This document shows, one piece after another, positions 1 through 64,000 of a stretch of 64,000 bases of DNA. Both the position numbers and the translations under genes were made by a program. The notes below the pieces were generated by a model, which was not told the origin of the DNA, searched no databases, and saw only the letters and a list, made by a program, of their open reading frames with translations. This DNA comes from Marchantia polymorpha subsp. ruderalis (lineage: Eukaryota > Streptophyta > Marchantiopsida > Marchantiales > Marchantiaceae), in NCBI GenBank assembly GCA_037833965.1, contig AP031358.1, forward strand, positions 10,858,001-10,922,000. The letters run 5' to 3'. Position 1 is the stretch's first letter. Each line of letters opens with the position of its first letter.

Positions 1-264
1 GATGTTTGAAATTGGGCGGGCATATCTTGCCATCATAAAGAAGAAGAGTTTCGGAAGACTTTCCAACACAGTGGAGCCAGTTGTGTAACCACAGTGCCTC
101 ATTGATGCATATGAGATGACACATGGCGATTTATGCAGGATGATTCAACACTCTCGAGTCAAGAAAGAAGTTCTGCAAAATGGAAATTTCTGACGCACCA
201 GAAAAACAATCTGAGGGAGACGTAAAAGATGGAATACTTTTACATACAGGAGCGCAAGAAAACA

Positions 265-3200
265 TCATCTTTGGATTTCAAAAAGATTAATTGACATAGC
301 CCCAAGCCGAGCAAGAATTTCCTCGAACATTGGACGGCCACTTGGATCTTTCAGCCAGCAGTCCTCAACCAGTTGCTTATAAGTGTGAGGACAGCTCTCC
401 GGTATTGCAGGCCTCTCTCCTCGATCAATCGCCCTCATGATCTGCGCCGATATGATATAAATACCTCAGAGAAAGGTTTTAAGCTAAAGAAGGCAAGGAT
501 TTTAAGCTGTGTTTCTTGAAACACATCTGAAGCTTAAGTTTTGCAAATATTAATTGTACATCATATGCATGGCACCGATCATTTGAAAAACACAACAAAA
601 GAACCATGGAGTAAATAAAAAAGTGTTTATTAAATCTACATGCTTATTCATGTTCTCTCACCTCATGATGTATGATGTATGCTAAGCACATGTGATGCAA
701 TTTGAAAGATATATATATGATACAAAATTTGATTATCTATATCTTACTTCAGTGACGAATTATGCTCTCTACCTGCATAGGGTGATAACCCCTGAAGGGC
801 TCTTCACGTGTAATTAGTTCCCACAAGACAACACCAAAGCTGTACACATCGGCTTTTTCGTCGTATGGAGCCGATTCTAGAACTTCAGGAGCCATCCATC
901 CCCATGTACCCACCTACACATTGTTGAAGAAGCACTTCATATTTAACAAAGAGGAAACTGATATCATTTGGCTATTTCCACAAAATAATGAGCAACAACT
1001 GTAGGTTTCTTTTAGTCGGATTCTATCGTTCAGACCAACTAAGGCACTCTAAGTGTGGTAAAAGTCCGAAGATGGAAATGATTTTCCTTTAGGGCAATAA
1101 TACGTAAAGTAACATGTTTTACCAAATTTGTTAGAACTGACGAAGAATTTAATCGCCTGATGAGGAAGACGGAACCTAAACTTCACATATTCGTGATGAG
1201 AGTGGAAGACAAAAGGAGAAAGGACAACGAATGTCAAAGACATATCAGAAGGTGATGTATGCTGATTTCCAACGGGCCATGAGAAAGACAATGGTAGATT
1301 TCAGAGAAAGAGTAACGTGGGGAGTGGAAGACTGGAATGAGGAAAGGCATTATACAAAAGGTGGATGCAAACTAAGTTTATCTAGATATGTACGAGGGAT
1401 TTATTAGTAGGCCAAAATTTATTGCAGGCAAGCAGGACACCAATATACCTGGGTGTATGCATAAGAGCTTTGTTTAGTCATCGCCAAGCCAAAGTCCGAA
1501 ACTTTGATATGCCAATCCCCATCTACTAGCAAGTTCACCGACTTCAGGTCTCTGTGAACAACGGGTGGGCTGCTCACAAGAACAGAGGTGCAAAATAGTC
1601 AAGAATGAAATCATACGGCTGGAAAAGAATTACTAGACTTTGTTGTTAACGATGTAGATAGCCATTCTAGGAGATGCAATGCCGCAGTATCATTGTAAGC
1701 GAAAAGAGGCTTCTGGACTTAGAAGTCAAGTGTACGTGTTAGACCCAGACACTTCAAAGAGGGTAAATAATCACTTGCGTGTGTGGAGATAATTCATTCC
1801 ACGAGCAGCTTCAGAAGCCCAACGCACGACTGTGGCCATATCAATGCCAATGTTGGGGTTGTGAAGTACTCCATACAAACTCCCATTTGCAGCGAATTCC
1901 ATGACAATGCATACATCTGGTGGAATAGTGCAAGCGCCCATGAATAGAATGATATTTGGGTGCCTCAGTCGTATGATCACTGCCACCTGAGGTTAAAAAG
2001 GGCGATATTATATACATTGAAGGAAATAGACACTGATGGATAAGAAGCAGAAAATAACACAAGCTCCTATAATTTCTTCCAACAGATAACTTAGGACACG
2101 GAAAATGCCAGGTTATAGGCCGTTTGTTTTCAATGCTGTGATATTACCTCATGACGAATATCCACAATTGCTTGTGTGTAGCTATCGTTATTTTGCAGCC
2201 GTTTCACAGCAACGTCTGTTCCTTGCCATGTGCCTCTCAAGACATCACCAAACGCACCCTACGCAGTGGTCATAATCTAATGTTGGATCCGCTTAGCAGT
2301 TACAGACGAGGATGTGCTTTTCATATGCTTATATAGTGAATTGATTAAGCATCAACATGAGTATCAGAATGTACCAACTTCGTCTGCTTTAATATAGTTT
2401 CTGCCTACAGCGGAGAGTGTATTGTTCTGAACGAATATAGCATTTGGTGAAATAGAGGAGCTTACAAAGTCAGAAAGGGTAGTGGGGCACTACCTGGCCT
2501 ATTTTGGGTCCCAGTTTAAGCTCACAAATTGGAATCTCCCAATCAGCTGCAAATGGTATGTCTGACAAACTTGTTTTACGACTGTGTTCGCCTACACCTT
2601 TTTCCACCTTGTGCCCACCCCAGGCTGCAGCATCGGATATGGATGTCTCCAGCTGCCAGGATGCTGGCACTTTCATTGGAGGGCCTTGTTGTACAGAACT
2701 TGATGCTTGTTCTGATACTTGTGCTTCTCTACATGTACACTGTTCCTCAACAACCGTTTCCAATTCAATTAAGGGTGGCGTTTCTACGCGAGAATATTTA
2801 GGTTGAGCTTGTAGTTCAGGTGATTGGGTTTGGGAGTGCTGCATTTCAGAGGGTGGTCCTATCGTTAGTTGGGGAGAAGGTCTTACTTCCATGGCCAGGA
2901 TAGCGGAAGGAGGAGACCCAATAAACGGATCTACTGGTCTGTTTACGGGAGATGGGCAACCCACGAGTCCAAACAGCAGAGGACTCGTTGAATCCAAATT
3001 GACAGGGCTCGAAAGGCTCTCGACATTATGTTTAGACTGCCCCGGAGCCCTCGGGGAAAAGAATTTCGGGCTGACAAGTCTTGGAAAAGGACTCCACTGA
3101 TTCTCAACTAATTGTTGGTGGAGAAACACTTCATCGTCGAAGCTACTCCATGTGCGGCCAGTTCCCCGTGTGTGCTGAGGTCTCCCTGGGCGAACGATTG

Positions 3201-6111
3201 TTCCCAACTCCAAATGGAAACTGGTCCCGAAGTTTCCAGGAGGGGGTTCTAATCGAATTTTTTTTAGTCCTGTAGACGCTGTGACCCCAGATTCTGTTGT
3301 GGCAGCAGCCGCTCTTCTAGCCTCGGCCTGGCCTGGCAACATGAAGTACTCAAAATTAGCCTTCGAAAGGTGAGTATGGCCTGTTTCATAAGAATTTCGT
3401 TTCTTGATGATATGCTAGTTAAAAGTGAGCAAAAGCATAACACATCTGGAACAGCAGAGCCTACATATCTGTTCTTCCCTCAAAGATTTGCATTGATTGA
3501 TCTGAGTGAAATATCAATGCACGTTTTGTTCACCATACTCAAATGGTCCAAGGTGTCCTTTCTGTTGCTAGAAAGATGCATACCTATGCTGGCAACTGAA
3601 ACATACCTGCAGCAAATCTTTGAATGGCAGCTGCTGCAGCAGCGCCAACACCGCCAAGCACTGGCCCGCTGACGTCTTCTCTCGGGAGGACTTTGCCTCC
3701 TGCAGGACCTTGCATGGGAACATCCATATAAGAAAGGTCCATTTCTCGAACAACAAAATCTCCTTCAACTTCGAGATATTTAGATCCCTCTACAGGAACC
3801 GATTTTGGCCTTGCACCCTCCAGCTTTGATAAAGAATCCAGTTCCGCGATATGATTTTGATGAGTACTTGCATGGTCCGGGTACATCACATGATCTGTCT
3901 TTGGCAATAATCTACAACACAACACAGCAAACGTCATGAACTGAAATTATACGACAGATCTTGGAAGATCTAGGAAGACCAGTGTTTGGGTTGATCTTCG
4001 TAGATCAACCCCAAAGCTGTCTGTACGAAAACCAGTGAACATCAGATAAACACAAGTTAAGGGTATATTCTGACTCTCTGTTAACTATGAGTTATCATGC
4101 GAGGCTAGAATATGTATCACTGATCTTCGCCTTCCTACCATGGTTTCCTCCACTACCTGGAATGGTCCTTCTTGGCCTCCTCAGAAGGATAAGGTGGATT
4201 TTGAGGTAGATTTGGAGGTGTCACATTGCAAGTAATGGCATCAATTGTTTTGGCTTGCTCGAAGAATGTCCTCAGTACTTTGTGCTGATAGCCAAATTTT
4301 GGTGCCATTTCATTCAGAGCTGTCGTCATATGTGGACCGTAATTGCGTCCTCTCCATATATTAAACTGCGATTTCAGAAGAAAGCAGCAAATATCATAAA
4401 CTAGATCCGCTTCTCTCAATACTGGAATGAGGACTGATACCACAAGCCCTATGGGATCAGTATCTCCTCCACACGTTGTAGAAAGGCCAGGTCCCAATGG
4501 TGCACTTGCAGTTCCATTTCTGGTGCCGGCATCTTTCGCTCCAAAAACAGCATACTTGTTTCTAAACAACGTGAAACCCTCTTCCAAAGTGCGTAGAATA
4601 AGATCTTGAAGAACTTGAAGACAAACTAGGGCCTCGGGTCTTAAGGGATCGGTAACCGTTTGTCCACTACAAGATGGTTGATCTTGAATAGCACCTATGT
4701 CGAGATAATAATTGTTTTCATAAGCCTGAAATCGGTGATGAAATGTTGCTTTCTCTGCAAGCATAGATGCATAAGCACAAATCAGTGGCCCATATGAGAG
4801 CGACTCTGATGCATTATCACCTGGAGTCTTGAATGTGCTCAATGTGTCAGTAAGAATGTGCAACCGGCTGTAACAAGCTGCACGACAGTCTGCAGGTCCT
4901 TGTTGCATGAGCTTGTGTATCGTGGCCAGAGCCTTCAGAGCAACAAAAGGCGAAGATTGAAGAGGACGTTTTCCAAGAATATTAAAAATCTGCAACCAAC
5001 ATCGTAATCTCAGTACATGTATATCCCCAGTTAAGCAACGAGAACCATTCTAACGTGTGCTTAACATATTAACCATGAATACACTTCTGACTGGAATGAA
5101 TATGCTGAGAGTCATCACGAACAAACGATAATTTGACTATTACAGAGTACATCAAGGTATGGATGTCTATTCTCATATTTCTTGAACTCCAGATAGAGTG
5201 CTTGACCTTCAGTCTGTTATTGATCATTGATCCTCTATTTCCATCACAATCAAAGCCACGACAAAGATACTTGTACGTACCGCAGCTCCTCCAGAACCGT
5301 TGTGTTTCCAAGATGACAGCACAAGCTTTCGTAGGTACTTGGATTTCGGGGGAACCTCAGCTTTGCTGGTTGCCTTCAAAATCAGGGTTCTGTTTTTGAA
5401 CCATTCCTTCAACCCAGAAACCCCTCCCACTCCACTGGTACCGGGAGTTGACGTGACTTCTTCCTTCAGGCACAGCGCACCGCTTGGTGACGACTCATAG
5501 TCAGACTTTTGAGCTTCAATAGCGGACTTCACTGCAGGAGACTTTGTGGTAATTGTGGTTTCTGCAGATTCTGAATAATTTGAAATTTGAGAATCACCAA
5601 AGTCATCACTAGAGCCATGTCCCTTCACAACATAACGGCTTGACTGAAAATTTGCAAACCCCTGTTCTTTTCTTGAAACAGAGCCTCCACTGTCAAAAGC
5701 TTCGAGCTTGATATACAAATCCCCGCTAAATTGTCTCCGGTGAAATCCTCCAGCTGTACTCCTCTTGCTTCTGTCCACTTCTGGCTTCTTCTGCAACGAC
5801 GTCTGACCAAAGATTCCCTTTAACTCGTCAGTCTTGACAGGCCGTTGATCAATCAAGCTTAAGCGACTGAGGCGTGAGAATTGCTCCGTGAGCGGTATGG
5901 GCCGATCGCTCAGACTCTCGCACTGATCACCGAAGCACTTAGAGGACGGTGCATGTTGCCAAGATTCTCCTTCAGCTGTGCTGGAACTAAATAAAGTTTC
6001 ACTTCTATTCATGTTAGCAACATTGCTTTCATCCTTGATGTAACGAAGTTTGCGCTTGGCACTTCTTTGTCGTCGTTTCTCAAACTCACAAGTTTCAAGG
6101 GCTGGAGGCAT
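265..6111 (-). CDS. ANTH-domain / Raf-like (TKL) protein kinase, nine exons
   Basis: Spliced minus-strand gene. Exons I derive: 6111-5281, 4989-4157, 3911-3607, 3332-2494, 2258-2148, 1986-1775, 1572-1449, 913-773, 441-265. All junctions are GT-AG with matching phase and give about 1190 aa. Residues about 240-530 form an ANTH phosphoinositide/clathrin-adaptor domain. It contains [14 protein letters not shown] (residues 246-259), matching the AP180/CALM lipid-binding pattern KAT-x6-PKxK(H/Y), then [16 protein letters not shown] Ser/Pro-rich linker follows. Residues about 925-1185 are a Raf/CTR1/EDR1-type kinase with glycine loop GQGAFG, VAVK (K955), HRDLKSVN (D1052), DFG (D1070), GTWGWMAPE and a final Arg anchor, so it should be active. 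Start ATG 6111 is the first Met after an in-frame TGA; an upstream non-coding exon is possible. Inference: phosphoinositide binding would recruit a MAPKKK-like kinase to membranes or endocytic sites. The exact subfamily is not assigned. Confidence 0.86.
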
Positions 6112-8204
6112 AACCTCAAGCTCCGGGGTTCCTGCGGCACTTTGATATACAACAAATCTGATGTTCCAAGAACGTTCCCTTTCCCATCATAGACCCGCTG
6201 TTTTGAATCATCACTTTCGTGTTTGCTTCATAACTTTTACTCACGAAGAATGAGAAAGAGGTGCGGTTGATAAACGAAACCCCACGATTGGAGGAGTGCA
6301 GCGAACTCCAAATTGAAATTCTCTTTTGTCCAGCACATTCCTTGATTCAGTTGTTCGGATCTTTCACCCGTAATAGCTATGTTGCAATCGAAACTCCAGA
6401 CAAGGAATTTTCTCCTTTCAGTTTTCATACACAGAACGCTTGCTCTTCGTACTTCATCAAAGCTGGAATTTTAATCTTCTCCTTTTTAGAAAGAGCTCCG
6501 TACGATTCGTGTGGAGATGGTCGCAAATGCTGAGTAAGACTACTACGGTACTGTACCTAGGATGCAAGTTCTATCTCGGACAAACATAAACCTCTCCACC
6601 CTTATAGACAAATTCCTGACGGGAGAAGGGCATGAACTAACAGGACTTCCATGTTGTGATCAGCCGGGGCATGAGGGCGAGGGGTGTAAATGACTCGTGT
6701 AAACCACCAACTGGGCCGACCAAGTATGCCAAAACTTCCCTCGAGGGAAGAAGCCCGGCAATACCCATGCACAATACGCGCCTTACGTCATCGCACAACA
6801 GAATGCACAGTGCCAACTGACACGAAGCCAGAGACCCTAACTACGCGGAGTGCGATCAGTCCAAAGTTCTCGGACAATTGCTTGCGTTGATAGTTCGCCT
6901 TCAGAGGACTATGAAAGCTGAATAATGCAAATTAGGACTGACAGAGCTTCCTTCTAGATCTGTAGACATGCGTGAGTAGAAAATGCAGGAACACAGCGGA
7001 CGTGCACGCACGTGATGCGAAACTTGAGGATGAGAGAGAAAAAAGCGCGAGAAGTCCTCGAGAGCAAACGACCCGACGAAGAAGAAGTAGGAGCACGTAT
7101 AACGGTTGGACAAACAGACATCCAGCGAGAGAAAGAAAGGGAGGAAGACGGGCGGGGCGAGCAGTCGGGATCCAGAATCAGGAGGCGGAGCTGAAGAGAA
7201 GAGTACATGGGATTTTGGGGATCTCCGCGGGTCGTGAACGTGAAGCAGGTGAAGACGAAGCCAGGGAAGGGTTCGACGGGAAGCGAGTGAAGGGAAGGGA
7301 GCGAAAGATCAGAGAAGGGTAGTTTCTTCTTGGCCTCTCCTCTACCACAGTAGGTCCAGGATGCGCAGTGCGCTTGGATATGATCCAAACTCTTGACCGC
7401 CGAATTGCACTACAGTAGAGTACAGTATCATACAGCAAAGTCCAGCAACAGATCCTACCCAACCTCGAGATGTCGCCGTTGATACGACATCGAGGTCTCG
7501 TACCCCAAGGATGTGGATAAAGCAGCTCGGCGGGGCGGAGCTTTTAGTACAGTACCATACTGTAGGACGACGACCCCTGACGGTCAAGAGTTCAGTATGT
7601 ACAGTATGTACTGCAGAGGTCAATCAGTTTCTGACAATTCAACCGTGACAGGAACACGTGGCTTGCAATCCGAGACGAGTCTGGTACTACTGAAAACTAC
7701 ATACCGTATCGCCAGACATTCTCTGGTAATTTCTTTTCGCATGCATCTTTGACAAGAAACTTCGCTGTAGCCCTCTTGAGCCGTCCAGCCATGCACCTCA
7801 AGCAATTCACATGTATCAGCGGCATGAGGCATCATGCGCTCCCTGTTCCTGGACACTCATGATTTTGTGAAATAACAAAAGTTTCAGCAAAAACAATGAA
7901 CGTATCTTCGGGCTGGTTTGGAAACAAATATATTTGCCTCAATCTTATTGTTATTGCAGCCAGATTATTCGGAAGACTACAGCTTATGTGGAATCTGCAG
8001 TTTGACTGTTTTGAACTGCCTTCTTTTTCAGCCCCCCCCTGACGTTTTTTTTTATTATTATTCTGTATAACCACCGGTATACTTTGTTTTTTCCGGATTC
8101 AAATCGTTGAAAAACGAGATGCGGCGAGGAGACACCAAAGTGTGGTATCGCTTTATACCGTAAGGAACTAAATAAAACTTTGGAAGGGAACATGAAGAGT
8201 TTAA
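6112..8204. other. Upstream/intergenic region of the kinase gene
   Basis: No supportable coding region. About 7020-7320 is purine-rich on the plus strand, so pyrimidine-rich on the minus strand. That composition is common in plant promoters and 5' UTRs, so it may be the leader of the minus-strand kinase gene (inference). About 7405-7610 contains several short TACAGTA/TACTGTA palindromic words with no recognised role. Confidence 0.4.
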
Positions 8205-8345
8205 ACCCCGAAAGCCAAGTCAATCACAATTGGTTGAATGTTCGAATGGTACGTAAGGCTGGATCCCAGGTTCGAGTACCCTAAGGGTTTTCACTAGACC
8301 CTGCATTATTGAGTTTGAAATAAATTATCATCATATCATAAAAAA
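8205..8345 (+). mobile_element. SINE-like tRNA-derived unit (tentative)
   Basis: The segment holds GGTTCGAGTACC near 8271, close to the pol III B box GGTTCGANTCC. TGGTTGAATG about 40 bp upstream could be a degraded A box. It ends in an AT-rich stretch and a run of eight A residues. This is the layout of a tRNA-derived SINE. I see no second copy here and no clear target-site duplication, so the call is weak. Confidence 0.3.
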
Positions 8346-11300
8346 AAGCAGAGAATGAAATTAGTTTAAGACTACGGCAAACTGTCCAAGTAACTCCGGC
8401 CGACAAGAGCTTGCCTGTGGTTGTGAATCGATGAAAGAGCTTACAAGAGAGTATCTACATCCGGTTGATGCGTCCGACAAGGCTCCAACTACCCAATGAA
8501 AATATCACTTTTGCAAATTTCCGCGAATCGGCATAGCAATCATTGGTTGTTTTTCACCAACTACAAAAAGTTTAGAATGCAATGACTTATAATGTACTTA
8601 TTCCTCTGCGAAGGGGTTATATCTTTATTGTTGTGGCCTCTTGTACTTGATTCGCATATGATTTCTTTGGCCTGTGGCAAGCTTTATTGCTTTAGGGTCC
8701 TTGTTCATTGATGAGTTCTGCTTGTCACGGTAGCCTTTTCTATTCAAATCACTAAGGATTCGTTTACTTAGGTTTTTTATAATGTCAGTCACTACAATAA
8801 TAAGCATCACTATCTATACTAAAAAAGGGTGATCTGGTATTCTTGAGTTCCCTAGTAAAATTACTTGTGTTTTTGTGACATGCTTATTTGGTGAAGTTTC
8901 ATTAAACAGCTACTACTTTTAAAGTAGAGTTTACGTCCAATGGTCCCAAATTTTTAAGCTCGGGGTCCAAAGCCGCTACATTGAACATGACCACATAATG
9001 TGTACGATGTACATGAACTTTTGCCATGTAGTGGTACTTTTAGCTAGCTGGATATGTTTATAAATGTCACATACACCAATCATAACCTAGACTGCAATTT
9101 AGACCATTTGCAAGGAACTTGCTATTGCCCAAGTTGTAATTGGTAAAGTTTGAATTAAAATTTATTGGATGGCAGTTTTGAAACTTCAAACTTTGGGAGG
9201 GAATCGTCATAGATTATAAAGCTAGCGTAAATTTCTGGATATTTTGAATTTAAAATTACTTTAATTCGACTGTGTAATATATTTAATCTATGCTTGTGAG
9301 CAGAGCTTAAAGAAAACAATATATCAATAACAAGAGATAGTATGGACACTAATTTGAAGACAAATCATTTGAATGTCTCAACAATTCTAATATCAAAAAA
9401 TAAGTGCAGATTTTTTCTCCGTATATAATCCTTAAAAAATAAAACACACAAAATATCTCCAATTTTTATCGTCCTCATTTTTCATGGATTGAATTTATTA
9501 CCAGCACACAAGTTTATAAAATACATATCATTCCAAATAAATAATTAAAACTAATTCAGTGTAATTATATAAATTGATGATGTGATATACTTGAATAATC
9601 AATAAATATTATCAAACTTGATATTATTTATCTTCAGCTAATATAATTAATACTTTAAATTTCACCACTAAAAATTTATCAAAACCTTATATTTCTTCCG
9701 TAAACTTTCTTTGTGCCCATTGACATACTCGTGATCGATCAAATCTAATATGATCTGATCAATATATATGATCAAATTTTTTGATAAATACTTGTTACTG
9801 AATTATTTTATCATTGATTTGTTGATTACTTATCATCTCATATTCATCAATTTAAGCTCAAAGTTTTTAGTTTTTTTTGATGAAATTTCCTATCATAATG
9901 ACTCAAAGATAATACTCTTATCGATGTGTGAAATCTTTTGGGAAGTTTTGATGAGAATGTGATACATTCTTCAAAATTATGAGAATTTTTTTAAAAACGT
10001 AGTTTTGTATCTAAGGAGTTTTAAATGTTTCAATTTCAAGGAAATTTTCAATATTTGAGATACATATTGCATAATCTTCTCTAAACATAAAAAAAATTGC
10101 AATTTGAGATTGAAATCTAAATTTTTTTTCACAAGAAAAAATTTATTTTAAAATAATTACATCACTATTTACATACAAATCACCTCATTTCAATAAAAAG
10201 ATGCATATAAATCTATATTTAGGTACTCAAAATTTTTATTGATGACACTAAGTTGAATAAAAACCAATATATTTTTCTCTTAACAAATCTATAAAAAAAC
10301 GGATGGATATATCAGAAAAAAATTCATTAATGTAAAAATTTAATATAAATTATTTCAAAAATTCAGAATAGTTAAAAATTGTTATTCATTTTAAATGCAT
10401 AAGCTATGATATTCTTAGATATTCTGATATCTAGATTTTCTTACCATAATAAAAATATCTGGAAACAAACTGATGCACTAATTTTTTTAAAATAATTAAA
10501 ATTCTGTTATAGTTTTTATTCATTGATAGAACATCTAGACACAAATAAAAAAGTGTTGGTTTATATAAAAATTTTGTAATACAATGAAGGCAAATTTTTT
10601 CAATTAAATCATATTTTTAAAAAGTTGTGTAGAGATTCTTATTTTGTAATTTTCAAATATCATTTGTGACGGTCAAACTGTTTGAATTATGCCAGTTTAA
10701 AATCCTTTCAATTTTAAAATTTCTCTATTCTTCTTTGAGATTTATCATAGATCATAAACAATGTATTATGTCAGGTATTTAACATCCAAAAATACCAAAC
10801 AAATTAGTCAAACGCAATCACATACATATATACAGAAATTGCACACACATTGACACAACATCAGACTTTCCTGGTTCACTTTGCAGACTAGTACATGCAA
10901 TCCAAGCTTACTAAGGAAAAATTCTAATAGTGTCATGAAAAGATTTTGTAAGCTCTATTATTTAGTTACAACTTAAACAACTTCACTACCTGAAGTCAAA
11001 ATTATCTGAGTTATCACAAGACATAAATTAACTTTCTACCTTAACTCAAATTGTGAAAAACGACATCTCAATAACCTATATAAAAATTTCACAAGATATT
11101 CTAGAGTGAAACCTAACATAGAACTATCTTTATACTAAAGATACCTAAAACTAAGTTGTAGCCAAAACAAGATAGTGAACAAATGCATATCAAATGAACA
11201 AAAATTCTAGTAAACTCTATTTAATCTCCTCATGCAAAACTTGTAAAGCAACAAATTGTATCCAAAAACTTTCAAAAGTATGATTTTGATCAATGCATAT

Positions 11301-12763
11301 CTTGATTGAATTTAACATCAATTTTGATTAGCTCAAGCTTCTTATCATAAACTTCATCCCTAATAAAGTTATACTTAATTGATATGCTTTAGTTGTTTTT
11401 TATCACTTGACCTCTACAAATCAAAATGATGATTGACAATTTTTTATTCAAATTTCATTTCATTTCAGTTATAAATTTATTAAACAATATGGTTTCATTT
11501 TCTTCTTCAAATTTATCTAGATATTCAGCTTTTGTTATGAATTAAGTTGAATAATGTGTAGACACAAATTTCCAATTTATACTTCTTTAATCAAGTGTAA
11601 AATTATTCAATTTTTAGAGTTATTCTTGTTCACATGTCGTACATAATGAACATGCATGTAGGTAAATTTTTTTTAGACTACAAGGATTTAAAATTGTTTA
11701 ATAAGTTATTAAATATAATATCATAATTATTTGTAGTTTTTAAATAATTTAGAAATATGCTTCATATGTCTTTTTTGAATTTGTCATATGTTTATTTATC
11801 ATGCAAATAGCTAGAATAATAGTAGACTTTGTGCATATCATTAAATATATGAGGCCGCTCATTGCTTTTTCATAGTAAATTGATGAAATTTTTTAATGAA
11901 ATTGATTGAACATTGAGTTATTAAAATTTAAGATAGAAAATTAAATTCTTTTTCGTATTAGATTTTATCAAACTTAAATCATAGAACGCTACACTTTGAT
12001 TGATAACTAATTATTAAAATTCTTGAACTCTTAGATATTAAAAGAATAGAAAAGATTTTTCTAATATAAAAAATACGATAAAAAAGAACTATCCATTTTT
12101 CAAACATTCATCAATTGTCTTTGATGTAATATTTAAATCATATATTTGACATCATAGTTCTTATTTTAATCAATTCATGTATTTTAGAATTAAAAAAATC
12201 TCATCACATGATATATTTGACATTCCTTACTAACCTGATTAATCTCATCATATTTCCAACACATTTTTTTATATTATTTTTAGACTTAAAACCTAAACCT
12301 TACACCCTAGATTCAAAAGGGTTTTGATACTTGTCTTTTCAAAAACTATTACCAGTCTTGAGTCATATTTAGTGTTGCATTGGATGAAGAGGATGAAAGA
12401 AATGTCATCATCATTATCTTCTATAAGTAATTAATAAAAAAATATAATTTTATTGTAAGTGATTATTTTTTTATCAAAATAATTTTTTTAATGTAATAAT
12501 GACTTAAAAAATGCAAAGAATGAGCAATACTAAAAACCATATTCTTATCCATTATTTATTTCAAATCACTTTGAAGATTAATGTCAAGATCATGAAAGTC
12601 ATCAATGTGATTTTTAATCTTTGTTGTAGGTTTTTTCATGTTGAAAAATTTGAACTAATTAGTTTCAACAAGCCATACACCTCTTTGCAATGAAATTATT
12701 GCTCAAAAGTTAAAATAATAATAATACAATCATCATATTCATCCACTTGTATGACAATCAAAG
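8346..12763. other. Very AT-rich gene-free tract, decayed transposon DNA
   Basis: No gene. Composition drops sharply to long A/T-rich stretches. The only recognisable coding remnant is a copia RNase H relic near 11.2-11.55 kb, listed separately. The tract appears to be old repeat DNA whose cytosines have largely been lost (inference). Confidence 0.5.
11190..11550 (-). pseudogene. Ty1/copia RNase H relic
   Basis: On the minus strand, short blocks in shifting frames resemble the end of copia Pol. One block reads ITKAEYLDKFEEENETI, like the usual STTEAEYIA...E.IW motif. Next comes a KQLKHI block, then IKYNFIRDEV, like KHIDIRYHFIRD, and KKLELIKID. Stops and frameshifts separate the blocks, so nothing functional remains. 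Only the order and spacing of the blocks support the call. Confidence 0.5.
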
Positions 12764-12771
12764 GTTGCAAA

Positions 12772-13009
12772 TATGTTTCGGCAAGGTAAGTTAAAAGTCA
12801 CCCAGGTAATGTATGGTCCTTTATCTTTATCTTACCTTTTACCTTACTTGCACCATTACTATTTACTTTTACTTTTACCTTTACCTAATGACAATTAACC
12901 CTATCGGATAATCAATTAAACTTTACCTTTGTTCTACCAGTAAACTTACATATAGTCTAGCCAATTTACCGGGTAATCCTAAAAGGTTCCCTTACCTTGC
13001 CAAATCCTA
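12772..13009. mobile_element. hAT-type MITE, copy 1
   Basis: A 238-bp unit is flanked by an 8-bp direct duplication GTTGCAAA (12764-12771 and 13010-13017). Ends are imperfect inverted repeats: left TATGTTTCGGCAAGG, right (reverse complement) TAGGATTTGGCAAGG. An 8-bp TSD is the hAT hallmark. The interior is rich in TTTACCTTTACC-like words and has no ORF. It shares GGCAAGGTAAG-type ends and interior style with the unit at 29863-30494. Confidence 0.7.
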
Positions 13010-13017
13010 GTTGCAAA

Positions 13018-14700
13018 TATGATATAACAATATTCAAGACTTTTTTTTGAAAATCTTTTCAATCATTGTTGTTAAAGGTAAAAACTATAATCTTTATATA
13101 TATCTCACATTTGTAGTTTTTTATTTGCTTTTGATTGTATTTTGAAGTCGATAGTGATCATACCTATAGTATTTGACAATCTTTCTACTAATAATTCACA
13201 CATAAAAGTGTTGAAGATCAACCTAGCTCCCATGACCTTTGTGTTTGACTTCTTGCTCCTTGCTTGATGCCGTTGTTGATTATTTATCAAACCATCAAGT
13301 GACCGCAATCTTGCTTGTTGATTTCTTATTACAACATAACAACTTGCAATCTGACATAATAACTTGTTCACATGATATGTCATCAACATATATTTATAAT
13401 CTACCGTCAATCTTGTTGACTTACAAGAGAACACAAAAAAAGTGTTGAAAAGTGATAAATTAAGATCAAAAGGATTTGTAAACAAAGATCACGCATTTGA
13501 AATTTTTAGATCTTGTTGTGATGTCCTACTAATTTAAAATCGTTTGGAAACTTTTTGCTTGAATCCAATTTGCACTCATCTCAAGTTTTGTTTGTCTTAT
13601 CTTTGTCTTGTCATTCATCTTGACATGGAGACCTCAAAGTAAAGACTTTTGCGTCTCAAGTCTAGCTTTGCTTTTTATCTTGATTTTCGGTTTCAATGTC
13701 TTTCTTTGACTGAAGCGTGAATCGTTAGCCCCCACGATTCAACTTTACAATCTGCCAACATCAATAATGAGATAAACCTCCTTTTGTACCTCGTCCCGAT
13801 TTACACTTTTGTTGCCGAAGAAATTGTTACCAATATTTTTGATATCAATTTCATCAAGAAATAAACAAAAATCCACATACCACCATCAAATAATAGACAT
13901 CGCCAAGAACATTTGTGGTTTTCCACTCTTGAGTTGCATCCAAGAGAACAACTAGTAAAAAACCTATACATTTTGCTGTGCAATCCGAGTCTAGTACTCC
14001 CAAGTTTTGAGAATAGCAAAAACCCTAGATCTCACCTTAATTAGGGTTAACTCTAAACTAACTCTAGTCCGAGTTAGGTTAACTAGAGTTTAACTTGAAA
14101 CTTGAGTTAATATTAACATGATTATCATAAAACTTTTTGCACCTACGTGGTATTCGAATTTACACAAGTATCAAAAAGGTGTTGGCGATGGAGCTGAAAT
14201 TTATGGAGGAAATCATTCATAGTTTTGTTAAGCTCAACTAAATCACTAGATACTCGATGTTTTTTTGCCTCACTTTTTATTTTCTCTATAAATAGGCATG
14301 CATAAATGACCCATAACCCTCCATGGGAATCTCGTAAACGGGTAACGGGAAAAACGGTTAGGGGATCTGAAAAGGGAATCTCGTAAAAATGTTTTGTGGT
14401 TAAAGTGAAAAACAGTCATGGGATCCAGAAAAGTCACCCCGAGAAAAGTCACCATGTCTACTGGTCTTCTCCAAGTTCACAATCGACATTGGAAGAAAAC
14501 CTTTAGGATTCCTGTCAGTGTATGAAAATCGAAAGTTTTTTATTTTCTGTATCTTTCAAAAAATTGTTTGAAGACCTGTTCATATAACCTGTAAAACACT
14601 TGTGAAAACTGGGTTGAGTTTTGTGGCAATATTGGTCCATTATTTGATGGGACTATGTCGAAACCCCCTACATTAAATATTTAAGGACAGAAGATTACTG
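13018..14700. other. Gene-free AT-rich region
   Basis: Nothing recognisable. A minus-strand open frame at 13105-13485 has no motif and sits in low-complexity AT-rich DNA, so I do not call it a gene. Confidence 0.4.
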
Positions 14701-17441
14701 AATGGAAGATTTTTCGAATCTCGGTATTATCACACGACGGAGCAGAACCAACAAGAAGGTTTTGCAAAAAATAGCGGATGTAACCACAAACAGCATTTTG
14801 AGCTTCATTGTAGTCAGACTTGGTGCAGCGAGTCAAAATTTGATTCTGCGTAACAAGAGATCAGGATATTCTAAAAGTGAACAGGTAAACTTCTTCTCTT
14901 ATAAATGTGAAGAGCTTGGAACATATTTTGTAATCAGTGAACGAGATCCTCTAGATAATCGGGGGAGGCTGGATGCACTCCGACAGTGGAAAGAGAGTGC
15001 GAAAAGGAGGTGGTTACATCACAGAGCACCGTACTTCACTTAAAGGAGAGGTCCCGTTGAGTCGTCAGGGATCTTTTGTATCTTGACACTTTATTGTCCA
15101 GGACTGACTCGACGAAAAGACCACATTTGCCCAAGCAGGAGGTCGTGGACTCAGCAGTCTCAGCAGTTTCAGCTCATGCGGATGAACCAAGTGGATGCGT
15201 CTAAACAGGGTCCAGCTGGAGGCTTGAAAAATGGGCCGAGAGGCTAGCCAGCGATTGGTAGAGGAGAAGAGGTGCAGACGAGCCGCAATGCAATGCAATG
15301 CAATAGGAGGGCGTTCGATCTCGTTTTGGCTGGGGCTGGAGTGCCGCCGAACTTGGCCTTTGGAGTGGTTCGCTCATTGGTCCTGGGACTCCAGTTGCGC
15401 CCGGTAGATCTTACAGCATGGAGGTACACCTCCGCAATCCCTCGTTTGATTCGGCTAAAGGGCGCGGATTCCCCGTCAACGAAAACTGACACAGGGCCGG
15501 AAAAGAAGCCTTCCTTCTTTAGGGTACAGCTCCGAGTTTTATGTAGAGGGAAACAAAGAGACAACGGGGAACATGTCCATGAAGGCATAAGGAATCCATT
15601 CATGGCGCATTGACAGTGCTGCAGTAAATAAGATTTAATTATCAGCTTCTGCTCTGTACCCGATGCATCCGGATTCCTGATGGAGGGAAAAAGGAAAACG
15701 TGAGGGGCCCTGCATGGCTTAATGTGGGTTCTATTCTACTGAGCTCGGGGGTCTGGGTGTGAGATAATGGTTGCAGAAAGCCTACCCTGTAGGCAGAAAG
15801 CAGAACTATCCTACCACCATCTGCACCATGTAAGGCAGATGGTGGGGCTCCCCAAGGACGAACACAATATTAAAAGCAAGGCGGATAGATGTCGAGATAT
15901 GGAGCTAAGCAGGTGAACATGTTCTCGTAAGGTTCTGGTCACTTGTCTGTAGCGCTCAGCTTTCCAGACACAGAGCCAGCCAGCCGAAACCCAGCCCTGG
16001 CAATCTGATGATGACCGTAGGCACAGGCAGTAGAATAGGCATGTCTCCCTTGCAGCCTCGGTATGATCCCCAACCCAGCCATGAACCTCGGTCTGGCGAG
16101 TATTGTAAACGGTAAATAAACGGATGATGATGGGAAAATGTACTCATGAAGCCTGTGCTGCTAAAAGTTCTGTGAAGAGCGCACGCCTGGATGGATCTGT
16201 GGTTTTGACTGCGGGAGAATGTGAGTGGAAAGAGTGGAATGACATATGATGAGTGGGTTCCACAACGGGCGAAAATGTGGTAGTGCGGACCAGTGAATGA
16301 GTCGAGAGTGGGCTACAGGTGGGGGTCGAGTTTGTGAGGGAGTGGCTGCCACAGAACTGGGAGGAATCGCAGAGGCCCACACTGCGAGTTTGGTTTACGG
16401 TGGATAATCCAGTGCCAGTCTCCTTCGCACGAGGAGGAGGAAAGGGAAGAGTACGAGGGCGTGATTTGTGCAATTAGACGTGTGAGTCCGTGGGATTTGT
16501 CGGATCTCACAATTGATTGCCAACTGGGTCCGAGCCATCTTTCGTGGGCAAGACTCAACTGTAGACTGAGATTCCTCTGAACTCTGATGGTAGAAATGTT
16601 CAATGCGTTTATCGGAAAGAACCTGTCGCCTGTGCTCTGGGCACCCGGATACGAAACCAGTCTATGAAGAGACTAATCGTGCGGAACTTGAAGGATCCGG
16701 TAAGACTTAGTCCAAAGCACGCATAGTATGATCTGAATGCACGAGTTTCTTGGTGTCATAAAATACAGACTGCATTGCATTGTTCGTTTGAAGATGATTC
16801 TCGTGTCGGATTGCTGTCAGATGTAATATTGTTTACACCTTAACTTCGCTGATCGCTAGATTTCTGCAAGCATCGCTCGCTTTGACCCGGAGGCAGATAT
16901 AAGCTGCCCACTGCTGTCAGATTCTTTGCTGGCTGGCTGCATTGGATGGAGCAACTCGCCATTGCTCTCATCCTGTGCGCATGAAGCCACCCTCACTAGC
17001 AATCCCTTGAAAGAACTACCTCAAGTGATCTTTTACTCTTCTCTCATCAAGGATAATGCGCAGAGTGGTTAATCACTTGTTCAAGAAGTGATATAAAATT
17101 TTGCTGAGGCTGAAATTCTTGATTTATTCAGCATTCTTAGCTTCCACGACAGAGATTACCTTTCTGAGATGAGCCTTGTTGTTTCATGCTTTGACAACCA
17201 GGGACGTATCGAAGATTGGACACCCACATTCTTTGACAGACGCAGGCAATCGAGAAGTCGTCCTCGCGAATGAATCAACTCCAGGTGCAGTAACACCAGA
17301 GTTGAGCGACCCGGCCTTCTGAGTATTTGTACAAAATCCAAATAAAGAATAGCTGCGGGTTAGTTTTTCATCGAATGGTTCAGGATAGCCGTAGTTAGCC
17401 ATTAGGATCAAATATCTATATATTCAAAAGTGGGCTCAAGT
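14701..17441. other. Intergenic region upstream of the TBL gene
   Basis: Base composition returns to balanced. A 113-codon ATG-initiated frame at 14702-15043 on the plus strand has no recognisable domain and no visible splice partner. Overlapping frames at 15.0-16.6 kb on both strands look like chance. A short (GCAAT)n run lies near 15290. A TATA-like ATATAAAA at about 17092 precedes the TBL start by about 350 bp and could belong to its promoter (weak). Confidence 0.35.
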
Positions 17442-20353
17442 ATGACAGTCTACACCAGCAATTCGCCGAAGAAGGCCCATGCCCACAGGTGGTCAGATAC
17501 AAGGCGGCGGATCTTTCACAAGAAATATGCTTGTCTCTGGATTCTTATTGCCTTACTTCCGTTTCTTGTGCTCAGACTGGTCTTCTTTTACGCCTCACCT
17601 TTTCTCTTATTTGGAGCACCAGCTGAGAATGAAGCAGAGCTTAGAACTGAACTGGAATTCCCATCTCCTGGTGTTTCTCGTTCCGTTCATAAGCAGTCAG
17701 CGCTCCCACCTGATGTGAATGCTGTAAAATCACAACCAAATCCTGAACCCTCACCATCTCCGCACACGGAATCAAAAGCTCCCATTGTAGTTCAACCACC
17801 AACCGAAGCTGACGCCGATGACCAGGAATCCGAATTGGTAGAGCTTACTTCGTCTTCAGCAAAGGAGGACGTGGAGAAGGACGAAGATCTTGGCTTGCCC
17901 GAAGATAATGAGAAGAAAGCAGCCGAGACTTGGCAAGCACCTCCTGAAAATACGAATGTAGACGATAATCAAGGGATAGAACAGGTTACGATCAGCAACG
18001 CGTCCGCATTGGCGCCTGCAGGTACTGCTCTATCTTTTTTGTGTGAATGCTGTCTATTATCATGTCGATCACCCATCCTAACATTTTAGTCAAGAGAAAA
18101 TTCCAGATAAGGTTGGTTCTAGCGGTAAGAATACACACTTCATATCATCCGGTTATAAATCACGAAGAGCTTATTACCATCATGAATAATGCCGTAGGCG
18201 GAAATACAATGCGTGGCATGTGCAAGGTTTTAGTCAATCTAAAATCAATAAAATCCTTGAACCTCTAAGTGCATCTTCTTTTCTTGTAGTTTCAATTTCC
18301 ATCTGCGGCGGCGGTTTGTTAGTTGTCAAACCTGCAACTCCATAGGTTTGCGTCACAGCATGTATAGATTGAATTGTAGGGACAACATGCTACACCATAT
18401 ATCTCCTATAGCAAACTGATTTGAGCCAGCGAATGAACAAAATGAACAAAATGAACAAATTGTACAGATGTAAGATCAAATTTTAACTTCTTGAAGCAGA
18501 TATTTATTTATCTTTTGTGCATGAGCATTTTCTTTGAATAGAATTACTCCCTCGTTCAGTTCTTAGTTGTGTTGCTTTTCAGGCTATAGGAGTTCAGACT
18601 ATTCGTAATCCATCAGTTCAGTTTCCCATCCAATTCGCCGCTATGTATGGTCGTTATGAACATTTCTTGCTTTCTCATATATCATATTAAACAACTAATA
18701 ACAAGCGCAATTATTTGTTCTTCTTTCTGTAGTTGTGATGTGTGTTGATGGGTTTTCGTCTTGATCAAAAAGTTAGATCAAGTGTCAACCTTCTCCTTTC
18801 AGATTGTGAGAAGTATCAGCTTTTTCCTATAAAATGATCTGCCAGTTTTAGTCACCCTTGAATAGGAATGTCCCATTTGATTTTTCTCGTCTTAGTTTGC
18901 CATGGCAAAAACGAGTTGTAGTATTCGGTCATGACAATGAGCAGAAGGGTTTGTGCATCAGCTCCTGGAGAATGCGACCTTTATGATGGAGATTGGGTGT
19001 ATGATCCTGAGGGCCCATTGTACACAAACGCTACTTGCTTCTATATGCAAGGTCATCAAAACTGCATGAGGAACGGAAGGCCGGACTCAGCCTACATGTA
19101 TTGGAAGTGGCAACCACGATTCTGTGAACTGCCTCGGTTTGATGGCAAGGCTTTTCTGACCAAGTTTTGGGGCAAGACGATTGGTTTCGTGGGAGATTCT
19201 CTGTCACGTAATCAGATGCAGTCTCTTTTGTGCATGCTATCGCAGGTACTTACATCCCAACAGCTAAAGCGAAATTGTCCATGTTCTACTCTAGATTAGC
19301 AATTATCGTTCTTTACTATGCTCTCCACTGCTTCGGCCGTCTACTACTGGCACACCTTCTCGCCATGCATATGTAATGTGTGAAGCTGTTTGTCGATAGA
19401 GTCAGTTTGCAGCTATTGCCTTCCTAGAGTCATTGGCACATTCTTCCGACATGAATCTGTAGGTCCACAGCTTATGTTCTTCACAATGGTGTTTTTGTTA
19501 ATTTGAAATAATCATGTTTATTTACCCTATGTCATGCGGTTTTAATCCCTAAATTTCTGGCTTGTAGGTGGAGATTCCTGATATGGTGTATCAAAATGAA
19601 GGTGACAAGAACGTCCGGTGGCTGTTCAAGAAGCATCAAGTCACTCTAGCAACGATATGGTCTCCTTATCTCCTCAAGGAAACGCTTGTAGAACTTAAGG
19701 GGATTGAGGAAGGTCAGAGCAAGCTATTCACAGACACCTTAGATGAGGAGTGGACGTCTGTAATGAAGGACTTCGACGTCATGGTTCTCTCTATTGGTCA
19801 GTGGTACTTCAAGTCATCTATATACATAGAAAACGACGAGATTATTGGTTGCCATTATTGCCCAGGACACAATTACACAGAGATTGGGTTCTTCCAAGCT
19901 TACAGGAAGGCCGTTCGGAGTGTTCTGGACAAGGTGACCAAAGATTACCAAGGCCTCGCTATTATGAGCACGTTTGCCTTGGAGCATTTCGAGAATGGAT
20001 CTTGGGATAATGGTGGAGCCTGCAGAAGGGAACAGCCCCTCAAGAAAGAAGAATGGCCCCTACAAGGACTGAACTACGATATGCATGAAATCGTCATGCA
20101 GGAGTATCAAACTACCGTTCAAAGGAAGAAGAGACCGAACAAGAAGGTGCAGTTAGGACTTCTGGATGTGACCAAACTGTCATTGCTACGAGCTGATGGT
20201 CACCCCGGTCCATTTCGTGATTACCATCCATTTGAAGGCAAACCACCGGGCACTCATGTTCAAAATGATTGTCTGCATTGGTGCTTGCCTGGGCCCGTTG
20301 ACACTTGGAACCAATTTCTTGTGCAGATTGTTTCTTCTCGCCTAAGGATTTAA
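17442..20353 (+). CDS. Trichome-birefringence-like (TBL/DUF231) polysaccharide O-acetyltransferase, three exons
   Basis: Exons 17442-18021, 18962-19245 and 19568-20353 join in frame at GT-AG sites to give about 549 aa. I start at ATG 17442. Residues about 29-50 are a single hydrophobic helix after a basic N-terminus, the type II Golgi anchor of this family, followed by a Pro/Glu/Ser-rich stem. The TBL domain begins at CDLYDGDWVYDPEGPLY. The PC-esterase signature GDS occurs in GFVGDSLSRNQMQS, and the C-terminal DxxH motif is in DCLHWCLPGPVD, so both halves of the catalytic site are present. Family members acetylate wall polymers such as xylan, mannan, xyloglucan or pectin in the Golgi. The substrate cannot be told from sequence. 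The other intron-1 acceptor at the preceding CAG breaks the frame. Confidence 0.9.
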
Positions 20354-22894
20354 CCATCTGGTTCTTCTTCAACATTGTCCACGTAAATACGATGGAGATC
20401 GATCCCAACAATGTCAGCGTCCAGTTGTGTTACGAAGTTTGAGATCATCAAAAGTGAAGGCAACTTGACACAGCTTTTCAAGATCCATAACACATAGTCG
20501 AAGTGCAGATGATCCTTCGGTGTTAACACAATCTGGGAGTACAGTACGGATGATGTTTAGTATCAGCTTCATCCATCTTTGTGTTGTACCTGCAGCACCT
20601 TCCACTTCATGGTATTTGAGCTCCTGCGTTGTGCGAACGAGTCCACCGCACCCACTGCAGTCTCTCGTCAAAAAAGTGTGAGCTCCAGTGAGCTATGATG
20701 AGACCAACGGGAAAGCCACTGGAGAAAGACATCAATATATTGCACCATCCACATCATCTGGAAGTTCCCATGTAATTAACAGCCGACAGACAGACAGACA
20801 GACAATAACATATCCTGGTAGCACATGGCTTTGATCTTCTCAAAACTCATACCCTTTAGAATATAACAATTTTTCGCTCACCAAGCTTGTTAGTTCTGCG
20901 CCAGGATGACAGGGACTACTTACAACAAAGCTTTCAAGCTCGAACGCCCCGCATAGTGAGGAAGGCTCCATGCGCCTCAACTCGAAGATCTGTTTAGCGC
21001 ATCAACGCACTGTCAACCTGACGATTATTCGGCGGGCGTCACGGGTGTTAATACGCTAAACAGGAATTCACTGATGTCTAGCGAACGAGTTGTGTTTTTG
21101 AATGTCGCTCGCTATCTTAAATCAAGGACTAAGCTATTGCTCAGTCCACCTTGTCGAAACATGTTGAACATGTTTGTTTCATTCGTTTCGTCTTTCATTT
21201 GTGTGACGATGTATCGGAAGCAATGATATCAAACGGTCGAAAGAGTCCCCATGAGCGAGAAGGGGAAATGAGGAGGAACACGAACGAAGACAAGGAAGAC
21301 AACCTTGTTGTTTAATGTAACCCCTTAGGGTGCAAAAAAGTTTCTTCTTACACGATGTGGACAAGTCCCCTTGGTGAATGGCCATGTGACAGTCTGAATG
21401 TACTGTAACATACCAGTAAGTCTACACGAAAGGCTTGACTGAGAATGGAGCTTAGTTTACTATATCTCAAGGAACTTCATTAGATGACTTCCAAATCATA
21501 TTACACCATGTCCCATGCCTACGTCCGTCATGAGGATATCAAACATCGGCTTCTTCTCAGATTGAATATAAGGTTTCATAGAAGTCCGATTTACACACTC
21601 TTTCACTTCAACTTTCACACAGCGTTTTAATTTCTGCCAGTCGCTTTCGTTATCCGCCGGAACTACCCGTCAAGTATACAGGAGCGCTCCATAAACGAGA
21701 TCTGTGTCCATGTATCCATCTTCAAGAAATAAGATGAATATACAAAATATATTTCATACAAAAAAACACAGAATTCTATAATTTTTGTTTGTAACCTTGG
21801 ATGTGTAAGAGTATAGATTTCAAAATGGAAAAATTTCTTGTATGAAGTGAATGCGAGGCAATGAAGATTGTGGGGTTTCTAATGGAGAAAATTCGAGGCG
21901 CGTTACGTTCACAACCAATGATATCATGAAACTAAAGCTGGCACACGTACCTGGTTGAGAGGATGCACAATTCAAAAGCAGTATGGATTCTTCTTGCAGT
22001 GTCAATAGCATGAGCATTTTGTGAAGACCGAAAGTCAGTCGCCAGCTTCGCATCAATAGTATGAAGACGTTATGAATCATCATTATACAAGTTAGTGTAC
22101 GAATTGGCGACAATCTGCTTCTGGCACTTTTGTGGTTTTGGTGTCTTCTGCATTTCTACAGTATACTATTGCTTCAGTTTTGTACCTTAGAATATATGTG
22201 TTATTCAAATATGCGTTGGACCCTGCACAAACCATCGAGAGAGGTGCACAGATCAGATACATGCGCTTTCAACAATGCCAAGTGGGTGATCGCAGAATAT
22301 TGGATACAAAGACGAGCATCTCACTGCAGAAATTAGCATCCCACTAGATTAACAGAGTCTATCTCTACAAATAGCTTGACTACTCCTAATCTTCATCTAC
22401 TTCCGGCTCCAGACATATAAAATACTGGACATCAAATAATTTTGGTCATTGCAGGTGTCTTCCAAGATTGGATGGCTCAGTAGTAGCGCTCCTTACATGG
22501 TCAAGCTAATCACAAGCTTCAATAATACATGGTCAGTCTTACAGAAGGGAATTCGGCAACTTTGTAGTAACTGCCATCTTTTTGTAATGTTCCAAAGTGA
22601 ACATCCTTCCTAGGTTCTGGGTCGCTCAATTACGCCCAACGAGGTCACAGATTAGCTCGAATTTTGAATATTTGTATCAAAGCATGCACCTTCCTGTGCC
22701 CGAAACAGGTTTATATTGAGCGAGCTACCGAGAGTCATGTCAATCGCCGAGGATCAGTACTGAGACACTTCATACTACAAATTCCAGAGAGTTTGTGGCA
22801 GGAAGTGTTCAAAAGTTCCGGAGAGAAACTCCGCTCTAGTTAACTTCATGCCTGCTGTAGCACTAAGTCATCAAGGAGATACAACTGCCACATA
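20354..22894. other. 3' flank of the TBL gene and intergenic DNA
   Basis: Probably begins with the TBL 3' UTR. A short (GACA)n microsatellite lies at about 20784-20804. No other supportable feature on either strand. Confidence 0.4.
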
Positions 22895-23077
22895 TATAGG
22901 GAGCGGTTAGTTGTCATTCACTTAGGGCTAATTAATTCTCACTCTATTACAGGCTCTTTTTTGAATGGTGGATGTTGGGTTATAGGTTCCTCGGGTGAGA
23001 AACAATCAACAAATCGCGTATACTAGGGTGAGGGTTAGTCAGCCCTAGGTGAAGGATAACTAGCACTCCCCTCTATA
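22895..23077. mobile_element. Fold-back MITE with ~53-bp inverted arms
   Basis: The left arm starts TATAGGGAGCGGTTAGTT and the right arm, reverse-complemented, starts TATAGAGGGGAGTGCTAG. The arms continue to match at roughly 80% by eye through a shared CACYTAGGGCT core for about 53 bp, with a 75-bp loop. There is no ORF. Flanking TATA sequence fits a TA-type target but the AT-repeat context makes the TSD uncertain. The (AT)n tail of the adjacent LINE abuts the right arm. Confidence 0.6.
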
Positions 23078-23195
23078 TATATATATATATATATATGGTA
23101 AATGGTAATAGATCAAGCCCGGGGGACCCAAAGGGTCAAAAGGCTGAAAAACACAATACAAGCGAAACAAGGGAAAAGACCCCAAAGGCCAAACC

Positions 23196-26100
23196 CTAGC
23201 TAGTGCCAAGAGCACTAGAACGATAATTAATAATGTCCATAATATAACAATCTAAATCAAAAGGAACTAACTGTAACAAAGAATAAAAATTCTCTACATC
23301 TATATTATGAGTCACTCTAATCTCTGCATATCTAGTACAAGTAAGAAATACATGCTCTTCATCCTCAACTTCTCTTCCATCACATAGCCTACGAATACGT
23401 TCACTCCTATCAATATTAAGCCAATGTCCTTCCTCAATTCCTAGTCTATGAGATCCAGTTCTATACCTAGCAATAATATGACGTAAGGACGTAGAGATTC
23501 CTACAAGTAGGTAATCCTGTTCACAATAAACAAGCATAGGATTCACATGAAGTTGATAAAACTGCATCTTGGTGCCGCGCTTGCTCCAAATAATGTTCAG
23601 AAACTCCTCCTTTAGACGTTCACGTAGTGCTATAGGTTGTAGGTCCCAATCGCGTTCCGTCACATTCCACCTCAAAGACCAAGTTATCACATCCGCTAAC
23701 CATCCTTTGGCACGTGTGGCACTCAAAGCCTGAGGAGGAAGGCGAGAAGCATCAAGAGATCTCACCCTTGTGATGTAAGTGATGGTCAAGTATAGAGCTT
23801 CAGCCTCTAGAGGTAAACAACCTGTTTCCGCAAGAAGAATAGCATATGAGGTTTGGTTTCTCACACCCAATTCTTCTTGTAGAAATATCTTCTGCACCCT
23901 CTCCACACGCTCCCATCCTGTCTTCTTACAACCAGGACCCCACACTTGGGTTCCATACAATACTACCGGCAACACTAAGCTTCTGAATAAAAATTTCCTA
24001 AGACTCCAAGACACAAGATGAGCCCTTCTACACCGATTTAGCAATGAATATAGAGCTTTGTAACCACCTTCTACTCTCTTTTGCACACAAAGTGCTCAAC
24101 TATAATCATTAGAAAAATCAATGCCTAGATATTTATAACTCTTCACCTCTTCTAATTGTAGATCTTGGTAATAGAAGGAAAACTTGGATCTAGTGCCCAC
24201 TATCATGACTTTGGACTTCTCTATATTTACCTCCATCTGATTTTGGGTACAAAAGCTAGCCAAAGTGTATAGGTGTTTCTGTAAACTAATTGCATCACGT
24301 GCTAGTAATATGATATCATCTGCATACAAGAGAGCTTTGATAACAAAGTTTCCAAGCTTGACACCTTCACTATCACATGCCTCCAACCACTCTTCGATAT
24401 CATTTATAAAAACTCCAAATAGAGTAGGAGAGAGAGTACAACCTTGAATCACTCCAATGGTACTCAAAACCTCTTAAGTTTGAGAAGTGTTGATCTTGGC
24501 TCGAACAGATTGGTAAAGCGTGGCCACAGCTGCTAGAAGATCTGATGGTACTCCAATGACTTGCAGCCTTTCCCATAATAGCTCACGAGGTACGGTGTCA
24601 AAAGCTTTCTTAAAATCAATGAAGGCGCAAAACAAAGCTTTGCCGTTGCCCTTCGACTTCTCCCATAAAACACGCAAAGCCAAGATATGGTCAATGGTGT
24701 TGTATGTGGGGCGAAAGCCTGCTTGAAACCGCGCTCTCTTTCGATGAGATTCAGTCCATGTGCTCAACTTTTACTCCACCAATTTGCCAAACAACTTGGC
24801 AAAAACACTATCCACCATGATAGTGCGATAGTTTGTCTAAGTCCTTCCTTCCTGACTTGTGAATAGGCACAATCTTTCGTAATGACCAAGTTGAAGGAAA
24901 ACCATACATAGCTGCATTCTCTAACGCTTTGGTGAGTCTCGGTCCAATAAGATCTCCTCCCCACTTCAAAAGTTCAATAGAGAGACCGTCCAAATCCTCC
25001 GATTTACCATTTGCTAATTTTCTAACTTGAGTCATCACCTCTGATTCAAAAAATAAGCCTGATGTTCCTTCACAACAAGGCATTGATGCAGCGTTGGGAA
25101 AGAAATAAAGCTTTTCAGCAAAGTCAATCAAACTCTTGGGATCAAGAGTAGGTTTTAAAGACCTTACAGCTAACCGTCTCCAAAAGGATTTGGGATTCTC
25201 CATCAACTCCTTTGTCAAGGATTCCTGCTTCGTCCTCAAAAAAGCTCTTTTTTTAGACTTCACCAAGTCTTTGTAAAGCCTTGTCAAGGTAAGCCGACTT
25301 TGGAAATCCAAAGACTTGTCAACTGATCTCATACTCGCTTGCTTACAATCCAAGTCAAACCATCCATTGCAAGGAAGCCCCCTAGCTCTTCGATTCTTGT
25401 GCCGCAAAAAGAACTTAGAAACAGTGTCTTTGAGCAACTCTATTAATTGCCCACTCGCTGTATGTGGATCAAGGCTCCATGAAGTGTGAGTCAAAAGGTT
25501 TTGAAAATGTAACATGTACAACTTTTTCTTACTAGGATCTAAACGAAACTTGGGAGAAGCTAAAATAGAATGGCATGGAGAGAGAAGGATTGTTTTTGAT
25601 AACAAGAGAGTAAATAAGAGAGGTGCATGATCTGACTCTGGCTGAGGTTCTAGAATATCAAATTTCGAAATAAGAGAGCTATGAGTGGCTGAGGATAGAA
25701 GATAATCAATGGTGCTAACACCTGTAGTAGAAAAGCACGTATTGGAAAGGGAGTTGGGAAAGAGAGAGATACCGTTGAGAACTTTCAAATTACATGTGGC
25801 TCCAAAGGTTAGAAAGTGTTCTATCAAAGGATTTGTACAAATATCAGAAGACTTTCTACACCACATACTATCTTCAAGTTCTTCAAAGGAGGGAGAACTC
25901 AAGAGATCACCAACTTGGGTAAATTGTGCACAACCTATTCGAGCATTGAAATCTCCAACCAGAAAAACTTCACCTTTGCTCTGACAATTGAGAACATCTC
26001 CTATAAGTCGATGGAATGGTTGACTCCGATTGCAAGTGCGTGTGGAGTAGATAGGCATGGACAATGGTGCAAACAAACAGCCAAATAACTATAAGATACT

Positions 26101-26389
26101 CCAACCAAACCAAGACGAAGGCAATGATATTGACCTCCAATATCCTGACCTTCTAAATGTATCAAAGGTAGAAATTGAGATCTGATGAAAGTAGCAATAC
26201 CGCCATAACCTCTTCCAGCTCGTTGACTTCTCTGATTCCAAGTGGATCCCACCAAAGTAAACCAATAGTGTTGCTCTCATGTTCCCACGTCTCCACAATG
26301 TTGATGATGTCCGCCATCTTCCAAATCGGATTAGCACTCACATACTTCGTTGTAGAAAGACCTCTAATATTCCACATTAACACCCTCAA
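23196..26389 (-). pseudogene. LINE ORF2 (AP endonuclease, reverse transcriptase)
   Basis: The N-terminal EEP endonuclease begins MWNIRGLSTTKY and contains VGDFNARIG. RT blocks follow: GFRPTYNTIDHI, FIDFKKAFDTV, GVIQGCTLSP and the catalytic YADD (in ALLYADDIILLA, about 24320). The C-terminal region (24086-23196) resembles the conserved LINE region between RT and tail. At least three frameshifts in the endonuclease region and one in RT, plus stops near 24470 and 24090, make it non-functional. Confidence 0.8.
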
Positions 26390-26401
26390 GCTCTTGCATT
26401 G

Positions 26402-27142
26402 CTATGTGGATGATTGTCTCTTCCGTTGTGTGACAATTGCTTGTCCATCACGGAGATAAGCAAAAAATCTAGCATCTTGAGCTTCTTTGACTTTTGCAAG
26501 CTCCTTTCTCCTTGCCTCTACTTGTAGAGGTGTGAGATCGGGATCTAACCAAATCCTACGTCCTTTGAGTACAGCTTTGTTGGCTAAAGCTGTATCACGT
26601 TGATTTTGGTCATTGAACTTAACTATGATGGCTCGAGGTTGAGTTCATATGGTTCCAATGCGAAAAGCTTGAGCCACATCCGCATTAGGAACATCAAGTG
26701 TTTCAGCTAAAAACTTGGTGACAACACTCTTCACCTCTTCCTTCTCAGATTCAGGTAGACTAGAAATTCTCACATTCTTTCTACGAGCAAATTGATTAAT
26801 CTTTTCAATCTCTTGCTCTTGACAGAAAGAGATATGAGCACACTTGGTGGACCTTGCATAAGATTTCATCTTCACCTCTAGACTTTCAACCACTTCATGC
26901 AATCTAGGAGTAGCAGCAGTGGAAGCTTGAGAACCAACTTTCTCCTGGATATCCTCTACGTGTTCTGAAATGTCAACCATAATCTTCTCGAAACTCTTTT
27001 GAGAGAGCTTCAACTCTCTAATTTCATATTGAGCTGCAATTAAAGTAGAGCTCTGTACCTTGAATTCTGCACGTAGTACTTTCAACTCTTTCAAAACCGT
27101 TTGCAACAGATTGAGTATGAAATTGTCTTGAGACGCCATCAT
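26402..27142 (-). pseudogene. LINE ORF1 (L1-like RNA-binding protein)
   Basis: The N-terminus is a heptad-rich coiled coil (LLQTVLKELKVLRAEF...). An L1 ORF1-type segment follows, ARRKNVRISSLPESEKEEV, which resembles the RRM region of L1 ORF1p. An in-frame TGA at about 26643-26645 breaks the frame. Reading continues in frame afterwards (PRAIIVKFNDQNQRDTAL...) to a TAG near 26402. The role in the family is to coat LINE RNA. Confidence 0.7.
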
Positions 27143-27540
27143 GTGAATGCTCTCTCGAAAAGCTTAGAACTCCAAGACACGTCAACTTCTCGCTCCAAAT
27201 GGCGTTCGGCCTGAAATTTTGCAGGCTCGTGCGCCCTGCCCTACTCCAGCGTTCCACTAAATTTCAGCTCCAGATCACTCCGAACGTAGAAGATACAGCT
27301 CCCGTAAGAATCTCTTGCCCTCAAATCTTGAAACTCAAAACTCGAAACTCAAAATTGGACGCACTCTGACTTTGAAACTCCGTCTGACCTGAAAATTGAC
27401 AGGCTTGAGCGCTCTACCCAACGTCACAACGCCACAAAATTTCAGCCCCCGTTCACACTCGAGCCCAAAGTTACGGCCCCTGCAAGATTTGGCCCTCCCA
27501 TCTCAAAAAGCTCAGACCTCCAAGACACGTCAACTTCTCC

Positions 27541-28239
27541 TAAATAATAATAATATAAACACACTCTAACACAATGTGTTTGTATATTGTACAATATCAC
27601 TTATGGATACTGGATTCTGCTTCTCACTTTCTTGGATCTCTGAAGAAAATCTCCCCACCAAGGGACGGAACCGTTAAGATAACGAATTGTTTGAGTAACA
27701 ATAGAGGTGGAAATCTCACTTGCGATGCACAAGTGACAATGTACTCGCAGTTTATAAGTGTATCGCTGGTTGCTCTTCAACGAAGTACGTACTAGTTGTC
27801 AAGTTGACCCATTGTTTTAGGCTAAAGTTATAAGTATTGAATACGATAGTAGGGTAGCAATATATCGAGAGAAATGTTAACCGGTTGAAAGACGTGAGTT
27901 ACATCTCACAAACAATCATTTACAGTGTCGCGCAAATAGATATCATTTAAAAACATGCATTGCTGTCACATTACAATATACAGATTGCTTTCACACCAAA
28001 CATCACAATACATATATTGTAATGCACCAACACAATTGTAACACAATGATCTAAAATATTCTCAAAAATCCATCAAGACAAAATTTTCAAAATGTACACC
28101 AAATCCAATTTGTGCATCAAAGACTCCAGGTTCCAGCACTAGCTATTTCTTCCATAGCCGCAATCTCCAAGTCTCAATTTCAACAACTGAATCTTCTTCG
28201 AGACCTACTTTGAACTCTACCCATTGAGAATAAGTCTTC
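27541..28239. other. AT-rich DNA between the LINE and a gypsy relic
   Basis: No gene seen. Short ACACAATGTGTTTGTATATTG-like inverted words near 27570 and 28000-28045 are noted but have no assigned role. Confidence 0.35.
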
Positions 28240-28445
28240 TTATAGCGCTATCAGCATAAAGGCATAACAAGCATGGTGCTGACTGCGATATTGACTCTAA
28301 CTGTTATTTTTCATCCTCACTAATTACGTTATGGATATATGGATTGCGACTTAACCCATCTACTTTATCACTCCAAGTTTTTTCACCACCGTAAAATCAT
28401 ACTCTTGTAAAGTACAAGCCCATCATGCTAGCATGCATGGATTAA
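28240..28445 (-). pseudogene. Ty3/gypsy RNase H-end relic
   Basis: This stretch aligns by eye with the intact gypsy element at about 45960-46090. TCATACTCTTGTAAAG plus the following CAAGCCCATCATGC matches TCATACTCCTGTAAGA plus GAGCCCACCGTGC there. The upstream flank also aligns: CATCCTCACTAATTACG against CATCCTCCTGGCTAGTGC. Most differences raise AT content. It is the left part of a relic that resumes at 30545, separated by about 2.1 kb where the intact element has about 0.35 kb. Confidence 0.6.
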
Positions 28446-29512
28446 ATGCAACCTTGCACGGAAGCTTGTTCAATTCCATCAATCATTTTAGTGTATGATG
28501 ATGAGGGAGATACGTCAATGGAGTTTCATATATTCCTTATTTGGTCTTCAGAAAGTTACGTATTTGCACAAAGAATTTTTATTTCCCTCTATGTGACGGA
28601 AGTAAAGAGTGATAAAAATTCGACATTATAGTTTCATCACATCCTTTAAGGTTGTTAAAGCCACTCACACCATTATTTTAATAATAATTTTGATCAGTTG
28701 TTATCTGAATTCCGATGGATTTCATTGAACATGCTACAAAGCGATCATACAAAGTTGGAGCTCGCCAAATTTCGTTTTAACCTAAACATTTGTTACAGTA
28801 TACTCTATACATCACAAGTCGTGTATGTTTTGAATGTGAAGAACCTGTTAAAATTGAATGAATTAATTGAAGATCAGTGTACCTTTGGCACCAAAGTCAA
28901 GTCTTGAAATTTCTGCATACAATTGGACATTTTGTTTGGAAACAATTTGTAACCTAACCAAGGTCAAAACAACATGTGATAAATTCAACCAGGCGAGTTC
29001 CAACATTTTGACTTCTTACTTAACTTATGAACTTACAACTTTGAAAACACGGAATATTGTTCAACTAGTTTTGAAATATCAAGATCATTTTGGAAGTTTT
29101 TTTGAAAACAAAACGAAATAATCAAATAGTGGAATAACACAAGCAACTTTTGTTTGTTGTGCACCGTGAACATCAACTTTGCAATGCCTTTAGTGGATTG
29201 AGAGATTTTAGTGAAGCATTAAGGATAGGTTTCTTGTCCATTTTCAAACACTGTCCTGTACAAAGCAATTTAGTGATTTGCAGTCTAATTATTGAAGAAA
29301 ACATTTGTGAGATTTGTGCTAAACCCGATATATTATGTTTTTTTTTTCATAATAATACTTATTTTGTTGTAATACGGAAAATATGGAAAGCTCCTTACAT
29401 AGAGAGGCCTAATGATAACTGTAAAAGAGTTTCTTAATAAATAACATCTTAAACACACTTAAGATGTATTTATTGGAAAACAACGTCCAAGTAGTTCACA
29501 AACATTTTACTT
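28446..29512. other. AT-rich filler inside the gypsy relic
   Basis: No motif recognised in the plus-strand frames at 28446-29437. Together with the tandem repeat and MITE to its right it separates the two relic halves, so it is probably nested insertion DNA. Confidence 0.35.
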
Positions 29513-29782
29513 CGTAATAACTATACTTTGACTCTTGCTTCATTCTTGAAGCAGCTTGCATGAGCTACGATATAATCTTTTTTCTCATCATCATGTAGGT
29601 TAAACAATGTTTTCAAAGTCAACATATTTCAATCAATCACTATGTATCTTTGTAATAACTATATTTTGACTCTTGCTTCATTCTTGAAGCAACTTGCATG
29701 AGCTACGATATGATCTTTTTTCTCATCATCATGTAAGTTAAATGATGCTTCGAAAGTAAAAATACTTCAATCAATCACTATG
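29513..29782. repeat. Tandem duplication, two ~138-bp units
   Basis: Units begin at about 29513 and 29651. Both contain ACTCTTGCTTCATTCTTGAA, then GCATGAGCTACGATAT and TTTTTTCTCATCATCATGTA, and end in AATCAATCACTATGTA. They differ at only a handful of positions, so the duplication is younger than the surrounding decay. Confidence 0.85.
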
Positions 29783-29862
29783 TACTTGGAAGAAAGAAAA
29801 GTTCACAAGCCTTCATAAAACAAGAGCAGATGTGAATCTTGTCTTAAATTTAATAATGTGAG

Positions 29863-30494
29863 TAGACCTCGGCAAAGTAAGATAACCTTTTAGTATAAAC
29901 CTATGAAAGGTAAGGGTAAAAGTTAAAGGTTTGACTATAGGGTAAAGTAAAGGTACCCGCAAAAAACAAAAACGTGGACCCTCTCAGGATTAGTCAGAAT
30001 GTGCACATTCTCCCTAAAGATGAGATCCAGAAAATAGCAATGCAGTTTTAGCCTAATTGATAATTTTGACCGCAATCGCTGTTCTAACCAAAAACATTAA
30101 GATCGTTAGTTTTTTAACTAGGGGCCAAATTACGGCATCGATAGCAAGGGAAACATACTTCACAAATCTTCCGTTCACCACACCTAACCATTCTGCTGAG
30201 GAAGTTTTATACATGTTCTCCAGACAACACTTAGTTACAAGATGTCAGTTTGACAAATTACCAGTTTACTAAATGGGTACATTACCCTATTACCTCTATC
30301 TTTTACCCTAAACAATAGATTTACCGAGTAAACTTGAGGTATAGGTAGCTTTTAAACCTTTAAGAATCCGTACCACGGAATCGGATAATTACCCTGAGCT
30401 AGAGGTAAAGGGTAAAGGTAGACAATAGTGGTGCGAGTAAGGTAAAGGTCCATGCCTTAACCGGTTACCTTTTACCTTATCTTGCCGAGGACTA
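29863..30494. mobile_element. hAT-type MITE, copy 2 (632 bp)
   Basis: Flanked by an 8-bp TSD AATGTGAG (29855-29862 and 30495-30502). Ends are TAGACCTCGGCAAAGTAAG and, reverse-complemented, TAGTCCTCGGCAAGATAAG. Subterminal regions are rich in GGTAAAGG/CCTTTACC words, as in the shorter unit at 12772-13009. No transposase frame. It lies in the gap between the two halves of the gypsy relic. Confidence 0.75.
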
Positions 30495-30544
30495 AATGTG
30501 AGATCAATTTAATGTGAATTTAAAATGTGAATCTTGACTTTTTT

Positions 30545-31110
30545 TCTAGTTCATCTTCTCAATGACAATTTTGATTTGATTCTTTTCAACTTCTTCATAG
30601 CTTTGGCAATAATGCTAATTCCTCGCACATATTGACGGTAAAAGTGTGCAAGTTCAAAAGATGTTTCCACCATATTTAAAGTTTGTGGAATGCTAAAGAT
30701 TGACTTCGGTTTTGTTTGCTGAACTTTCAATCCTCCTAAATATATGGTATGATACAAGTGATCTATTTGCTCTTGAAAGAACTTACACATTCAAAGTTGC
30801 AATTTGAGTCCATGAATAATGCAAATGCTGTTCCTGACTTGATAGTATAGTATTATGTACAAAAATATCATCAATATAAATCTTGGCACAATCCATTCAT
30901 GCCAAGATCTAATTTCTCACTTGCTCTAATTTGGAAGGTGCATATTTTACACAAATAGTAAAAATAAACAACATCACATCCTTGCCATGTAAAACTTTAT
31001 GTCAGAAGATTGTTCTAGAATTATCTTTATCTCAAATTCGCAACAGATGACATCTAGCTCATAAATTCAAAGTTATGAAAGTCTTTGCATGATCAACCGC
31101 ATAAAAGAAA
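30545..31110 (-). pseudogene. Ty3/gypsy reverse transcriptase relic
   Basis: The minus-strand frame 30790-30551 reads CKFFQEQIDHLYHTIYLGGL, then KVQQTK and AHFYRQYVRGISIIAKAM. This mirrors CRFFQEKVEYLGHVIYPGGL, GVQQAK and YYRRYVKGFSAIAKPL of the element at 44-47 kb. Further right, a degraded YIDDI block (30860-30880, AAAAATATCATCAATATAA), CCTTGCCATG and the YHQL-region block (31030-31100) keep the same order. It is a decayed relative of that element, with substitutions biased toward A/T. Confidence 0.7.
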
Positions 31111-32840
31111 ATTTCAAGTGTACAGATTTTGTTTGTTACTTGATAGCTCCACCAGCACCACATGTGATTCTATCCTTATAATTACTATATATATCATTCT
31201 TGACTCGCGTCATCATAGTATAATCATATCTTCCATATGATATCTCCACCAACCCAGTCTAAAACCTTCACAAGTATTTCAAATCAAATATCTATTCATA
31301 TTGTGATGTGTTGATGAAACGATAGAAGATAGTTGTATTAGTTGTCAAGTCAATTCATACTCTAGATTGCTGCAATTAAAAGCCAAAAATATGTGTTACT
31401 TATCATAAACCTTATCATCTTGAGCTTTTCTTCTCCTCTCACTTTTCAGACCAATGTCAATATCCTAAATCTTCTTTTCGTTTACACTAGACTATAAAAC
31501 AAAATCTATAGTTGCTTAGTGACAACAGTTTCATTAGAACACTTCTTATGCTCTTTCATGTGTGGCTGTAGTAGCTCTCTGTCATTAAACTCCAATCAAG
31601 ATAATTGTGATATATTGAGTTGTATCACAAAGATATTTGGTAGTATCAAGTGATTTTTGTGCAAAGAAAACTCCAATTATATTTTGAAAAAGACTGTTTT
31701 TATGATTTGAAGAGATGTTAAGCATTTTCTACCTCTAGCTTGTTTTAGTAGCTAACATCAATTCACTATTTGTCAAAAATACTTTTAGGTCTCAAGAAAA
31801 TCATTTTTATTTCCTTAAAAAAGACTTATTTTTTCTTTCAATACATAATGATGATTGATATAGCATAGAATTGTTAATTGTTTTAATCTAATTGAACCTC
31901 ATAATTGTTTAAATGTTTCTAATAATACATCTCTTGAAGTCTACGTGAATTGCACAATTAGTTTGAATATTCTGTTTGATCGTAGATTAGAATATTAAAA
32001 AATAACTTGTCAGTGTAAACAAACAAAATATTAAGAAAAGATATATTAGAAATAAAAAATTTCAAAAAAAAAATTTGATATTTGAAAATTTTGAAATTTA
32101 AAATACTAATAAGAAGTCATTTTTCTTTTAAAAAATTAATTTAAATTGAATTTTTGTGATTATAAAATATTAATTTATAACTTCAAGTATATATGATAAA
32201 TTCAAATTAATGATCAAAATATTGATTAAATTTCTTGTATGAAAAATGGAAAAAAATTTATTAAAAAAATTTAAATTTAACATGATTTAAAAACTCCAAT
32301 GAGATTGCTTTAACAAGATTAGATTTACATAGAATTTATAACACTTATTTTTTCATATGAAAATATTATATATCAAGATCAAAATTGAGATTTTTAGTAC
32401 AAGCCTATTGTTCATATAAATTTGTTTTGAATCTCGCACTAGCCTTATTTAATTGTGTACATTATTTAAATGCTCAATGTTAATAAATTTGGTCATAAGA
32501 TCAATTCAAATTATAATTTATTAAGTTAGTTAATTTAAAATCAAATCTAATATATGATATGATCATCTCATTTCAACATTAAAACATCTGATTTCTTATC
32601 TTAAATAGTATATTGATATTATAACCACATCTCTCGAGTCTCAATTTAGCACACACAATTAGCTTCAATTTGTTGAGGTTAACTCAATATTTGGGTTAAT
32701 CTATTATTGTTAGCTATCCCTTGTCAATTGACACTTGGGTACTTAAATCCTAGTGTCTCTTGTGTAAATCCCGACATGCGCTTAATAAATCTATGAATTC
32801 TGCTTTGCCCTTGAACATAGATCTGATGAGGTGAACCACA
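31111..32840. other. AT-rich gene-free tract
   Basis: Long A/T-rich DNA without any frame or motif I can support on either strand. Confidence 0.45.
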
Positions 32841-32842
32841 TA

Positions 32843-33808
32843 CACTAATCTCTCGGTTAAGTATGCAAATTGATTCCAAGAAGATTTTGCGTACTTAACT
32901 GAGAGGTGCATACTTGACAATCATGTACTTTCATAGCAAGGTCCGGGCTGTCACTTTGAAATCTGAAGTCTGATGTGTGACAATGAGGGTCTAGTTTCAA
33001 CTTGCGCGTCAAGGACTATGCCTTCCAACAAATTTTGCTCCTAGAGACTTTGTATTTTTTCTATTGTTGAGAGAATCCGCCTTTAAAGTTTGTTCTCTTA
33101 CACCAAAGTCAGTGAAGCAAATATATTCATGGATTGCAATGAGTTTCCTTCGCATCACGAAACTACCCCAACTTCAAGTACAGAGCAGGGGAGCAGAGAA
33201 AACAAGTTCCGGAAGGAGTTCTAATTTTCTATTATTATCTTTAGAGTTTCTTAGTTGAAAAGTCAGACTACAATTCGTGACATGTTGAACTACACATTAT
33301 GAGATTGTTTAAAATAATATTAGTTGCAAAGAAACCTTCAAATTTCATAAAGAATGTGAAAATAGTTATGAAAATTGTTTGTGGTCAAAAATTTATACAG
33401 CCCGAAGTAAAGGTTCGACAGGAAAGTCGCGAACTATGAATTGTTTTTTTGAGTGATCCACGCTCGTATGAAGATCGACATTTCTTAATGTCAAGCTTCT
33501 AATCCCTGCGATCAACCGCCCACGGACATGGGATTTTGTATCAAGGCTAGGACTAACACAAAATCTTTCTTTTTTAACTTGTAAACAAGTTTAATAATGG
33601 GAGCAAAAATCCGAATACGTTCTGTTGAACGCTACTTAATACTATTGCCTCTTATCATGCTCACATGGAAGATCCGTGTAAAGTTTACACAAATGTTTTG
33701 AGTTTACATTATAAACCCTAAACTTGATCTGTGTCTTTTTGGAAAAAAATTGCGTAGTTAACCGGGATGCGTACATAAACGGATGCGTAATTAACTGGGA
33801 GGTTAATG
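32843..33808. mobile_element. Non-autonomous Tc1/mariner-pogo-like element
   Basis: Flanked by TA on both sides (32841-32842, 33809-33810). Ends begin with CA: left CACTAATCTCTCGGTTAAG, right (reverse complement) CATTAACCTCCCAGTTAAT, continuing to match through TAYGCA. Each end also repeats the motif GCGTAVTTAACYGRGAGG just inside, giving a local hairpin at 32851-32909. The 966-bp interior holds no transposase. TA target, CA ends and repeated subterminal motifs fit a pogo-group passenger. Confidence 0.6.
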
Positions 33809-34350
33809 TACTTGCTTTTCGTCTTGTGTTTTTTGGCTCATGTGAACTTTGTGAATTCCTACTGATGTTTTCTTGGTAAATCTGTAGTACAATTTAAATG
33901 ATGTTTTTAATGTATCTAAGTATCAAATCAACAATGTTGGTTTCATTTACAGGTTGAGTGTGAACAGCACTAATTGCTTTAATTGTTTGATATGTTGCTG
34001 AAGTGAAAAAATACTTAAGTACACATGTTGCTACTTAAAGCATGACAACATCAGACTCTACCATCCACCATCCACTATTCAAAAGTAAAGATCAAAACTA
34101 ACTATATGGTAGAAATCCTCTAGTTACAAATTCTTTCAACAGTGTGTAAAATTATGTATTTCAGTAACTCCAAATATCTCCAAAGCTAAAGTAATAAATA
34201 TGATTAATCTATAAAAAATTTGGAACATTAAAATATGTCATCATTGTTTATCATGGAAATTTTTTTGAGAATTCTTCTTTACATGGGTGATTTTTTTTAT
34301 CAAAAAATATTTATAAAGACTATTGCTTCATATATCCTCATTCTTGAATA

Positions 34351-36429
34351 CATTAGAACTTGTTTAAAATAATACTCTTGGGACCCCCCTGCCCGATTAA
34401 TTTACGAAGGTTATTAGTTTACGGAGGGTGATGTACGGCGCCTTGTATTCCTGTCAGAAACTCGCAAGGCATGCACCCCTGCACCACACAGACCACAACT
34501 ACCAACACCTTGCATCACCAAACACGACCAGCAACCCGCCAAATTGCACGCAACTGCTCTCAACATGTCCCTGCATGGAGTGAAGCACACCACAATGTCG
34601 GATAAGATCTGCATTGACTTTTGCAAGCATCATGTTGCAAACCCTAAGCTGACACAGAAACAGCTTGTCAGCTGGCTCCAGCAAAAGCACGAAGTTAAAA
34701 TCAGCCAAGGCACAGTCTACAAAACATTCAAGCAATCCGCAGAGCAGCTCCAGCTTGACTTGGAGGTTGCAAACTAGAACAGCAAACGGCAGCGTTCAGT
34801 TAAGTATCCCATAATGAAAGACCCACTCGTCGCTTGGTTCCACGGCCATCAAGACCGCGTCAACCTGAGCGGTGAACTCGTGTGTGAAGCTGCCCAACAG
34901 ATGCTCGACAAGCTCTATTCCGATCATGACCGCAGCTTCAAGTTTTCCAATAGCTGGCTCGAATCATTCAAGAAGCGCCACAAAATCCGTTCGCATTGGC
35001 GCTTCAGAGAGAGTGGTAGCGTGAACAAGCAGATCATCAATGAAAGCCTTCCTCGTCTTCGTGAAACGTTGGATAAGTTTGAGTGGAAGTATATCTACAA
35101 CATGAACGACATAGGCCTCTTTTTTTGGATGCAGGTATTTTTTACGTTCATCAAATTTCTTGGATTGTAGACAACGTGGTTCAATCTACCACAATGCCCA
35201 ACATCAGGCGGACAATTCCCTTGCCACGCGGCAACTAGAGGGCTTGAAGCAAAAGAAAGAGCTCATCACTGTGGCGGTCTGCTGCAATGATGATGACAGC
35301 GACAAGCTTCTGCTCTGGATCATCGGGAGTTTGCCAATCCAAGGTGCTTCAAAAATGTCAACCGTGGAAATCTCGGTTGCATCTACCGGAACAATTCAAA
35401 GGCTTGGATGACGCAACTGATCTTCCTTGAATGGCTTAAAGACTTTGATTGGCGAATGACTAACCGAAAAGTTCTGTTGATTCTCGACAACTGTAGCGTC
35501 CACATTTCGGTTGACGAGCTTCCCAAACGAATCACGCTTTGCAACACAACCATTCTCTACCTCCCACCGAACACAACGTCAAAGATCCAACTTTGCGACC
35601 AAGTAATCATCCGCAACTTCAAGGCCTACTTCCACCGCAGTTTCAACCGCCTGCTTCTGTAGCGTCTGGATGACAAGGTTGAGCAGCCTGAGAAGGTCGA
35701 TGTTCTTCAAGCCATTCAGATGGCAGTGCTTGCCTGGTCTACGGACATCAAGCCTACAATAATCCACAATTGCTTCCGCCATTGCAAGATTCGGTTGGAG
35801 GTAACCGATGCCATCCCAATTGACGAGAACGAGCTCCTGGATCAAGCTTTCGTGGAAGAACTGGAGTCGCAAATTTGCCAGTTCCGTTATTCCAACCCAG
35901 TGGACATCCGCAACCTGCTGAACTACCCCGCAGAAGACGAGGTTGCGTACGTCACGGATGTCTATGATGTCGTTAACGATCAGCTCAGCAACGCATCAGA
36001 CGATGGCGGCAATGCGGACGATGACAGCCAGGAGCACCCAAGTATTAGTCTCACTGAGGCTCATAAGATGCTTCAAACGCTTCAACTGTTATGGATGCAA
36101 CAGGAAGTGGATTCTCAAGACTTCCTTCCGTCCCTTCAACACATGAAGGATATCATCAGCAAGATCAATGTCAACTAGATGGTCCAGAAGGACATTCGTC
36201 GGTTCTTCAATAAATAGGCTTAATGAATACTTATCCGTCACAATTACGTAGGATTTTTTTGTTCGTATATAGTAAAATTAAATAATTTTTTTGGGGACTG
36301 CCGATTTCAATTAATGATTAAATTATGGAAGAATATTAATTTATGTATGGGCTGAGTGCGGATCAGCAAATCTGATTAATTAACGGAGGTTATTAATTTG
36401 GGGAGGATTATTTTAGACAGGTTCTACTG
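34351..36429 (+). mobile_element. Pogo-group (Tc1/mariner) DNA transposon
   Basis: A 2079-bp element between TA dinucleotides (34349-34350 and 36430-36431). TIRs of about 26 bp: left CATTAGAACTTGTTTAAAAT, right (reverse complement) CAGTAGAACCTGTCTAAAAT. Subterminal repeats of the type GATTAATTWACGRAGGTTATTA occur near both ends. The interior is clearly richer in G/C than the surrounding DNA, suggesting it arrived later than the decayed host tract. The transposase is broken. Confidence 0.8.
34544..36178 (+). pseudogene. Pogo/Tigger-like transposase, broken
   Basis: Pieces in order are an N-terminal helix-turn-helix (KLTQKQLVSWLQQKHEVKIS, 34544-34777), then a CENP-B-type second HTH (FSNSWLESFKKRHKI, 34814-35140). 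The DDE region (35160-35662) has LLILDNCSVH, and NTTSKIQLCDQVIIRNFK carries the third acidic residue. The C-terminal part runs to 36178. A TAG at 34775, loss of frame at 35170-35410 and a TAG at 35660 break it. The first catalytic block reads NMNDIGLFF where NMDETGLF is usual, so the first Asp is also altered. Confidence 0.8.
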
Positions 36430-36431
36430 TA

Positions 36432-39052
36432 ACTTGACTATTGCCGCTCCGTTCATCAAGAATGTTGAATATTCATCTCCTTCATTTTGTCACGCCATAG
36501 AAGTGTTATGAAGGGAGTAGTATAAAAGGCTTAAAACCCTTGATTCTTAATGAGTTTTCTATATTCTAGTGGAATATCAAACACAAGGTAGCTTCTTCTC
36601 CAAATGGAGTATGAATATATGGCTAATGGTCCGGATGTGAGTAACGTGGACATTCAGAAAAGAACAGAGTTATCATTTTCTTTTTCCGCAGTTTACACGA
36701 AACTGTGCGGTGAAGCATCGTTGATGAAAGGAGAGAAGTCTTCTTCCTCAAGGGAGGGAGCCACAGTGAATAACAAAGAAGTAAGGGAAGTCCCATCAAA
36801 CCGAACATGACTACGTTAGATACGAAGATTACTTTATGAGGGAATTTGGAAAGTGTGACTGTATCAGATGAAAGACCAGCAAAGAAGTTGATTGGTTCTA
36901 CATTCTGACATGTCCCATGGGCTTCCACGTGTCTGAAGATAAGAAACCTATAAAACCGACAAATGTTTGAACGAAAACTGCTTAGTTATTCCACGTGTCT
37001 CCCTTTCACCCTAAACAGCTTTCTATGAGGATATGTCCAGTACTGTACAGGTGGGACCCTACAAGTGGCCCCGTTTGAATATCGTGCAGCCGTTACAGAA
37101 GCTCCGTCACAAGTCCCAAATACGACTAGACGCAATAAGTGAGAGGTTTGGAACCCGAATGAACAGGAGGATGCCTTTCGTGTGAAAAAAGTGTGTATAA
37201 TGGTAAAAAGATCAAGCCTGTGAGACCCAAAGGATCAAAAGTCTGAAAAACACAAAACAAATAATCCAACTCCAACCATACCACAGCCACCAGGAAAGTC
37301 ATTTCTGATCCAGAAACGGCTCAAGACGTTACTCGATTAATCACCAATTTCTGTCTACGAAGCTAGAAATGGCAAGGTAACATCGTGTTCACATATGATT
37401 TAGGCTTTCTAGTGTTTCATGTTACCAACATTCTCAACTCAAAAACTTTACCTTGGTAGAAAACTAATTTGAAGTGAAATCTAGTTCTCCTAGCCGCGCT
37501 ATCCACACTAATAGCATTGCCAGCTATACAGAATAAATATTGTATACATATGTACACAATATATGATTATATATGGCCTTAATGTTCACTTAATTTATTT
37601 GCTTAACTGCTACTTTACTTGTAAAATCATTGCACCAAAAGACTCCTCTATTTGAATACAAAGGAACTCTCTAACCACAGGCGTAGGCAACATTATAGTA
37701 ACATTTGTAAAAATTCAAATAATTCCTAAAGTGAAATCAAACATTGCACAAAATCCTTCAAGAGTGCTTTTCAAATATATGATCAAAGAAAAAAATACTA
37801 TATTTTTGTGATGTAATGAAAAGCTAATCCTATGCCATAAAGGTATATTTTTTGAAACCCAAATGGCATCAATAGTTTTTTATGAGAACACCATAGACAA
37901 CTCAAATCTCCTCATGAAAAGACTTCAATTTCATACAAAGTGAATAAACATACTTGCATTTGGTAGTATTGAGCTAATATTCTCCCAAGTGCTATCGTAG
38001 TGGGCTTATGAATTCAATTGATTGCATCAAAGAAGTTTGGTTCTAGATTCAAGAAAAACTAAATTTTTTTTTAGTCATGTTGATGTTTGCCTCCACAAGA
38101 CCTAAAAAATATCTAGGTTCCAATAGTATCCACTTCAACTTAACAACCTTTTGATTATCTTGTTCTATTTTATTCCCCAAATCAAACAACTAATTAGTAA
38201 ACCCAACCTACTGAGGCAGCTTTTACATACCCTAACACTCATATATAGTCTGAAATAAGTGGAATCATGAAATATGGTACATATGAAATAGTGTCATCTT
38301 CATTTCACCTACACAAATTTGGTGACTTAGTTTTTTCGAACATAAATCACTAGGAAACTCATCAACCCGGAAACACCACGGTAAACAAATATTTACTTGT
38401 TTTCAACCTGTCTTGTACAGTATATAAGATTATATCTTTTCGCAAGGGTTTTATCAGCTCTTAGTTTTTTTTATCATGCCTGGGTGTACAAAGAATAAAA
38501 AATGTACATAATGCTCCCATCAAATGATAGGAGTATTCTGTAAATCTTTGAAGAAATCATCGGACTAAGGATATTTAAATGTCTGATCGAGGATTTGGCA
38601 AGGAGACATAAATTTAAAAGAAATTTTCAATCTCAAAGAATTTTTTCCTTGAGGGGAAGTCTAATCATCGATAGAGGTTATATAAAGATTTATCGCCTTT
38701 GATCGGTTGGAAAAGCTCTGCAGTTTTGTCATGCTCACTTTAGAAATATGGATAATTCCTTTCATCAACATATTATCGCTTACATGTATTATATCTCATA
38801 TGAATAACTAATTAGCCGCTAACTTACAATGTGAGTGTTCAGTTTTGCTTTCTACCTTGCAGTTAGATCTACATATACAATACACTTTGATGGATTAAGA
38901 GACTATACATTCATTCTTAACGAATTTGATCATTTCCCATAACACAAGAGCTCACTTTCACTTTTGGTATGAAGAAAATGCAGGCTCATGGGTTTTGGTT
39001 GGAGCTTGCATTAAGTGTTTTTGAATGAGACCATCTACTTTTATGTAATAGC
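36432..39052. other. Mostly AT-rich intergenic DNA
   Basis: A TATAAAAGG box at about 36522 lies roughly 80 bp before ATG 36604, which opens a 68-codon frame. Inside it AAAGAA|GTAAGGG (about 36779) looks like a splice donor. This could be a first exon, but I find no second exon and no domain, so I do not call a gene. A LINE tail fragment at 37199-37262 is listed separately. From 37.3 to 39.0 kb I see nothing. Confidence 0.35.
37199..37262 (-). mobile_element. Severely 5'-truncated LINE copy (3' end only)
   Basis: AAGATCAAGCC, then GACCCAAAGG, ATCAAAAG and CTGAAAAACACAA recur in the order and orientation found at 23102-23160, the 3' end of the LINE. Only about 65 bp remain. Such short 3' fragments are typical products of aborted target-primed reverse transcription, which suggests the family has inserted more than once. 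Confidence 0.75.
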
Positions 39053-40286
39053 AGATAATTACCAAAATGGAGCATAATGGTTAAGATTTGATCCCACGAG
39101 CACAAAAACAACAGAGAACCAAGTATTGTTACAATCAACCGTCTATTGCAAAATTTTACTTCTTAGTCATATGTCATTCCCAGAAGACATTGTGTGGGAT
39201 CTGAAAAACTGAGAATAAACCGGATAATACCCAACCGGAGTTAGGATTCAATTGATTTTTCATTTTTTTTGTTAATTAGGTAAAAATAAGCTAGACACTA
39301 TCCGTATTAAGAGTTAGTCAAAACCGGATGCTCCAGGATCCCTAAAACAGTTAACACAAGCGGTGTTCTCGGATCTCAATCTCGGAACTCGGAAGAGAAA
39401 ACTCGGATGGAGAACCCGGACAGAGGAATCGTTCCGAGAGTTGACCGTTACCGTAACCGCGTGCGGAATCTGATTCGACGCGAGAGTCATCATCACTCGG
39501 ATGACGCTTGGCTCGGTACGGTGGCGGCTGCAATTACACGCTGCCTTCGCGTTAATGGTTCCCTGAGTATATATGCTGGAGTGTTAGGGTTTGGAGTTCC
39601 TTTTGCGGACTGAGTAGAGAGTGAAATAGTGGTGAGGTGTTTTTATCTTTTTTGATTCACTAGCAATTGGATTGTCGGGTTTTTTGCTGTCGGCTCGTAA
39701 AGGGAGAGAAGTGAGACTTAGCAATGGCGCCAATTCAGCTCAGGGTTCTTAGTCCCGCGGTTCCGTGAACCGATCGTGAGATGAAGGAGCTGGTTGAGGA
39801 TCTCACTCGGATGAGGTGCCAAGGGTTGCTATCACGACCCTGGTTGCTGAGAGATGAGGAGATGGTGAGAGAAATCGTAGACGGGCCGGATAATAGATGG
39901 GATAATTCGATCCGAGGTCATCCAACTTAGTGGACCACGGAAATGTTGACGGCCACTTACAATTTTGTTCAGGAGGGATACGGTTGGGCGATTAGAACGG
40001 ATAAGTACGTGCAAGATAGGTTCCACGGAAAGATCCATAAGAACAATGGATTTGTGGTAGACGCCTGCAGGGATAGGAGACAGAGACAGGTCCTGGCCTT
40101 CCTCGTTCCGATTCTATATCCGTTGAAACCGGAACAAGTGTAATGATAGACAAATACCAAAATGGAGCATAATGGTACAGATCCGTTCCCACAAGCACAG
40201 AAACAACCACAAAAGTCACGATTTGTCACAGAATAGCATTCTATTAAAGAGTTTCACTTCTTAGGTCAATGCCACTTCCAGAAGAC
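39053..40286 (+). mobile_element. Small retroelement bounded by ~145-bp direct repeats
   Basis: The left repeat (39053-39195) and right repeat (40146-40286) share ACCAAAATGGAGCATAATGG, then CCCAC(G/A)AGCACA and TTTCACTTCTTA(G), ending CCAGAAGACA. They are diverged but collinear and in direct orientation, like short terminal repeats of a TRIM/LARD-type element. The interior holds a broken gag-like frame on the plus strand. No protease or RT is present, so mobility would depend on another element. Confidence 0.5.
39781..40143 (+). pseudogene. Gag-like domain of unknown type, one in-frame stop
   Basis: Reads from ATG 39781 (MKELVEDLTRMRCQG...) through a TAG at about 39928 and on in the same frame to 40143 (TATYNFVQEGYGWAIRTD, then FVVDACRDRRQRQVLAFLVP). 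The block FVVDACRDRRQRQVLAFLVP lines up by eye with KTVDYKDPKRRVIALGI in the minus-strand element at 41-44 kb, so both appear to carry the same domain. I do not recognise its function. Confidence 0.45.
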
Positions 40287-40295
40287 ACTACCCAG

Positions 40296-40685
40296 TAGAG
40301 TTGGCCACGGTCCGGTCGGGGAAAAAAATTTCCTCTGGCAGCAGAATCAGACCAGCGAGGTACCAAATTTGTGATTCAGTGTGAGAAAATTCGCGAGAAC
40401 TTTTTTCACAAATTGGTACAACTCAGCTCGAGTCTCTGAACGTCCAACCGTGGGCTCATTTGAGTCGCGGCCCACCTCTTTCCCTCCGCCATTGAGAATT
40501 TTTGGGTATTAATGCCCCTCCCCATCGGCCACGTAGGGGTCCGGACCGATGATTAATCGGTTAACCGTCGAGACCAGTTAAAAATATCGGTTAACCGTAA
40601 CCGATACGGACCAATCCTGGACCGGTTAACCGGTCCACAAATTTTCCGGACCGGTTAACCGGTAACCGGACCGTGGCCAAGCCTA
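40296..40685. mobile_element. hAT-type MITE, second family
   Basis: A 390-bp unit with 8-bp TSD CTACCCAG (40288-40295 and 40686-40693). TIRs are TAGAGTTGGCCACGGTCCGG and, reverse-complemented, TAGGCTTGGCCACGGTCCGG. The interior repeats the words CCGGTTAACCGGT and CGGTTAACCG several times near the right end. No ORF. It inserted right at the end of the direct-repeat element to its left. Confidence 0.85.
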
Positions 40686-40693
40686 CTACCCAG

Positions 40694-41029
40694 CTAGAGC
40701 CGAAGATCCGCAGAGTAGTGCATAACCACAGTCATAGCCTAAAACTTTTCCAAACAACGCCGGTAGGAATCGCTTGCAACTTTACACTTATATTTTAGGG
40801 GGAAAACTTCCCAGCATTGCATAAATCTCAACTCACTGACCCAAATACTGAGACCCGAATTTGCTTAAATCCCAAGGAGCCTCGACTGCTTAGGACACTC
40901 GAGCCGAATACTCACAACTCCTGATGCGGTAACTTCGACAAATAAGAGTTTAACGTGCCTCAGGTCTGGATCACACATCAGCGCACAGACACAGTGGATA
41001 CAGATTCGCAATCAAGACAAGCCAATTGA
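40694..41029. other. Short intergenic stretch
   Basis: No gene or repeat recognised between the MITE and the next retroelement. Confidence 0.35.
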
Positions 41030-43716
41030 CAAAAAAGCCCCCCAAGGAAAGAGCCTTGGGCCTGTTTATTCACAATGGCAACTCTGAGATATCAACCGCT
41101 TGAGACGAATCGCTCTCAGGGGCTGTGCTGTCCGATGTAACGGTTACAGCATCGTCTGAACTACTATCTACTCCTAATCTACGCAACACGTTTACAATCT
41201 CTACTTCTACATTCTGGCGCGCCTCATTCAATCCCTCTGAAAATGTATTAACTAACTCTACAATCTATTTGTGCCCTGCGGATCCGCTGGTCTTCGCGTT
41301 CATCAGCCGTCGCTCGAGTGAATCTAACTTCATCCACTTCACCAAGTCCAATCCCCACATTGCAAACCCGTTCAGGCACTTCTCTAACCGCAATTTCAAC
41401 TCGTCGGTTGACTCCTCCCGCAGCTGACGGTAGGCATCCTCTGCCTTTTCCATTCTCCTTTGCGACTCTTCCGATCTCATCTCCGCCTTTCCTAACTGCT
41501 CTTGTAACCGTCAACAGTCGAATTCAACCTTTAACTTACATTCGACCTCCGAAGACTTGGCCGACTCGCAATCTACCAATTTCTTGGGCCAATCCGCTAA
41601 CTCCTCTTCATGCTTTGGGTTTCCCGCCGACAGACTTGCTGATAGCTCCTCCGCACGTCGGAATTTCATTTCACACTTTGCCTCAATCTCCAAAATTTTG
41701 CTGCGAAGATCTTCCTCCGCCGTCTTCGCCTCTGCGATTTTGCCCCGAAGTTCTTCGGCGATACGAACTTCTTCGGCTTTTCGGGCTTCCACCTTAGCAA
41801 GTTCCTCGATATGCGTCTTCTCTCGCTTCTCCGCAGTAGTGATCAACCGCTCCGATCTTTTGATTGATGCATCGTAAGCTTCTATGGATTTCTCCAATCT
41901 TGCCATCAAATCCATTGTTGCTTTCTGGGCATTCTCATTAGAAATACGAAGTCCTTCACAGGTCTCTTCCAACTCTGCACAGTGCCCGGATTCCTTCTCT
42001 AGATTCAGCTGTAACACTTCACACTCAGTTTCCTTCTCTCGAAGCTGGACTTCTCGCTCCCTTCACTACCGCGCACTCGGATGACAAGGTTGCAGCTCGC
42101 TCCCGCGCCAATGTAGTTGCGGAATCCCATTCCCTCTTTACTGCAATTGCTCTCTTGAGCTTCGTCATATTCCTAATCATCGGTACATAGAATCCTGGCT
42201 CCTCCGTTACAACATACTTCCCTCTCTTCCCATCCAAATACTTCAACAATGGAACTACGCTATCCTGCAAGAATTCAGGAAATGTAATTTCCAATGTCTT
42301 CACGTCTTCACCCGAAGCCTTCTTCCCTTCTTCGGGTCTCACCTCTTCCATCGGAGATGTCGGCAGTGTAATGTCCTCGGCTTCTACCACCGTCCCTCCT
42401 ATCCGTGCGACAACCTGCTTCAGAATCTCCTCGCTCAAAGTGGTATCCTTCTCCAGATCCTCGTTCATCTTCAGTTGTGGTGTCTCTTCGCCCCGCGCAG
42501 ATCGTGTCTGCTCCGAAGACAGAGAAATCGGACTTACCAACTCCGTACTCTCCTTCAAAGGTTCTGCCGGTATGGCTGTTGGAACTTCAATTGACACCTC
42601 CGAAGGTACTCCTATCTCCACAGGCCGCGTCCCCTCGCTAGCTGCGACTTCGGATGTGTTCACAATTGGTGCCACCGTTTTCTCCACGATGCTATCCGAC
42701 ACCTCAACTGTCACCATCCTCCGATTCGCCCTCTTCTTTGGTCTTGCGCAAGCTCTGTGATGCCTTGCTCCATCTACATCCATATCCACCCTTCTTACCT
42801 CGTGGCCCAATTCTTCCTCGTCATCACTCACGACCTTCCTCCTCTTCGCCAATCGTCTCTCTGGCTTCTCCCGTCTCTGAACCACGTCCACCTTAATTGA
42901 TCCTCGAGTTGTCGTGTGTGTTGGGATTGATGGGGGTCGGTTCTCATCTTCGGTCCCTTCACTGGACTCAGCTGTCAGGATTTCCCGCTCTCTCGGAAAT
43001 CGCTTCTCCTCCTCCCTCATAAGCAATTCCATGCCCCCATAAAAATTCACCAAAAAGCGAGTGATGTGATTGGTCAAAGGTCCCGTCAACCGGGAGCCTA
43101 CATTCACCCAGACAAGATCGTGAAAGATCATTGCCCAATGTACTCGCTGTCCCTTCAGGATGCGTTCGAAGAATCTTACTTGCGTCACATAAGTCGTGTG
43201 CGCCTGCCGCAAGATGTGCATGATACCCAACGCGATCACCCTTCTCTTTGGATCTTTATAATCGACAGTCTTCCATCCGTTCGTTCCCTATCTTCCAGAA
43301 TCGAAGAGAGGCTCGTAAGAGAATTCCTTGCCGCGTGTAAGTCCTACGCTATTCTTTTCAAATAGCAGACTTCCTTCGCTGCCCGCATAGGGTCCCAATA
43401 CCTTCGTCCAATGCTCGATGGTCCACAACATGGAATTACCGCGGAGCTCCTCGCCTTTGGTCGTGCTCTTGTCCATTAACTCCTTGCAGATACTTGCCGA
43501 GACGCAATTCCAATTCCACAAAAGGAATTCAAGCCGTAGTTCACTCAACTCGCGTCTGAAGGGTCTCAAATCCTCGTAAGGCACCTTCAAGGGAACCAAT
43601 TTCCTCACCTTCTCACTCTTCTTGGGCGCCATGTCTTCAATTTGCGTTTCACTAATCGCGGGTTGGCTCGATTTCACTTCCTCTCTCTCGATATCGCAAT
43701 GTCGGCGCGAAGTCCC
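41030..43716 (-). mobile_element. Non-autonomous LTR-type element with coiled-coil gag-like ORF
   Basis: Minus-strand element body directly downstream of an LTR-like block (43717-44079, listed separately). It carries one long, slightly broken ORF and no protease, RT or integrase. Its left end has AGCCTTGGGCCTGTTTATTC (about 41060), resembling AGCCTTGGACTTCTTTATTC at about 63355, where another such element seems to end. That fits a LARD-like family moved in trans. Confidence 0.5.
41248..43677 (-). pseudogene. Gag-like coiled-coil protein, broken frame
   Basis: Starts MAPKKSEKVRKLVPLKVPYE at 43677. An in-frame TAG at 43288 is followed by continued coding in the same frame (GTNGWKTVDYKDPKRRVIAL ... 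FFERILKGQRVHWAMIF). An acidic/basic linker with an NLS-like KPERRLAKRRK follows. The C-terminus is a long coiled coil (LAKVEARKAEEVRIAEELRG) that changes frame near 42060 and again near 41514. About 800 codons in total. No known catalytic motif. The fold resembles structural retroelement proteins; function is not assigned. Confidence 0.5.
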
Positions 43717-43829
43717 CTGTCGTGCGACTCAGTATCGCCATACATCATACATCGCTGACATGCTCTACTCCCAACTCACACATACATACACAAGGAACGA
43801 GAGTGTCCACACACAAAGGTATCACAACT
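43717..43829 (-). repeat. 113-bp module, copy A
   Basis: Identical by eye to 44081-44193 (starts CTGTCGTGCGACTCAG, ends GGTATCACAACT on the plus strand). On the minus strand it would form the 3' part of an LTR-like block, TG(TCATGG)...(GCACGA)CA, together with 44079-43829. The gag-like ORF starts 40 bp beyond it. Confidence 0.8.
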
Positions 43830-44079
43830 AAAATCAGTGTCGAAACACATACACAAAGAGTCGAGCCAAACTCACTACTCGTAGGTAGACTAAAAGTCGA
43901 AGCTAAGGGGAAAAACCCCGACGCGTAAGGCTCAACTCGAAGAACTGACAGTTCTTCGAGTTCGCCACGAATATAACCCACGGAAGGTGTCGACGACCTC
44001 AACGTGCAGGGCGTCCCAACGTGTACCGCGTCCTAACGTGTCTACACTCAAACCCACACTAACGTCTTGAGCCATGACA
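43829..44079 (-). repeat. 251-bp LTR-like module, copy A
   Basis: Minus strand starts TGTCATGGCTC and ends CACTGATTTTA. It is the same length as 56183-56433 and I count only three differences. It contains a perfect hairpin at 43934-43962: 14-nt arms AACTCGAAGAACTG with a single-base loop. With the adjoining 113-bp module it gives a TG...CA block of about 360 bp, a plausible LTR for the minus-strand element at 41-43.7 kb. Confidence 0.7.
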
Positions 44080-44080
44080 G

Positions 44081-44193
44081 CTGTCGTGCGACTCAGTATC
44101 GCCATACATCATACATCGCTGACATGCTCTACTCCCAACTCACACATACATACACAAGGAACGAGAGTGTCCACACACAAAGGTATCACAACT
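44081..44193 (-). repeat. 113-bp module, copy B
   Basis: Second copy of the 43717-43829 module. It lies directly after a polypurine run (minus strand CTAGGGGGGCG, 44194-44204), so it may be the start of the 3' LTR of the methyltransferase-bearing gypsy element. No matching copy was found beyond gag near 54 kb. Confidence 0.7.
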
Positions 44194-44319
44194 CGCCCCC
44201 CTAGCTGGCGGTCAGGTCCCTCTGACTCCCAGGTAGCCCTATCTACAACTACATGCTATGCACCTTCGTGGGTGCGCGAACCAGTAGGCCGGGTGCTATG
44301 TCGCCCCATCGTTAGTCGC

Positions 44320-47126
44320 CTATATGCAATTCATAACATGTGAAGAAGTACATCGAGGACAAACCCACCGTCCAGTAGGAACAACATCGATAGGTGGAGT
44401 CAAGCACGACATGTGCCATCCTCTAGAACACCTATCACACACCAACATATGGGCCGCCTGATCAGTTGACCCACATAACATGCACCTCAAGCCGGCAAGT
44501 ACAATCGCCAAGCTTGGGTCCATAGTACCATCCACGTTTGGGAGGTGGCATGGCGCACAGTTGCGCACATGATCCTTCCAAACGACACCGTCACGACCCT
44601 CCAACATAAGAACTCCAGAAGGTAACACCTCTCGCACTCGCAAGATAGTGCGTCCTGCCGTCACATCCAACGTAGTCGGTGCAGTCTGCTGTAGATAGAC
44701 GTAGTCTCCCACGCGGAACCTACGAATCGATGGTCGATAACCTCCTCCTCGAATAGTTGCATACCGCAACGTGACTCGGTGCTGAGCAATCGCAAGGTTC
44801 TCAAACGCTGCAGGCATAACTCTCCGAAAGAGCACTGCACGTTGAGAACACACTCTCACCCACATATCTGGATCATCAAGGTTCACCACCTCGCTAGACT
44901 CACGACGAATCGCTGCAGGCAAGTCTGGATCTCGGCCGTACAATAGAAAATATGGTGAAAACGAAGCCAAGGATGCTTGACGACTGAATCGATATCCCAT
45001 GGCCAACCATGGTAACTGAATATCCCAGTTCCCAAGATGCCCCTTCTGTAGGCCATACTTGCGCAACGCTCTCTTCACCGTCTGTACCATCCGCTCAGCC
45101 AAACCATCCGCCTCTGGATGATCTCGGGAAGTAGTCCGGTGATCAATCAGCGTCTTGTCACACAAGACCTGAAACTCACCCTGAAACTCTGTCCCCTGAT
45201 CGATCAACACCTCAGCTGGTGCACCAAAGTGACTAAGCACCCTGTCAAGGAAAGCATATGCTACTCCCTCACTCGCCTTGTCAGGTAATGCCACCAACTC
45301 AATCCACTTGGAGAAATGCTCCACCATCACCAACACATACCGATGATGTCGTGTAGTCAAAGGTAGTGGTCCAGCAAAGTCCAAACTCCAACGGTAACCC
45401 AATCCCATGATAGGTAAGGGATGTAACTCTGGTGTCGTGGCATTGAACGATGCCCTCACTCGATCACAAACCATGCAACGTGATACCAACTGCTGCACCT
45501 GCGTATGCATACCACGCCACCAATACTGACCTAGGAGTAAGCTGTACGTACGCTTCACTCCAAAATGTCCCAACTCCTCATGAGCATGCCTCACAATGCG
45601 TGCTCTCTTAGTTGGATGCGGTACTACCCGTACCCTACCGTCCTCCCACACTCGGAGAACATGTGCTCCCTCCAATCGATATCTCTTCGCCCTCTGGAGA
45701 ACACGATCTCGCTCCTTGGCACCCACTGTGCCTGGCACCATACTGGTCCGTAGGAACTCCAACACCAACGCATCATCGTGAACATCACGCTGGTCCACAC
45801 CACCATCCTCAACCTCAGGATCCGAAGACTGACTATCTACTCTCTGACTAGAGTAAGATGTCAAGTGGTCCTCACTGCTAGAGGCCCCACAAAACCAACA
45901 CATGAAGGCCGATGCATGCCAACCGGGCACCATCTCCTCATCAACCTCACCATGCCACCTAGCTCCATTGTCATCCTCCTGGCTAGTGCATGGGTTCCGA
46001 CTCAAACCGTCGGCATCCAGGTTCGCAACTCCAGGCCTATGCACCACCTGAAAGTCATACTCCTGTAAGATGAGAGCCCACCGTGCAAGCTTCCCTGTGA
46101 GCTTGTCAGACTCCATCAACCACTTGAGCGGTTGATGATCGGTAACAAGAGTAAACTGCGTACCAAACAAGTAACACCTGAAGTGTGCCACAGCCCACAC
46201 CGCTGCCAAACACTCTCCCTCGTACGAACTATACCGCGACTCTGCTGCATTGTTCGAACGACTAGCGTACGCAATCACAAACTCCTTGCCCTCATCATCA
46301 CACTGCGTCAACACCGCTCCAAGTCCCAACATACTCCAATCAGTGTGCAACTGGTATGGTCGACCTCTGATAGGTCTCCTCAAGATGGGAGCGGCCACCA
46401 ACCTGGCCTTGAGCTCAACAAAAGCTCTCTCCTGCTCATCTCCCCATTGCCACTCCTGATCCGACTTCAGCAACTGGTTCAAAGGCTTCGCTATGGCACT
46501 GAATCCCTTCACATATCTCCGGTAATAGTTCGCCAAACCCATGAATGCACGAACTCTACTCACATCCGCTGGACGAGGAATGCGTGCAATAGCCTCCACC
46601 TTTGCCTGCTGAACTCCCAAACCACCTGGGTAGATCACATGACCCAAGTACTCCACCTTCTCCTGGAAGAACCTACACTTTCCAGGATGTAACCGTAGAC
46701 CATGAGCCCTCAACCGCTCAAGCACAATCTGCAAATGTATCTGGTGTTGCTCCACCGTGTCGCTAAACACCAAGATATCATCAATATAACATCTGACAAA
46801 ATCTAGCCCCGCTAGATTCCTGTCCATCACTCTTTGGAACTCGGCAGATGCATTCTTCAACCCAAAGGGTAAGAATCGCCACTGATACAAACAATCCTTG
46901 CCATGAGAGTTGACACCCCAAAACGCTGTCTTGGCCTTGTCCTCCTCTCGAATCGGCAACTGGTGGTATCCCGCCCGAAGATCCAAAGTACTAAAAATCT
47001 TCGCATGTCCCACCACATCGAAGATCTCCTCAGGTGTAGGCATGACATACTTATCGGCCTTCGTCTGCCGATTGATAGGACGGTAATCTCCACACATCCG
47101 CCTATCCGTGTAGTTGCCATGTACAT
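44320..47126 (-). CDS. Gypsy Pol, main part (RT, RNase H, integrase, PHD)
   Basis: Continuous frame from the hAT junction at 47126 to a stop at 44320. RT: CGDYRPINRQT, LDLRAGYHQL, FLPFGLKNA and catalytic YIDD (about 46777-46788). RNase H: LHTDWSMLGLGAVLTQ, SYEGECLAAVWA and DHQPLKWLM. Integrase: zinc-binding H...H...CMVCDRVR, then a catalytic core with LDFAGPLP, IDQGTEF and the downstream Glu in EADGLAERMVQ. A basic C-terminal segment and the PHD finger follow. All catalytic residues I can check are intact. The RT N-terminus lies beyond the hAT insertion at 49525-49875, in frame if the hAT and one TSD copy are ignored. Confidence 0.9.
44350..44484 (-). other. PHD finger at the integrase C-terminus
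   Basis: Residues 872-916 of the 925-codon pol segment show C-x2-C-x11-C-x2-C-x4-H-x2-C-x14-C-x2-C, the C4HC3 PHD pattern, with the typical Trp two residues before the penultimate Cys (RWVCPRC). PHD fingers bind histone H3 tails. Here it takes the C-terminal position that chromodomains occupy in chromoviruses, so a role in choosing integration sites is a reasonable inference. Confidence 0.85.
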
Positions 47127-49524
47127 CAGGCCACCTTAAAAGGGGTAAAGAGGCCGCGCACTACCCCTTTTACCCCATTTAAGCTTTGGGCTTTTACCCC
47201 TTTTAGTGAACTGCGGCCTTTACAAATTGTTGTCAACCGATCGATGTCGATGTCGTCAAGGACGCTTGTAACCACTGTAGCGAAGTCGAAGAGAGCGCAG
47301 ACACCGTTCATTCTGTCCCACGAGCTGAAATACGGTCTCAAGATCGTTACGCGACATGTGCATACCCGTGCTGTCGAATCTGTGCGCTGCCTGTTCTGTG
47401 TCTACCACGGACGAGAGGAGATTGTCGGCCAGAAACGTCAGCGACAGAAGACTGTCAATTGCAAGACCTGGGAAGTGTTCCGAAGCGACGCGTACGTGAA
47501 ACACCATGTTCAACAGCATCCCACAGCCTGGAAACTGTATGATGCTGCCGATGCTGATGACAAGAAGCAATTCTTCCTCGACAAGATGGAGCATAAGAAT
47601 ACCTTGCATGCCCATCTGGGCAATGCGAGCACTCCGCTGACCTTCTCGTTCGACGCCGCCATCATAGATGATATCATTCTATCCACGTTCTTCGACGAAG
47701 ACGAGATCGACAGCAGCTCATACCGCCGTGCCGTAAAGTTGTTCCAGAAGGTTGTGGATCGTGAGTCCGACGGCGCGTACCATTATACGTCTACAATCAA
47801 CAGGGCCATGCAATTTCAACTGACAGCGCGCTTCCTCGCCATAGGTATGTCGTTCCGACAGATCGAACGTGCAGTTGATGCCACGCGGGAGGTCGCCAAT
47901 GTCGCAAAGCTAGGCACGCTCAACGAGATGTTGGTTGGCGACTATGCCCGTATCCTCGTCAGCGCCGGCTTGCAGATGCTCAGCAACGTTCTGAATCGTA
48001 GCGAGACCTGGGCATTCTCGCTAGCCAACGACAGCTCGACACACTTGAGCCTGTCGTATTTCGAGCAACGAATTCGTCTGCACGTTGCCGGCGATATCTT
48101 CAACCTGCATTTGATATCCATGCCCATGTTCGACCGGCACACCTCTGAGAACATGGCGTTGCTCGTGTTCAAGATCCTGGACGTCGTTTGTCCCAGCTGG
48201 CGCGACAAACTTCTCTGCGTCAGCACCGACGGTGCGAATACGATGACAGGCCGTCACAATGGCGTTGTCGCACGCATTCAGCGTGAGGCCACTCATCCAT
48301 TGTACCGTATTTGGTGCCTGATTCATCAGGTTGACCTGGTCTCAAAGCGCAATCTGCTCGCTCTATTCGACGGCGATTTCCAATGCATCATCAACAAGGT
48401 CGCCACCTGCTTGCGTAAACAGCAGAAGCTGATCGACGATATGGGTGCGACCTGTCCGAAGATGACCACTCGCTGGCTGGCCTTAGGCGTCTGGACCAAA
48501 TGGCAACTCGATCATCGCATCGACCTGGAGACCTGGTTTGCGAGTCGTACCGCGCCAGGGCAGCTGCAGCTGCCCCGTTGGTGGTGGCCAATCATTGCAG
48601 GCGTGTGTGCGGTGATGACGCAGCTGAACTTTGCCATCGTCAAACTGCAGTCGAAGAATCTGCTGCTTTCGCAGCAGATCGCCGAGATCGAACGCGTCGT
48701 CAGTATCATCTGCATCAAGTGCGAGGTTGAGGTCGTGAATCCGCTCGTCGAAGGAGAAGTTGCAGCCGACGAGACGCAATCGGCAATCTGTGGTAAGTGG
48801 TCGATCACTCATCGCAATGTCGAGAAGTTCTTGCTTGACCAGGGTTCGTTCGTCAAGCATGTCTTGGATGCCATGACCGTCATTCAGCGTGCTGAGGTGT
48901 TCAGTGAGATGGGTACTTTCGTTGTCGGCATGATCGATGGCATCTTACAACTGGTCGCTTCTCGGGACGCTGACAACCTACCATCGGAGGAGGAGATTCC
49001 GCCGGTGCTGCCCCACCAGCTTATCGCGATTCGACCAGCCGCATTCGCTGCACTCGCCAACAAACACGGCGGACGACTTGCTCAGCTGGGCGAGAACGTC
49101 ATGGATCGCATCGAACAAGATCACCGTGAACTCATCACTGCATTCGACAACGAGCCGTCGCTTCACGACGCGCTTGGTCGCTGCAACAACGATACGTCAT
49201 TTCGTGAAGGTTGGGCGGTCGTCGAGGGTCGTTTCCGTGGTCTGCGTGACTTCTGCGGTGGCATCGCCACCATCTTTCCAAACACTGCTTCGGTGGAGTC
49301 CAGCTTCTCAATTCTCGGCTGGGAGAAGGATGCAAACCGCATGTCCCTCACCGATCTGGCGTTGGAAGGCTGCATGCAGGCGCGGCAGTTTGATCTCCTA
49401 TCAAAACTAGCCTAATTCGTCAAATAAACCATTAGTTCCACTTTTACCCCTTTTAAGCTTTGTGGCGACCATTATATAAGCTAAAAGGGGTAAATGTGGA
49501 TATTACCCCTTTTAAGGTGGCCTG
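47127..49524 (+). mobile_element. hAT DNA transposon inserted in the gypsy RT
   Basis: 2398 bp with perfect 8-bp TSD ATGTACAT (47119-47126 and 49525-49532). TIRs start CAGGCCACCTTAAAAGGGGT and match for about 22 bp. Subterminal copies of TTTTACCCC/GGGGTAAAA occur at least three times at each end, probably transposase-binding sites. It encodes one uninterrupted transposase on the strand opposite to the gypsy ORFs. Perfect ends and an intact ORF indicate a recent insertion. Confidence 0.95.
47244..49415 (+). CDS. hAT transposase, 723 aa, intact
   Basis: Starts MSMSSRTLVTTVAKSKR. A BED-like zinc-binding segment follows (CLFC at residues 50-53, then H...H in VKHHVQQHP). The RNase H-like core contains LCVSTDGANTMTGRH and WCLIHQVDLVSKR. 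The C-terminus has NTASVESSFSILGWEKDANR, the hAT dimerisation/catalytic-Glu block, ending LARQFD-like residues near the stop. Length is in the usual range for hAT transposases. No stop or frameshift. Cut-and-paste transposition with 8-bp target duplication is expected, consistent with the observed TSD. Confidence 0.9.
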   Translation: MSMSSRTLVTTVAKSKRAQTPFILSHELKYGLKIVTRHVHTRAVESVRCLFCVYHGREEIVGQKRQRQKTVNCKTWEVFRSDAYVKHHVQQHPTAWKLYDAADADDKKQFFLDKMEHKNTLHAHLGNASTPLTFSFDAAIIDDIILSTFFDEDEIDSSSYRRAVKLFQKVVDRESDGAYHYTSTINRAMQFQLTARFLAIGMSFRQIERAVDATREVANVAKLGTLNEMLVGDYARILVSAGLQMLSNVLNRSETWAFSLANDSSTHLSLSYFEQRIRLHVAGDIFNLHLISMPMFDRHTSENMALLVFKILDVVCPSWRDKLLCVSTDGANTMTGRHNGVVARIQREATHPLYRIWCLIHQVDLVSKRNLLALFDGDFQCIINKVATCLRKQQKLIDDMGATCPKMTTRWLALGVWTKWQLDHRIDLETWFASRTAPGQLQLPRWWWPIIAGVCAVMTQLNFAIVKLQSKNLLLSQQIAEIERVVSIICIKCEVEVVNPLVEGEVAADETQSAICGKWSITHRNVEKFLLDQGSFVKHVLDAMTVIQRAEVFSEMGTFVVGMIDGILQLVASRDADNLPSEEEIPPVLPHQLIAIRPAAFAALANKHGGRLAQLGENVMDRIEQDHRELITAFDNEPSLHDALGRCNNDTSFREGWAVVEGRFRGLRDFCGGIATIFPNTASVESSFSILGWEKDANRMSLTDLALEGCMQARQFDLLSKLA

Positions 49525-49875
49525 ATGTACATCCTTCTTCGCTGGCATAACAGTGGCTGAAGCATACTCACCATGCGACAACTCCACTAACCCAGCCTCC
49601 AATAACTCCAACGTCCGACTCTTAATCAAGTCCCTTTCCATATCACTATATCGATAGGGACGACGGAAGATTGGCGTATCACTAGCCAACTCTATCCGTA
49701 TGCCAGGTCCAATCAAAGTACCCAACTCCTTCATACTGAAGGCAAAACAACTCCTATAGTCATGTAGGAATTGTATCAACCGTCGTCTTTCTCCTCCGGT
49801 GATCTGAGAGCCAATCGATGGCTCCCACTCCTCCTCCATGGAGCCACAAGAGGGAGGCGATACTGTCACTGGTTG
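49525..49875 (-). CDS. Gypsy Pol, N-terminal part upstream of the hAT
   Basis: Follows the UAG of ORF1 in the same frame: QPVTVSPPSCGSMEEEW ... FAFSMKELG (a typical gypsy pre-RT block), then ASATVMPAKKDVH up to the insertion. SATVMPAKKD corresponds to the RT motif usually seen as SPVVLVKKKD. It has no ATG of its own near the junction, so expression most simply requires readthrough of the UAG at 49876-49878. The hAT insertion separates it from the rest of Pol. Confidence 0.8.
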
Positions 49876-49878
49876 CTA
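49870..49878 (-). promoter_or_regulatory. Candidate UAG readthrough context between gag-MTase and pol
   Basis: The minus strand reads TCA TAG CAA CCA GTG, with pol continuing in the same frame. UAG-CAR-YYA is the tobamovirus-type readthrough consensus, and CAA CCA satisfies it exactly. A single stop separating two same-frame ORFs, with no other damage nearby, points to programmed suppression rather than mutation. Inference: Gag, protease and methyltransferase are made in excess over RT and integrase. Confidence 0.7.
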
Positions 49879-52800
49879 TGACATCTCCTCCAAAGGAGAG
49901 TTCTCTGTACCCTCCTTCGTAGCAACCTCCCCGTGACCAACATCTCCAACTGCATGGGCGTCTACTCTCGCAAGTCCTCTCGTCACGTCCCATGAACTCC
50001 AAGGATGACGAATATTTCGCAGGTCGCCCCCAGCCATTGCAACTACCGTCCCGGTAGGCAATGAGCTAATAAGCGGTGTAACAACCACCAAATCTGCGCG
50101 CAAACGGCGTTGCTCGGCCAAACCCAAGCTCACAATCCATGTCAAGCAGTTCAGGTCCATAGCCTGACCCAAAACCTGACGACGCGATGCCTCTGAAACT
50201 AAAGAAGCCGCGGTCACACTAGTAAGAAACCCCATCGCACGCTCTCTCTCATCAGCGTTGGGCTCCACCAACTGATGTAGGGTACTGTCCCACAGTAGTC
50301 CAGGTCCCCCATCACGATATGCATGTGATGCCGGATAACTGACCAACGTAGGCAAAGCCATCCGAGGCTGACCTACGTGGTTCACCAATGCCATGGGTGA
50401 CCTATCCGCCACTCTCACCACCTGAGAGTATCGAGAGACATCTAAGATCGTGTCAACGGTGAGGGTAGGATCACGATGCACAAAATCATACGCATGACGC
50501 AATATCTCTCGTGGTACCAGGTTGGTCCACCACAAACGTGCACGATGAGCACGTGAACCAACCCTCGCAGCATCCAACAACACTGCTGATCCAATCCATG
50601 CCCTGACCTCATGGACACTCGCCATCAACTGGGCCCGAGTGTCACCCAACAAGGGTACGTTCTCTAGAATGTATGCGGGAGAACGTGTCTGCTGCTCTTG
50701 GAGATGACGTAACACTCGTAGCATCTCCCAAAACATCCGAGATCTCGGGTCATGTAACCCTGCTCCATGCCCAGCGCGTGTGTGCCCCTGACATGGCCAT
50801 CCCGCAATCACCAAATCAATATGTCCAACTCGATCGAGGTCTGGCGCCCCTAGCAATGAAATGTCTGCAGGCAACGCCTTCTGATATCCTCGAACAGCTG
50901 ATCGCGGCAACAACAAAGGAAAACGCTGCATCAACTGTGTAACATGTCGTGAAGAAACCCGACGTGCAGTCTCGTCCTTCTCCACGTACAAGTATCTACG
51001 TACAAGAATACCTGATTGCAACACTGCAGCCAAACCCGTGCTGATCCCTCCAAAAAGATCCAGCAAACAAACACCCTCTGGGGAATACTCCCATACGATA
51101 GGTGTAGTAACTAATGGTGATAGGGTGCTAAGACCACATACTAGCCGACCACCTGAGACTCGCTCTGCCTCTGCTGGTAAAGAGGCCTCACTCCAAGCCT
51201 TCTTCACCAACCTATCAGCCTCCTGCTGTAATGCGTGGCAAGAATCCCAAAGTGGAACATCCAAAGATGATGACACTGCCGCTGCGAGACTCACCATCTC
51301 CTCCACCTCCTCATAGACTGGAGTATCCTCGGCTGACCTGTTCCCCTCCAACAAGTCATCACGCCATGTGAGCACTCCACTGAAACCCGCAATAGAGGCT
51401 AAAACTGCAGGAGAAGATCCAAGAGGTCGATCTCGAGAAATGAACCTCACAGGCAGTTCACTCATACGTCCATCACCGGACTCCCAACCAGGACGATAAG
51501 CTGCCGTCTCCGTCCAATAATCCATCCGAAATCCCATCGGATATAACACCGCTCCACCAACAAGCACATCATATGACTCTGCTGATGTAACCACCGCTCG
51601 AACTCCAAACTGCGAGCTATCCTGAGCATGACCATGCCTCAACTGCACTGATATGCGCTCTCTGGTCATCCTGTAAGACCTGTCGCTGGTGCCACCGAGT
51701 GATGTCTGAATCTGGAATGGACAAGGCTCCAACTCGGACCTCCGAACTCCCAAACTAATGCAGGCAATCTTGCCCAACATCAAAGGCTGTGCACCAGAAT
51801 CCAGCAACACTCTGGCTGGGACATACACCTGCCCTGTAGCACTCACCAAGCGAAATACACCGCTCCGGTTGTCCACCATACACACACCAGGGACAACCCT
51901 CTCCCGATCAATGGCTGGTCGGGCTGGCAAGGACTCCATCCGTGCCGCTGCCGCCTGCCATGTCGACTCATCGCTCGATGGAGTCGTAAAGGATAGCTCC
52001 TCACCAATAGTCTCGCCTATGTCGGCACTCGTAGCAGGGATACTCCCACGTTCACACAACGTGGCTGCTGCACGAAAAACTCGAGCCAAGTCAATCCAAG
52101 AGTCCATCAGCTCCATAGCTGAAAATAATGGAGATCTCATCACTGAGCTAGCCATCCGCGTCACTGCACTAGATGGTGTGTCTGTATCCACCACACGTGA
52201 CGTAGATGTCTCAGTCCTCCCACTAAGGCCACTAGGTGGTACAGGTCTCATGGATGAAGTACTGCCCACCTCTGACAGCAAAAACGACTGGGGAAGTCTG
52301 GCCTGACGCCCACCCTCACCCCTCTGAGGATCCAACTCCCCTGTCGCCCCGCGTGGCTCTAGAGCTCGAGCTGCACCTCTAGTCACTGCAACCAATGCCT
52401 CCACCTGTGCTGCACTCGCTAGATAAGGGAAATCCTCTTCCTCGTAAGAGGTGGAAGTGCTCGCCCCAGAACTCACCATAGCAGCAAGCCTCTGCTCCAA
52501 CTGCTCAATACGAGCAGCCATCGCGCTCTCTGTGGCCGAAGTAGCACTCGCTACAGGACGTCCAACTACACCGGCACCTCGACCACCTCTACCAGCACGG
52601 CCACCTCGACCTCGAGAAGCAGCACCACCACGACCTCTACCACCAGATGTCAACTCTGGATGAAGGTCAAAACACCGATCTCGAGTATGACCTGCTCGAC
52701 CACAGTGGTCACACACCACCTGTGCTGACTGGGGTCTAGCCTGTGAACTCTGACCTCCGGCCTCCTGGGGACAATCTCTTCGCCGATGATCCCCTCCACA

Positions 52801-53925
52801 TGTCCAACATGCTGGTCCCTGCTGCTGGCCAGCAAACGACGGCACTAGTGCACGTGCCCCTGTATCCCTAGCGGCTGTCTGATGTCGTGTCTGCACTCCG
52901 CGACCCCCACCACTACCACCACCAAAGGGTCTAGACTGTGCCGTGCTCTGCGGGACACGAGAGGTAGTGGCTGCGTCTCTAGCGAATGAAGAAGTCACCA
53001 TTCTCTCCTCCACTATGTTAAGCTCAATCTTCTCAGAAAGAGCAAACACATAGGCCAATGTCGGTGACGCATCGCTCAAAAGGGTAGCATCCCGAACCCT
53101 CTGCCGTAGCTCTCTGTCCAGTATCCTGTACCAATACTGGACCGCCTGTGCCTCAGTTACACCGTGAGTAACTGAGATCAACCTCCGCATACGCGTGTAT
53201 GCCTCTCGAAGACTCTCACCAGTCTTCCGCTCAAACTCCTGGAGACTCCTCAACTTCTCCGTCCTCACCCCCTGATAGTTCTTCCTCAACCTCTTGAAGA
53301 ACTCAGGAATGGGGCTGAACGAAGGTACGCCAGTAGTCTCTCCACTCGTGCTGGCAACGCCAACGGCACCGCTGGTGGTACCTGCTCCACTAGTACCATC
53401 GGTGATGCTACCACTCGCCCCTCCACTGGTACCAACACCACCCTGGGTGATCGACGTATAGTTTGGAGACCAATGACGTCTCCATGCGTCAATCTCCACA
53501 GCATACTCTCTCCCAAACTCATGGTAGTCATCCATGGGAGGCCCCTCCAGATGCTGAAACAACCCTTTCCATGCAAAGAAGGGTGTAAACAACGTGGGGT
53601 TACGCAAGAACTGCATATCGCACCACGTGTCAAACTCCTGGATGAAATCATCCAACTCAATGGTGCCCACTGCACCAGAGTACCGCCGTGGGCCCTTCAT
53701 GGCCCCGTACATACCGTCCATGTCCTCAGTCCACAAGTGTGGGACCCTAGACGATATCACCCCCAAAGATCCGCTTTCTGCCACACTCCGTGCCTCTACA
53801 ACCACTGATGCGCTAGGATGAGGTAGCCGATACCTCAACCCACTCCGCGTAAATCCTCCAAGGTCCTCAACGGAACCCCCAAACTCCTCCGTGATGACTG
53901 ACTCACTAATCGGCACCACTGCCAC
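49876..53925 (-). CDS. Gag - aspartic protease - DNA methyltransferase polyprotein
   Basis: 1349 open codons. Gag core about residues 80-310 (TLFTPFFAWKGLFQHLEG ... ESLREAYTRMRRLI). Zinc knuckles at residues 373-385 (C-x2-C-x3-H-x4-C) and 405-418 (canonical C-x2-C-x4-H-x4-C), then an RGG-rich stretch. Retropepsin-like protease about 690-800 with active-site DSGA (709-712). C5 DNA methyltransferase about 950-1265. Ends SPLEEMS-UAG. The first codon given is GTG; the first ATG is residue 69 (53721) and an in-frame TAG lies about 50 nt upstream of 53925, so translation starts at 53721, at a non-AUG codon, or after a splice. Alignment by eye suggests the conserved Gag begins after residue 69. Confidence 0.9.
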   Translation of the reverse strand: MAVVPISESVITEEFGGSVEDLGGFTRSGLRYRLPHPSASVVVEARSVAESGSLGVISSRVPHLWTEDMDGMYGAMKGPRRYSGAVGTIELDDFIQEFDTWCDMQFLRNPTLFTPFFAWKGLFQHLEGPPMDDYHEFGREYAVEIDAWRRHWSPNYTSITQGGVGTSGGASGSITDGTSGAGTTSGAVGVASTSGETTGVPSFSPIPEFFKRLRKNYQGVRTEKLRSLQEFERKTGESLREAYTRMRRLISVTHGVTEAQAVQYWYRILDRELRQRVRDATLLSDASPTLAYVFALSEKIELNIVEERMVTSSFARDAATTSRVPQSTAQSRPFGGGSGGGRGVQTRHQTAARDTGARALVPSFAGQQQGPACWTCGGDHRRRDCPQEAGGQSSQARPQSAQVVCDHCGRAGHTRDRCFDLHPELTSGGRGRGGAASRGRGGRAGRGGRGAGVVGRPVASATSATESAMAARIEQLEQRLAAMVSSGASTSTSYEEEDFPYLASAAQVEALVAVTRGAARALEPRGATGELDPQRGEGGRQARLPQSFLLSEVGSTSSMRPVPPSGLSGRTETSTSRVVDTDTPSSAVTRMASSVMRSPLFSAMELMDSWIDLARVFRAAATLCERGSIPATSADIGETIGEELSFTTPSSDESTWQAAAARMESLPARPAIDRERVVPGVCMVDNRSGVFRLVSATGQVYVPARVLLDSGAQPLMLGKIACISLGVRRSELEPCPFQIQTSLGGTSDRSYRMTRERISVQLRHGHAQDSSQFGVRAVVTSAESYDVLVGGAVLYPMGFRMDYWTETAAYRPGWESGDGRMSELPVRFISRDRPLGSSPAVLASIAGFSGVLTWRDDLLEGNRSAEDTPVYEEVEEMVSLAAAVSSSLDVPLWDSCHALQQEADRLVKKAWSEASLPAEAERVSGGRLVCGLSTLSPLVTTPIVWEYSPEGVCLLDLFGGISTGLAAVLQSGILVRRYLYVEKDETARRVSSRHVTQLMQRFPLLLPRSAVRGYQKALPADISLLGAPDLDRVGHIDLVIAGWPCQGHTRAGHGAGLHDPRSRMFWEMLRVLRHLQEQQTRSPAYILENVPLLGDTRAQLMASVHEVRAWIGSAVLLDAARVGSRAHRARLWWTNLVPREILRHAYDFVHRDPTLTVDTILDVSRYSQVVRVADRSPMALVNHVGQPRMALPTLVSYPASHAYRDGGPGLLWDSTLHQLVEPNADERERAMGFLTSVTAASLVSEASRRQVLGQAMDLNCLTWIVSLGLAEQRRLRADLVVVTPLISSLPTGTVVAMAGGDLRNIRHPWSSWDVTRGLARVDAHAVGDVGHGEVATKEGTENSPLEEMS
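50131..51078 (-). other. DNMT3/DRM-type cytosine-5 methyltransferase domain
   Basis: Residues about 950-1265 of the gag polyprotein. Motif I LLDLFGGISTGL (954-965, SAM binding). Acidic motif II in YVEKDETARRV. Motif IV IDLVIAGWPCQGHTRAG with catalytic Cys1045. Motif VI ILENVP with Glu1088. Motif VIII VGSRAHRARLWWTNL, very like AAHRARYFWGNL of DNMT3 proteins. A target-recognition stretch of about 100 residues, then motifs IX/X (RRQVLGQAMDLNCLTWIVSL). All catalytic residues are present in linear (DNMT1/3) order, not the permuted DRM order. Predicted reaction: SAM-dependent 5-methylation of cytosine in DNA. Confidence 0.9.
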
Positions 53926-54000
53926 AACTCCACCTGCCCTCGTCCCTGCACTAACCTGCTCTAGCCCTACTGACTATGGGTATGTGCAACCTAACCTGTC

Positions 54001-54578
54001 ATCACCGCAAGAAGACTCTCCTGGTCCACTGGTCATCACTCCAGTCTCACCATGAGAGAAACAAAGATAGGCGCCGGTGATCAAATCCAGCCGCACTATC
54101 GACAGCACACTGGAGTAAAACTACTCCGGAAATCAACGTCAACCCAGACATGGGCGCGCATCAAGAAGCCAGACTGGAGAGGATCCAAACACAAGCAAAC
54201 AGCTAGCAACGACTCTCCAGCCGAAATGAAACACAGCACAGAACAACACAACACACGGGACATCGCCTCGCATCGCGACCCCGAGTCGAACTCCATCGCC
54301 TCCTATCATCCTCCGTCTCCAGCGCCTGCAACGCCATCCCGTTCATCTCGTCGCAAAAAAATAATGAACTCCACGCCGAGCTATCCCGTACTTCACCTCA
54401 TACCTCCACTTCACACTACAAATAGAGGCGTCAAATATAACAAATATGAAAAGCCTATCTACCCTAACTGTTTGCCATAGAACAAAAAACAAAATAGAGA
54501 TAAAGCAATATTTTTACAACCGACAAACCATAGTAAGTGAGACGAGTTCAAATTCTCGATCTCTTCAGAATATTTTCC
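54001..54578. other. Gag upstream region, boundary unresolved
   Basis: Probably the 5' leader of the gypsy element plus flank. On the minus strand, CACCGGCGCCTATC near 54070 weakly resembles the context of a primer-binding site but does not match a tRNA 3' end convincingly. No LTR matching the 44 kb side. Confidence 0.35.
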
Positions 54579-54640
54579 TCTCTTCTTCTTCTTCTTCTTT
54601 TTTTGTTTTTGTTTTTGTTTTTGTTTTTGTGTGTGTGTGA
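54579..54640 (-). repeat. A-rich tail-like tract, candidate poly(A) of the MND1 retrocopy
   Basis: The plus strand is (CTT)n, then (TTTTTG)n, then (GT)n. Read on the minus strand it is an A-rich run (AAAAAC)n ending in GAAGAAG, about 400 nt downstream of the MND1 stop. Position and strand fit a decayed poly(A) tail, though it could be an unrelated microsatellite. Confidence 0.5.
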
Positions 54641-55041
54641 AATCTAGTGCTTTCTTCTTGTTATCTGTATTCGACAAGGCCCTGTTTGTTCAAGTCTAGA
54701 ACAATATTCGTACGATCTGAGGACCATCTGCCATCGACAGGCCAATTCATCTTCACTCGACATTGAGTTTGCAGAAACATCACTGTCCACCTAAATGCTC
54801 GCAGGTATTGCTCGAAAGTGGCGAAGTGTCAAAGCTTTACATCTATGATTGAGACAAAGATCTACTTTACAAACGTTTTAGTATTACAACGTCACCAGCT
54901 GCCGTGTAGGAGTGGCCTACGTTGGAGCTACCTCGGTTTAATTGACGAGATCGAAGAGCCTCCTCTGGATCTATGTGCTCGACTAGATAATGTACAAGAG
55001 ACTTGGCAGAATGAACACCAATTTCGTGCTGCAGGTAGACG

Positions 55042-55670
55042 TCAATCCAAGTAATCAAGATCCTCCTTTATTCCGACCTTTGCATATGCTTGCTCTAGCA
55101 TTTCCTTCGCTTCAGGAAAGGTGTTCGAACACCACTGCTGGAGAGAAAAAATATTTTCTGTCCACCGGTTAACAGCTTTGTGCGCCACCTCAGTTACGCT
55201 GCTCATTTCTTCGTAGACAGCAGGATCGTTTTGGGCATATAGATCAAGCTCTTCCTTGATAGCCTTGTGCTTTTTCTGAAGCTCATTCAGAGCATTCAAC
55301 GCTGACTCTCGCTCACTAGAATCTTCTCTCCCCTTCTTCGCAAGCTCTCGTTGTGTTTGCAAGTCTGCTTGGCGTTTTTTTTCGCTGCCTCCAACTCGGT
55401 TTCCAGCTTCATTCGCACTTGCCTTAACTGATTCCCTGCCCGACTTGAGAGACTCCAAAAGTATACAGAAGTGCCAATCTTGTCCTTAAAAAACCAAATC
55501 GTCATCTACCAGGCTTTGAACCACATCCTTGACTGACTGGCTGATGACACCCTTCTTTGGCCCAAGTTTTTCAAGATCCTTCAACTGGTAAAATCCCTGA
55601 CTCTCATAGAAGATTTGAAGCATCTGCTCTCGCTTCTCTTCCAGGGACAGCCCGCGCTTCTTCGACTGCA
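55042..55670 (-). pseudogene. MND1: MND1-like meiotic recombination factor, intronless, two frameshifts
   Basis: Encodes a near full-length MND1. The N-terminal winged-helix part reads [19 protein letters not shown] and [32 protein letters not shown] block and coiled coil follow. The end is NRWTENIFSLQQWCSN and a terminal EDLDYLD. MND1 with HOP2 stimulates DMC1/RAD51 strand exchange in meiosis. Here frames shift at a T6 run (55488-55493 on the minus strand) and at an A8 run (55375-55382). No introns interrupt about 205 codons, although plant MND1 genes are usually multi-exonic (from memory). The initiator Met is replaced by TTTGCAG just before codon 2. Best explanation: a 5'-truncated retrocopy. 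Homopolymer assembly errors in a real gene are the alternative. Confidence 0.75.
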
Positions 55671-55679
55671 AAGATCAAG

Positions 55680-56182
55680 AGGCTCCTAGTGAAATTCTTT
55701 CCTTTGAGAAATGAGTTGCAAACAACTGTAGCCATAGCAAAAGCCGAGCAGCCCGAACTGAAGGAAAATGATCCGGAGACTCGCGTCACATCACAACGCA
55801 TAAGAAAAGATCAGCGCATTGCTCGATTCCTTCTCGTTTCACGTCACGTCTCGTCTCTTCTCTTCTGGCCTCGGACCGATGATGCGCGACAGAGCCCGGC
55901 GAAACTAACTGCCAGTCGTTCGTCAACGTACTTCCTGCTCGATCGACATAGCCACTACAGACATCGTCGGCGTTCCTCGCCCTCCACTTCGTCACATTCA
56001 TTCAGTTCTCCATTCTTGTCTGCCACTCACTGGCTCCCTCCCTCCGAACATTGCGACATTGCTCCATGAATGGACCGGGTCCAGCTCTCTGCAGCCTGTT
56101 CGTTCGAGCGGGAGCGCGTGCACATGTGCATTTGAATCCGAACCTGCTCACTACTTTCAAATTACTTTCACAGTTCTTCGAG
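55680..56182. other. Flank of the MND1 copy
   Basis: No gene supported; overlapping frames on both strands look incidental. CTTTGCAG immediately before MND1 codon 2 resembles a splice acceptor, so an upstream exon carrying the ATG cannot be excluded. Confidence 0.35.
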
Positions 56183-56433
56183 TAAAATCAGTGTCGAAAC
56201 ACATACACAACGAGTCGAGCCAAACTCACTACTCGTAGGTAGACTAAAAGTCGAAGCTAAGGGGAAAAACCCCGACGCGTAAGGCTCAACTCGAAGAACT
56301 GACAGTTCTTCGAGTTCGCCACGAATATAACCCACGGAAGGTGTCGACGACCTCAACGTGCAGGGCGTCCCAACGTGTACCGCGTCCTAACGTGTCTACA
56401 CTCAAATCCACACTAACGTCTCGAGCCATGACA
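56183..56433 (-). repeat. 251-bp LTR-like module, copy B
   Basis: Same length as 43829-44079 with three differences counted by eye, including the 14-nt-arm hairpin (56288-56316). It lacks the 113-bp module. Instead its left flank is CAGTTCTTCGAG, a copy of one hairpin arm, suggesting a recombination breakpoint at that word. On the minus strand it is preceded by AGTACAAGGGG, which could be a polypurine tract. Confidence 0.7.
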
Positions 56434-56798
56434 CCCCTTGTACTGCCTTTACCTTCGAACCCCTAACAATGCCTCCTCCCGCGCCCAGTAGAACTCCCGA
56501 CGCGTGCGAACATCGTCCGGCCCATTGCGTGATTTGAAATTGATTTCGATGTCTTCGCCGAAGACGTAGCTCTTCGTACATCCATAAAAGGCTGCGCTGA
56601 AGACACGAAGATCCGAAGATCTTTGGACGTAGATGAATTCTAACTAATTCTATCATTTCTCCTTAGGAGCTGCTCATTCTAACTCTAACAACTACTTTCT
56701 AAACAAATATCTTTTAGTTTTGTTGATTTTTAAAGAAAAACAAAAAAACTAGGCACCACATACTTCTCTCCCCATTTGTGAGCGACCCCGCGAACACG

Positions 56799-59577
56799 TC
56801 ACGTATAATACTTCTTCACTCGGTAACCGTTCACTCGGGTCCCATGTAGTTCTCCTGAAAGGTCTGCTAACTGGACTGATCCATTTGGAAACACATCTAC
56901 TACTTTATAAGGTCCCATCCATCGCAAGTGCAACTTCCTTGGGAACCTCGCATGTCTACTATCATACAACAAAGCTAAATCTCCCTTAAGCAAAGTTACC
57001 GGTCGAACGCGCTTATCATACGCCTCCTTCCTCTTTAGCTAGATCTGCTACGTTCGCTGCTTTGTGGCTTCTCTGCGTTCCTCCAATGCCAACACTTCTT
57101 GCAGCCTGTAGAGCTGACTTTCTTCATTCCCCAGTCTTCTGCGATCTAGTATCCGATGAGTGGGCAATTCGAACTCGATAGGTAAAATGGGATGCTGACC
57201 ATATGTTAGGTAGTTTAGTGTTTGCTTGGTGGTCACCTTCTCTGCTGTGAGATAAGCCCAAAGTTCCGCTGGAAACTTTGTATCCCAGTCGTATGCATGG
57301 CTCAACGTCACTTTCAACAGGATCTTACAGAGCAACCCATTTGATTATTCAGTGAGTCCGTTTGCTTTCGGATTGTACATAGTAGTCTTTCGATGTTTGA
57401 TTTGGAAATGGAAAGTGAGGTCCTCGATTACCGCATTCAGGAAATGCGTCCCTCTATCGCTTACCAACTATAGGGGGCATCCGTATCGTGTGATGATGTT
57501 CTCGAATAAAAACTTCGACACCTTTGCCGCATCATCTTTTCGTGTGGCCTCCGCCTCCTTCATCTTGGTGGCATAATCCGTCGCTACGAGTATGTATCGT
57601 CTTCGGGTGTGCTTCGTAGCTGGTTGGATAGCTCCGACAAAATTGATCCCCCATTTTTTGAAAGGTGCCAATGGCATGATGGACACTAACGGCCACCGCG
57701 TAATGGGGGTCGGTCTTCCCGTTCTCTGGCGGCTATCACACTTCCGGATGTAGTCGTATACATCTTTGAACATTGTAGGCCACCAGTAACCTGCATTCAA
57801 GATCTTCGTTATTGTATTCCGGGTGGCGTAATGTCCTTCTGCTTCCTCTGTGTGCATTGCTGCAACCACTCGTCCTACCTCCGAAGCTTCCAAACATCGA
57901 CATAGTCGCTCATCGGGCAGGAGTTTGAAGAGCACGCATTGTTGTATCTGATAAGGTCCAGCTTTATGGATGAAGAGGGTACGTCTAGTCCGTCCGGACA
58001 TTGCAGGGTCAACAAGTATCGATAGAGATCTGCATACCTCAATTGTTCATCTGGAAAATCATCAGCTAATTCTGATTCCTCCGGTTGCGTCCATAACCAA
58101 GACAAGTAGTCTGCATTCTCCTGATGGATTCCTTTCCGCGTCTGGACGGTAAAAGTGAATTCTTGTAGGAGCAACAGCCATCTTGCAATTCGTCCCGACA
58201 AGTCGGCCTTCTTCAATAAATGATGTAAAGCGTAATGATCCACGTGAAACACGAATTCATAACCAAGCAAATAGTGTCGGAACTTCTTCACGGAAAACAC
58301 CATCCCCAACGCCTCTCGCTTTGTCGTGGTGTAGTTCTTCTCGGCTGCCGATAACTGCCTACTAGCAAAGTAGATTGGATAATCTCTTCTTTGTTCATTT
58401 CTTTGACTTAACACCCCACCTATGGCAAAAGCCGAAGTGTCCACGAAGACGTGGTATGGTTTATTCCAATCAGGGCTACGCAAGACAAGAGCTAAGGTAA
58501 GTTTTTCTTTAAGCTCTTCGAACGCCTTCTGCTGCTCCTCTTCCCATTCGTAGGGCTGATCTTTCCTCAACAGCTTAGTGAGACTCGCTACGGTAATTGC
58601 GTACATGTGGATGAATCTTCTATAGTACCCTACATGCCCAAGGAAGGCCCAAAGTTCGCGAAGATTCGTCGGTGGATCCAACGCTACAATAACTTTCACC
58701 TTGTGCGCATCTATAGCTATTCCTTCAGAGTACACTCGATGTCCCAACAAGATTTCGCTTGACAGGAAGAAAAAGCACTTCTCGGGGTGTAAGGATAGTT
58801 GTGCTTCTCGGCACTTGTCAAACGTCTGCAGGAGGTGATTTAAGTGCTGGTCACGTGGCCCGAAGACACAAAAATTGTCAATGAAGATTTCTAGGAATTT
58901 CCGCAGGTGGTCCTGGAAGATTGTGGTCATCATACTTTGGAACGTCGCCGGTGCGTTACACAACCCGAATGGCATCTTATGATATGGATAAGTTTTCCAA
59001 TCGGTGGTAAACGTGGTCTTATCTTTGTTCTCGGATCAACACCTGATTATAGCCGGAGAATTTGTCAAGAAAACTATACATTTCGTGTGCAGCCTCATGA
59101 TCCAGAATGGCGTCTGTGAAGGGTAGCGGATGATGATCCTTCTTCGTAGCTGCGTTTAGCTTCCTGAAGTCCTGACAGACACGGATCTTACCTGTCAACT
59201 TCTTCGGGACAATGACAATGGGTGAAACCCATTCGCTGCTTAGTACTAGATAAATAATCCCTGCACTCAAGTAATTATCAATTTCATTTTTGACCATAAG
59301 GAAGTATTTCGGATTAAGTCGGTACTGTCACTGGCGCACAGGTTCAACGTTATCCATCATGTCGATACGATGCTCGCCATAACTAGCTGATATCTTCAAT
59401 CCGCCATGCAAATACATCTTCGTACAAACGAAGAAAACGTTGAACTAATTTTAACTCGGCACCTCTCAACAAGTTGGAGATTTTAAAACACTTGTGGGGA
59501 CTGAGTTCGACCTCTTGACAGTCACTCGGGTCTATGACGCCTTCCGTGTGACTGATGTCGCTACGTCCCAGCCCCAC
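56799..59577 (-). pseudogene. Gypsy RT - RNase H - integrase, dead
   Basis: Pre-RT block VQRFLRLYEDVFAWRIEDIS (59577-59383). RT blocks WVSPIVIVPKK, LDKFSGYNQV (59297-59019) and MPFGLCNAPATFQSMM (58975 on). The catalytic box reads FIDNF where YxDDF is needed, so the second Asp is lost. RNase H: VFVDTSAFAIGGVLSQ, TTKREALGMVF. Integrase: HAT-like zinc region and core WGINFVGAI, ATDYATK (58001-57468), then 57335-57048 and a C-terminal GPYKVVDVFPNGSVQLADL block (56993-56799). At least four frame changes or stops. Not closely related to the element at 44-54 kb. Confidence 0.85.
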
Positions 59578-59586
59578 TTCTAATTG

Positions 59587-60354
59587 CTATTCGCTACCTT
59601 CGGGTCCAGCTTCCTCTGGTTCCCCTACTTCTGCATCCTCTTTGTCTACTACGTAAAACTCCATATAATGTACATCGATGTCACTCTTGGAGGTGGTAGT
59701 CTCTTCCTCCGAAGTGTAGCCGGAGCTGGTTGACGTTGTCTCCCCTTCGTGTGGGATTTTGTCCCATGGAACGGTGACCTTGGGACCCGCCTTATTATTA
59801 GGATCCTTAAATTGTAAGCATCGCTTGTGCCAATCTGAACGGACCTTAGCACCGTAAAACCATGGTCGACCAATCAGTACTTTATATCCTCTCTCCGTCA
59901 GAGGCTTAATAATGACATAGTTTAACGGAAACACTACCCCGCCAATGGTGGTTCGAACGTCTTTTAAAGTACCAAGGGGTTTCCTTTGGGTCTGATCAAC
60001 CAATCGTATCATTCGCGTGATGGGCTGAAAAGTCTTGTACCCCAGGGCAGTGGCCGTATCCTCTGTCATAATATTAATCCCCGACCTTGAGTCTAAGGGC
60101 ACCTTCCGGATGGTACATCCTCCAATCTCAATATCGATTTCTGGTGGTCCCAAGTCCTCAATCCTGACTTGGTACACCCGAGAGAGCTTGTGCGTTCGTG
60201 ACCGCTTTACGCGTTTCAAAGCAGAAGTCATCAGCTTCCGATAGAAGTTATTATCTTCTATCAGTTGCCGAAACGTAACATGAGCTTGGCGATCATAAAA
60301 ATCGGCCGCAATGTCGTAATGAGGATCCTTATGTGCTTCTGCAGTTCGGCTCAC
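59587..60354 (-). pseudogene. Gypsy aspartic protease region
   Basis: A 255-codon open frame with a retropepsin-like domain: IEIGGCTIRKVPLDSRSGIN, then IMTEDTATALGY and KVLIGRPWFYGA. The active site reads DSR where DSG is required, so catalysis should be lost although the frame is open. An acidic Ser/Thr-rich tail follows. Start is not certain; upstream sequence changes strand and identity at about 60358. Confidence 0.75.
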
Positions 60355-60358
60355 TCGC

Positions 60359-62153
60359 TCTGATCGAAGGGGTGACGAAGGATCTCCTCTACTTTAAGGA
60401 GGTAGCGGAAGGAGCTGAGGAGTAGCAGCACGAAGAAGGCACCGATACGGCGTCCATGGAAGAGGGGAAACCGGATGTGCAGATGCTCCCGAAGGCTGCC
60501 CCAACGAAGGCACACTCTAAGTCGCGGTCGGAACGAGCTACGTTCCATTACGCGGAACCCTCCATGGCCGAGATGACACGGCGAGGAAGGGATCCAGTTC
60601 CGAGCGGGGATTTCCAGCTAATCCATTCCGGTCACTTCGGGAAGGGACCCACCACGCTCAGGCCACTTACGAGCGGATTGAGTCGCTGTTCCGGAGGGTC
60701 TGCACATCGTTAGGAGGCTGTGAGTCGGAGGAGGTTTTTTTGGAAGATCGAGCTTTTGAAGGATGCACCCAAGTTACGGGCCGAGAAGCAGCGGCTGGAG
60801 CTCTAGATAAAGGAACTTACCTCAGAGTTGGCTACGAAGAGCGAGGAGATTCGTAAGTTCCACGCCCGAGCAGGAGGAGATCTTGAATGAGATCGGGAAG
60901 TTGGTGGGAGTTCCGGGCGATGTAGTCAACAAGGCCCGGTTGTTTGATGAGAACGCGATGGCCCCTGCTAACCTACAGGATAGGGGAGGATCATCACGAT
61001 CATGTCCAAGTTTGAGTACTCGATGGGCAAGATTCTGAAGTTGATGAAGAGGTTGCTCTGCCCGGATACCAGAAGTCCGAGTGTCGATCCGAGATTTCCC
61101 GGATCTCCCTCTCAGATAGTGGTGGGGGAATCTCGTGGAGCAGGGTTCAAAATCCCTCGAAAGCATGTTCAGTTGCCTCAAACTAGCTATGAGCGGGAGG
61201 TGTTCCCGGACCCGGATATTTTTGGTCCACCTCGGACAATTGCGGATCTAATAGCTGGGGTGATCGCCAAGGAGGCCTCTCCCGGAGCCAGTTTCGCTCA
61301 GCAAAGTTGCGTGATCCCCGCTGGCCAGACGAAGATTACGGGGACCACGGTCACCATGAGGCGATCCGAGGAGCAGACAGTCACGGAAGAGGTCACCCGG
61401 ACCGTGCAGCCGGTCGTTGCTCCGACGATCGGAGACGTAATTCCGATTCACCAGGGGGTGGTAGCCGGAAGTCAGTGGAGAAGATACATATCACCACCCG
61501 GGCGTACCCGAGTAGTTCAGGACGGAACTCTCACCCCTTCACCCACGGCCCGGACCGGCACTGTCACACCTACCCCTGCCGGAACGCCTGTAGAGAAGTC
61601 TCCGGAAAATTCCTCCGGAACCCGGCGATAGTTGTGGAAGAGGAAGGGTCCGATCAAGCCTGGCACGATTGAACTTTCCGAGTCCGACTCGGATTCTTAT
61701 GCGAGTTCCCCATCCGGGACGATCGGAACGGATACCCGTACCCCGACGTCCGGCACTTCTACCCCGAGAGGTACCTCCATCAAGTACCCCAAGACCAAGA
61801 TCGTTACCCGGTCGTTGGACATCAAAGCTAAGGAAACGAAGGCCAAGGCGAAAGCAAGGCGTCCGGCACTCCTACCCCGAGAGGTACCCCCATCAAGTCC
61901 CCCAAGACCAAGATCGTTACCCGGTCGTTGGACGTCAAAGCTAAGGAAACGAAGGCCGAGGCAAAAGCAAGGCGATAGGCGGAACGTGCTACGAAGGGAG
62001 GAGGATCCGAGCCGAGGACGACACGATCAAAGGAGGAGGAGAGTAACAAGAAAACAAAGACGGGATAGATTCCTCGCACCTGTCACTTTCCGGATTTATA
62101 GGAGTAGGTATCGGACCGGTAAGATCCGGATTAACCGTGAAGTAGGATTCTAG
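60359..62153 (+). pseudogene. Gag-like plus-strand coding remnant
   Basis: Coding-like sequence in linked frames. LIEGVTKDLLYFKEVAEGAE precedes a stop near 60425, then MEEGKPDVQMLPKAAPTKAH (60456-60713), then ILNEIGKLVGVPGDVVNKAR. The longest frame, 61002-61631 (209 codons), contains FEYSMGKILKLMKRLLC and VFPDPDIFGPPRTIADLIAG and is followed by a basic, Ser/Thr/Pro-rich tail to 62153. Composition resembles a retroelement structural protein, but I do not recognise the family. It is oriented opposite to the neighbouring gypsy pol, so it belongs to a different insertion. Confidence 0.4.
61748..61973 (+). repeat. Tandem duplication of a 113-bp coding unit
   Basis: Units 61748-61860 and 61861-61973 both start CGTCCGGCACT and contain ACCCCGAGAGGTACC, then AAGACCAAGATCGTTACCCG. 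They differ at a few bases. Because 113 is not a multiple of three, the second unit is read in a shifted frame. Confidence 0.85.
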
Positions 62154-63309
62154 GTAGATGATTAGGAATTAGGGTTTTTGTTGCACCTTTTGGCGCCGCC
62201 GCTTTTGTGAAAACCCCTACTTACTTAAATGGGGCAAGCGATGCAGGCCGAGTCCTTGTTTTGCATAATTCCTTCCTATATTCCTTATCGGTAAAGTATT
62301 CGTGTTTTGCATACATGGAACGTGGTTTCCAACTAAGTGTGAATGATCCGAGAGGGTGCTGAGAGTTCTGCTGTAGCTCAGATAGGAAGGTGACGGAAGT
62401 TGTGACGGTACCTGGATCAGAACGGTGCTGAGATAAAGCGGAAAGATCGAGCGAGTTGTCGTAGGAGTTGAAGCCTCACTGTTCCGTCCCCAACCCAAAC
62501 CTCACGCGGAATAGCCGTCGCTAGGGTCAAAGCGGATCGAGGGGTACTTGATCGGGCTCCTTGAACTTTTGAAGAGGTTCCGCAGTCTATGAGCAGGGGT
62601 TCGGAAAGTGGTACGGATCGCCTAGGGATAACCGGATCTTGGTTCTCTCAGATCCGGATCGGTTTGTCGTTGTAGTCTCACGGATCGGATACAGCTGCTT
62701 GTGTGACCTGCTGACTAGAGTGTTCTAAGTTAGTTGTGAGGTAGTATTCTACCTAATACGTTGGGGTTGGTTTGACAAAAACACAAAGTAACGGAGAGAA
62801 AAGAGATAGAGTGTTTAGTTCTGAAAATACCATCCGAGCAGTGAGAAGAGTCGGACTGAGTGTGAGTACCTACTTGACAAAGCACTATTGAATCCTTGGA
62901 CAATACTCGGAACCACGCAGACAATACGGAAGTTTATGCTTGTTTTGAGTGTTACCCGGATGTTAAGTAAGTTTCTGTGTTTCGACACATTGCAATGGCT
63001 ACAGTCATCGGCCGAAGTCATCGCATTGCAAGTAGAATCACACTCAAACCTGAAAATTGTCCAATCAAAGTCTACAAGAGTAGCTCAAGACTTTGCACTT
63101 GATATTCAGGGGGGAATTTCCAAGGTTTACACTCAGTCGGCTACACGAGCTTTCAATTTACAGATTTACTTAAATCTTGAGCTACACCATGCATTACTCA
63201 GAACATCCGAATGGGACCCTCTACTTCAAATGCAGTATCTTTGACAAATCGAAGCAACTCGCGTACGGTGTCAAACACACAATTTCACAAACGTATGGAG
63301 GAATGCAGA
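62154..63309. other. Non-coding or unassigned retroelement flank
   Basis: No convincing gene. TTTTGGCGCCGCCGC at about 62190 partly resembles a tRNA-Asp-type primer-binding site but diverges after eight bases and lies downstream of the gag-like frame. A 118-codon frame at 62888-63244 begins with a non-ATG codon and has no motif. Confidence 0.35.
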
Positions 63310-64000
63310 TTGAAAGCTGAGAAACTAACTAATAGAAATGACATCCGAAGGCAAAGCCTTGGACTTCTTTATTCCTAACTAACTCACTAGTATGGTACTC
63401 GCTATGATGCGAGCTCTCAACAGGCGCGACGCCAGTTGACTTGGCAGTTGCCACGCCCGCTGAGTTCCTATCTACTCTTAACTTACACAGAGCGACAAAA
63501 ATTTCCAATGCTAAGTTTTTCTTCGTCTAGTCCAAACCAGATATGAACGAATCTAACTTCCTAGCTAACTAACATTGCCAATCTACACTACAAGCTATCA
63601 AGTTCGTCACGCGACAATCGAACTCTTGCAACTTCAACCACTTGAGCGTCTGAATCTGCCACACGACATAACCGCGAAGGCATCAGTTTACCTTCTCACT
63701 CAACGCCTCGTCCGTCTGACTTGCTAACGGCTGATTCTTTGCCTCCACTTCCAACAATTTAGCTTCCGCCGCAATCAATTGCATCTCAACAACTGACAGT
63801 TGAGATCGCATCTCGTTGCAATCGGCATCCAACTTCTCCCTCTGCTAGGTCTTTGAAGTTGGGCTCCAACTTCAAAGACCTAGTAGCTTCACAACATGCC
63901 AACTCCTTCGCCTTCGCCGTTAATTCTACTGCATGCGATTTATCTCTCTTCGCCACATCTGCAGTCAACTCATCTACGCGACGCGATTTCTCATTAAAGG
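63310..64000 (-). mobile_element. 3' end of a non-autonomous coiled-coil-encoding element, cut by the window edge
   Basis: The minus strand encodes a heptad-rich, Ala/Glu/Lys-rich segment (TADVAKRDKSHAVELTAKAK) like the C-terminal coil of the element at 41-43.7 kb. It is followed by a region containing AGCCTTGGACTTCTTTATTC, matching the end of that element. A perfect inverted repeat at 63845-63883 lies within the coding part. The rest of the element lies outside the window. Confidence 0.45.
63845..63883. repeat. Perfect 18-nt inverted repeat
   Basis: CTAGGTCTTTGAAGTTGG, three-base loop GCT, then its exact reverse complement. It sits in the coiled-coil reading frame, which becomes irregular just beyond it, so it may mark a local rearrangement. 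Confidence 0.85.

What the first reader, a model, noticed from the sequence alone, without database searches (positions are those of the whole stretch)
50131..51078. A retrotransposon that carries its own DNMT3-like cytosine methyltransferase
Seen: motifs I, IV (PCQ), VI (ENV), VIII (HRAR) and IX/X in linear order inside the same uninterrupted frame as Gag zinc knuckles and a DSGA protease. Known: C5 methyltransferases silence transposons. I recall a report of retroelements in dinoflagellates and charophyte algae that acquired DNMTs, so the class may have a precedent. Inference: the element may methylate its own cDNA or its target, perhaps to hide from host defence or to reduce its cost to the host.
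Basis: partly seen in the sequence, partly recalled or inferred. Interest (0 to 1): 0.92.

Follow-up and report, generated by a model that had tools for sequence, protein, structure and literature searches.

The report
Liverwort retrotransposon carrying a DNA methyltransferase
A multi-copy mobile element in a liverwort genome (most likely Marchantia) carries its own conserved DNMT3-type DNA methyltransferase, belongs to a kind first described in an alga, and also picks up spliced copies of host messenger RNAs, which makes it a new testbed for how jumping genes handle the host's silencing mark.

Summary
On the minus strand, one open frame (49876-53925) holds zinc knuckles, a DSGA protease and a complete C5-methyltransferase domain (50131-51078) of the DNMT3 kind: PDB profile E 4.5e-21, confident model, listed fold matches all DNMT3 entries. 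It is no assembly join or lone copy: at least 126 matches in the source genome, dN/dS 0.136 between two groups of stop-free copies. The window is most likely Marchantia polymorpha.

The kind has a precedent: KnitGypsy-Dnmt3 of the alga Klebsormidium (PMC5890265), with the same DIRS-like repeat order. New here: related DNMTs occur in other bryophytes, Closterium and, at another place in pol, the green alga Haematococcus. UAG-CARYYA separates Gag-Pro-DNMT from Pol in 8 of 9 sequences. A PHD finger follows the integrase. Split-repeat copies have TG...CA ends and perfect 4-bp target duplications in 14 of 16 copies, so a DDE integrase inserts a permuted element. Leaders hold captured sequence; this copy carries a near full-length spliced MND1-like mRNA (10 introns absent). 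A hAT-like transposon breaks this copy's pol.

Likely role: methylating the element's own cDNA (inferred).

The parts
43718..56433 (-). whole element, ends TGTCATGG...GCACGACA (element orientation), 12,716 bp including a 2.4-kb hAT-like insertion
   Evidence: repeats; ends and target duplication
43714..43717 (.). 4-bp target duplication CCCC (partner 56434-56437)
   Evidence: perfect 4-bp duplication also in 13 of 15 other copies
56434..56437 (.). 4-bp target duplication CCCC
56184..56433 (-). repeat A1 (5' end), 250 bp, holds a hairpin
   Evidence: A1/A2 247 of 250 identical
56171..56183 (-). primer-binding-like 13-mer ACTCGAAGAACTG directly after A1, complementary to one hairpin arm in A (self-priming, inferred)
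   Evidence: exact in 9 of 14 copies with A1 placed, the other five differ at 1-2 bases
54643..56165 (-). captured spliced host mRNA (MND1-like), 11 blocks, 10 introns absent, sense to the element
   Evidence: Pfam Mnd1 2.2e-18, LZ3wCH 2.8e-18; frame broken between the two pieces
55489..55674 (-). MND1-like N-terminal open piece
55042..55458 (-). MND1-like C-terminal open piece
54598..54629 (-). A-rich tract 13 bases after the end of the captured block, before the element-specific leader
49876..53925 (-). Gag-protease-DNMT open frame, 1349 aa
52672..52809 (-). two CCHC zinc knuckles
51556..51855 (-). aspartic protease region (DSGA at 51784-51807); limits set by me
   Evidence: no protease family for the window itself at E 0.1, relative L088 Asp_protease_2 7.8e-4 (below cut-off)
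50131..51078 (-). DNMT3-type C5-methyltransferase domain, PCQ with Cys1045 at 50788-50796
49870..49878 (-). UAG-CAACCA stop (CARYYA context) between the DNMT frame and in-frame pol
49453..49869 (-). start of pol (N-terminal side of RT), cut by the hAT-like insertion
47127..49524 (+). hAT-like DNA transposon inside pol; the palindromic ATGTACAT at 47119-47126 and 49525-49532 read as its 8-bp target duplication (my reading); transposase frame 47244-49415
   Evidence: 30-base inverted ends; weak Dimer_Tnp_hAT E 0.066, below cut-off
44320..47097 (-). rest of pol: RT (YIDD), RNase H, H2C2 and rve integrase
44350..44484 (-). C-terminal PHD finger after the integrase
   Evidence: Pfam PHD 9.5e-11; PDB
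44194..44203 (-). polypurine-tract-like TAGGGGGGCG before B1
44082..44193 (-). repeat B1, 112 bp
   Evidence: B1/B2 112 of 112 identical in this copy, (L009)
44080..44081 (-). GC spacer between the end of B1 (CACGACA) and the start of A2 (TGTCATG)
   Evidence: GC in 25 of the 28 units where the junction pattern was found (30 examined); same junction in L088
43830..44079 (-). repeat A2
43718..43829 (-). repeat B2 (3' end)

Best explanation
A Ty3/gypsy-type retrotransposon family, recently active in a liverwort, that encodes a DNMT3-type cytosine methyltransferase as the last domain of its Gag-Pro polyprotein. SHOWN from sequence: architecture Gag-protease-DNMT / UAG / RT-RNaseH-integrase-PHD; multicopy; DNMT under purifying selection; split repeats A-coding-B-GC-A-B with TG...CA ends and 4-bp target duplications; leaders with sequence from elsewhere in the genome, in this copy a spliced host transcript. 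INFERRED: (1) the DNMT is made at Gag level, Pol by stop read-through, so many DNMT domains enter each virus-like particle; (2) there the DNMT methylates the element's own double-stranded cDNA before integration, so that the new copy enters the host with a host-like mark; (3) reverse transcription self-primes from the RNA's 5' hairpin, giving a conventional cDNA with a B-GC-A LTR; its ends join (the TTTT|AGTTG junction at A2/B2) and the integrase cuts at the B-GC-A site, which yields the permuted insertion; (4) template switching to packaged host mRNAs fills the leader, and the same process could have delivered the DNMT3 and PHD domains originally. My estimates: identity and conservation about 0.97; a catalytic rather than structural role about 0.85; own cDNA as main substrate about 0.5.
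For: Domain identity. Copies: 126 scored matches of 625 candidates. Selection: 64 pairs between 8 close and 8 more distant copies, dN 0.0368, dS 0.2709, ratio 0.136 (range 0.098-0.191); bootstrap for the window 0.090-0.212; in six close copies the DNMT (0.155) is tighter than the 1500 nt upstream (0.303) (two of the eight, L004 and L006, left out for stops upstream). Target duplications: 13 of 15 other copies plus the window. Junctions and 13-mer. UAG-CARYYA in the window, 6 of 7 other copies (L007 CAACAA) and L088, whose DNMT is 49% identical. Two domain orders split the DNMT tree, 18 against 20 chosen sequences, support 0.992. Spliced MND1-like capture. SymbioDIRS DNMTs methylate CG in yeast: PMC5890265.
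Against: No activity data for this protein; the closest tested relative, KnitGypsy-Dnmt3, gave no methylation in yeast (called inconclusive). No clear CpG depletion. Copies for dN/dS were stop-free, which favours low values; 53 of 126 matches have a stop in the domain (counted by eye). Two of 15 other copies lack a perfect duplication. The circle step rests on repeat order alone. No PHD was found in the Closterium protein P0034, so the PHD is not universal. This copy is broken by the hAT-like insertion.
Confidence: 0.62

Rival explanations
1. The DNMT acts on the host genome, not on the cDNA: it methylates chromatin at or near insertion sites (the PHD finger may choose unmodified H3K4 chromatin), so that new copies are quickly silenced and cost the host little.
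For: A PHD finger sits where chromoviruses carry a chromodomain (recalled) and has PHF21A, CHD4 and other PHD proteins among its PDB hits (their reader classes are recalled). DNMT3 enzymes are steered by an ADD/PHD-like module (recalled). de Mendoza et al. discuss self-restraint.
Against: In the order found here DNMT and PHD are in different polyprotein parts, separated by a stop, so they need not stay together; P0034 of Closterium shows no PHD.
Confidence: 0.22
2. The domain is used as a nucleic-acid binder or RNA methyltransferase in the particle, not as a DNA methyltransferase.
For: DNMT2-type enzymes with the same fold act on tRNA (recalled); the KnitGypsy domain showed no methylation of DNA in yeast (inconclusive); the Cys1045 column differs in 3 of 46 sequences.
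Against: Profile and fold match DNMT3A/B far better than DNMT2 (E 4.5e-21 against 3.6e-4). Glu1088-Asn1089 and Arg1130 are invariant in 46 sequences.
Confidence: 0.1
3. The DNMT is a passenger that hitch-hiked once and is now decaying.
For: 53 of 126 matches carry at least one stop within the domain (counted by eye).
Against: dN/dS 0.136 at dS 0.27 (stop-free copies); domain kept in two architectures from Marchantia to Haematococcus.
Confidence: 0.03
4. Integration uses an ordinary linear cDNA that already has the A...B order (made by a DIRS/PAT-like completion of ends on the B1-A2 template), with no circle.
For: Same repeat order as DIRS elements; B1 and B2 are identical over 112 of 112 bases in 17 of 28 units compared (2 of 30 skipped), as expected for ends copied from one template. 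This also fits the circle route.
Against: The G run before B1 and the 13-mer after A1 fit conventional LTR borders for a B-GC-A LTR, and A2/B2 joins exactly those two borders.
Confidence: 0.35

Closest known systems
KnitGypsy-Dnmt3 of Klebsormidium nitens (de Mendoza et al. 2018, PMC5890265; abstract, introduction, Results and Discussion read; word look-up)
   Same: Gypsy domains, DNMT3 domain in the polyprotein, no introns, purifying selection, repeat order said in a figure legend to be that of DIRS
   Different: Liverwort host. UAG-CARYYA stop, 4-bp target duplications, self-priming 13-mer and captured mRNAs are not mentioned in the parts read; the word PHD does not occur. No K. nitens sequence was found to align.
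SymbioDIRS-Dnmt3 and SymbioLINE-Dnmt (same paper)
   Same: Retroelement-borne DNMTs, two domain orders in SymbioDIRS, purifying selection
   Different: Tyrosine-recombinase DIRS or LINE backbone, dinoflagellate hosts; the paper calls the acquisitions independent
DIRS/PAT elements (partly recalled)
   Same: A-coding-B-A-B split direct repeats
   Different: Here DDE integrase (rve) and target duplications
Tf1 of fission yeast (recalled)
   Same: Primer site directly after the 5' repeat, complementary to a part of the element's own transcript
   Different: No DNMT, ordinary repeat order, other host; priming here is inferred only
Bs1 of maize and other LTR elements with captured genes (PMC13317346, passages)
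   Same: Host transcript pieces inside an LTR element
   Different: Here a near full-length 11-block mRNA in the leader, and different inserts in different copies of one family

Membership tests
KnitGypsy-Dnmt3 kind | Gypsy-type pol with RT, RNase H, DDE integrase | tested here: met
KnitGypsy-Dnmt3 kind | unpermuted DNMT3 domain in the element's polyprotein, no introns | tested here: met
KnitGypsy-Dnmt3 kind | DIRS-like A-coding-B-A-B repeats | tested here: met
   not assessed in the 20 more distant copies fetched
KnitGypsy-Dnmt3 kind | purifying selection on the DNMT | tested here: met
   on stop-free copies
KnitGypsy-Dnmt3 kind | common descent with the K. nitens copies | not tested
   no protein named as K. 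nitens in the rows listed (120 of 204 listed)
DNMT3 methyltransferases | closest to DNMT3 among C5-MTases and not permuted as in DRM | tested here: met
   DNMT3A 4.5e-21, DRM-type 7.3e-11, HhaI 6.5e-7, DNMT2 3.6e-4; linear order. No tree with host DNMT3 genes was made
DNMT3 methyltransferases | catalytic activity on DNA | not testable with these tools
   needs an assay
DIRS order | tyrosine recombinase | tested here: not met
   Pfam scans of the Gag-Pro-DNMT and pol frames show rve and no phage integrase
DIRS order | no target-site duplication (recalled) | tested here: not met
   perfect 4-bp duplications in 14 of 16 copies
Chromoviruses | chromodomain at the integrase end | tested here: not met
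   Pfam at E 0.001 shows a PHD finger there and no chromodomain

The most novel reading that the evidence does not exclude
A green-plant-wide lineage of retrotransposons combines a DDE integrase with a permuted-LTR (circle-junction) integration route, carries a DNMT3 writer and in many members a PHD reader, and fills a cargo space in its leader with spliced host mRNAs, the same capture route that gave it its epigenetic enzymes. It would be a natural vector that rewrites epigenetic marks and shuttles host cDNAs.
Probability: 0.3. Interest if true: 0.85.

Novelty: new variant of a known kind. Interest (0 to 1): 0.62.

Why it matters
The 2018 report left open why retrotransposons keep a silencing enzyme. 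A family with at least 126 matches (73 without a stop in the domain, counted by eye) and several nearly identical repeat pairs in what appears to be Marchantia, a genetic model, makes the question testable. The two stable domain orders across green plants suggest long co-existence. The permuted insertions with target duplications raise a separate, testable question about how a DDE integrase handles such an intermediate, and the leaders show host transcripts entering an LTR element repeatedly.

Tried and rejected
Assembly join: rejected by the copies and relatives. Viral source of the DNMT: the first viral-contig scan found no relative; the second gave only L087, a 33% match over part of the domain on an IMG/VR contig. 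Genome contigs gave one locus, L088, filed as a cyanobacterial MAG; it is a Gypsy element with identical 127-base ends, so I read it as mis-binned eukaryote DNA. CpG depletion as footprint: not clear. More distant copies: 20 5' ends fetched, but the window's A repeat finds only fragments of 32-54 bases, in 9 of 20, so their repeat order was not assessed. A dN/dS run had two loci in the wrong orientation and was replaced. A tree with host plant DNMT3 genes was not made: no such sequences were obtained. PMC12344493 mentions DNMT3 inside retroelements of streptophytes in general. Most subscription papers, and supplements, were out of reach.

Full report
WHAT WAS CLAIMED AND WHETHER IT IS THERE. 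The finding lies on the minus strand. The frame 49876-53925 is open for 1349 codons and holds two CCHC knuckles, a DSGA protease motif and the methyltransferase motifs in the order stated. Pfam gives DNA_methylase 6.5e-9, above its cut-off. The best solved relatives are DNMT3A, 3B and 3C. A profile of six homologues ranks DNMT3A 4.5e-21, a DRM-type enzyme 7.3e-11, HhaI 6.5e-7 and DNMT2 3.6e-4. An AlphaFold2 model from 29 aligned sequences has mean pLDDT 93.4 and pTM 0.92; the 50 fold matches listed (of 197 with E up to 0.001) are all DNMT3 entries, the first with TM 0.74 by query length and 0.82 by target length.

WHERE IT COMES FROM. The genome held for this window has nine contigs and 241 Mb. 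The nearest named proteins are from Marchantia polymorpha; the best full-length one is 98% identical over the whole domain. I infer Marchantia polymorpha or a very close relative; the genome itself is unnamed.

COPY NUMBER AND SELECTION. The domain has 126 scored matches (of 625 candidates, so a lower bound) on all nine contigs; 73 have no stop inside and 53 have one or more (counted by eye). Sixteen domain sequences were compared: the window, seven close copies and eight more distant ones, all stop-free. Between the two groups 64 pairs give mean dN 0.0368, dS 0.2709, ratio 0.136; a codon bootstrap for the window against the distant ones gives 0.090-0.212. Within the close group the ratio is 0.181, within the distant group 0.252; single pairs within the groups range up to 0.83 and 1.01. 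In six close copies the DNMT (0.155) is more constrained than the 1500 bases upstream (0.303); L004 and L006 were left out there because of stops upstream. In 46 aligned sequences Glu1088, Asn1089 and Arg1130 are invariant, and Cys1045 is present in 43.

ANATOMY OF THE ELEMENT. Repeats are A1 56184-56433, A2 43830-44079 (247 of 250 identical), B1 44082-44193 and B2 43718-43829 (112 of 112). In element orientation the order is A, coding, B, GC, A, B. The ends are TGTC...GACA, flanked by CCCC on both sides. Of 20 further copies whose 5' ends were fetched (18 of them show part or all of A), 15 could be paired with a held 3' end. 13 of these 15 have a perfect 4-bp duplication; the exceptions are C5:6965903 (ATGC/ATGA) and C5:12752799, where A1 was not found. 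With the window that is 14 of 16. The B1-A2 junction reads ACGACA-GC-TGTCATG in 25 of the 28 units where the pattern was found (30 examined); a run of five or six G stands before B1 in 27 of 30 (counted by eye). B1 and B2 are identical in 17 of 28 units compared. Directly after A1 stands ACTCGAAGAACTG, exact in 9 of 14 copies with A1 placed and with one or two differences in the other five; it is complementary to one arm of a hairpin in A, found in 14 of the 15 copies examined for it. A1 and A2 are identical in L048 (290 of 290) and L040 (254 of 254 aligned, one gap) and near-identical in most others, so insertions are recent.

PROTEINS. In the window and seven other copies the frame ends in TAG followed by in-frame pol. 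The next six bases are CAACCA in the window and six of the seven copies and CAACAA in L007; the distant relative L088 has CAATCA. CARYYA after UAG is a known leaky context (recalled, tobacco mosaic virus). So DNMT is probably made with Gag-Pro and Pol by read-through. Pol has RT with YIDD, RNase H, H2C2 and rve integrase, and ends in a PHD finger (Pfam 9.5e-11). In this copy pol is split by a hAT-like element; its 30-base inverted ends begin with the palindrome ATGTACAT, which I read as an 8-bp duplication (weak hAT dimerisation hit E 0.066). I describe this break only.

RELATIVES. A search with the domain gave 53 proteins (only 8000 candidates scored), one with a profile 204 (8000 scored, best 120 listed), one with the Closterium protein 20. 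Named hosts in the rows shown: Marchantia polymorpha, M. paleacea, Riccia sorocarpa, Calypogeia fissa, Sphagnum fallax, S. troendelagicum, three Closterium strains and Haematococcus lacustris (lineages of Haematococcus, Closterium and Calypogeia checked). For M. paleacea, Riccia, Calypogeia and S. troendelagicum only short DNMT-bearing proteins were seen; that they lie in elements was not checked. Two domain orders exist: protease-DNMT before RT (Marchantia, Sphagnum fallax, Closterium, L088 and unnamed ones) and RT-RNaseH-DNMT-integrase, mostly with PHD (Haematococcus and unnamed ones). No PHD was found in the Closterium proteins that reach the integrase. In an unrooted tree of 38 chosen sequences the two orders separate on one branch with support 0.992. 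One acquisition with a later move, or two acquisitions, are both possible. L088 repeats the first order with a PHD, the CACGACA-GC-TGTCA junction and the G run, so these traits are probably old.

CAPTURED TRANSCRIPTS. In the window the leader from five bases after the primer site to 13 bases before the A-rich tract matches a place on contig C2 as 11 blocks (96-100% identical) with 97-711-base gaps in the genome and none in the leader, covering 1523 of 1523 bases. Two open pieces match Pfam Mnd1 and LZ3wCH; the frame between them is broken. Splice-site letters were not checked: the parental DNA was not obtained. Six other leaders were searched the same way, of 15 others in which the primer site was found. 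All match other genome places in part; four of the six (L043, L044, L046, L050) show a spliced pattern. Some are mosaics of several pieces. Sources other than the MND1-like one were not verified as genes. The most economical mechanism is template switching to co-packaged mRNA. Insertion of processed copies by LINEs is an alternative that I could not exclude.

HOW IT MOST LIKELY WORKS. Reverse transcription with self-priming would give a conventional cDNA with LTR B-GC-A. Joining its ends gives the junction TTTT-AGTTG seen at A2/B2. Cutting at the GC site gives exactly the observed A-coding-B-GC-A-B. A linear route with DIRS-like completion is the rival. The DNMT most likely methylates the cDNA in the particle. 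This is inference: activity of this protein is untested; the closest tested relative was inconclusive in yeast while SymbioDIRS domains were active (PMC5890265); and CpG content shows no clear footprint.

COMPARISON AND NOVELTY. The kind is known since 2018, including the odd repeat order noted in a figure legend. In the library's 5.39 million papers the word KnitGypsy occurs in that paper only, and its main text does not contain the words Marchantia, Sphagnum, liverwort or PHD (Methods and supplements not read). A 2026 review of plant gene capture names Bs1 and cereal LTR elements, states that 5'-transduction has not been reported in plants (a different process) and holds neither the word bryophyte nor Marchantia (passages). 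I therefore rate this a new variant of a known kind.

Noticed in passing
window 54643-56165; leaders in L040, L043, L044, L046, L048, L050: Leaders between primer site and gag differ between copies. All 7 leaders searched (of 16 with the primer site found) match other genome places in part, blocks mostly 85-99% identical; 5 of 7 (window, L043, L044, L046, L050) show blocks contiguous in the leader but apart in the genome, as after splicing. Only the MND1-like source is backed by Pfam above cut-off; the L040 piece resembles a nucleoside transporter (below cut-off), an L050 piece gave no family. Some L048 blocks are other leaders of the family.
   Followed up: partly
L088:8153-8177: A run of 25 A in the leader of a distant relative, upstream of gag like the A-rich tract of the window leader.
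   Followed up: no
P0189, P0191 (Haematococcus lacustris): DNMT-bearing proteins also occur in a chlorophyte; P0189 has the order RT-RNaseH-DNMT-integrase-PHD, in P0191 only the DNMT was found.
   Followed up: partly
P0056: A protein labelled as from a Candidatus Obscuribacterales MAG is 49% identical to the element DNMT; probably mis-binned eukaryote DNA, like L088.
   Followed up: no
window 57875-58975 (-): Fragment of another Gypsy pol (RT and RNase H) just beyond the 5' end of the element.
   Followed up: no
window 8001-14000: GC falls to 23-32% against 41-48% in the first 8 kb.
   Followed up: no
L016, L021, L037: Spacer between B1 and A2 is AA, GT or AC instead of GC.
   Followed up: no
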